Source of the DNA: an uncultured Pelagibacteraceae bacterium
GTDB lineage: Bacteria > Pseudomonadota > Alphaproteobacteria > Pelagibacterales > Pelagibacteraceae
Direction: 5' to 3'
Length of the DNA stretch: 44,112 nt
NCBI GenBank assembly: GCA_902542855.1
Contig: CACBWE010000006.1
Span: 1-44,112 of the forward strand
The notes under the pieces were generated by a model. It did no database searches and was not told the origin of the DNA. It saw nothing but the letters and a program-made list of their open reading frames with translations. Of the stretch, positions 1 through 44,112 are shown one piece after another. A program made the translations under genes and the position numbers. Each line of letters opens with the position of its first letter. Within the stretch, counting starts at the first letter, position 1.

Positions 1-2
1 AC

Positions 3-839
3 GTCATGATTACTCATGGTGAAGGTAAAGATCCTTTTTGGCCAGTAGTTCAAAAAGGTGGTGAAGATGCAGCTAGAGCAATCGGTGCTGACTTTGAATA
101 CATCTACAACCCTTCTGCTGATATGGCTGATATGGCAAGCTCAATTCAAGCTGCTGCAGCTACTCAACCAGATGGAATGGTAATTTCTTTACCAGATCCA
201 GATGCATTAGGTCCAGCTATTAAAGCTGCTGTTGCTGCTGGTGTTCCAGTTATTACAATGAACTCTGGTTTAGAGTCATCTGCTAGCCTAGGTGCTTTAA
301 TGCACGTTGGTCAGCCTGAATTACTTGCTGGACAAAAAGCTGGTGAAAGAGCAAAAGCTGAAGGTGCTACTAAAGCATTATGCATGATTCAAGAAGCATA
401 CAACACAGCTCTTGTAGACAGATGTGAAGGTTACGGTTCTGCAGTTCCAATGCAAATGACTGATACTACATCTGACCCTGCAACTATTCAAACTAGAGCT
501 ACTGCTGCTTTACAAGCTAACAGTGATATCAATGCAATCCTTTCAGTAGGACCACACGTATGTGAAGCTGTTGATAAAGCTTTAGTTGATCTTGGTATGA
601 CAGTACACCACTCTTGCTTCGACTTGAGTCCTGCAGTTATGGACTTAATCGGATCTGGTAGAGTTTCTTTCACTATCGATCAACAGCAAAGACTACAAGG
701 TTATATGCCAGTTATCGTATTACACTTGTACAACAACAGTGCTGGACTTCTTCCAGGAGCTAACATCCCATCAGGACCTGGCTTCGTTGACAAGTCTAAC
801 GCTTCTTCAGTTGCTGCTCTTGCAGGAATTGACAGATAG
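3..839 (+). CDS. Sugar ABC transporter periplasmic substrate-binding protein (LacI/RbsB-like fold), 5' truncated by window edge
   Basis: Frame is open to the window start (VMITHGEGKDPFWPVVQKGGEDAA...); typical SBP motif 'DPFWPVVQKG', no signal peptide visible because the N-terminus is outside the window. Confidence 0.9.
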   Translation, partial: VMITHGEGKDPFWPVVQKGGEDAARAIGADFEYIYNPSADMADMASSIQAAAATQPDGMVISLPDPDALGPAIKAAVAAGVPVITMNSGLESSASLGALMHVGQPELLAGQKAGERAKAEGATKALCMIQEAYNTALVDRCEGYGSAVPMQMTDTTSDPATIQTRATAALQANSDINAILSVGPHVCEAVDKALVDLGMTVHHSCFDLSPAVMDLIGSGRVSFTIDQQQRLQGYMPVIVLHLYNNSAGLLPGANIPSGPGFVDKSNASSVAALAGIDR

Positions 840-852
840 TCAGTAAACATTT

Positions 853-886
853 AAAGGGTCGATTATTCAATCGGCCCTTTTTTTTT
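853..886 (+). terminator. Intrinsic terminator-type hairpin after the SBP gene
   Basis: AAAGGGTCGATT-ATTC-AATCGGCCCTTT (12 bp stem, 4 nt loop) followed by a T tract. Confidence 0.9.
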
Positions 887-912
887 AAAAAAATTAATAA
901 GTCTTTTTATAA

Positions 913-1083
913 ATGAATACATCAACAACAAAAAAACCAAGACAAGAGTCAGACCGACAAGGTGAAAAAAAATGGTACTCTGCATTTACGTCTCGTCCGG
1001 AGGTTGGACCTTTTGGAGTTATGGTTTTACTTTTTTGTATGTTGGGATACTTTTCTATTCCAGAAGGACAATTTTCTAACTAG
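913..1083 (+). pseudogene. 5' remnant of a sugar ABC transporter permease (56 codons), truncated at a junction
   Basis: MNTSTTKKPRQESDRQGEKKWYSAFTSRPEVGPFGVMVLLFCMLGYFSIPEGQFSN*: cytoplasmic N-terminus plus first TM of an RbsC-like permease, directly downstream of the SBP, then abrupt stop. Confidence 0.7.
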
Positions 1084-1869
1084 TGAGTCTATTTCATGTA
1101 AAAAATCAATTTCGTTTGAAACTCCTCCTCCAAATATAAAAGCATCAGGATCTAAAATATTTATGATGCTTGAAAGTGACATTGCCAAATTTACTTTAAA
1201 ATCATCTATAAATCTTTCTGCATCTAAATCATGTTTTCTGTTCAATTCAAAAATTTCATTTGTTTTTAAATTTTTTCCATAAAGTTTCTTAAATCTTTTT
1301 GCTAAACTTAAACCAGATAAAAAACTTTCAATCTCTGCTTCCCTAGCATTACTAGAGTCGAAATTTTCTTTTTTAGCTGCAAAATATGGAATCTGGTTGT
1401 GTCCCCATTCTCCTGCTACTCCATTCGAGCCAGTAATAATTTTTTTATCTATTACTAAACCACCTCCAACTCCCGAACCTAATATAATTCCATAAACGAT
1501 TTTGTAATGTTTACCTGATCCATCTATAGCTTCTGATAAAGAAAAACAGTTTGCATCATTTTCACAAAATACCTCTTTTCCAAGTGCTTTACGTAGATCA
1601 CTTTGAAATGGCCTTTTTTCTAACCAAGATATATTTGGAGCATTTTTTACTAATCCAGTTTGAGGAGAATGAACTCCTGGATGACAAACTCCAATTGGAA
1701 GTTCTTGTTTAAACTCTTGTTCTAATTGTCTATGAATATCTCTTATAGCAGTTATAATTTGGGTATACTCCTTTGGACAAGATATTCTTGATCTATGTTT
1801 TTCGTTCCCATTTTCTTCAAGAACAACACTCTCTATTTTGGTTGCACCAACATCAATACCTATTTGCAT
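1027..1869 (-). CDS. ROK-family sugar kinase, apparently 3'-truncated; last ~18 codons read antisense through the permease remnant
   Basis: N-terminal DVGATKIE phosphate motif, ENDANC, GSGVGGGLVID, GEWGHN, IFGGGVSN; lacks the usual C-terminal ~30 aa. Confidence 0.85.
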   Translation of the reverse strand: MQIGIDVGATKIESVVLEENGNEKHRSRISCPKEYTQIITAIRDIHRQLEQEFKQELPIGVCHPGVHSPQTGLVKNAPNISWLEKRPFQSDLRKALGKEVFCENDANCFSLSEAIDGSGKHYKIVYGIILGSGVGGGLVIDKKIITGSNGVAGEWGHNQIPYFAAKKENFDSSNAREAEIESFLSGLSLAKRFKKLYGKNLKTNEIFELNRKHDLDAERFIDDFKVNLAMSLSSIINILDPDAFIFGGGVSNEIDFLHEIDSLVRKLSFWNRKVSQHTKK

Positions 1870-1871
1870 AA

Positions 1872-2621
1872 CTAATATGTAGCTCTTCCACCACTTAAAT
1901 CAAAAACTGCTGCAGTCGAAAATGAATTTTCCTCACTTGCTAACCAAGTTACTAATGATGCTAATTCTTCAACTTTTGCAAATTTGTTTCTAGGAATTTT
2001 TGATAACATATAATTTATATGTTCTTGTGTCATTTGATCAAATATCCTCGTCTTAGCTGCTGCTGGTGTTACACAATTTACAGCTATATTTTTTTGCGCA
2101 AGCTCTTTACCTAGAGATTTTGTTAAACCTATTACACCTGCCTTAGAGGTACTGTAAGCGCTTGCATTTGGGTTTCCTTCTTTACCTGCAATTGACGCAA
2201 TATTAACAATTCTTCCGTAATCATTCTTAGCCATAAATGGAACAACTGCTTTGCAACAGTAAAAAACTGCATTTAAATTTAGGTTAATTACCTTATTCCA
2301 CTCTTCTATTGGATATTCTGCAACTGTAGTATTCAATCCAGCTACACCCGCATTATTAATAAAAATATCAATCTTACCATGTGATTTTTCAACTTCAGAT
2401 AATTTTGAATTTATTGCATCATAATTGATCACATCAACTATTTGATAAGTTAAGTTTTCTGAATTTACTTTTTCTAAAGCTTTTTTGGCTTCACTTTCGT
2501 CTATATCCCAAATTACTACTTTAGCTCCAGACTCAATAAATCTTTCAGTGATAGCTAAACCAAATCCTTGAGCTCCACCTGTTACAATTGCTACTCTGTT
2601 TTTTAAATCATATTTAATCAT
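1872..2621 (-). CDS. SDR-family oxidoreductase (FabG-like)
   Basis: TGGAQGFG nucleotide motif, NNAG, S...YSTSK catalytic motif. Confidence 0.9.
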   Translation of the reverse strand: MIKYDLKNRVAIVTGGAQGFGLAITERFIESGAKVVIWDIDESEAKKALEKVNSENLTYQIVDVINYDAINSKLSEVEKSHGKIDIFINNAGVAGLNTTVAEYPIEEWNKVINLNLNAVFYCCKAVVPFMAKNDYGRIVNIASIAGKEGNPNASAYSTSKAGVIGLTKSLGKELAQKNIAVNCVTPAAAKTRIFDQMTQEHINYMLSKIPRNKFAKVEELASLVTWLASEENSFSTAAVFDLSGGRATY

Positions 2622-2623
2622 CT

Positions 2624-4096
2624 TTATTTTTTAAATTTTTTTGATCTTATTAAAGGAAAAGCTAAGGCAATTAAAGACAAAATAAAGAACGTTAAAGCTA
2701 TTGGTCTTGTGAAAAACATTAACCAATTTCCATCAAATATAACCAGAGATTGTCTTAAAGTACCCTCAACTAACTCACCTAAAATTAATCCAATGATAAC
2801 TGGTACAACTGAGAAACCATATCTTCTCATAAAGAAACCTAGAACACCAAAAAATAACATTATCCATACATCAATTATGGATTGGTTTAGTGAATAGGTT
2901 CCACAAACTGAAACTGCAAAAATCATTGGCCATAAAATTTTATTTGGGACTAGTGTTATTCTTGCAAAAATTTTTGCTCCAAAGAAACCAAATATAAAAA
3001 ACAAAACATTAGCAATTAACATTGCTCCAAAAATTCCATATAAAAAATCGGGTTGTTCTCTAAATAAATCAGGACCAGGTCTCACACCATGTATAATTAA
3101 TCCAGTTAGGATAACAGCAGTTGTTGCGCTCCCAGGAATTCCAAGCGCAAGTGTTGGAACCATTGCACCTCCTGTTGCTGCATTATTTGCTGCTTCTGCA
3201 CCCGCAATACCTTCTATAGAACCTTTTCCAAACTCTTCGGGTTTTTTTGAAAATCTTTTTGCTTCTGAATATCCAATTAAAGAAGCAACTGTTCCACCTT
3301 CAGCAGGTAACACTCCAATAAACGAACCTATACCGCTGGATCTTAAAATTGTTTTCCAGGTTTTTTTATAATCATCTTTACTAGGAAGTTTTATTGCTTT
3401 TAAAGCTATTCTATTAAATACTTGGTTAATTAAAGTTGATTGAGTTAACATCTCGCTTATAGCAAATAAACCAACTACTACCGGTATAAAACCAATCCCT
3501 TCAGTTAATTCATTAATTCCAAAAGTAAACCGATCAATTGAAGTCATGAAATCTTTACCAACAGTTGAAATTAAAATTCCAAATGCGCCTGCAATTAAAT
3601 TCTTAATTGGACTTCCCTCTCCTATTGATGCAAGCATCGTTAAACCAAAAATAGCTAATGCAAAATATTCTGGTTGACCAAATTCATATGCAAGTTGAGC
3701 CAGAATAGGTGCGAAAAAGACAAGAATAATAACACTAAAAATACCCCCAACTGTACTAGAAACAGTTGCCATTCCTAAAGCCCTTCCAGCCTCTCCCTTT
3801 TGTGCTAAAGGATACCCGTCTAAACAAGTTGCGGCAGCAGCTGGAGTTCCAGGTGTATTAATTAGAACTGCAGTTATTGCACCTCCATAAGTACCTGCAC
3901 AATAAATAGAGGTTAACAATACAATTGCTGATAATGGATCTAGTGTCATTGTAAAAGGTAAAATCAATGCTCCACCAGTTGTTGGTCCTAAACCAGGTAG
4001 AACACCTAATATTAAACCAAACAAAGTTCCAAAAAATAAAACCAACAATAGCTTTGAGCTAAACAAAGGAGCCATCATTAATAATAAATTGTCCAT
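2624..4096 (-). CDS. tctA: Tripartite tricarboxylate transporter large permease TctA
   Basis: 490 aa multi-TM protein with GLGPTTGGALILPFTM and ALGIPGSATTAVILTGL family motifs. Confidence 0.93.
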   Translation of the reverse strand: MDNLLLMMAPLFSSKLLLVLFFGTLFGLILGVLPGLGPTTGGALILPFTMTLDPLSAIVLLTSIYCAGTYGGAITAVLINTPGTPAAAATCLDGYPLAQKGEAGRALGMATVSSTVGGIFSVIILVFFAPILAQLAYEFGQPEYFALAIFGLTMLASIGEGSPIKNLIAGAFGILISTVGKDFMTSIDRFTFGINELTEGIGFIPVVVGLFAISEMLTQSTLINQVFNRIALKAIKLPSKDDYKKTWKTILRSSGIGSFIGVLPAEGGTVASLIGYSEAKRFSKKPEEFGKGSIEGIAGAEAANNAATGGAMVPTLALGIPGSATTAVILTGLIIHGVRPGPDLFREQPDFLYGIFGAMLIANVLFFIFGFFGAKIFARITLVPNKILWPMIFAVSVCGTYSLNQSIIDVWIMLFFGVLGFFMRRYGFSVVPVIIGLILGELVEGTLRQSLVIFDGNWLMFFTRPIALTFFILSLIALAFPLIRSKKFKK

Positions 4097-4603
4097 CTAG
4101 CTATAATAAATATTAGTTATAATTCCAGGTGGAAATCTTAAACCTAAAATTGTTTCAAAAAAAATAAAGACAATCATAGGAAAAATTATCCCAACAAGTA
4201 ATAAATAAAATATTCTTTTCTCTCCCCAACAATAGGAAACAAAAATAGATAATACTGAAATAGCTAGAAAGAAATCTAAAGTCTTTGAAATAACCAAGAA
4301 AATCAAAAAGCTTAAAAGTGTTAAATAGAATGATTTTGGAAGTTTTTTTTCAACTTTCCAAGGATTTTTAGTTGCTAAATAATAGATTAACAATGTAATT
4401 ACTATAATTAAAACTAAGAGTGCTTTTGGAAATGTTGCTGGCTGTATTCCTCTATTTAAAATGGGAGGAACAATGTCAAAAGTAAAAGTTGTGATTAATA
4501 ATGCTATAGATATTAAAATAATAACCAAACAAACTTTAAACTCATCTCTAAAAAAAAAGGGCAAACTTTTGTTTGCCCTTTTTTGTTTTTGTACATTTTT
4601 CAT
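4097..4603 (-). CDS. tctB: Tripartite tricarboxylate transporter small permease TctB (start codon uncertain)
   Basis: Small 4-TM protein between tctC and tctA; annotated N-terminus overlaps a terminator hairpin so the true start may be downstream. Confidence 0.8.
   Translation of the reverse strand: MKNVQKQKRANKSLPFFFRDEFKVCLVIILISIALLITTFTFDIVPPILNRGIQPATFPKALLVLIIVITLLIYYLATKNPWKVEKKLPKSFYLTLLSFLIFLVISKTLDFFLAISVLSIFVSYCWGEKRIFYLLLVGIIFPMIVFIFFETILGLRFPPGIITNIYYS
4551..4584 (-). terminator. Terminator or attenuator hairpin between tctC and tctB
   Basis: AAAAAAGGGCAAAC-TTTT-GTTTGCCCTTTTTT; on the minus strand the stem is followed by a T tract. Confidence 0.85.
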
Positions 4604-4626
4604 ATCTAAATGTACTTTTGATTAGA

Positions 4627-5601
4627 TTAGTTTATGTAACCTAAAGCTTTAAGCTGAGCAGTCATTTCTGTAAGCATTTCTTCCATTTGCTTACCCCACT
4701 CGTCAGCACCAACTACACTAGTGTCATCAAGACCAATTTCAGTTAAGAAATTTTTGTAATAGTTGTGGCTCATAGCTTTCATCATTCCAGCTTCTAATTG
4801 TTTTACTCTGTCTGCTGGAGCACCTTTTTTAGTTACGAAACCTCTAACAGTAGATAAAGAAACAGGTATACCTAATTCCTTTGCTGTTGGAGAATCTCCA
4901 ATTTTTGCCATTCTATTATTTGCTAATACAACTGATACACAAAGTTTACCTTCATTAATTTCAGTTAGCGCTTCACCTAAGTTTAAAACACCTACATCAA
5001 TATCTCCTTTGATAAGGTTAGTTTTAATTGGCGCAACACCTTTGTAAGCAACGATAGTTGGATCTTTTAATCCACCTTTTTTTGTAAATGCAATTGCACT
5101 AACATCGTCAATACCACCAGTATGAGTAGTTCCATATTTTAGTGACTTTGATTTTTGAGTACTAATAAATTTTTTAGCATCTTTAATATCGTTTTTACAA
5201 TTTACAACAAATAACTGAGGGTCATCTGTTCCTCTAGCAAGTGGTTGCATATCACTTAACTTAACTTTAGTTTTTCCTAAAGCCATGGAAACAGCATGAC
5301 CTGTTGTCCAAGTTAAAGTGTGATTTCCATCAGCTGGTAAAGACATCATATAATCCATAGATGCGGCACCACCACCACCTTTTTTGTTTACTAATTGCAT
5401 GTCTTGCTTAAGGACTCTTCTTGCTCTTAATAACATCATTCTAGTAGTAACGTCAGTTCCACCACCAAAACCAGCGTGTGTAATTGCTTGTATTGGATGA
5501 CCATCAGCTTTAGCTGATGTGATCATTAATGGAAGAGCTACAACAAAAAATTCAGTTACTAGAAAAGCAGCTGCTAAAAATAGTTTAAAGCTTTTTTTCA
5601 T
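4627..5601 (-). CDS. tctC: Tripartite tricarboxylate transporter substrate-binding protein TctC/BugT-like
   Basis: Signal peptide; ITHAGFGGGTDVTTRMM, KSLKYGTTHTGGIDD; upstream of tctB and tctA. Confidence 0.92.
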   Translation of the reverse strand: MKKSFKLFLAAAFLVTEFFVVALPLMITSAKADGHPIQAITHAGFGGGTDVTTRMMLLRARRVLKQDMQLVNKKGGGGAASMDYMMSLPADGNHTLTWTTGHAVSMALGKTKVKLSDMQPLARGTDDPQLFVVNCKNDIKDAKKFISTQKSKSLKYGTTHTGGIDDVSAIAFTKKGGLKDPTIVAYKGVAPIKTNLIKGDIDVGVLNLGEALTEINEGKLCVSVVLANNRMAKIGDSPTAKELGIPVSLSTVRGFVTKKGAPADRVKQLEAGMMKAMSHNYYKNFLTEIGLDDTSVVGADEWGKQMEEMLTEMTAQLKALGYIN

Positions 5602-5670
5602 TATTTCCCTCTTAAGTTAATTTATATATAATAATTTAAACATAATCTGCTACAAGACGTAAAGAAAAAA

Positions 5671-6666
5671 ATGACTGAAAATAAATCTAACATAGCTCTT
5701 CTACTTGGTGATCCAGCTGGAATTGGACCAGAATTAATTTCAAAACTTTTAAATGATGAAATGACAAAAAAAGCAAACATCGTCATAATCGGTGAGAAAC
5801 AAGTTTTTGAAAGCGGAAATAGTATTACAGGAATTTCACATAATATAGATATTGTAGAAAATTTTGATGATGTAAATTTTGATAAAGCAAATAGATATTT
5901 GTTAGATATTTCTAAAGGTAAGAATCATAAATATAAATTAGCGGAACCATCAAAAGAGTCTGGTGAAAGTGTATTGGAAGCTTTAGATTTAGCCTTAACT
6001 CTAGCTAAAGAAAAAAAAATAGATGCAATTAATTTTGCACCAATGAATAAAACAAGTTTAAAACTTGGGGGAAATAAACATTCAGATGAATTACAGTTAA
6101 TGGCTGAAAAACTTGAAGTAAATAGTTTTTGTTGTGAATTTAATGTTATTGATAATTTTTGGACAGCAAGAGTAACATCTCATATTCCAATAAAAGAAGT
6201 TGCTCAACATATTACTAAAGATAATATCATTAAACCTATAAAATTAATTAATGAGGTTATGGAGTTGAATGGTGTAAAAAATCCTAGAATTGCCATTCAA
6301 GCTCTGAATCCACACGCAGAGTTTGGGACAGAGGAAAAAGATGAGATCATTCCTGCGATTGAAGAGGCAAAAAAACTTGGCTACGATGTTGATGGTCCAT
6401 TACCATGCGATACATCTTTTGTTGTAGCTTATAAAAATAAAAACCATGATTGTATGGTTGGTATGTATCATGATGCACTTCAATCTGGACTTAAGGCATT
6501 TGGCTTTGATAGAGGAGTAACAGTTCAAGGTGGATTGACTGTACCAGTAACTACTACTGCTCATGGATCAGCATTTGCTATCGCTGGAAAAAATGAGGCT
6601 AATCTAGCTCCAATCTTAAACTCTTTTAAGATTGCTTTATCAATGTCACAAAATAAGAAAAACTAA
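5671..6666 (+). CDS. PdxA/PdxA2-family 4-phospho-hydroxyacid dehydrogenase
   Basis: GDPAGIGPEL start, LNPHAEFG, MYHDA, GLTVPVTTTAHGSAFAIAGK metal and substrate motifs. Confidence 0.9.
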   Translation: MTENKSNIALLLGDPAGIGPELISKLLNDEMTKKANIVIIGEKQVFESGNSITGISHNIDIVENFDDVNFDKANRYLLDISKGKNHKYKLAEPSKESGESVLEALDLALTLAKEKKIDAINFAPMNKTSLKLGGNKHSDELQLMAEKLEVNSFCCEFNVIDNFWTARVTSHIPIKEVAQHITKDNIIKPIKLINEVMELNGVKNPRIAIQALNPHAEFGTEEKDEIIPAIEEAKKLGYDVDGPLPCDTSFVVAYKNKNHDCMVGMYHDALQSGLKAFGFDRGVTVQGGLTVPVTTTAHGSAFAIAGKNEANLAPILNSFKIALSMSQNKKN

Positions 6667-7424
6667 ATTAATCCTGCGTCAACTGTAAAGTTTTGTTTTG
6701 TACATCCTGATGAAACATCAGACGCTAAGAATAAAACCATTTTTGAAACATCTTCAGGTAATAATTGTTTTTTTAAAGCCTGATTTTTTAATATTTCCTT
6801 TTTAAATTTTGGATTAAGCCATAATTTGGATTGTCTAGCTGTTGCGATTGAACCAGGTGCAATTGAGTTAATTCTTATATTATGTTTTCCTAAATCTCTT
6901 GCTAAAGATCTTGTTAATCCATGAATTCCTGCTTTTGCAATACTATATGCTGGAAACATTACTGCTCCTCTAACCCAACTGACAGACCCTAAATTTATTA
7001 TTGATCCACCTTTGTTCTTTATCATGCTTTTTTTAACTGATTGTATTGCAAACAAATAATGCTTTAAATTAATCGCCATTCTATCATCCCAATATTTTTC
7101 TGTAATTTTCTCTAAACTATGCCTTTGGTCGTTAGAAGCGTTGTTGACTAAAATATCAATAGGACCCTGTTTTTTGATTATGTTTAAAATTGATAGTTTA
7201 TATTTTTTTATATTTTTAATGTCACATTCCACAAAATTTGGAATTTTAAATTTTTTCTTTTTGATCTTATTAATAGTTTTTTTTGCCTCTTTTTTATCAA
7301 TATCGAAAAAATACACTTCCACTCCTTGCTCACAGAGATGTTCAACAATTGAGGAACCAATCCCAGAGGCTCCTCCTGAAATTAAAGCTCTTTTATTTTT
7401 AAGATCAAAATATTCAGTTTTCAT
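6663..7424 (-). CDS. SDR-family oxidoreductase
   Basis: ISGGASGIG, NNAS, YSIAK motifs. Confidence 0.9.
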   Translation of the reverse strand: MKTEYFDLKNKRALISGGASGIGSSIVEHLCEQGVEVYFFDIDKKEAKKTINKIKKKKFKIPNFVECDIKNIKKYKLSILNIIKKQGPIDILVNNASNDQRHSLEKITEKYWDDRMAINLKHYLFAIQSVKKSMIKNKGGSIINLGSVSWVRGAVMFPAYSIAKAGIHGLTRSLARDLGKHNIRINSIAPGSIATARQSKLWLNPKFKKEILKNQALKKQLLPEDVSKMVLFLASDVSSGCTKQNFTVDAGLI

Positions 7425-7438
7425 TTTTAAAAAAAATA

Positions 7439-8353
7439 TTAATAACTCTTTATATATTCCAAAGATGGCATTGAAGCTGCTGCGCCTTGTTTAGTGGTTG
7501 AAATTGCTGCAACTTGATTTGCAAAAGTAAGTACTTCTTTAATTCGTAAATCTTTTGATAACCCTACAGCTAATGCAGCATTGAAAGCATCACCTGCGCC
7601 TGTAGTATCAACTACTGGGTCTTTAAGTTTAAATGCTTCTACGAAAAAATTTTCTTTTTTATTTGCAAAATAACATCCTCTTTCTCCTAATGTTATAACA
7701 ATATTTTTAATACCTTTTTTTAAAAATTCCTCTGAAGCATTTTTGATATCTTTTTCTGTTTCAATTTTTTTATTTAAATAAAATTCTGCTTCAGTTTCAT
7801 TAGGTGTAAAAAAATCTATTAATTTAAAATCATTATCTTTAATTTTGCATGCAGGTGCTGGATTTAATATTGTGGCTAATCCCTTTTCTTTAGCTTTTTT
7901 TAATGCATAGCTAGTAACCTCATATGGTGTTTCTAGTTGTGTTAAAAATATTTCTGCTTTTGCAATAAAATTTAAATTTTTTTCAATGTCATCATGGGTA
8001 ATAGTTCCAGCAGCACCAGGTATTATATTTATTGCATTCTCACCAGTTTTTTTATTTACCATTATTCCTGCAACTCCAGTTGAGTGATTTTCATCTTGAA
8101 TTATACAAGCAGTGTCTATACCCAATTCTTTATATAAAGTTAAAGCCATCTCACCATTTTTGTCTTTGCCAATTTTTGTAATAAAATTTACGCTTCCATT
8201 GAGTTTAGCTGCTGCAATTGCTTGGTTTGACCCTTTTCCACCTGGTCCAATAATATGTTGCGAACCTAGAATAGTTTGTCCTTTTTCAGGGATAGCGTTA
8301 GAAATGAAGCAAAGATCTGCAACAAATACACCAAAAACTGAAATGGTTTTCAT
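7439..8353 (-). CDS. rbsK: Ribokinase (PfkB family)
   Basis: GGKGSNQA and DTTGAGDAFN PfkB signatures; LNPAPA. Confidence 0.92.
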   Translation of the reverse strand: MKTISVFGVFVADLCFISNAIPEKGQTILGSQHIIGPGGKGSNQAIAAAKLNGSVNFITKIGKDKNGEMALTLYKELGIDTACIIQDENHSTGVAGIMVNKKTGENAINIIPGAAGTITHDDIEKNLNFIAKAEIFLTQLETPYEVTSYALKKAKEKGLATILNPAPACKIKDNDFKLIDFFTPNETEAEFYLNKKIETEKDIKNASEEFLKKGIKNIVITLGERGCYFANKKENFFVEAFKLKDPVVDTTGAGDAFNAALAVGLSKDLRIKEVLTFANQVAAISTTKQGAAASMPSLEYIKSY

Positions 8354-8356
8354 TTT

Positions 8357-8818
8357 TTAAGTCCAAACGTTTCCGTCAGGCAAAATGACTCCTTTGGTAA
8401 GTATAAAACAGCCAAACGGTCTTGCGTCTGTTGTAGTAACAATGCAATAAGCTTTTTTAGCCTCTTGATAAAATTCTTGTCTTGAAATTGATCCCACATT
8501 CCAATTTTCTCCTGAGATTTTTTTTACAACTTCAATAAATTCTTTATGTGTTTCGGTTAACTCCTCAGGTTTATCATCTACTTCCATTCTTAAAGCTGGA
8601 GAACCTCCTTTTGAATTAATAAAACTATCTAGTGGAAAAACTGAAAGTATGGCAGAGGCTGCTTCTTTTATACCAACTCCGTCTAATCTTATTACTTTTT
8701 CATTTGTAGTATATGCTGGAAAATTAGCATCAGCTAATATCAGTTTTTCTCCATGACCCATAGATCTTAGATGAAAAAGTAAATCTGGGCTTAATACTGG
8801 ATCAATTTTAATAAGCAT
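8357..8818 (-). CDS. fucU: RbsD/FucU-family sugar mutarotase
   Basis: LLFHLRSMGHGEKLILADANFPA; family C-terminal region TTDARPFGCFILTKGVI. Confidence 0.88.
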   Translation of the reverse strand: MLIKIDPVLSPDLLFHLRSMGHGEKLILADANFPAYTTNEKVIRLDGVGIKEAASAILSVFPLDSFINSKGGSPALRMEVDDKPEELTETHKEFIEVVKKISGENWNVGSISRQEFYQEAKKAYCIVTTTDARPFGCFILTKGVILPDGNVWT

Positions 8819-8835
8819 GGATTATTATATTACAT

Positions 8836-8872
8836 AAAAAAAAAGGGTGGAATTAAATTCCACCCTTTTTTT
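8836..8872 (-). terminator. Symmetric terminator/attenuator hairpin after the RbsB-like SBP
   Basis: AAAAAAA-GGGTGGAAT-TAA-ATTCCACCC-TTTTTTT. Confidence 0.9.
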
Positions 8873-8890
8873 AAATTATATACTTATCGA

Positions 8891-9823
8891 TTATTTAAAA
8901 TCGTTGGCGTTTTCTTTTGTTACTAATTGTGTTCCTGTATCAATGTTTGGATCAATACTTCCACCATTAGCTAACTCTAGAGCATATTTTACTCCATATG
9001 CGCCCATGTTGTAAGAAAACTGAGCAATTGTTGCTGTCATCTCTCCTTTTAAGATACTTGTAGCTGCATCTGGAGTAGCATCAAATCCTACTACAACAAC
9101 ATCATTCATGTCCGCATCTTTAAGAGCCTGCATAGCACCTAAGCCCATATTATCATTTGAAGCAAATATTGCTTTAATATTTGGATTTTTTAAAATAATC
9201 GACTCAGTTACAGATCTACCTTTTGCAGTGTCCCACTCAGCAGTTTGAGTTGCAACAATGTTCAATCCACAATTTTTAAAACCTTTTATTGCACCATCTC
9301 TTCTTAACAACGCTGTAGATTGTGACTCAATACCAGTTAAAATTGCAACATCTGAACCTTTGGGAGTTTTATCACAAATAAATTTTGCAGCTAACTCTGC
9401 ACCATTCATGTTGTTTGTTCCAATAAAAGTTACTCCTTCATTTATTCCTTTTGTATCAACAAATACTACTGGAACTCCACTCTTGATCGCATCATCAACG
9501 ATCGGAGCAAAAGCATTTGGATCTCCTGGTGCAAGTGCTAAAGCATCAACACCTTTTGCCAGTTGGTCCTCTACTTGATTTATCTGTGCCTGAACATCTC
9601 CTTCTTGTGGAGGTGCAATTAAAATTAATTTAACACCTAGTTTTTTAGCTTCCTCTTCAGCACCTTTTGTTACAGATGCCCAAAAAGGATTTCCTGATCC
9701 AGGACCTTTAATACTGAATAGAATTTTTTTACCATGTCCATCAGCAAAAGACACTGAACCTATACTGATCGATAAAAAAATTGCTGTAAAAAAAACAACA
9801 ATTTTTTTTGTTAAGTTTTTCAT
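8891..9823 (-). CDS. Sugar ABC transporter substrate-binding protein (RbsB-like)
   Basis: Signal peptide; GPGSGNPFWASVTKGAEEEAK; SNDNMGLGAMQAL. Confidence 0.93.
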   Translation of the reverse strand: MKNLTKKIVVFFTAIFLSISIGSVSFADGHGKKILFSIKGPGSGNPFWASVTKGAEEEAKKLGVKLILIAPPQEGDVQAQINQVEDQLAKGVDALALAPGDPNAFAPIVDDAIKSGVPVVFVDTKGINEGVTFIGTNNMNGAELAAKFICDKTPKGSDVAILTGIESQSTALLRRDGAIKGFKNCGLNIVATQTAEWDTAKGRSVTESIILKNPNIKAIFASNDNMGLGAMQALKDADMNDVVVVGFDATPDAATSILKGEMTATIAQFSYNMGAYGVKYALELANGGSIDPNIDTGTQLVTKENANDFK

Positions 9824-9941
9824 TTATTTCCCCTATTGTTATTTAAAGTTAAATTAAATAAAAAAATTCAGAAGAGTTCAACTATTTATAAGTATGCTAA
9901 GACAATTTTGAATACAACTAAGGCGTGTAAATATATATAAT

Positions 9942-10955
9942 TTATTTTCTAGTTCCCAAATCTCTTCTTAATACGTCTACATAAACTGCAAGAACTATTA
10001 TGGAACCTATCAAAACTTGCTGCCAAAAAGAACTAACATCCATCAAATTGAGACCATTTCTCAGAATTCCCATAATCATTACACCTGCAAATACTCCAAG
10101 GACTGTACCTCTTCCACCAAAAAAACTTGCTCCTCCGATAATACATGCAGCGATCGCATCAAGTTCAGATTGAAGTCCAGCGTTGGGATAACCTGAGTCA
10201 GTTCTGCCTGCTAAAATTAAAGCACCAATACCTGATAGAAATCCACATAGTGAGTAAACTATAACTAAAATTTTGTTAACATTTATTCCAGATGCTCTAG
10301 CAGCATTTGGATTTCCTCCGATTGCATAAATCCATTTTCCGGTTTTGCTATGATTTAAAAAAATCCAAAAAATTATATATACAATAGCAATTAATACTAA
10401 ACTTACTGGAAGGTATTGCGATTTTTCTAATCCTAACCATTGAAGATCAATTCTTCCATGACCAAGGTACCTAACTTCATCTGTAAAACCACTTATTGGG
10501 GTTCCACCAGAAATTAAGTTTCCAGTTCCTCTAAATATATAAAGAGTACCTAAAGTCATTATAAAAGGATGTGGCATGCGAAGTAAGGTGATACCTAGGC
10601 CATTAAATAGACCACATAAAAACCCTGCAATCAAAGGTGTAATTACTACAATGTACCAAGGCGCTCCAGCTTTAGCAACAACAGCCAATATCATTAATGA
10701 TAACATCATGATTGAACCGACCGAAAGATCTATCCCAGCAGTCACAATTACCATAAATACTCCCAAGGCTAACATTGACTGCCAAGATATTTGTTTAAAA
10801 ACGTTAGTTACATTTCTCCAAGATAAAAAAACATCTGGTTGCAAAATGTGCATAACCAAAATCATAATTACTAATAAAAGAAGAATTCCATATTTTTCTA
10901 AATATGGCATTAGTTTCAAATGAAGGCTTACAATTTTTTTATCTTTATCTTCCAT
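9942..10955 (-). CDS. Sugar ABC transporter permease (RbsC-like)
   Basis: TAGIDLSVGS, NPNAARASGIN, IACIIGGASFFGGRGTV; ATG at 10955 preferred over upstream 10979 because it avoids overlap with the ATPase gene. Confidence 0.92.
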   Translation of the reverse strand: MEDKDKKIVSLHLKLMPYLEKYGILLLLVIMILVMHILQPDVFLSWRNVTNVFKQISWQSMLALGVFMVIVTAGIDLSVGSIMMLSLMILAVVAKAGAPWYIVVITPLIAGFLCGLFNGLGITLLRMPHPFIMTLGTLYIFRGTGNLISGGTPISGFTDEVRYLGHGRIDLQWLGLEKSQYLPVSLVLIAIVYIIFWIFLNHSKTGKWIYAIGGNPNAARASGINVNKILVIVYSLCGFLSGIGALILAGRTDSGYPNAGLQSELDAIAACIIGGASFFGGRGTVLGVFAGVMIMGILRNGLNLMDVSSFWQQVLIGSIIVLAVYVDVLRRDLGTRK

Positions 10956-10957
10956 AT

Positions 10958-11707
10958 TTATTTTTTTCCCATAATCCAACCAATCACTTCATCTCTAGAT
11001 GTACTTGATAGGTTGGCTTCTGCGAAATTAGTTCCTTGAAATAAAGCCATCACTCTGTCACATACTGTAAATATATCATCCATTCTATGACTTATAACAA
11101 TCACTCCAACACCTGTTTTTTTTAAACTATTAATAAGATCTAAAACTTTACCCACTTCTTTGATTGCTAATGCTGCAGTCGGTTCATCCATAATTACTAC
11201 ATTAGCATTAAAGGCAGTTGATCGTGCGATTGCCACAGCTTGTCTTTGACCACCTGAAAGTTCCTCTACTTTTTGATCGGCACTTTTAACATTAATTTTT
11301 AACTTATCTAAATGAGCATTAGTTAATTCTTTAATTTTATTAAAATCTAATAGTTTTAAAAATCCTAAATTTTTTGTTGGCTCTCTTCCTAAAAAAATAT
11401 TTTCACCAATAGGTAAATTACCTGCTAGAGCAAGATCTTGATAAACCATTTCTAAACCTAAATTTTGAGAGTCTCTTGGACTTTCTAATATTTCTTCTTT
11501 GCCTTGGAAAAATAAGGAACCTGCGCTTGGTTTATAAAGTCCCGACAAAACTTTCATTAAAGTTGATTTTCCTGCTCCGTTATCTCCCACTACACCCAAA
11601 CATTCTCCAGCATGAACCTTTAAGTTAACATTTTCTAATGCAGTAATAGTTCCAAAATATTTTGTTATCCCTTTAGCTTCTAAGAGTGGATTGGTAGTTG
11701 CCGACAT
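10958..11707 (-). CDS. Sugar ABC transporter ATP-binding protein, single-domain
   Basis: Walker A GDNGAGKST, signature LSGGQRQAVAIAR, Walker B VVIMDEP. Confidence 0.93.
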   Translation of the reverse strand: MSATTNPLLEAKGITKYFGTITALENVNLKVHAGECLGVVGDNGAGKSTLMKVLSGLYKPSAGSLFFQGKEEILESPRDSQNLGLEMVYQDLALAGNLPIGENIFLGREPTKNLGFLKLLDFNKIKELTNAHLDKLKINVKSADQKVEELSGGQRQAVAIARSTAFNANVVIMDEPTAALAIKEVGKVLDLINSLKKTGVGVIVISHRMDDIFTVCDRVMALFQGTNFAEANLSSTSRDEVIGWIMGKK

Positions 11708-11729
11708 AATTTATAAAATTATTAAAATA

Positions 11730-12752
11730 TCAATTAATTGCAACTGGTTTTGAGGCCAATAATCGTACTGTTTTCAATTCAGCTTTTTTGCAAAATTTTG
11801 GTTTTAAATTTTTTGAAATTAGATGCATGTCCTTTAAAACAATATCCCCCATACTATAAAAGGCCTCTGTCAAAGCTCCTGCTCTATGCGCTGAAAACAA
11901 AATATTTTTGACTTTCCTAATTGGGTCATTTTTTCTCACTGGTTCCAAAGGAAATACGTCAGTAGCTACATAAATATCTCCCTTTTTAACTCTATCGATT
12001 AAATCTTTAAAATTTACAACTGCTGCTCGACTCATCAATATGAATAGTGAGTTAGGTTTCATTTTGTTAATTAAATTTTTATTAACTAAATTTTTATTCT
12101 TAGTTGTTACAGCGGCTAAAACATAGATAATTTCACATGTTTTAAACATTTGATTTAAACTAACAGGTTTAAATCCGAAGCTTTTAATTTTATTCTTTGA
12201 TAACCATGGGTCATAAACATTTATATCTTTAGTAAATGGAAGTAACATTGGATATAAAGATTTAGCTAAATCACCAAAACCCAGTAATCCAATTTTTTTT
12301 CCTGATAATAAAGATGCTTTTAAATTACTTTCTAACCCATATTTTTCTTTACCTTTTACAAAATCAAAATGAGCATTATGAATATTCCTTAATAGAGAAA
12401 GTGTCATTCCTAATGCAATTTCAGCGACAGGATTTGAAAACACTGGGGAAGTTGCAATTACATGGATTCCCTTTTTAGCACAATAAACATAATCAACGTT
12501 ATTCATAAAATTACTTTCAACATTGATTATTGCTTTCAATTTTTTTGCTTTTGACAGAATTTTTTTATCTAAGTCTGGCTGACCCATAATGAAAGTAGCC
12601 TTATCAATATAGTTTTCATAAAATTGTCTTTTTTTTTTATCAGGTGCTACTAAAACCTTATATTTTGTTTTTAATTCTATTAATTTTTTTTTCGTAAAAA
12701 TCAGATCCAGTGTTCTTGGGAAAGGATCAGATATAACAATTGGTTTTGACAC
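11730..12752 (-). CDS. D-isomer-specific 2-hydroxyacid dehydrogenase
   Basis: LLGFGDLAKSLYPML NAD motif; SRAAVV Arg, DVFPLEP Glu, SAHRAG His catalytic residues. Confidence 0.85.
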   Translation of the reverse strand: MSKPIVISDPFPRTLDLIFTKKKLIELKTKYKVLVAPDKKKRQFYENYIDKATFIMGQPDLDKKILSKAKKLKAIINVESNFMNNVDYVYCAKKGIHVIATSPVFSNPVAEIALGMTLSLLRNIHNAHFDFVKGKEKYGLESNLKASLLSGKKIGLLGFGDLAKSLYPMLLPFTKDINVYDPWLSKNKIKSFGFKPVSLNQMFKTCEIIYVLAAVTTKNKNLVNKNLINKMKPNSLFILMSRAAVVNFKDLIDRVKKGDIYVATDVFPLEPVRKNDPIRKVKNILFSAHRAGALTEAFYSMGDIVLKDMHLISKNLKPKFCKKAELKTVRLLASKPVAIN

Positions 12753-13906
12753 TAAATTAAAATTTTTTTTACTTCTTCTTCGGTAAATTTTTTTGGTTTA
12801 TCACATTTTGTTTTTATTTTTTGAGGAATTCCAGTATTTGCTGCCCTCATGGTTGACTCTATTATATCTAATACATGTAAAGATAAATCACCTGAACACC
12901 TGTGCTTTTTATTTTTCTGAATAGAATATAACATTTCAGATAAACCAACACTCCGATAGTTCGCATTTGTAGCAGCTTCATTTGATCTTCCACTAGAAGA
13001 AGTTATGTTTATTTTTCCTAAATGCATCTTATCTGTTTTATGTTCACCCCATTTTCCACCCTCTGTAACAGAAATAAAAACAGAACCACCAAACATATTG
13101 GGATCTGGAACAATAATCGATCCCTTTGTGCCATAAAGTTCCATGTGATTTCTTTGATGATTAATTACATCAAAAGAAAGTGTTACTTGAATTATTGCAC
13201 CGCTGTGAAATTGGATTGTTGCTAAGTATGTTGTAGGAGTTTCAACTTTAAATGATTTATTTTTTTTTGGACCCGCTCCATAAATTCTTTTTTTAAAGGC
13301 TGTTAATGTTCTTCCTTGCACTTGTTTTGCTGGTCCAAGTAAATTTACTAAGGTTGTAAAAAAGTATGGTCCCATATCTATTACTGGACCTCCTTCTTTT
13401 TTATACCATGACTCAGGTTTTGGATGAAAAGACTCTACCCCTGGAAATGCAAAAATGGCATTACCTAATTTAATCTCTCCAATCAAATCAGAGTCAATTA
13501 ATTCTCGAGCTTTTTGAATTCCTCCGCCTAAAAATGTATCTGGAGCATTTCCAAGATAAAGTTTATTTTTTTTTGCTAGTGAGACGAGTTCTTTACCTTT
13601 TGCAAAATAAGTTGCTAATGGTTTTTCTGAATAAACATGTTTACCTGAAGTCAAAACTTTTTTTGAGACTGAATAATGAGATTGTGGAATTGTTAAGTTT
13701 AAAATAACTTCTATTTCATTGTCTTTTAAAATTTCCAAAACTGTTTTAGATTTAATATTGTATAATTTTGCACATTTATCGGCTGCTTTTTGATCAATAT
13801 CTGCACATGCAATTATTTTAAAATTATTAAAATATTGTTGCCCCCTAAAGTATGTCTCAGCAATATGACCACAGCCTATAAGACCGACCTTAAAAATTTT
13901 ATTCAT
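12752..13906 (-). CDS. Gfo/Idh/MocA-family oxidoreductase
   Basis: VGLIGCGHIAETYFRG, YSEKPLAT motif. Confidence 0.9.
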   Translation of the reverse strand: MNKIFKVGLIGCGHIAETYFRGQQYFNNFKIIACADIDQKAADKCAKLYNIKSKTVLEILKDNEIEVILNLTIPQSHYSVSKKVLTSGKHVYSEKPLATYFAKGKELVSLAKKNKLYLGNAPDTFLGGGIQKARELIDSDLIGEIKLGNAIFAFPGVESFHPKPESWYKKEGGPVIDMGPYFFTTLVNLLGPAKQVQGRTLTAFKKRIYGAGPKKNKSFKVETPTTYLATIQFHSGAIIQVTLSFDVINHQRNHMELYGTKGSIIVPDPNMFGGSVFISVTEGGKWGEHKTDKMHLGKINITSSSGRSNEAATNANYRSVGLSEMLYSIQKNKKHRCSGDLSLHVLDIIESTMRAANTGIPQKIKTKCDKPKKFTEEEVKKILI

Positions 13907-13912
13907 AAAGGT

Positions 13913-15757
13913 TTATACGCCTTGTCTTTGTTTATCTTTTCCTTCTTTATAAAGTTTTAAAGCTTCTTCATTCTCTTTAGTGGTTGGAATTTCTAGTGTA
14001 GGGCTATCCCAAAAAGATGAACCTTCAACCCATTTGTAAGCATGAGTTTTAATTGAAATAACATAAGTCACTTCAGATGCTTTTGCTCTCTTAAATGCAG
14101 CTTCAAGATCTGAAAGTGAAGTAACGTGTTCAGATTTTGCACCCATACTTTCCGCATGTTTTGCAAAATCAACATCAACTAAGCCAGGTGTATTAGAACT
14201 CTTTAATAAGTTGTTGTACTCTTTACCACCTTTAAATAATTGTAATCGATTAATAACTGCAAAGCCCCCGTTATCACAAACAATTATAATCAATTTATTT
14301 TTTGTGATAACTGAAGAATAAATGTCAGTATTATTTAATAGATAAGATCCATCTCCTACAAAAGAAATTACTTCTTTATCTGGATTTGCCATTTTGATTC
14401 CTAAAGCTCCAGAAATTTCATAACCCATACAACTAAAACCCCATTCTGTTTCATGAGTATTGAGTTCTCTTGGTCTCCAAACTTGAATTACCTCACCAAC
14501 TAAACCTCCTGCAGCTGTAACTGCAATATCTGTAGGATCAGAATTTCTATAGATTACACCAATTGCTTGGACATAACTTGGGACTTCCTGATTAGTTGGG
14601 GCACTCTCTTTATCTATATGTTCATTCCATGACTTAAGCTCAATTTGAGATTTTTTATGCCAATCTTCTCCTACTTTCCAATCACCTAAGGCTTGAGAAA
14701 GTTCAGTTAATGAAACTTTTGCATCTCCAACAACTGCTTGTGCTAAATGTTTATTAGCATCATATCTTGATACGTTGATAGAAACTAATTTGAAATTTTC
14801 GTTTTCAAAATTTGCCCATGATCCTGTTGTAAAATCAGCAAGTTTTGTTCCAACCGCAATGGCAAGATCAGTTTCTTTAGCTAATGCATTTGTATTTTTT
14901 CCTCCCAGGCCTCCAATTTGACCTACAAAATGAGAGTGGTCTCGCTTCATTGTTGAGTAGCCCATTACAGTTTGTGTAACTGGGATGTTGTGTTTAATTG
15001 CAAACTGACTCAATTCTTCCATTGCATCTGAATAAAATACTCCACCTCCAGATATTATAATTGGATTTTTTGAAGATTTAATTTTATCAGCTGCTTCTTT
15101 TATTTGAAATTCATCTGGTCTTGGTCTTCGAATTGTGTGAACTTTTTCTTGAAAAAATTCTGCTGGATAATCAAAAGTTTGGCCTTGGATATCTTGACTC
15201 AATGAAATACAAGCAGGACCACAATCAGCAGGATCTAACATTGTCTGGACTGCTATTGGAAATGATTGAATTATTTGTTCAGGTCTAGTGATACGATCAA
15301 AATATCTCGTAACTGGTTTGAAAGCATCATTTGCAGTTGTGCTTGGGTTGTTAAATTGTTCAACTTGTTGAAGTACTGGATCTGGCATTCTATTTGCATA
15401 AGTATCACCAGGTAAAAATAAAATTGGTAATCTATTGCTCATAGCAACTGCTGCAGCTGTAACCATATTTGTTGCCCCAGGTCCAACAGATGATGTCGCT
15501 ACAAAAATTTGTTGTCTTCTTTTTGCTCTCGCATAACCAATTCCTGTAAGAGCCATATTTTGCTCATGATGCCCTCTATATGTTGGAAGTTCTTTTTGAT
15601 TTTCCTCTAATGCTTGACCTAAGCAGGCTACATTTCCATGTCCAAAGATTCCAAAGACACCTGGAAATAAAGGTTCTTTTTTGCCATTAATTAATATTTT
15701 TTGAGCAATTAAATATTTAACTATTGCATGAGCACATGTGAGGGTAATTTTTTTCAT
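13913..15757 (-). CDS. iolD: 3D-(3,5/4)-trihydroxycyclohexane-1,2-dione acylhydrolase (ThDP-dependent)
   Basis: FGIFGHGNVACLGQALEE, YRGHHEQNMALTGIGYA, SSVGPGATNMVTAAA, VGDGSYLLNN ThDP motif; characteristic IolD length. Confidence 0.92.
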   Translation of the reverse strand: MKKITLTCAHAIVKYLIAQKILINGKKEPLFPGVFGIFGHGNVACLGQALEENQKELPTYRGHHEQNMALTGIGYARAKRRQQIFVATSSVGPGATNMVTAAAVAMSNRLPILFLPGDTYANRMPDPVLQQVEQFNNPSTTANDAFKPVTRYFDRITRPEQIIQSFPIAVQTMLDPADCGPACISLSQDIQGQTFDYPAEFFQEKVHTIRRPRPDEFQIKEAADKIKSSKNPIIISGGGVFYSDAMEELSQFAIKHNIPVTQTVMGYSTMKRDHSHFVGQIGGLGGKNTNALAKETDLAIAVGTKLADFTTGSWANFENENFKLVSINVSRYDANKHLAQAVVGDAKVSLTELSQALGDWKVGEDWHKKSQIELKSWNEHIDKESAPTNQEVPSYVQAIGVIYRNSDPTDIAVTAAGGLVGEVIQVWRPRELNTHETEWGFSCMGYEISGALGIKMANPDKEVISFVGDGSYLLNNTDIYSSVITKNKLIIIVCDNGGFAVINRLQLFKGGKEYNNLLKSSNTPGLVDVDFAKHAESMGAKSEHVTSLSDLEAAFKRAKASEVTYVISIKTHAYKWVEGSSFWDSPTLEIPTTKENEEALKLYKEGKDKQRQGV

Positions 15758-15849
15758 AAATATGTTTATCTTTTAATATGTATAGTGTTTATATATAATT
15801 TTAATTATAAATTAAAAAACCTAATTAAGTAAACTTAAAAATAAATTCT

Positions 15850-17292
15850 ATGTACGAAAAATTTGGACAATTCATTGATGGTAAATGGCAACAAGCTGAA
15901 AAAAAAGAAACTTATGATGTAATCAACCCTGCAACGGAAGAAGTGATTGGAAAAGCATCGAAAGCTTCATCTATTGAAGTGCAAAAAGCATTAAAGTCTG
16001 CAGAAAAAGGTTTGGAAGTTTGGAAAAACACTGCACCATGGCAGAGAGCTTATGTACTTAGAAAAATTGCTGACATGATGAGAGAAAAAAAAGATGTTAT
16101 TGCAAAATGGTTAACTCTTGAAGTTGGAAAACCTCTAACTGAAGCGGTTGGTGAAGTTGGTGGTGGTGCTGATATTTTTGAGTGGAATGCTGAGGAAACA
16201 AAAAGAATTTATGGTCAAACACAACAAAGTAGATTTCCAGATACTAGAGTTCATGTTTATTATCAACCTGTAGGAGTTGTTGCAGCTTTAGTTCCTTGGA
16301 ATTTCCCAATAGTTTTGGCATCAAGAAAAATTTCTACTGCGTTAGCTGCAGGATGTTCTGTAATTTGTAAGCCAGACGTAATTACTCCTGGTGCTGTGAT
16401 GGAATTAGTAAACATTTGTAAAGAAGCTGGTGTACCAGATGGCGTGGTTAGTCTTTTGTCAGGTGACCCTGCTGAAATATCAAATGAATTAATGGAATCT
16501 GATATTATTAAAAAGGTTTCAGTTACTGGATCAACTAGAGTTGGAAAAATTATTTTAAAAAAAGCAGCTGATAAAGTTCAAAGAGTTACTATGGAGCTTA
16601 GCGGACACTCACCTTTTATTGTATGTGAAGATGTGGATATGAACAAAGTAGCTGATATAGCAATAACTGGTAAATTTAGAAATAACGGTCAAGTCTGTAT
16701 TTCACCGAATAGATTTTATATCCAAGAAAACAGAAAAGATGAGTTTGTTGATGCTTTTATCGAAAGAGCAAAAAAATTAAAAATTGGAAACGGTATGGAT
16801 AAAGGTGTGGATCTAGGACCTTTAACAACATCTAAGAGATTGGAAGAAATAGAAAAACTCGTTGAAACTACCAAAAAAGAAGGAGCTAAAGTATTGATGG
16901 GTGGACAGAAACCTTCTGGTTTCAATAAAGGATATTATTATGAGCCAACAGTTTTTGACGATGTAAAAGATAATTTTACAATAATGAAAGAAGAACCTTT
17001 TGGTCCACTAGTTCCAATTTTAACTTTTAAAACTTTTGATGAGGTAATTGAAAGAGCAAATGATAATGACTTAGGATTATGTAGTTATTTGTACACAAAC
17101 TCTATGGACAAAGCTCATATTGGATCTGAAAAGCTAGAGTCCGGTTGTGTTGCAGTTAATACTGGTGTTGTTGCAATTGCTGAAGCACCTTTTGGAGGTA
17201 TTAAACAAACTGGTTATGGTCGTGAAGGTGGTTCAGGAGCAATTAAAGACTATCTAAATGTGAAATACACTCACATGGGCTTAAAAATATAA
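15850..17292 (+). CDS. NAD(P)-dependent aldehyde dehydrogenase
   Basis: VPWNFP, TMELSGHSP (Glu), GQVCISPNR (Cys), EEPFGPLVP. Confidence 0.92.
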   Translation: MYEKFGQFIDGKWQQAEKKETYDVINPATEEVIGKASKASSIEVQKALKSAEKGLEVWKNTAPWQRAYVLRKIADMMREKKDVIAKWLTLEVGKPLTEAVGEVGGGADIFEWNAEETKRIYGQTQQSRFPDTRVHVYYQPVGVVAALVPWNFPIVLASRKISTALAAGCSVICKPDVITPGAVMELVNICKEAGVPDGVVSLLSGDPAEISNELMESDIIKKVSVTGSTRVGKIILKKAADKVQRVTMELSGHSPFIVCEDVDMNKVADIAITGKFRNNGQVCISPNRFYIQENRKDEFVDAFIERAKKLKIGNGMDKGVDLGPLTTSKRLEEIEKLVETTKKEGAKVLMGGQKPSGFNKGYYYEPTVFDDVKDNFTIMKEEPFGPLVPILTFKTFDEVIERANDNDLGLCSYLYTNSMDKAHIGSEKLESGCVAVNTGVVAIAEAPFGGIKQTGYGREGGSGAIKDYLNVKYTHMGLKI

Positions 17293-17295
17293 ATA

Positions 17296-18090
17296 ATGCG
17301 AAAAAACAAAGTTAAACAAATGATGAAGGACGGTAAGCCCGTAATCAATGGTTGGTGTGCCATTCCTAGCACTGCATCTGCTGAAGCAATGGCTCATCAA
17401 GGATGGGATTCTCTTACCGTAGATATGCAACATGGTTTAGTAGATTACAGTAATTCACTACCAATGATGCAAACAATATCCACAACAGAAGTAACTCCTT
17501 TAGCAAGAGTAAATTGGAATGAACCTGGTCAAATAATGAAAATATTAGATGCTGGATGTTATGGAATTATATGCCCAATGGTAAGTAATAAAAAAGAAGC
17601 AGAAAATTTTGTCCAAGCATGTATGTATCCACCAGATGGGTACAGAAGTTTTGGACCTGTTAGAGGTTTAATTTATGGAGGACCTGATTATGCAGATCAC
17701 GCTAATCAAGAAATACTAAAATTGGCAATGATAGAGACAAAAGAGTCATTGGAAAACCTTGATGAAATTATGTCTACACCAGGTGTTGATGGTATTTATA
17801 TTGGACCAGCTGACCTAAGTTTAGCTATAGGTGAAAAACCTGGTTTTGATAGACCTGAGTCAACCAAAGCTTATTCAGAAATTTTAAGAATTTTAGAACA
17901 TGCTAAAAAAAATAATATTTTTGCAGGAATTCATAATGGTACCACAGAATATGCAACCAAGATGATTGAAAAAGGTTTTAATTTTGTAACTATAGCGTCT
18001 GATTTAAGGGCTCTAAGTGCTGGTGCAAAAGCTACAGTTGATAAAATGAAAGGTTCATTATCAAAAAAAGACGATAACGCGACTTACTAA
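17296..18090 (+). CDS. HpcH/HpaI-family class II aldolase
   Basis: WDSLTVDMQHG, CPMVSNKKEAENFV, DGIYIGPADLSLAIG signatures. Confidence 0.9.
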   Translation: MRKNKVKQMMKDGKPVINGWCAIPSTASAEAMAHQGWDSLTVDMQHGLVDYSNSLPMMQTISTTEVTPLARVNWNEPGQIMKILDAGCYGIICPMVSNKKEAENFVQACMYPPDGYRSFGPVRGLIYGGPDYADHANQEILKLAMIETKESLENLDEIMSTPGVDGIYIGPADLSLAIGEKPGFDRPESTKAYSEILRILEHAKKNNIFAGIHNGTTEYATKMIEKGFNFVTIASDLRALSAGAKATVDKMKGSLSKKDDNATY

Positions 18091-18902
18091 TCTAATTGAT
18101 CCAAAAATTTCTCAAATTGTTTTTTTTCTAAATTTGATGATTGTTTTTTTCCTGGAAATTTACCAGTCATAGAGTCTTTTTTAAAAGCTCTAAGTGCTTT
18201 TACTCTTTCAATTTTAATTTCACCTCTAAGTCTTAATAAATTTCCATATGCTTTAGAATGTCGTGGAGGATTTTCAGTATCACCACAAATATCTTCCATA
18301 AATAAATACATTACATCAGCATTTTTTCCTGAACCTAATGAAATAGTAACGATATCTGTGCGCTTTGAAATTTCACCCATTACATTTTCAGGTATAACTT
18401 CACACTCTGCAGAAAAAGCACCTGCATCTTCTAATCTTTTAAACTTTTGAAATAGATCATATGCTTCATCTGCAGTTTTGCCCACTGCCCTCAAGCCACC
18501 AATCCAAGTAGATTTTCTTGGAACCAAACCTAAATGCCCCATAACTGGAACATCTTCCTTAGCTAACATTTCAACTATATCCATACTTCTGGGAGTCATA
18601 ACTGCATCCGCACCATTCTCTAACGCTTTAAAAGCGCCACGCATGACATCATCTGCTGTTACAAACTCATTTAATACTAAAGCTGCTGTTAAGAATAAAT
18701 TTCTTGAACCTTCTCTAACAGGAATTACATTTTTTGCGTTTGATATAATCATATCAAAGCCTGCCTTTTCAGCCGCATCAGCTTCTTCAACACTATTCGC
18801 TGTAACTTGTGTAAATTTTCTTTTTCCTTTAGCTGATTTTAAATCTGCTACAGTCAATGTTCGCTTCGCTGGTTTAGCAGCCCATGTATAAATATTCTTC
18901 AT
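18087..18902 (-). CDS. PanB-like (ketopantoate hydroxymethyltransferase superfamily) protein, divergent active site
   Basis: PVMGHLGLVPRKSTWIGGLRAVGKT resembles PanB '[23 protein letters not shown]'; canonical catalytic residues appear replaced. Confidence 0.7.
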   Translation of the reverse strand: MKNIYTWAAKPAKRTLTVADLKSAKGKRKFTQVTANSVEEADAAEKAGFDMIISNAKNVIPVREGSRNLFLTAALVLNEFVTADDVMRGAFKALENGADAVMTPRSMDIVEMLAKEDVPVMGHLGLVPRKSTWIGGLRAVGKTADEAYDLFQKFKRLEDAGAFSAECEVIPENVMGEISKRTDIVTISLGSGKNADVMYLFMEDICGDTENPPRHSKAYGNLLRLRGEIKIERVKALRAFKKDSMTGKFPGKKQSSNLEKKQFEKFLDQLD

Positions 18903-19315
18903 TTAATTCCTTTATAAAGAATATCTCTTCTATCAATAAACTCCTCAAAGGTTTTGATAGTAATTACTGCAGGTAAAATAAAAATAGATCGTTTGTCTCT
19001 CTCGTTTCTAATAATTCTAAAATAACCTTTTTTAATTGCTGTATCGATATAAACGTTTGAGGTTAAATATGATTTCTCAATTACTTTAAGTAATTGATTT
19101 TTGGTAATTGATTTATTTTTGTAATAAGCAAGCATAACCATATGCAACATTATCCAATGTTGTGGGGTTAAAGAAAACCAATTCAATAATTCATTAGCTA
19201 ATCTTCCTTCAAAATCACCAAGTGATATTTCTGCTAATTGAATTCTTTTTTGAGTAAGTTTTGGAATTTTTTTTTGTTCTTCAAAGTGTTTTGGATACTT
19301 GAACTGTCTTTTCAT
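18899..19315 (-). CDS. Putative MarR-type winged-helix regulator
   Basis: 138 aa; LTPQHWIMLHMVMLAYYKNKSITKNQLLKVIEKSYLTSNVYIDTAIKKGYFRIIRNERDKRSIFI resembles a wHTH with basic wing. Confidence 0.55.
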   Translation of the reverse strand: MKRQFKYPKHFEEQKKIPKLTQKRIQLAEISLGDFEGRLANELLNWFSLTPQHWIMLHMVMLAYYKNKSITKNQLLKVIEKSYLTSNVYIDTAIKKGYFRIIRNERDKRSIFILPAVITIKTFEEFIDRRDILYKGIK

Positions 19316-19343
19316 TTAAATAAATTTAAACTCATTGAGTTTT

Positions 19344-20321
19344 CTATTCAATACTATTTTTACCTAATAGTTCTTTATAAATGTTGTTTACTCTATGTAC
19401 TTCTGTTGCAGTATTAAAATAACATTCGTATTCTATTTCCTCTGGTGTTACATCAAAATGATAATGGCCAGCGTCTCTGTCATGCTCGTAAGAATGAAAG
19501 TGAGTATGTTCGCCAGATTCTCTTAAATTTAATTCTCCCCCAGTTGGATCACCAGTCCAAAGAACTGTATAGCATTGTAATTTTGGTCCAACAGGTTCAT
19601 AAAATTGAAGAAAATCTTTTACACATTTCATTTGTTTTGGATCGTAATACTCGTGTTTAATATCTTTATAATCAGGTTGCACGTGAGATCTTATTTTTCC
19701 ATTTAATACTCTAAACACACCTGCGAGAGACATGTGCTCATTATCTTTAATTTTCAAATTTTTTAATAAAGAAGACCTTATTGCTTGAGGCAAAGAACCT
19801 TGTTCTCCATTTCTGCCTTTGATTTTAATTTTAATTACTTTTCCTTGTTTACCATCTGTATAATAAATATTTCCAAGTCCACCATGTTTTTTTGCAGAAT
19901 ATTTTTCAACAACACATTTTTTGTCAGGACTTACTCTTGCTATTATTGATTTAGATTCATCAGTTATTAAATTTTCATTTATAACTAATTCTCCACAATG
20001 ACCATCTAAACATGACATTGCACCTGATCCAGCTCCTAAAGCATAAGATTTTTCAGAATCAATCATTTTAGATATTTCTTGATAGTCAAACTCTGCACCA
20101 ATAAATTTTGGATCATGCATATAAGGCTCTCCGCCAACGTCTATTATTTTTTGATTTCCACTAATTCCTTCTGATGGACAATCCCAATCTCTAAGATTTG
20201 GGCAATCTACCACTTCTACTTCAACTTTTTTGAAATTTTCAGACAATCCTTTTCTTAATGCAATTGAAATGTCTTTTAATGAATAATCTTTAAATATTCC
20301 TTTTTCTATTTTTAATTGCAT
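19344..20321 (-). CDS. DUF1907 / C11orf54 (PTD012)-like protein, zinc-binding ester-hydrolase family
   Basis: VVDCPNL, GGEPYM, LGAGSG, VSPDKKCVVEKYSAK, GGLGNIYYTDGKQGKVIKIKIKGRNG, GVFRVLNGKIRSHVQP, EHTHFHSYEHDRDAGHYHFDVTPEEIEYECYF match human C11orf54 segments recalled from memory. Confidence 0.82.
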   Translation of the reverse strand: MQLKIEKGIFKDYSLKDISIALRKGLSENFKKVEVEVVDCPNLRDWDCPSEGISGNQKIIDVGGEPYMHDPKFIGAEFDYQEISKMIDSEKSYALGAGSGAMSCLDGHCGELVINENLITDESKSIIARVSPDKKCVVEKYSAKKHGGLGNIYYTDGKQGKVIKIKIKGRNGEQGSLPQAIRSSLLKNLKIKDNEHMSLAGVFRVLNGKIRSHVQPDYKDIKHEYYDPKQMKCVKDFLQFYEPVGPKLQCYTVLWTGDPTGGELNLRESGEHTHFHSYEHDRDAGHYHFDVTPEEIEYECYFNTATEVHRVNNIYKELLGKNSIE

Positions 20322-20357
20322 GATGTTAATAAGCTATTATTTATTTTGCATAATGTC

Positions 20358-20383
20358 TATAGATAATATATATAATTTCTATA
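20358..20383. promoter_or_regulatory. Candidate operator palindrome in divergent DUF1907/panE-like intergenic region
   Basis: TATAGATAATATATATAATTTCTATA, 22 of 26 positions self-complementary. Confidence 0.4.
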
Positions 20384-20409
20384 CATAAATAATTTTAAAT
20401 AAGATAACG

Positions 20410-21354
20410 ATGATTAATAAAGATTTAAAAGTGGCTGTGCTTGGTGCAGGAGCAATGGGTTGTTTATTTGGCGGTTTACTTTCTGAAAAAGGTTTAAATG
20501 TAATTTTAATTGATGTTTGGAAAGAACATGTAGATGCAATTAATAAAGATGGTTTAAAAATGGACGGACATGGTGGTAATCGAGTAATTAAAATGAAAGC
20601 TACTTCAGACCCATCCTCGTTGAATAAAGTAGATGCTGTGATTGTTATGTGTAAAGCTACAGCTTTAGAACCAGCATTAAATAGTGTTAAAAATATCATA
20701 GGAGACAAAACAGTGTTCATGTCTTTTCAAAATGGTATTGGTCATGAAGCAATTATCCAAAGTATTGTGGGTGATGAAAAAGTTATTGGTGGAACAACTA
20801 CTCAGGCTTCGAATATTTTGGGTCCTGGACATATAATGAATCATGGTTCATTACCATCTTGGATTGGTGAGTACGAGGGAGGAATTTCTGATCGAATTAA
20901 AGAAATAGCAGATACCTTTACCGCTCACAATCTTGAAATGATTGCTGCAGAGGATGTGAAGAAAAGAAAATGGATGAAACTTTTTGCTCTAACAGCAATT
21001 GGACCATTATCTGCGATTTTTGATCTTCATCATACTGACTTATATATAAATAACAAAGCAAATGAAGTATCTCGTGGTTTAGGTAAAGAAATAATTTTAG
21101 AAACTAGAGAAGTTGCACTTGCTGATGGTGTAAATGTTTCTGAGGATGAATGCTTATTTATGTTTAATAAAATTGTAGATTCAATGCAAACTAACAAATC
21201 ATCAATGGCTTTTGACGTTCAATACAAGAGAAAAACAGAAATAGACTTTATTAGTGGTGCGGTTTCAAAAATAGGTAAAAAACATGGTGTTAAGACACCA
21301 TTAAATGATCTCATGTATAAAATGATTAAAGTGAAAGAAGGCATGTACAGCTAA
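20410..21354 (+). CDS. ApbA/PanE-family 2-dehydropantoate 2-reductase-like oxidoreductase
   Basis: VLGAGAMGCLFGG; FQNGIG; RKWMKLFALTAIGPLSAI (Lys) and TEIDFISG (Glu) conserved with PanE. Confidence 0.87.
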   Translation: MINKDLKVAVLGAGAMGCLFGGLLSEKGLNVILIDVWKEHVDAINKDGLKMDGHGGNRVIKMKATSDPSSLNKVDAVIVMCKATALEPALNSVKNIIGDKTVFMSFQNGIGHEAIIQSIVGDEKVIGGTTTQASNILGPGHIMNHGSLPSWIGEYEGGISDRIKEIADTFTAHNLEMIAAEDVKKRKWMKLFALTAIGPLSAIFDLHHTDLYINNKANEVSRGLGKEIILETREVALADGVNVSEDECLFMFNKIVDSMQTNKSSMAFDVQYKRKTEIDFISGAVSKIGKKHGVKTPLNDLMYKMIKVKEGMYS

Positions 21355-22224
21355 ATGCTTAGTACAAATAAATTAAAAAGAATCAAAAGTAACTTTCCAG
21401 TTTTAGTTGGTGACAACGTTGTTTCTAAAAGCATCTGTAATTTGTTAATTAAAGAAATTAGTAACTCTAAATCATTTGATGATATGATCATGGGTGGTAG
21501 AAGCAGAATAAATAAAGGTTCGAAAAATTTTAATTCATATATCAAAAACTCAGTTAACTCTGCAAAACTTTTTAAGCTTTTTAATAGCAATTTTTTTTAT
21601 AAAAAAATTGAGAGTATTTTTATTAAAAATTTTAAAGATGGATCGTGGGTTAATTTACATAAACCAAAATCCTTTAATCCTAAAAAGTTTACTATTAAAA
21701 AAAAAGTAAATTCTAAAGAATTGAAAAAAATGTTGGGTAATAATTATACTAATCCTAAAGTAAATTTAGATATTGACTTTTCAGTATCCAAAGGAGGATA
21801 TAGATTAAGACCTCATAGGGATGATATAACTAGGTTATATAATTTCTTAATTTATTTAACAGACATACCAAAAAAGAATGGTGGCTCTCTTACTATCTAC
21901 AGGAAAAAGGCAAAAAAAAATTTAAGAAAAAGTTTTAGAAGATTTCCAAAAATAGATGAGCTTGAAATAGTTAAGTCTTTTACACCCAAAAAAGGTACTG
22001 TTGTTTTTTTTCAATCTACTCCAAATTCCTATCATGGAGTAAAGCGCTTTATGGAGAAAAATTGTCCAAAACGTTTTTTTATTTATGGAAGTTATGCTTT
22101 AAATAAACCAGTTATATGGAATTACAAAGGAATCTCATATTATCCTCATATAATTAGCAACAAAAAAAGAATGTTAACCTCTTTTCATGACGTGAACTAT
22201 TTAACCACAGCACCAAAACATTGA
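21355..22224 (+). CDS. Putative 2-oxoglutarate/Fe(II)-dependent oxygenase (prolyl-4-hydroxylase-like)
   Basis: HxD in 'LRPHRDD', distal His in 'NSYHGVKR', followed by RFFIYGSY. Confidence 0.7.
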   Translation: MLSTNKLKRIKSNFPVLVGDNVVSKSICNLLIKEISNSKSFDDMIMGGRSRINKGSKNFNSYIKNSVNSAKLFKLFNSNFFYKKIESIFIKNFKDGSWVNLHKPKSFNPKKFTIKKKVNSKELKKMLGNNYTNPKVNLDIDFSVSKGGYRLRPHRDDITRLYNFLIYLTDIPKKNGGSLTIYRKKAKKNLRKSFRRFPKIDELEIVKSFTPKKGTVVFFQSTPNSYHGVKRFMEKNCPKRFFIYGSYALNKPVIWNYKGISYYPHIISNKKRMLTSFHDVNYLTTAPKH

Positions 22225-22255
22225 AATTATTTCTATGATAAAATAAATTTAAATA

Positions 22256-23236
22256 ATGACAAATACTCTTCAAAAAAAATTATACGAGAGTGGGTACTTG
22301 ATTGTTAAAAATATACTTGACTATAGAAGAGACTTAAAACCAGTTCTTAATGATATGGAATTTGTCATGGATTGTCTAATTCAAAAGTATGCAAAAAAAA
22401 CTGAAATTAAAAAAGTTCTTACTCTAAATTTTAAAAAAAAATATTCATATATATCAAAACTTAATATTTATGATCTGGATCAATATTTTAACACAAGATT
22501 ACCAAGAGACCATGTTAAAAAAGATAGTGATTATTTCGCTACTCAATCATTATGGAATTTAATTACAAATAAAAGAATTTTAGATGTTGTTGAAAAAATT
22601 TTAGGGAAAGAAATAATGTCTAACCCTGTTCAAAATACTAGAATCAAACAACCTGAAAAAAAATTACCAAGAGGATCAATTAATGACGGCTTAAGTGGTA
22701 GAACACCATGGCATCAAGACGCTGCAGTTTTAAATTCTAGAGGACAAAAATTAACTGATATGGTTACAGTGTGGATTCCTTTCACCAAAACTACTAAAAA
22801 GAATGGATGTATGATTACAGTAAAAAAAATTAATAAAATGGGATTATTAAACCATGTATCTGGATATAGAGGACAGGTGGAATTAAAAAATAGTAAATTA
22901 CTTGATGATATGGAGCACATTTATTTAGAAGCAAATGTAGGTGATATAATATTATTGCACAAACATTCCATTCACTGCTCTTTACCAAATAGATCAAATG
23001 ATTTTAGAATTAGTGCTGATTTAAGGTATAATGTTGCAGGACAACCATCAGGCAGGGAGCCGCTTCCAAACTTCTATGTTAGAAGTAAAAATAAAAACAA
23101 TCTTAAAGTTCAAAATTTTAAACAATGGTTATCTCTTTGGGAGAATGCTAAAGAAAGACGTATCGGAAAACATGCATTTAAGTATCCTTTGCCGACATTT
23201 AAGAATAATAAAAGAGACTTGTCAAATTTAGTTTAA
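22256..23236 (+). CDS. Phytanoyl-CoA dioxygenase (PhyH)-family oxygenase
   Basis: TPWHQDAAVLN, VTVWIPFTKTTKKNGCM, GDIILLHKHSIHCSLPNRSNDFRISADLRYN. Confidence 0.85.
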   Translation: MTNTLQKKLYESGYLIVKNILDYRRDLKPVLNDMEFVMDCLIQKYAKKTEIKKVLTLNFKKKYSYISKLNIYDLDQYFNTRLPRDHVKKDSDYFATQSLWNLITNKRILDVVEKILGKEIMSNPVQNTRIKQPEKKLPRGSINDGLSGRTPWHQDAAVLNSRGQKLTDMVTVWIPFTKTTKKNGCMITVKKINKMGLLNHVSGYRGQVELKNSKLLDDMEHIYLEANVGDIILLHKHSIHCSLPNRSNDFRISADLRYNVAGQPSGREPLPNFYVRSKNKNNLKVQNFKQWLSLWENAKERRIGKHAFKYPLPTFKNNKRDLSNLV

Positions 23237-23251
23237 TATTTAAAAAAATTA

Positions 23252-24175
23252 ATGACTAAAATTTTAATTACAGAATTTATCAATCAAAGTAGTTTAGAAA
23301 ATTTAAATAAAAAATTTGATGTTAAGTATGATGAAAAATTATATGAAAATGAAAAACAACTAATAACAATGATTAAAGATTATGAAGGTCTAATTGTTAG
23401 AAATAAAACTCAGGTAAATTTAGACATTTTAAAAAATGCCTTAAAGTTAAAATTTATTGGAAGGTTGGGTGTTGGCTTAGATAATATTGATACAGAATAT
23501 TGTAAAAATAAAAAAATTCATGTTCAACCAGCTACAGGAATGAATGCAGATTCTGTTGCTGAATATGTCATTTCTTCATCAATGTCTCTTATAAAAAAAA
23601 TCCCAATGTTTCATAATGGAACTATCAAAGGTGAATGGCCAAGAACAACAATTAAGTCCATAGAAATAAACCAAAAAAATTTAGGGATAATAGGATTTGG
23701 GATAATTGGAAAAAAAGTTGCTGAGTATTCTTCAAAAAATGGTTTAAAGATTTTAGCCTACGATCCTTATGTTAAAGAAATAAATGATAAAGAAATTGAC
23801 GCTAAATTATCAAGTTTAAAGGAGATATATGAAAAATCAGATATCATTTCCATACACTTGCCTTTAACAGATGAAACAAAAAACATGGTAAATGAATTTT
23901 CATTTTCTCAAATGAAGAATAAACCAATTATAATAAATACCTCAAGAGGAGGTATAATAAATGAAAGTGATTTAATTAAAGCTTACCATAAAAATATTAT
24001 TTCTGGATTTGCTCTAGATGTTTTTGAAAATGAACCAATAGAGAGCAAATTTTATCACAAAATAAAACCAGGTATGAATTGTATTTTGACGCCTCATATC
24101 TCTGGTGTAACAACAGAGTCAAACATTAGAGTAAGTGACTTTATAGTTAAAAAAATTACAGATTTTTTTAATTAA
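23252..24175 (+). CDS. D-isomer-specific 2-hydroxyacid dehydrogenase (SerA-like)
   Basis: GRLGVGLDNID, IGFGIIGKKVAEY, INTSRGGIINE, DVFENEPIE, TPHISG. Confidence 0.9.
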   Translation: MTKILITEFINQSSLENLNKKFDVKYDEKLYENEKQLITMIKDYEGLIVRNKTQVNLDILKNALKLKFIGRLGVGLDNIDTEYCKNKKIHVQPATGMNADSVAEYVISSSMSLIKKIPMFHNGTIKGEWPRTTIKSIEINQKNLGIIGFGIIGKKVAEYSSKNGLKILAYDPYVKEINDKEIDAKLSSLKEIYEKSDIISIHLPLTDETKNMVNEFSFSQMKNKPIIINTSRGGIINESDLIKAYHKNIISGFALDVFENEPIESKFYHKIKPGMNCILTPHISGVTTESNIRVSDFIVKKITDFFN

Positions 24176-25250
24176 TTATTTCCTCTAGATTTATCAATCT
24201 ACCTTGTTTTATTGATTTTTCTGCAGCCTCACCCATTGCAACAGCAATTAAACCATCTTGTAATGAAACCTCTGGATCTGAATTACTTTCAATAGCTTTC
24301 AAAAAAGCTAAGTGTTCGTAGTAAGTAGATCCATGATGGTGGCCGGCCTCAAGAATTTTTTTATCTACTTCAATATTTTCGATATGTGTTTTACCATCTC
24401 TCATTCCAATTCTTATATTTGATGAGGTTTTACCTGAATCATTAGAAGGGACCGAAGTTTCAATTTTGCCTTTATTTCCTGTGGCTACAAGCTCTTCTTG
24501 CATGTCAGAATTTTCTGCAAACATGCAAAGCTCAAGCAAACTTCTTGCTCCATTTTCAAAATTTACAATCACATAGGCATTATCAATGATGTCTGGCTTT
24601 TTTTCATTATACACTTCATCCAAATGGTTAACGTCTTGACCACCACTTGCATAAACACTGAGCGGCTTACTTTGAATAATCAATCTCATTAAATCAAAGA
24701 AATGGCAGCATTTTTCAACAAGTGTACCACCAGTATTTTCTTCAAAACGATTCCAATCATTTACTTTTTTTAAAAAAGGAAATCTATGTTCCCTTATGGT
24801 TAAAGTTTTTAAATTACCAATTTTGTTATTATGAATTTCATTAATAAACTTTGAAACTGGCGGCATATATCTATACTCCATTGCAGTCCAAAATACTGAA
24901 GGATAATCTTTTGTAAGTTTTTTTATTTCTAAGCAATCTTTTGTATTAGTGCATAATGGTTTTTCTATTAATATGTGTTTTTTAGTTTTGATTACATCTT
25001 TCAAGATTTCTATATGAGTAAAGTTAGGAGATGAAATTAAGTACACATCAACAATATTTTTTTCAATCATTTCTAAATGATTTTTAAAACAAAAAACTTT
25101 TGTTTTTAGAATTTCTTTACATTGATTTAATGAAACTTCATGAGGATCAGCAAGTGCAACTACTTCAGCATTATCAATTAATGATATATTCAAAATATGT
25201 TCTCGAGCCATTGTCCCTGCTCCAATAATTCCATATTTTATTTTTTTCAT
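24168..25250 (-). CDS. Gfo/Idh/MocA-family oxidoreductase
   Basis: YGIIGAGTMAREHI, LIEKPLCTN, GGTLVEKCCHFFDL. Confidence 0.9.
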   Translation of the reverse strand: MKKIKYGIIGAGTMAREHILNISLIDNAEVVALADPHEVSLNQCKEILKTKVFCFKNHLEMIEKNIVDVYLISSPNFTHIEILKDVIKTKKHILIEKPLCTNTKDCLEIKKLTKDYPSVFWTAMEYRYMPPVSKFINEIHNNKIGNLKTLTIREHRFPFLKKVNDWNRFEENTGGTLVEKCCHFFDLMRLIIQSKPLSVYASGGQDVNHLDEVYNEKKPDIIDNAYVIVNFENGARSLLELCMFAENSDMQEELVATGNKGKIETSVPSNDSGKTSSNIRIGMRDGKTHIENIEVDKKILEAGHHHGSTYYEHLAFLKAIESNSDPEVSLQDGLIAVAMGEAAEKSIKQGRLINLEEIIN

Positions 25251-25280
25251 ATTATGTTTGTATCAGTTTAATTTAAAAAC

Positions 25281-26630
25281 TTAATCAATACTTAGCCCGC
25301 TTGGCACTTTATCTGGTTTACCCAGTGGTCTCTGATTTCCACTTCTGCCTGTTAAAGATTTGAGAAAAGAAACAAGTTCATCAATTTCTTTATCATTCAA
25401 TTCTATAGGCTGTATGTCAATGCTTGATAGAATTCTGTCTTGTTCTCTTTTGTCTGAAAAGGTTACAAAATCAATTTCTTCTAACCAAGTTGCCTTAGGT
25501 AAATTTGCATATTCAGGTTTCCAATTCTTATTCATTTTAATTGGATTTAAATGATGCTTAATTATTGATTTTAAAGTTGGATAAGCACCATTATGACCGT
25601 AGGGAGCTGTTAAAAAAACGTTTCTCAATGCTGGCGTTTTAAATTTATACATGTCGTTTATATTATCCGTTTCGACCATTCGGCCGACGTCACGTGCATA
25701 AGGATCAAAAGGGCGTGTCCTTCCAGGACCAAACTGGGGAATTCCTATTGAATGAAATTTTTGATCTGACAACAAAGATCCTGAATGACAAGAACTACAG
25801 TTTGCTTTTCCATAAAATAAATTCATCCCATTTATTTGCTTTAAAGTTAAAGCATGTTTATCTCCATTCAAATATTCATCAAAGGGAGAGTCAAAAGATG
25901 TCCATTCATGAATTTCAAATGCAGCAATTGAATTAACAATATGTGTAATGTTTATATCTAAAGGACCGTTAACATCATCAAAAGCATTTTTAAATAACTC
26001 AACATACTCTGGAATTCCTCTAATCCTGTGTGTAATTACAGGCCATACCCTATCAATTCTCATACTATCTTTTCCAACTTTAGAGACTAAACCTATAATT
26101 TCATTTTCACCTGGGTTTCCTGCCATCTCAAACTGTCTAGTCATTGGAAACAAAGCTTGAACTGCAACTATATTATCAAGTCCTTTTGGAAGTAGTTCTT
26201 GCGCTGGGGTATTAAAACCATTACCAAATGTATCAGATTTAGTCACTCTACCGTCATGAAGCAATGTTGTAATATCTTTAAATCCTAAATTCCATAAAGC
26301 TAAAGCATTTCTTGGAATTCGTTTTTTTATTTTATCATCACCCGTACCTGCAGTTCTCTCTAAACCTATACCTTGACCTCCTTCACCAATACCTAACGAA
26401 AGTCCATCTGAACCACCTAGATCATGACTATGGCAGGTTGCGCAAGCAATGTTTCGATTTGCAGATAAAATTTTGTCATGAAATAAAAGTCTTCCAATTT
26501 TAACTTTTTCTATATCAACTTGATGAAAATCTTCGCTCTTTAGTGGTTTTGGTAAATCAGTTGCGTAAGTTTTATTTACTGAAATTAAAAATGGAATTAT
26601 AAATAATATTATTTTTAAATGATTAAATAT
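25281..26630 (-). CDS. Secreted diheme cytochrome c peroxidase (MauG/CcpA family); start codon not determined
   Basis: Signal-peptide-like segment KIILFIIPFLISVNKTYA; two heme motifs CATCH and CSSCH; the ORF-track extension to 27044 is antisense to the SEL1 gene. Confidence 0.85.
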   Translation of the reverse strand: MFNHLKIILFIIPFLISVNKTYATDLPKPLKSEDFHQVDIEKVKIGRLLFHDKILSANRNIACATCHSHDLGGSDGLSLGIGEGGQGIGLERTAGTGDDKIKKRIPRNALALWNLGFKDITTLLHDGRVTKSDTFGNGFNTPAQELLPKGLDNIVAVQALFPMTRQFEMAGNPGENEIIGLVSKVGKDSMRIDRVWPVITHRIRGIPEYVELFKNAFDDVNGPLDINITHIVNSIAAFEIHEWTSFDSPFDEYLNGDKHALTLKQINGMNLFYGKANCSSCHSGSLLSDQKFHSIGIPQFGPGRTRPFDPYARDVGRMVETDNINDMYKFKTPALRNVFLTAPYGHNGAYPTLKSIIKHHLNPIKMNKNWKPEYANLPKATWLEEIDFVTFSDKREQDRILSSIDIQPIELNDKEIDELVSFLKSLTGRSGNQRPLGKPDKVPSGLSID

Positions 26631-27089
26631 CTTTCTATACTTTTGTTTCTTCCATCCATACTTTTTGCAGAAATAGAAAATGCTCGAGATTTGATGGAAG
26701 ATGGAAGATTTAAAGAAGCTATGGAAGAACTTATGCCAGCTGCTAGATCTGGTAATGCTGATGCTGAGGAGCTTATTGGAATTATGTACGCTATGGGTCT
26801 TGGTGTTGAAAGAGATGATGTTAGAGCTTTTGAATGGTATCTCAGATCTTCTATGAAAGGTCATCCTGGTGCTCAATCTGGTGTTGGATGGTATTACGAA
26901 ATTGGTAGAGGACTCCCTGCTCCCGATCTTGTTAGAGCTTATATGTGGTATGGTTTGTCTGCTATTGGTGGAGATCCTGATGCTGCAATTTCTCAGGAAG
27001 AAGTTATTAAAAAAATGACTCCTGAACAAATTGAAAAAGCTCATATTCTCATAAAAGATTATAAATCTTGGATATATCCTTTTAGATAA
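26619..27089 (+). CDS. SEL1-like/TPR repeat secreted protein
   Basis: Signal peptide MIKYLSILLFLPSILFA; SEL1 repeats 'AEELIGIMYAMGLGVERDDVRAFEWYLRSS', 'AQSGVGWYYEIGRG...VRAYMWYGLSA'. Confidence 0.87.
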   Translation: MIKYLSILLFLPSILFAEIENARDLMEDGRFKEAMEELMPAARSGNADAEELIGIMYAMGLGVERDDVRAFEWYLRSSMKGHPGAQSGVGWYYEIGRGLPAPDLVRAYMWYGLSAIGGDPDAAISQEEVIKKMTPEQIEKAHILIKDYKSWIYPFR

Positions 27090-27117
27090 TGAGGCGAACT
27101 AAAATCCGCCCCATTAT
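27086..27117 (-). terminator. Hairpin between convergent dctP and SEL1 genes
   Basis: ATAATGAGGCG...CGCCCCATTAT; the single A/C mismatch becomes a U-G wobble on the minus-strand (dctP) transcript. Confidence 0.65.
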
Positions 27118-27129
27118 ATTAATTTAAAA

Positions 27130-28182
27130 TTACAAATCTTTTTTGTATGCGCTCGATGCTTTTTTCTCTGCTTTGGCTACTGCTTTAGTTAAAGCGTTGA
27201 AAATTTCTTTTCCGCCTTTAACATTAGCTTTAAACCAATCATACACTGGGCTAGCTTCTTTTTTAAAACTAGCTTTTTGATCAGGTGTAGGAACATATAA
27301 ATCTCCTCCACCGGCTACAAAATCCTCATAAGCTTTGATTGATTTTCTCTTAGGCGAAGCAAAAGTTGCTTGCTGCAAAGCATAGAAACCATCCGTCACT
27401 ACTTTTTTAAGATCTGATGACATTGATTCGTATTTTGCATTATTCATCCACCATAATGCTCCCATGTATGCGTGACCGTCTAAAGTAACATATTTTAGGC
27501 CTGCATCAGGAAACTTCATATTCATAATGTCAGTAATTCCATTTTTAGAACCCTCAACTACACCAGTTTGAAATGATGTAAATAATTCTGGCCATGGAAT
27601 AGGAGTTGGAGATGCACCTAACGCTCTTACAAGCTCCTGAGGCAAATCAGCTACAACCGTTCTGATTTTTAAACCTTTCATGTCAGATGGATTTGCAATT
27701 CTTCTTTTAGTATTTGCAAAATTTCTCCATCCTCCAGTATTTCCAATTGTCATCAATCTAATTGAATCATTAGAATCTTTTAAAGCCATTTTTCTCATTG
27801 TTCTTACAAAATCACCTTGCATTACATCTTCAGCAATTCTGTCATCAGCCATTAGATAAGGTAAATCTAAAACTTGAACATATGGAAATACACCTGCAGC
27901 ACCTCCAGAAGTAGAAATGTAAATATCTATACTTCCATCAGATACACCCTGTAAACACTCAGCACCCTTTGAACATAGCTGAGTACCTACAAATAACTCT
28001 ACAGCTATTTTTCCATTTGAAGCTGCTTCAACGTAGTTTTTAAATACTACAGCACCATCATAGTCTTCATCTTGATCATTAGAGTTCATTGTCATTCTTA
28101 AGTTATAATCTGCAGCCGAAACTGACGCAGTAAAACTGATCAAGAATAATAATGAAAAAAATGATTTTATTAATTTACTCAT
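27130..28182 (-). CDS. dctP: TRAP transporter substrate-binding protein DctP
   Basis: Signal peptide MSKLIKSFFSLLFLISFTASVSA; DLPYLMADD, MKGLKIRTV, ALGASPTPIPWPELF; ATG at 28182 preferred because it has an AGGGG SD, upstream ATG 28200 does not. Confidence 0.93.
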   Translation of the reverse strand: MSKLIKSFFSLLFLISFTASVSAADYNLRMTMNSNDQDEDYDGAVVFKNYVEAASNGKIAVELFVGTQLCSKGAECLQGVSDGSIDIYISTSGGAAGVFPYVQVLDLPYLMADDRIAEDVMQGDFVRTMRKMALKDSNDSIRLMTIGNTGGWRNFANTKRRIANPSDMKGLKIRTVVADLPQELVRALGASPTPIPWPELFTSFQTGVVEGSKNGITDIMNMKFPDAGLKYVTLDGHAYMGALWWMNNAKYESMSSDLKKVVTDGFYALQQATFASPKRKSIKAYEDFVAGGGDLYVPTPDQKASFKKEASPVYDWFKANVKGGKEIFNALTKAVAKAEKKASSAYKKDL

Positions 28183-28274
28183 AATTATTTCCCCTCTCAT
28201 TAAATATTTATGTACAAAAATTATACTTAAATTGAATTCGAGAGTCTATCGACTAGTAAAAAAAATTGATAAAT

Positions 28275-29564
28275 TTATTTTGCGAATCCAGTAAGCAGAG
28301 GAATCGTCATAGAAATTGATGGAAAATATGTTATTAAAAATATAACTATAGCTTCTACTGCTAAGAATGGCAATATAGCTTTTGCAATTGTTTCTACTCT
28401 TTCCCCAGAAACAGAAGATGCAACAAATAACACAAGACCCATAGGTGGGGTTGCTAAACCAACAGTTAAATTTACAGACATAATAATTGCAAAATGTACA
28501 GGATGAACTCCAAGCTCAACAAAAACTGGTCCAAGAATTGGCCCCAGAATAATTATAGCTGGACCTGCATCTAAAAACATTCCAACAACAAATAATAAAA
28601 TATTTATAAGAAATAATAATACATAAGGGTTATCAGTTAATCCTAAAACAAAAGCTGCAAGATGCTCAGGTGCATGTGATAAACTTACAACGGTTTTAAA
28701 AGCCATTGCAGCGCCTACTAAAAGAAGAACTACTGACGATACCATTGCTGCTTTTGTCATAACTTTAGGAATATCTTTCCATTTTAATGATTTCAAAACA
28801 AATAGACCGATAAACATTGCATAAGCAGCTGCAACAGCTGATGCTTCTGTTGGAGTAAAAATTCCACCAAGTATACCTCCTAAAATTATCACTGGTGTCA
28901 TTAAAGGAAAAAAAGCTTTAAGAGATGCCTTGCCTCTTTGGCTCCAAGTTTTTTTTTCGGTTACTGCTGGAAAATTATATCTCTTAGCCATAAATTTTAT
29001 TGTGACCATCAAACTAACTCCTACTAAAACACCAGGTACAATTCCTGCTAAAAATAATGCTGCAACACTCTCACCCATTACATACGCATAAATAATCATT
29101 ATCCCTGAGGGTGGAATTATGGGTCCAATAACAGAGCTAGCTGCAGTAATGGCTGCTGCAAATTTTTTTGTATATCCCTGTTTTTCCATTGCAGGAATAA
29201 GCATTGATCCAATTGCCGAAGTGTCAGCTACAGCTGAACCTGATAAACCAGCAAACAACATTGAAGTCAGCACATTGACATGAGCTAATCCACCTTTTAA
29301 ATGACCCATCATTGCCTGACTAAACTCAACAAGACGATGGGTTATTCCTCCTCTGTTCATTAATTCCCCTGCTAACATAAAAAATGGAATTGCCATCAAA
29401 GGGAAGCTATCTATTCCATTATAAATATTTCTATAAAGCATAGCTCCATCTCTAGCTTGATCATTTAACCAAAGTAAAATTCCTGGTGCTGCTAACAAAC
29501 CAAAAAATACTGGTAAACCAATTAACAAAAATATTAAAAAAAGAGGGAGAAACCAAACTAACAT
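28275..29564 (-). CDS. dctM: TRAP transporter large permease DctM
   Basis: MAIPFFMLAGELMNRGGIT, FAGLSGSAVADTSAIGSMLIP, IIPPSGIMIIYAYV. Confidence 0.95.
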   Translation of the reverse strand: MLVWFLPLFLIFLLIGLPVFFGLLAAPGILLWLNDQARDGAMLYRNIYNGIDSFPLMAIPFFMLAGELMNRGGITHRLVEFSQAMMGHLKGGLAHVNVLTSMLFAGLSGSAVADTSAIGSMLIPAMEKQGYTKKFAAAITAASSVIGPIIPPSGIMIIYAYVMGESVAALFLAGIVPGVLVGVSLMVTIKFMAKRYNFPAVTEKKTWSQRGKASLKAFFPLMTPVIILGGILGGIFTPTEASAVAAAYAMFIGLFVLKSLKWKDIPKVMTKAAMVSSVVLLLVGAAMAFKTVVSLSHAPEHLAAFVLGLTDNPYVLLFLINILLFVVGMFLDAGPAIIILGPILGPVFVELGVHPVHFAIIMSVNLTVGLATPPMGLVLFVASSVSGERVETIAKAILPFLAVEAIVIFLITYFPSISMTIPLLTGFAK

Positions 29565-30160
29565 TATTGTGTCTCCAGCTTTTGTTTATCGTTGTCTTCG
29601 GGTAAGTCTAACTTTGTAAAATTAGTAAGAATATTTCTTAAAATTAATTCTATGTTCACAGATATTAAAAAAATAATCCCTACTGGTAAGGACATATACA
29701 TCCAAGCTAATTTAATTGGTTCTGCTTTTCCTCCAATCAAATGAAAAGGAATCTTTATCGAAGAGGAATTAAATATCCATCCAGCGTTAATATGTTTAAA
29801 ACCTAACTCTAGACCTATAACTAATACAAAAAGAGATACTATTAGTAAAAATAAAGCTAATAATGTAGAGATCAGTTTTGGCAAAAATCTTTCCAATAAA
29901 TCAATAGAAACAAATCCACCCCATCTATATGCAGAGGGTGCAATCAATCCTGTCATCCATAACATCAAAAATCTTGCGACCTCATCAGGCCATGGCAACG
30001 CATTATTTAATACATATCTAAAAAATACTTGTATTAAGATAACAATCACCATCAAAAGTATTGCTATCCATGCAAACTGTCTGCCAATTCTTAAAAAAAA
30101 AGTATTTATTTTCTCGAGGATATTAAAAAAAGACAGGAGAATATTAATTGTCAAATTCAC
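29564..30160 (-). CDS. dctQ: TRAP transporter small permease DctQ
   Basis: 4-TM small protein, VFFRYVLNNALPWPDEVARFLMLWM signature. Confidence 0.93.
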   Translation of the reverse strand: MNLTINILLSFFNILEKINTFFLRIGRQFAWIAILLMVIVILIQVFFRYVLNNALPWPDEVARFLMLWMTGLIAPSAYRWGGFVSIDLLERFLPKLISTLLALFLLIVSLFVLVIGLELGFKHINAGWIFNSSSIKIPFHLIGGKAEPIKLAWMYMSLPVGIIFLISVNIELILRNILTNFTKLDLPEDNDKQKLETQ

Positions 30161-30271
30161 AGCTAAATTTATTTTAATTATTTAATAAATACAACTTTAA
30201 TCAAAAAAGTAATTTACTTTATAGAATAATTCTCGTATTAAAAACGCTCTCTAAAAAAGTGACATATAATT

Positions 30272-31237
30272 ATGGGTAGTAAAAAAAAGATATTAATTAT
30301 TCAAAAAGTCCATGAAAAAGGTATGGAATTAATTAATAACCATCCTAATTATGATGTAGAAGTAACTGACGATACCTCTATAGAAAATTTAAAATCAAAA
30401 TTAAAAGATTGTGATGGCGCTTCAATAAGAATAGCAAAACTTCCAGGTGAAACATTTGAAGGAGCAAAAAATTTAAAAATCATTTCAAGACATGGTGTTG
30501 GTTATGACAATATTGATTTAAAAAAAGCAAAGGAAAAAGATATAAAAATAGCAATAACAGCTAACGCTAATGCTGTTACAGTTGCAGAACATGTAATGTT
30601 TGTTTTGTTAAATATTGCAAAAAGAAAAGACTTATTTGATAAAACAGTAAGAGACGGAAATTTTAAAGACAGAAATAAATTACCAAAAACTATAGAAGTA
30701 TGGAAAAAAAATTTTTTGATAATGGGTTTTGGAAGAATAGGAAAGGCACTAATAAAAAGATGTTTGGGCTTTGAAATGAATGTCTTTGTTTATGATCCAT
30801 TTGTAGACAAGGATAAAATTGAAGAGTTGGGTGGAATAAAAGTAGAAGATCTAGCTGAAGCAGTAAAAACAATGGATGTTATTTCGCTACATATGCCTTT
30901 GACGGATAAAACCGAAAATTTAATTAATTATAACTTATTAAAAACAATGAAAAAAACCTGTATTATTATTAATGCAGCAAGAGGTGGCATTATCCACGAA
31001 GAAGATCTTGATAAGGCGCTCAATGAAAATTTAATTTTTGGTGCCGGTATTGATGTATTTAAAAAAGAACCTCCTGATGACAATAATCCACTTCTTAAAA
31101 ATGAAAAAGTTTACTTAAGTCCACATACTGCAGCCTTTACCGATGAATGCATGACAAGAATGGGTAAAGAGACAATTCAAAATATTATCGATTTTTTTGA
31201 TGAAAAATTAGAAAGATCTAAGATCGTAAAATTATAA
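30272..31237 (+). CDS. D-3-phosphoglycerate dehydrogenase-like 2-hydroxyacid dehydrogenase
   Basis: SRHGVGYDNID, MGFGRIGKALIKR, INAARGGIIHE, DVFKKEPP, SPHTAAFT. Confidence 0.9.
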   Translation: MGSKKKILIIQKVHEKGMELINNHPNYDVEVTDDTSIENLKSKLKDCDGASIRIAKLPGETFEGAKNLKIISRHGVGYDNIDLKKAKEKDIKIAITANANAVTVAEHVMFVLLNIAKRKDLFDKTVRDGNFKDRNKLPKTIEVWKKNFLIMGFGRIGKALIKRCLGFEMNVFVYDPFVDKDKIEELGGIKVEDLAEAVKTMDVISLHMPLTDKTENLINYNLLKTMKKTCIIINAARGGIIHEEDLDKALNENLIFGAGIDVFKKEPPDDNNPLLKNEKVYLSPHTAAFTDECMTRMGKETIQNIIDFFDEKLERSKIVKL

Positions 31238-31321
31238 TATAGAAATATTTTTAAAAAATTTAATTTTAAATCGATTTGAATTGCTCCTAAGATTGTTGAA
31301 CTAACTATTATTTATAGATGA

Positions 31322-32224
31322 TCAGTTATTATAGATATCAATGTTACTATTATTTAAAGTTTCAGTTAAATACTTATATCCTATTTTTGCATATTCAAAT
31401 GGGTTTGCTTTGGCTGGATCTTGTTCTGCTTCTACAACTAACCATCCTGAATAATTTTTTTCTTTCAATACGTCAAACAATGGCTTGTAATCAATGCATC
31501 CATCACCTGGGACTGTAAATGCACCTTCTAAAAATGCACCTCTAAAACTTAAGTCTTCTTTTAAAGATTTTTCTAAGACACTTTTTCTAATATCCTTACA
31601 ATGCATATGAATTAATCTTTCGCTAAAATCATTTAATATTTTTAAAGAATCTCCCTGAGCAAATAACATGTGACCAGTGTCTAATGTAAGTTTTACACTA
31701 TCATGCGTGTTTTCAAGTAATCTTATTGTATCCTCTTCAGTCTCTATTATCGTACCCATATGATGATGATAAGCAAGTGGCATACCTTCATCTTCGAGAT
31801 ATTTTCCCATTTCTGAAATTTTTTTATAATATTTCTTAGACTCATCAAGATCCATTTGAGGTCTTGTAGATAATTTTCGATCTGGGTCTCCTTGAATTGA
31901 ACCAGAAACTTCGGCAAAAACGATACAGGGGGCATTACAATCTTTGAAAAGTTTAAGTTGATCTTGAATAACTTTTTTTTCTTCATTCACATTATTTGTT
32001 CTTAAATTAGCGCCATACCAACCTGAACAAAGATTTAAATTAAATTCATTAAGTTTAGGAATTAATTCCTTTGATTTTTTTGGGAATTTACCACCAGACT
32101 CAATTCCAATAAATCCTGCCTGACTAGCTTCAGACAAACACTGCTCTAGAGATGTGTCTCCACCCAATTCAGGCATATCATCATTACTCCATGCAATTGG
32201 TGCTATTCCTAATTTTACTGACAT
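31322..32224 (-). CDS. iolE: Inosose dehydratase IolE-like (xylose-isomerase-like TIM barrel)
   Basis: GIAPIAWSNDDMPELGGDTSLEQCLSEASQAGFIGIESGGKFPK; LAYHHHMGTIIET; LTLDTGHMLFAQG; HCKDIR. Confidence 0.9.
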   Translation of the reverse strand: MSVKLGIAPIAWSNDDMPELGGDTSLEQCLSEASQAGFIGIESGGKFPKKSKELIPKLNEFNLNLCSGWYGANLRTNNVNEEKKVIQDQLKLFKDCNAPCIVFAEVSGSIQGDPDRKLSTRPQMDLDESKKYYKKISEMGKYLEDEGMPLAYHHHMGTIIETEEDTIRLLENTHDSVKLTLDTGHMLFAQGDSLKILNDFSERLIHMHCKDIRKSVLEKSLKEDLSFRGAFLEGAFTVPGDGCIDYKPLFDVLKEKNYSGWLVVEAEQDPAKANPFEYAKIGYKYLTETLNNSNIDIYNN

Positions 32225-32351
32225 ACAAAATTTAAAACACTTTTAAATGATGATATCTTTTGCATCAAGAAAATTATATTTTCAATTGATGCTTAATTAA
32301 TAATAAAAAAATGTTTCTTGATTTTATTTTTTAATTCTGTTCTATTTTATT

Positions 32352-33353
32352 ATGATTAACTTTTCTTTGATGGGTGCTGGACGAATTGGAAAAATGCATG
32401 CTAAATTTATAGCAACACATCCAAAAGCAAAATTAAAATACATATATGACATTAATTCTGAGTTTGCTAAAGAAGTAGCAAAGTCAACAAATTGCTCAAT
32501 AGTATCTTCACCAGAGGAGGCAATTAATGCAGATGATATTGATGCAGTTCTTATAGCGTCTGCTACTCCAACCCATACTCAATTTATTACAATGGCAGCA
32601 AAAGCAGGAAAAGCAATTTTTTGTGAAAAGCCAATTGATTTAGATATCAATAAAGTGAATGAGTGCATGAAAAATATTAAAGGATCAAACGTTCCTATTC
32701 AAATTGGCTTTAATAGAAGGTTTGATGCCAGTCATTCAAAGGCACAACAAGCAAGGGTAAAAAAAGAAATTGGTGAATTGGAAATGGTTGTTATTACGAG
32801 TAGAGATCCTGAGCCTCCTGGAATTGATTATTTAAAAGCTGCTGGAGGATTTTTTAGAGATACTACGATTCATGATTTTGATTTAACTAGATTTATATTA
32901 GGAAATGATCCTGTAGTTCAAGTATCAGCATTTGGGGGTGCATTATTTGATAAAAATTCACAACAAGTAAAAGATCTGGATACCGCTATGTTTATTTTAA
33001 AATCAAAAAATGGTGTTTTAATTCATATTAACAACTCACGACGAGCAGTTTACGGATATGATCAAAGAGTTGAAGTATTTGGTAGTAAAGGAATGGTAAT
33101 TTCTAATAATCAAACTCCTACTTCTTTGGAAAGATACACGGGTACATCAACAAATGAAAAAGAACCTATACATTTCTTTTTTATTGAGAGATATGAGCAA
33201 GCTTACAGAGATCAATTTAATGAGTTTGTAAAATGCATTGAAAATAAAACAAAACCATTAGTAGGATTTGAGGATGGAAGAAACGCTTTAATAATAGCTA
33301 ATGCAGCATATGAATCCTTTGAAAGTGGTAAAGTAATAGATATAAAATTTTAA
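32352..33353 (+). CDS. iolG: Inositol 2-dehydrogenase (Gfo/Idh/MocA family)
   Basis: MGAGRIGKMHAKFI, FCEKPIDLD, QIGFNRRFDASH, GGFFRDTTIHDFDLTRFI. Confidence 0.88.
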   Translation: MINFSLMGAGRIGKMHAKFIATHPKAKLKYIYDINSEFAKEVAKSTNCSIVSSPEEAINADDIDAVLIASATPTHTQFITMAAKAGKAIFCEKPIDLDINKVNECMKNIKGSNVPIQIGFNRRFDASHSKAQQARVKKEIGELEMVVITSRDPEPPGIDYLKAAGGFFRDTTIHDFDLTRFILGNDPVVQVSAFGGALFDKNSQQVKDLDTAMFILKSKNGVLIHINNSRRAVYGYDQRVEVFGSKGMVISNNQTPTSLERYTGTSTNEKEPIHFFFIERYEQAYRDQFNEFVKCIENKTKPLVGFEDGRNALIIANAAYESFESGKVIDIKF

Positions 33354-33354
33354 C

Positions 33355-34209
33355 ATGTCTAATAAATATATATCTGAACAATCTAACCAATTTAAAAATA
33401 AGATAATAATTGTAACAGGAAGCACCCAAGGAAGTGGAGCTGAGACTGCAAAATTACTAGCAAATAGAGGCGCTAAGGGAATAACTATTTGTGGAAGAAA
33501 TAATGAAAAAGGAAACAAGGTAAAATCTGAAATAGAAAGCATGGGTGCAGAATGCTTATACGTTCAAGCAGATTTAGAAAAACTTGAAGACTGTAAAAAA
33601 ATAGTTTCTGAAACTGATAAAAAATTTAATACGGTAGATTCTTTTATAAATGTTGCCGCTTTTACTGAGAGAGGAACTATCTTAAGCACAACAGAGGAAA
33701 ATTATGATAAAAATTTTAATGTAAATGTAAAAGCTCCTCTTTTTATGATGCAAGACGTTATAAAAATAATGATTAGAGATAAAAAAAAAGGAACTATAGC
33801 TCATATTTTATCAATGGCTGGATATAGTGGTATGCCTTTCTTAACTGCTTACAGCTCCTCTAAAGCAGCATTAGCAGTAATGATTAAAAATGTTGCAAAT
33901 TCAGTTTCTGGTCATCAAATAAGAGTGAATGGTGTAAATCTAGGATGGACAGATACACCAGCAGAAACCGTAATTCAGAAAAAATTTCACAACGCAGATG
34001 ATAATTGGTTAAAAAAAGCTGAGTCAAAAGTTCCTTTTAAAAGATTAAACAAACCTTTAGATGTTGCTAAGATTTTGGCTTTCTTGTGCTCAGATGAGTC
34101 AGGAATTATGACTGGTAGCATTGTTGATTTTGATCAAACAGTTGCTGGATGGCATTCTTATTCAGCATATGACACAAAGGTATTAGACGATAGTATTTTA
34201 GGTGAGTGA
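33355..34209 (+). CDS. SDR-family oxidoreductase
   Basis: TGSTQGSG, NVAA, S...YSSSK motifs. Confidence 0.88.
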   Translation: MSNKYISEQSNQFKNKIIIVTGSTQGSGAETAKLLANRGAKGITICGRNNEKGNKVKSEIESMGAECLYVQADLEKLEDCKKIVSETDKKFNTVDSFINVAAFTERGTILSTTEENYDKNFNVNVKAPLFMMQDVIKIMIRDKKKGTIAHILSMAGYSGMPFLTAYSSSKAALAVMIKNVANSVSGHQIRVNGVNLGWTDTPAETVIQKKFHNADDNWLKKAESKVPFKRLNKPLDVAKILAFLCSDESGIMTGSIVDFDQTVAGWHSYSAYDTKVLDDSILGE

Positions 34210-34227
34210 AACTAGAAAAATTAACTT

Positions 34228-35190
34228 ATGAAAAAAAATAAAATCAAAGATACTGGTTTGGAAGTTACAGAATTAAGTTTTGGAACATCCTCTCTGGGAA
34301 GTATGCCAGATACTTATGGTTATGAAGTACCAGAGCAAAGAGCTCAGGAAACGTTAAAAAGATTTTTTCAAGGTCCAGTAAATATGCTTGATACTTCAAG
34401 AAATTATGCAATGGGAGAAAGTGAAAAAAGGATTGGAATTGCAATAAAGGAAAATGGAGGTTGGCCAGAAAATTTTATCTTATCAACAAAAATTGATAGA
34501 AACATGGAAACGCTAGTTCTTGATAAAAAAAGAACAAGAGAATCTATTGAAGAAAGTTTAAAAACTTTAAATGTAGATTCTGTTGATATTTTATTTCTTC
34601 ATGATCCAGAATACGTAAAAGATGTAAATGATGTCACTAAAAAAGATGGTGCATTGGATGAGTTATTTAAAATAAAAGAAGAGGGCTTGGCTAAAGCAGT
34701 TGGTTTAGCTATGGGAAAAATAAATGTAATGTTTCCTATTTTAAAAAATTGGGACTTTGATGTGATAATTAATCATAACAGATATACTTTATTAAATAGA
34801 GAAGCGGATGAGATGTATAGCTATGCTCACAGTAAAAATATATCTATTTTTAATGCTGCTCCTTATGCTGGTGGTGTTTTAGCAAAAGGTCCAAGTAACT
34901 TTAAAAAAATAACTTATCAAGATGTTACAGAAGAAAAACTTGCACCTGCTAAAGAAATAGAAAAAGTTTGTAAAAAATATAATGTTGAAATGGGCGCAGC
35001 TGCTTTACAGTTTTCAATGAAAGATAAGAGAATCACCTCTACTATATGCGGTGTTACTAGTGTTCAGAGTATTGAAAAAAACCTGTCATGGGCTCAAACA
35101 AGAATCCCAGATAAATTTTGGAACGAACTTTTAAAATTACCTTTCTCAACAAAAGATCCAGAATCTGAAAGAATATTTACACCTGGTTAA
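34228..35190 (+). CDS. Aldo/keto reductase (sugar dehydrogenase-like)
   Basis: MLDTSRNYAMGESEKRIG, STKIDR, VDSVDILFLHDPE, ICGVTSVQSIEKN. Confidence 0.9.
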   Translation: MKKNKIKDTGLEVTELSFGTSSLGSMPDTYGYEVPEQRAQETLKRFFQGPVNMLDTSRNYAMGESEKRIGIAIKENGGWPENFILSTKIDRNMETLVLDKKRTRESIEESLKTLNVDSVDILFLHDPEYVKDVNDVTKKDGALDELFKIKEEGLAKAVGLAMGKINVMFPILKNWDFDVIINHNRYTLLNREADEMYSYAHSKNISIFNAAPYAGGVLAKGPSNFKKITYQDVTEEKLAPAKEIEKVCKKYNVEMGAAALQFSMKDKRITSTICGVTSVQSIEKNLSWAQTRIPDKFWNELLKLPFSTKDPESERIFTPG

Positions 35191-35330
35191 ATTTTAAAAG
35201 ATTTATGAATAAGATAATTGTATATTTATTTTGTTAATTTAATAATCAACGATTACTGGGGATAATTTTTAATTGTAATCAATTTTAAAAATACATAATC
35301 TATAAAGCATAAATTAAAAAAGGAGCATAA

Positions 35331-36575
35331 ATGAAAAAGGTTATTATCTCATTAATAATGATGTTTGGAATAATCTCTTCAACTTCATTCGCTGGTACTT
35401 TAGTGATAAACACAGATACATCTGATGCAGCACCTAAAGAAGCTTTTGAATATATTATTAAAAAATTTGAAGAAGAAAACCCAGACGTCACAGTAAAATG
35501 GAATGTTTTTGACCATGAAGGTTACAAACAATCCATAAGAAATTTTTTAAACACTGATCCACCTGATGTTGCAAACTGGTATGCTGGAAATAGAATGCTA
35601 CCATTTGTAAGAGCAGGTTTGTTTGAAGATGTCTCTGATATTTGGAAAGACTCAGGTTGGGTAGACGGAAACCTCTCTGAAAATATGGAGCATGCTAAAA
35701 AATCAATGACTATTGGTGGTAAGCAATGGGGCATTCCTTACACTTATTATCAGTGGGGGGTGTATTACAGGAAAGATTTATTTACAGCTAATGGAATATC
35801 TGTACCAACTACATGGGATGATTTTGTAGCTGCATGCGCTACGTTAAAAGCTGCAGGTATTACACCTATTACAATTGGATCAAAGTATCTTTGGACAACA
35901 GCCGGTGTTTTTGATTATTTAAATCTTAGAACAAATGGCTATGAGTTTCATATGGATTTAACACTAGGTAAGGTTCCTTACACAGACCCAAAAGTGCAAG
36001 CGGTATTTGATAAATGGGATGAGCTTGTGAAGCCTGGTTACTTCTTAGAAAATCATGCGGCACTTAGTTGGCAAGAAGCTTTAACTCCTATGGTGAACGG
36101 TGAAGCAGCAATGTATGTAATGGGTAACTTTGCTGTTGCTCCTTTAAAAGAGGCTGGCTTAAGAGACTCTAATTTGGGTTTCTTCCAGTTCCCTGAAATC
36201 ACACCAGGTATCCCAATGGCTGAAGAAGCACCTACGGATACTGTGCATATACCTTCTAAAGCTAAAAATAAAACTGATGCTAAGCGTTTCTTAATATTTA
36301 TGTCTAGAGCAGATGTGCAAGAAGAGATCAATAAAATATTAGGTCAGCTTCCTATTAACAAAAACTCAAGTGTTAAAAAAGGAGACCCTTTCTTAGCGGC
36401 AGGATTAAATATGCTAAATAATGCTTATGCAATGGCTCAATTTTACGATAGAGACGCTCCAGCTCAAATGGCATCAGAGGGTATGAAAGGCTTTCAAGAA
36501 TATATGTCTAATCCTGACAGAAGACAAAAAATCTTAGAAAGATTAGAAAAAGTACGTCAAAGAGTTTATAAATAA
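35331..36575 (+). CDS. Carbohydrate ABC transporter substrate-binding protein (MalE/UgpB-type, family 1)
   Basis: Signal peptide; FEEENPDVTVKWNVFDHEGYKQSIRNFLNTDPPDVANWYAGNR; PYTYYQWGVYYRKDLF. Confidence 0.93.
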   Translation: MKKVIISLIMMFGIISSTSFAGTLVINTDTSDAAPKEAFEYIIKKFEEENPDVTVKWNVFDHEGYKQSIRNFLNTDPPDVANWYAGNRMLPFVRAGLFEDVSDIWKDSGWVDGNLSENMEHAKKSMTIGGKQWGIPYTYYQWGVYYRKDLFTANGISVPTTWDDFVAACATLKAAGITPITIGSKYLWTTAGVFDYLNLRTNGYEFHMDLTLGKVPYTDPKVQAVFDKWDELVKPGYFLENHAALSWQEALTPMVNGEAAMYVMGNFAVAPLKEAGLRDSNLGFFQFPEITPGIPMAEEAPTDTVHIPSKAKNKTDAKRFLIFMSRADVQEEINKILGQLPINKNSSVKKGDPFLAAGLNMLNNAYAMAQFYDRDAPAQMASEGMKGFQEYMSNPDRRQKILERLEKVRQRVYK

Positions 36576-36583
36576 ACTTTTAA

Positions 36584-36617
36584 TTTAACTGTGGGGCTTA
36601 ATAGCCCCTCAGTTAAA
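36584..36617 (+). other. RNA hairpin between SBP and permease genes (putative 3'-end stabiliser/attenuator)
   Basis: TTTAACTG-T-GGGGCT-TAAT-AGCCCC-T-CAGTTAAA; long near-perfect stem, no clear U tract. Confidence 0.75.
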
Positions 36618-36651
36618 AATTAGATTTCATCAATTTGTAAAATAAAATTAT

Positions 36652-37572
36652 ATGGAACTAAATAATTCAAAACCAAAAAGAATTACTTGGTGGCAAAAAA
36701 ATCAAATTAAAATTAGCCCATGGATTTTTCTAGCTCCAGGATTAATATTTTTTTTTATTTACGTAATAGCCCCAATATTTGTGTCTATTGGTATTTCTTT
36801 TTATCAATGGGATGGATTATCTCCATCTATATATGTTGGTCTTCAAAATTACATTGAACTTTTAGATGATGAATATTTTTACATTTCACTTTGGAATAAT
36901 CTTAAATGGTTAATATTTTTTATGTTGGCAGTTCCTATTGGCTTAGGACTAGCAATATTTTTAAACCAAATTGTTTTTGGAATTAGATTAATAAAATCTC
37001 TATTTTTTTTTCCATTTGTAATTTCTCAAGTAGTAATTGGTCTTATTTTTACTTGGTTTTACCAACCAAATTATGGGGTTATTGCACCCTTTCTAGATTT
37101 AATTGGATTAGAAGGATTTTCAATTCTTGCAAATGAAAACAGTGCTACTTATGGGATAATATTTGCAGGTCTATATCCACAAATTGCTTATTGTTTAATT
37201 TTATATTTAACAGGACTTAACAATATTAACCCTGAACAAATTGAGGCTGGAAGAATGGATGGCGCCAAAGGATTTCATTTATTTTGGAATATAGTACTTC
37301 CACAACTAAGACACGCTACCTTTTTAGCAATTGTAGTAACTGTGATTGGTGCGCTTAGAAGTTTTGATATGGTGGCAATAATGACTCAAGGTGGACCTTA
37401 TGGTTATTCAAATGTCTTAGCGTATTACATGTTTGAGCAAGCTTTAAGTGAATACGGTTACAGAATGGGATACGGTTCAGCGATAGCAACTGTTTTATTC
37501 ACAATAATGATGTTTTATATTTTGTTTTTTATATACAGAATGTATCGAAACGAGAGGGAGGATAATAATTAA
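36652..37572 (+). CDS. Carbohydrate ABC transporter permease (MalF-type)
   Basis: EAGRMDGAKGFHLFWNIVLPQLRHA EAA motif. Confidence 0.93.
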   Translation: MELNNSKPKRITWWQKNQIKISPWIFLAPGLIFFFIYVIAPIFVSIGISFYQWDGLSPSIYVGLQNYIELLDDEYFYISLWNNLKWLIFFMLAVPIGLGLAIFLNQIVFGIRLIKSLFFFPFVISQVVIGLIFTWFYQPNYGVIAPFLDLIGLEGFSILANENSATYGIIFAGLYPQIAYCLILYLTGLNNINPEQIEAGRMDGAKGFHLFWNIVLPQLRHATFLAIVVTVIGALRSFDMVAIMTQGGPYGYSNVLAYYMFEQALSEYGYRMGYGSAIATVLFTIMMFYILFFIYRMYRNEREDNN

Positions 37573-38424
37573 ATGTTCCCTACTCCAATTCATCAAAGAC
37601 CAATCGTAAATCAATATATTTATAAAGTATTTTTGCCTATTTCATTAATTATCTGGTTGATACCAATATTTGGTATTTTAATGACATCAATAAGAGGTTT
37701 AGGAGACATTACTGCTGGAAATATGTGGGGAACACCAAGTGAATTTTTACTTTTTTCTAATTTACATGATGTTTTCACTAATACTCCAATGGTTAAATAC
37801 ACTTTAAATAGCTTTAAAGTAACCATACCAACAATGTTAGGAGCAGTTGCTTTGAGCTGTATGACTGGCTTTGCTCTTGCGCGATATAAGTTTAAGACAA
37901 ATTTAATAATATTTTTTATTTTTATAGCTGGAAACTTTGTTCCATTTCAAATTTTAATGATACCGGTCAGAGATCTGACTTTTAAAATTGGTCTTTACAA
38001 TACTATTACAGGATTAGTATTGTTTCATGTAGCTTTTCAAACCGGGTTTTGTACACTTTTTATGAGGAATTTTATTAAAGCCCTACCTCAAGAGCTTATT
38101 GAGGCTGCGAGAATGGATGGGGCATCAGAATTTAAAATATTTTGGAAAATAATATTACCTTTAACTAGACCAGCTATAGCAGCACTGTGTGTATTAATTT
38201 TTACATTTATATGGAACGATTATTTTTGGGCAACTGTATTAATACAAGGTGATCATGCAATGCCAATTACTGCTGGATTAAAATCATTAAATGGTCAATG
38301 GATTACAGCTTATCACTTATTATCAACTGGATCTATTGTTGCTGCGATACCTCCTGTTATTATGTTTTTTTTAATGCAAAAACATTTTATTGCTGGATTA
38401 ACTCTTGGAGCAACTAAAGGATAG
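37573..38424 (+). CDS. Carbohydrate ABC transporter permease (MalG-type)
   Basis: EAARMDGASEFKIFWKIILPLTRPA EAA motif. Confidence 0.93.
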   Translation: MFPTPIHQRPIVNQYIYKVFLPISLIIWLIPIFGILMTSIRGLGDITAGNMWGTPSEFLLFSNLHDVFTNTPMVKYTLNSFKVTIPTMLGAVALSCMTGFALARYKFKTNLIIFFIFIAGNFVPFQILMIPVRDLTFKIGLYNTITGLVLFHVAFQTGFCTLFMRNFIKALPQELIEAARMDGASEFKIFWKIILPLTRPAIAALCVLIFTFIWNDYFWATVLIQGDHAMPITAGLKSLNGQWITAYHLLSTGSIVAAIPPVIMFFLMQKHFIAGLTLGATKG

Positions 38425-38425
38425 T

Positions 38426-39754
38426 ATGATTAAAGTTACTTTTATTGGAGCAGGAAGTACTGTATTTATGAAAAATATACTTACAGATATTTTGCTTGAA
38501 AAAAATTTCAGCAACTGTGAAATAGTTTTACAAGATATTGATATAAGAAGATTAAAAACTTCAAATTTAGTAGCAGAAAAAGTTGCAAAATCAATAGGTG
38601 CTAATCCGAAGATTATAACTGAAAAAAATCAAAAAAAAGCACTTAGAGGAGCTGACTTTGTAATTTTGATGTTTCAAATAGGTGGTTATGAGCCCTCTAC
38701 AGTTATTGATTTTGAAATTCCAGCAAAGTATGGATTAAAACAAACTATTGGTGACACTTTAGGTATAGGTGGAATCATGAGAGGGTTAAGAACTGTCCCT
38801 GCTTTATTGTCTGTTGTAAAAGATATGAATGAAGTTTGTCCAAGCGGAATAATGTTACAGTACGTTAATCCTATGGCAATAAATTGTTTGGCATTATCTA
38901 AATTTGCACCTGAACTTAAATATGTTGGACTTTGTCATTCTGTACAAGGAACTGCTGAAGATTTAGCAAAAGATATTGGCGAAGACATAAAAAATATTAG
39001 TTATGAATGTTCGGGTATTAATCATATGTCTTTTTTTACTAAATTTGAAAAGATTAACTCTGATGGAACAAAAGAAAATCTTTATCCTAAAATTTTTAAA
39101 GCTGGAAAAGAAAAAACATTTGGAACTAATTGGGATGGATGCACAAATGAAGTTAGATATAAAGTTTTAGAAAAACTTGGATATTTTGTTACTGAATCAT
39201 CTGAACACTTTGCAGAATATACACCGTGGTTTATTAAAAATAACAGAGAGGACTTATTAAGTGAATTCAACATTCCAATTAATGAATATATTCGAAGATG
39301 TAAAAAACAAATTAAAGAATGGGATCAACAAGAACAAAGTTTATTAAATGGGGAAAAATTTGTTTGTAAAAAATCTTTAGAATATGCGTCACGAATAATT
39401 GTATCAATTGTAGACGGCAAAGAAGATACAATTAATGGAAATGTTTTAAATAATAAATTAATCTCTAATTTACCAGAAGATTGTTGTGTTGAAGTACCAT
39501 GCAAAATAAATAATAAAGGTATTAATCCACAAAAAGTTGATAATTTACCTATGCATTTAGCAAATTTAATGAAAACTAATATAAATGTTCAACAGTTGAC
39601 TGTTGAAGCCTTAAAGACAAAAAAAAAGGAGACTGTTTATCATGCAGCTATGTTGGATCCACTTACTTCTTCTTTATTAAGTTTAGATCAAATTAGTTCT
39701 ATGGTAGATGAATTATTAATAGCTCACAAAAATTGGATACCAGTATTTAATTAA
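38426..39754 (+). CDS. GH4-family glycosidase, alpha-galactosidase (MelA) type
   Basis: IGAGSTVFMKNIL NAD motif, YVNPMAINCLAL, CHSVQGT and NHMSFF metal/active-site motifs; ATG at 38426 preferred over the track start at 38405. Confidence 0.9.
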   Translation: MIKVTFIGAGSTVFMKNILTDILLEKNFSNCEIVLQDIDIRRLKTSNLVAEKVAKSIGANPKIITEKNQKKALRGADFVILMFQIGGYEPSTVIDFEIPAKYGLKQTIGDTLGIGGIMRGLRTVPALLSVVKDMNEVCPSGIMLQYVNPMAINCLALSKFAPELKYVGLCHSVQGTAEDLAKDIGEDIKNISYECSGINHMSFFTKFEKINSDGTKENLYPKIFKAGKEKTFGTNWDGCTNEVRYKVLEKLGYFVTESSEHFAEYTPWFIKNNREDLLSEFNIPINEYIRRCKKQIKEWDQQEQSLLNGEKFVCKKSLEYASRIIVSIVDGKEDTINGNVLNNKLISNLPEDCCVEVPCKINNKGINPQKVDNLPMHLANLMKTNINVQQLTVEALKTKKKETVYHAAMLDPLTSSLLSLDQISSMVDELLIAHKNWIPVFN

Positions 39755-39755
39755 T

Positions 39756-41117
39756 ATGAAAAATAAATTTCCTAATGGTTTTTTTTGGGGAACGGCTACA
39801 GCAAGTTACCAAATAGAAGGTGCTACAGGTAAAGGCGGAAAAAGCAAAAGTATTTGGGATACTTTTACACATACACCTGGAAAAGTTAAAAATAATGAAA
39901 ACGGAGATACTGCTGTTGATCATTATCATAGATATGAAGAAGATATTGAGCTGATGGCTAATATAAATTTAAATTCATATAGATTTTCTTTAGCATGGAC
40001 ACGAATTATTCCAGAGGGGGCGGGTAAAATAAATCCAAAAGGAGTAGATTTTTATTCAAGGTTGATAGACAAGTGTTTGGAAAAAAATATTGAGCCTTTC
40101 ATAACTTTATATCATTGGGATCTTCCTCAATCCCTACAAGATAAAGGGGGTTGGGCAAATAGAGACATGGCAAAAATATTTTCAGATTATTCAGAGGCTA
40201 TTGTTAAAAATTTTGGAGACAGATGTAATCATTTTATCACATTTAATGAACCACAAGTTTTTACTATTCATGGATATGTAGATGGTTACATGGCTCCAGG
40301 ATACAAAGATTTAGAAAAATACTTTGCATCAATACATAATGTTAATCTTGCACATGGTACAGCTTTTCAAGCAATGAAATCTTTAAATAATAATATAAAA
40401 ATTGGCTGTACTTTAAATATGGCGCCATGTATTCCTGCTACAAAATCAAGTGGAGATCTTCATGCAACTAAATTATTCGATACTCATTGGAATAGATCAT
40501 TTGCCGACCCTATGTATCTTGGAAGATATCCTGAATTACTAATTAATGATGTCTCAAAACATATTCAACAAGATGATATGAAAACTATTTTTCAAAAAAA
40601 TGATTTTATTGGATTAAATCATTATCAACATATTAGAATTAAAGCTGATAATAAACATTTACTTAAAGCAAGAGGAGCATTCAATGATGAATTACCTTTT
40701 GGTCTTGATGGTAAAGATACAAAGTTAACTCTTATGGGATGGGAAATTGTTCCAGATGCTTATTATGATCAAATTATGGATTTAAAAAATAATTATGGAA
40801 ATCCAGATATTTATCTAACTGAAAACGGTGCAGCATATCCAGATTTAATTGAAAAAAATGGAGAAATAAAAGACAACGATCGTATTGATTACTTTAAGAA
40901 GTATTTAAGTGCTGTAAAAAAATCAATTGATAATGGAGCTAAAGTTAAAAGCTACTTTGCATGGACATTTATGGATAATTTTGAATGGGCGTTAGGTTTT
41001 GAAAAGAGATTTGGAATAGTGCATGTTGATTTTAAAACTTTAAAAAGAACCCCCAAAAAATCATATTATTTTTTCAAAAAGCTTGTAGAACAAAATTCAA
41101 TTCCTTTAGATTTTTAA
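39756..41117 (+). CDS. GH1-family beta-glucosidase/galactosidase
   Basis: FFWGTATASYQIEGA, TFNEPQV (acid/base), YLTENGAA (nucleophile). Confidence 0.95.
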   Translation: MKNKFPNGFFWGTATASYQIEGATGKGGKSKSIWDTFTHTPGKVKNNENGDTAVDHYHRYEEDIELMANINLNSYRFSLAWTRIIPEGAGKINPKGVDFYSRLIDKCLEKNIEPFITLYHWDLPQSLQDKGGWANRDMAKIFSDYSEAIVKNFGDRCNHFITFNEPQVFTIHGYVDGYMAPGYKDLEKYFASIHNVNLAHGTAFQAMKSLNNNIKIGCTLNMAPCIPATKSSGDLHATKLFDTHWNRSFADPMYLGRYPELLINDVSKHIQQDDMKTIFQKNDFIGLNHYQHIRIKADNKHLLKARGAFNDELPFGLDGKDTKLTLMGWEIVPDAYYDQIMDLKNNYGNPDIYLTENGAAYPDLIEKNGEIKDNDRIDYFKKYLSAVKKSIDNGAKVKSYFAWTFMDNFEWALGFEKRFGIVHVDFKTLKRTPKKSYYFFKKLVEQNSIPLDF

Positions 41118-41153
41118 ATTAAATCTAAATTAAAACTTATTAAAAAAGATAAA

Positions 41154-42230
41154 TTATTTAAAAGCTAAATTGTTTTCATCAAATAAATGACATTTATTTA
41201 GATCAAAACTTAAGCTTAAATTATCTCCAATATTAGCTGAATTCGCACCTTCTGTTTGAACAACTAATGGTTCTCCATCTTTCTCTAAATATAGAAATGT
41301 AGATGAACCTAATTCTTCAATTACGAATACCTTGCTATCCCAACATTTTTCACCGGTATTGATTGATATATGTTCAGGTCTGATACCAATCTTTACACTA
41401 TCGCCAGGTGAAACTTTATCTGAAGTTTTTGGAACAATAATTTTTCCTTGTCCTGAAATTTCAACTTCGGTTTCAGAGCTATTAGAGCTTATAACTTTAG
41501 AATTGATAAAATTCATCTTGGGTGAACCAATAAAACCACCAACAAATAAATTTTCTGGTTCATTATATAATTTTAAAGGTGTTCCTTTTTGAGATACAAT
41601 TCCATTATCTAATACAACAATATCATCTGCAAGTGTCATTGCTTCAGTTTGATCATGAGTAACATAAATCATTGTCGCATTTAATTGATCATGTAATTTT
41701 GCGAGCTCTACTCTCATCTGAACTCTTAAGGCTGCATCTAAATTAGATAAAGGTTCATCAAATAAAAATACTTTTGGCTTTCTTGTGATTGCTCTACCAA
41801 TCGCAACTCTCTGTCTTTGTCCTCCCGACAGTTGTTTCGGTTTTCTCTCCAGGTATTGCTCGATCTGAAGAATTTTAGCAGCTTCCATAACTCTATCAGT
41901 AATTTCCTCTTTAGGTTTTTTTTCAATCTTTAAACCAAATGCCATATTATCAAACACTGTCATGTGTGGATACAAAGCATATGATTGAAAGACCATTGCT
42001 ATATTTCTTTCTGTTGGTGGAAGATCATTAACAACTTGTCCATCAATTGAAATTGTTCCTGAGTTAATCTCCTCTAGACCAGCAATCATTCTTAGCATTG
42101 TTGATTTACCACAGCCACTTGGTCCAACAAATACAGTGAAAGACTCACTTTTAATTTCTAGAGACACATCTTTGATTACATGTGTGGATCCAAAGAATTT
42201 ATTAATATTATAAATATTTATTTCTGCCAT
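41154..42230 (-). CDS. Carbohydrate ABC transporter ATP-binding protein (UgpC/MsmX/MalK type)
   Basis: GPSGCGKST, LSGGQRQRVAIGRAI, VFLFDEPLSNLDA, C-terminal TOBE-like regulatory domain. Confidence 0.95.
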   Translation of the reverse strand: MAEINIYNINKFFGSTHVIKDVSLEIKSESFTVFVGPSGCGKSTMLRMIAGLEEINSGTISIDGQVVNDLPPTERNIAMVFQSYALYPHMTVFDNMAFGLKIEKKPKEEITDRVMEAAKILQIEQYLERKPKQLSGGQRQRVAIGRAITRKPKVFLFDEPLSNLDAALRVQMRVELAKLHDQLNATMIYVTHDQTEAMTLADDIVVLDNGIVSQKGTPLKLYNEPENLFVGGFIGSPKMNFINSKVISSNSSETEVEISGQGKIIVPKTSDKVSPGDSVKIGIRPEHISINTGEKCWDSKVFVIEELGSSTFLYLEKDGEPLVVQTEGANSANIGDNLSLSFDLNKCHLFDENNLAFK

Positions 42231-42282
42231 TTTAAGTTAATATTGTTTTTTAGTATTTATTCATAATTTTTAATTTAATTCA

Positions 42283-42309
42283 ATCATGATTAATTTTATT
42301 AATTATGAT
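42283..42309. promoter_or_regulatory. Inverted repeat upstream of moaA, in the divergent ATPase/moaA intergenic region
   Basis: ATCATGATTAAT-TTT-ATTAATTATGAT, 12 bp stem with one G-T pair. Confidence 0.45.
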
Positions 42310-42322
42310 ATCCTTATCTTGA

Positions 42323-43315
42323 ATGAAAATATTAAGAGATAAATTTGGTAGGACCTTTCCATATGTAAGGCTATCAATTACTGATGTATGTAACTTTAAA
42401 TGTGGATATTGTTTACCTAATGGTTATCAAATTGATAAAAGTGACAATAGAAAATTTCTTCACTTAGAAGAAATAAAACGTCTTGCAAAAGTTTTTTCAA
42501 AATTAGGTGTAAGCAAAATTAGACTTACTGGTGGAGAACCAACAGTAAGAAAAGATTTTTTTGATATAATTAAGATTTTAAAAAATGAAGCTGGAATAAA
42601 AAAAGTTGTAATTACAACAAACGGTTATCATTTAGATCAAAAAGCAAAGATGTTGGTTGATTGTGGTTTAAATGGTATTAATATTAGCATTGATAGTCTG
42701 GATAGAAATACATTTAAAAATGTTACAGGTCACGATCGACTACCAGAGATTTTAGATGGAATTAAAAAACTTCAAGATTTATATTTTGAAAATATTAAAA
42801 TTAATGCGGTACTTTTGAATGGAATAAATTCATCTGACAAAGATTTTGAAAATTGGGCAGAATTTATAAAAGAGAACAAAGTTAGTTTAAGATATATAGA
42901 ATTAATGCAAACAGGAGACAACTTAGGATATTTTAAAAAATACCACGTATCCTCCAAAATATTTAAAGAATACCTAAATAAAAACAATTGGATTTATCAA
43001 ACCTTAGGTAAAGATGCTGGGCCGTCACTAAATTATATCAATCCAGAATATAAAGGGAAATTTGGAATCATAGCACCCTACTCTAAAGATTTTTGTAAAA
43101 GCTGTAATAGATTAAGAATTACATCAAGAGGAGATCTTAGATTATGCCTATTTGGAAATACTGGAATAAATGTAAGACATTTATTACAAAAAGATGAACA
43201 AATTGAAGAATTACAAGATCTTATAATGGGTCAAATGAAATTTAAAAAAGAATCTCACCATTTGGAACTTGGCGAAACTGGTTTAACTAAAAATTTATCT
43301 AACACGGGTGGCTAA
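42323..43315 (+). CDS. moaA: GTP 3',8-cyclase MoaA (radical SAM)
   Basis: CNFKCGYC radical-SAM motif, TGGEPTVRKDF, FCKSCNRLRITSRGDLRLCLFG second cluster, C-terminal GG. Confidence 0.95.
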   Translation: MKILRDKFGRTFPYVRLSITDVCNFKCGYCLPNGYQIDKSDNRKFLHLEEIKRLAKVFSKLGVSKIRLTGGEPTVRKDFFDIIKILKNEAGIKKVVITTNGYHLDQKAKMLVDCGLNGINISIDSLDRNTFKNVTGHDRLPEILDGIKKLQDLYFENIKINAVLLNGINSSDKDFENWAEFIKENKVSLRYIELMQTGDNLGYFKKYHVSSKIFKEYLNKNNWIYQTLGKDAGPSLNYINPEYKGKFGIIAPYSKDFCKSCNRLRITSRGDLRLCLFGNTGINVRHLLQKDEQIEELQDLIMGQMKFKKESHHLELGETGLTKNLSNTGG

Positions 43316-43860
43316 TGTCAAAATTAAAAATTATAAATCAAGAAGAACTTAAAGATTGGGCGAAAGAAATATTTCAAAAAAACTCTTTCAATATGGTTGA
43401 TGTTTCTTCAAAAAAAAAAACTTTTAGAAGAGCACTTGCGTCAGGTAAGATATATGTTGGAAAAGAGGTTTTTGATCTAATTAAAAATAAGAAGATGCCT
43501 AAAGGAGATCCTATTGCTTTAGCTGAGGTATCAGCTGTGTTGGGAGTAAAAAAAACAAGTGAACTTATTCCTCTTTGTCACCCACTCCCAATTGACCATA
43601 CGGCCATTAAAATAATTATGAATGAATTAGACAGTTCATTAGAAGTGTTTTGCGTAGTTTCTGCAGTAGCAAAAACCGGTGTTGAAATGGAAGCTATAAT
43701 GGGTGTTAACTCTGCCTTAATCACAATTTATGATTTAAGCAAAATAGTAAATCCACATCTTAAAATTGATAACGTAAAATTATTAATTAAAGAAGGTGGA
43801 AAAAGTGGATTATGGAAAAACCCTGATGGTCTCCCAGTTTTTCTAAAAAATATTTTTTAA
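43315..43860 (+). CDS. moaC: Cyclic pyranopterin monophosphate synthase MoaC
   Basis: MVDVSSK, KKTSELIPLCHPL, TGVEMEAIMGVNSALITIYDL. Confidence 0.95.
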   Translation: MSKLKIINQEELKDWAKEIFQKNSFNMVDVSSKKKTFRRALASGKIYVGKEVFDLIKNKKMPKGDPIALAEVSAVLGVKKTSELIPLCHPLPIDHTAIKIIMNELDSSLEVFCVVSAVAKTGVEMEAIMGVNSALITIYDLSKIVNPHLKIDNVKLLIKEGGKSGLWKNPDGLPVFLKNIF

Positions 43861-44112
43861 TGAAAATATCAGTTGAACTATTTGGCGCAGCTAGAGAATT
43901 TAGTACTAAATCCCATTTAGACTTTGAATTAATTGAAAATTCCTCAATAAAAGATCTTAGAAACCAAATGATAGAGTTTGTTGATATGAAATTTAAAGGA
44001 AATGAAACTTTTAAAAAAATTATTAAATCATCAGCTTTTTGTTCGTCTGATGATAAAATTGTCTCAGACAATTATAAAATAGTTAAAAAACAAAACTTTA
44101 GCATTATACCTC
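43861..44112 (+). CDS. moaD: Molybdopterin synthase small subunit MoaD, truncated by window end
   Basis: Open plus frame from ATG 43861 (MKISVELFGAAREFSTKSHLDFEL...) directly after moaC; not in the ORF track because it runs off the window. Confidence 0.8.

Follow-up and report, generated by a model that had tools for sequence, protein, structure and literature searches.

Why do an ABC permease gene and a ROK kinase gene, lying on opposite strands, both break off at one point close to the start of a contig? The DNA analysed here, the window, is the whole of contig C6 (44,112 bases, position 1 being the contig start), and, from gene content, A+T richness and genome size, we infer a host of the genus Pelagibacter (SAR11). 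The parent assembly totals 836 kb in 49 contigs, with 60% completeness, 0.5% contamination and a last-numbered contig of 2,131 bp. A preliminary description had proposed a single junction that breaks both genes, formed by recombination or in assembly at a microhomology; the open reading frames and the alignments to relatives agree on such a junction, with the contig edge 1,077 nt beyond it.

The features around the junction are listed in Table 1. The contig edge truncates the SBP gene on the 5′ side at about codon 24, where the reading frame is still open. Profile searches returned a Peripla_BP_4 match and a rhizopine SBP model match below cutoff, and the gene segment shows 95.4–97% nucleotide identity to G107, G115, G223, G238, G325 and G082. 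The hairpin that follows is strong and intra-operonic, located between SBP and permease, and probably yields SBP output in excess over permease. The permease reading frame spans 56 codons (913–1083, plus strand), with native sequence restricted to codons 1–55. The chimeric ROK reading frame (1027–1869, minus strand) encodes 280 aa and matches PF00480 with an E value of 7.9e-59, the match ending at profile position 261 of 294. Residues 1–266 of 300 are native, with residues 265–266 falling inside the microhomology, and are followed by 14 foreign residues, LSFWNRKVSQHTKK, derived from the permease antisense strand. The C-terminal loss, earlier put at about 30 residues with an antisense run through the permease, amounts to 34 residues relative to the 300-aa relatives and includes the conserved tail ...GDASGVRGAARLGRS. 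As described before, no permease or ATPase continues past the junction. The missing 3′ ends of the permease and ROK genes, suggested as a target for searches elsewhere in the genome, are both lacking from the 836-kb assembly.

Table 1. Features of the window at and around the junction
Feature	Position	Strand	Basis
SBP gene, rhizopine/sugar-type Peripla_BP_4	1–839 (ORF 3–839)	+	ORF call, profile match
Terminator-like hairpin with T tract, SBP-permease gap	853–880	+	Present also in G074
Permease head, codons 1–55 of 531	913–1077	+	Relatives' alignment, no frameshift
8-nt microhomology AATTTTCT, common to both parents (junction)	1070–1077		Junction alignments to relatives
Chimeric ROK ORF: foreign C-terminal codons and stop, antisense to permease	1027–1069	-	ORF call, alignment
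ROK kinase, native part without the last 34 of 300 aa	1078–1869	-	Relatives' alignment
SDR, TctA, TctB and TctC-like genes upstream of ROK, one operon	1872–5601	-	Order kept in relatives

Intact versions of both genes, which the preliminary description had asked relatives to supply, are present as neighbours in one operon. Of 100 other genomes in the genus, 46 contain ROK homologs, the closest matches ending at residue 267–268 of the window protein. The SBP search recovered three relatives at 94–99% amino-acid identity in which ROK is immediately followed, on its own strand, by SBP. The complete arrangement is seen on the single contig of G082 (L044), where tctC-tctB-tctA-SDR-ROK (300 aa)-SBP (301 aa)-permease (531 aa)-ATPase (259 aa) occupy one strand. 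ROK and SBP/permease share a contig, co-oriented, in nine genomes (G074, G082, G097, G107, G115, G178, G223, G238 and G325). The tctCBA-SDR-ROK-SBP-permease(-ATPase) operon of G082, G107, G115, G223 and others comprises the same genes as the window, with nucleotide identities of 92–97% on the SBP side and 83–95% on the ROK side. In these relatives ROK and permease are whole (300 and 531 aa), with SBP and ROK on one strand, whereas in the window both are broken and the strands are opposed. ROK measures 300 aa in all nine relatives and the permease 531 aa in all eight where it was read, leaving neither a naturally short ROK nor a genuine 56-codon frame among them. A fused functional ROK and a genuine small protein of 56 aa were both considered and rejected, neither occurring in relatives. 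Across the genus, the SBP-permease module that follows ROK (L044, L067–L071 and L073) is patchily distributed; strong DNA matches to it occur in 11 of 398 other genomes, and the ROK gene is far commoner than this module.

Alignment of the window to these operons resolves the junction to the nucleotide. Positions 1–1077 match SBP/permease of the relatives in one strand orientation, positions 1070–6000 match their ROK/SDR/tct in the opposite one, and the overlap between these alignments is exactly AATTTTCT. The window reads AGAAGGACAATTTTCTAACTAGTGAGTC across the junction; the permease of G107 and G115, GGACAATTTTCT, and the antisense ROK of G115, AATTTTCTAACTAGTGAGTC, each match it exactly on their own side. 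A 12-nt microhomology (1069–1080) had been proposed earlier: a microhomology does exist, but the sequence common to both parents without mismatch spans 8 nt (1070–1077), and of the residues VRKL, previously assigned to the native kinase, the last is already foreign (F in relatives). The segment carrying SBP and the permease head is inverted relative to ROK, with strands opposite compared with all nine relatives. Read in the operon sense, ROK ...AGAAAATT is followed after a gap of 1.4–1.5 kb by permease AATTTTCT, forming an 8-bp inverted repeat, with breakpoints 1,425 bp apart in G082 and 1,504 bp apart in G107 and G223. The parents of the junction are adjacent genes of one operon joined in inverted orientation, which goes beyond the preliminary description. 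Random position pairs in this DNA share a mean of 0.78 nt, and the probability of sharing at least 8 nt is 0.0004. Inverted 8-nt pairs are nevertheless plentiful, with 71 within the 1.5-kb stretch; the microhomology site is not special in itself, and what is notable is that the join falls on one. A search of the window for long inverted repeats returned nothing beyond weak, A+T-rich matches.

Recombination or horizontal replacement between unrelated loci, with the DNA to the right of 1083 forming the edge of a replaced or inserted catabolic island, would also break both genes at one point. In nine relatives, however, the two halves sit next to each other within a single operon, and the right side retains its synteny: throughout 1070–44112 the window keeps the order and a constant orientation relative to G082 (391250–433904), to G107 and, as far as it was fetched, to G223, apart from presence/absence blocks. 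The nearest relatives are also the same on both sides of the junction (G223, 97.0/95.1%; G107, 96.6/93.9%; G115, 95.9/94.5%). The synteny in these alignments refutes the island proposal, to which we give next to no credence.

Both broken genes show strong purifying selection, with dN/dS values against relatives of 0.02–0.07 for ROK, 0.02–0.15 for the 55-codon permease head and 0–0.09 for SBP, and no frameshifts. If the genes were ever broken in the cell, this must have happened very recently.

The junction very probably arose in vitro, as an inverted (fold-back) chimera, during phi29 multiple displacement amplification (MDA) of single-cell DNA, because the join is inverted, the joined genes are neighbours in nine relatives, the breakpoints share 8 nt of complementarity, the contig ends nearby, the junction is absent from relatives and neither gene has decayed. 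Sense-direction synthesis through tctCBA-SDR-ROK would have reached ...AGAAAATT when branch migration displaced the nascent 3′ end. That end would then anneal to AATTTTCT in the permease gene, ~1.4–1.5 kb farther along, carried by a neighbouring displaced strand of the same sense. Extension would proceed backwards across the permease head and SBP until it reached the template's 5′ end, and this end could correspond to the point where the contig stops, 1 kb past the junction. The next ~10 kb of the locus, searched across the contigs of the assembly, are missing, and together with the contig end at 1,077 nt past the junction this resembles the situation at an amplification dropout.

These properties match those of chimeras from MDA of a single E. 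coli cell, in which 406 of 475 (85%) were inverted and 337 of these 406 (83%) had their two sites separated by less than 10 kb; complementarity of at least 2 bp, with a maximum of 21, was present in 93.5% of this short-range inverted class (Lasken and Stockwell 2007, PMC1855051). The window join is likewise inverted, its sites lie well inside 10 kb (1,425–1,504 bp) and its 8-nt complementarity falls within the 2–21 nt observed there; in the published model, too, copying continues until the second template's 5′ end (PMC1855051). Those chimeras were seen in reads, whereas ours is an assembled contig whose amplification history, like the single-cell (SAG) origin of the genome and the reason for the contig stop, we infer. 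A single-cell origin of the assembly is plausible: its profile (836 kb, 49 contigs, 60% complete) is compatible with a SAG, and in a large marine comparison Pelagibacter made up 36% of SAGs versus 2% of MAGs (PMC11247762). Counting against an artefact, no second fold-back of this kind was detected when sampled stretches totalling ~316 kb were aligned to G082, so multiple chimeras cannot serve as support.

Microhomology-mediated inversions in living cells could yield the same single junction. A genuine, very recent chromosomal inversion of ~1.5 kb at the 8-bp inverted repeat, encompassing the ROK tail, SBP and the permease head and inactivating both kinase and transporter, is compatible with the junction to an equal degree, and small inversions may occur, given a 367-nt segment inverted relative to G082 elsewhere in the assembly (C22). 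Such an event is nonetheless unlikely. It predicts a reciprocal junction, and neither the 60%-complete assembly, with no permease or ROK tail, nor the genome-contig scan contains one; pattern scans for the direct and the reciprocal junction over a collection that may omit the window's own genome gave no match. A genus-wide search recovered the junction from the window itself and from 0 of 398 other genomes, and neither broken gene has decayed. A genuine inversion would moreover place the contig stop ~430 bp before the second junction (G107 coordinates 5572 and 6002), which would require a coincidental contig end a short way within the inverted segment. The corresponding biological scenario, in which a wild strain has truly inverted 1.5 kb by way of microhomology and so turned off a sugar kinase and its ABC transporter at once, perhaps reversibly, is rather improbable as well. 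The inverted C22 segment (G000, L156; 8345–8711) is flanked by collinear segments and represents either a small real inversion or a gene-order difference.

A join produced by the assembly graph or by binning across cells or strains, with no amplification event, fits the contig end and the fragmentary assembly. Usual assembler k-mers are longer than 8 nt, however, and both sides are similarly close to the same relatives, the join being a local inversion; we regard this origin as highly improbable. Of the two origins named in the preliminary description, recombination or assembly, we favour the artefact, in the form of an amplification chimera with inverted orientation and not of a junction between unrelated loci.

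With an MDA fold-back as the favoured origin, the ROK, SBP, permease and ATPase genes are most likely all intact on the chromosome and united in a single operon, and contig C6 would start with ~1.1 kb that is wrongly oriented with respect to the remainder. For curation, neither the shortened ROK nor the 56-codon "permease" is to be taken as a sign of pseudogenization or of an island, and both genes are to be treated as intact in the organism until reads show otherwise. As biology the junction deserves little weight, most likely being a laboratory artefact. It provides a worked example in which an amplification fold-back is told from a rearrangement by synteny alone, the diagnostic set comprising two neighbours, inverted orientation, a short microhomology, a contig end and no decay.

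Beyond the junction, the window contains two accessory blocks (6672–12753 and 23240–30284) that have no counterpart in the otherwise collinear G107. A sugar-uptake cassette at 35331–42230 is not found at this location in G082 but lies inside a stretch common with G107; on the reading of its ORFs, from which the names are taken, it comprises an SBP, two permeases, a GH4-like and a GH1-like glycosidase and a MalK-like ATPase.
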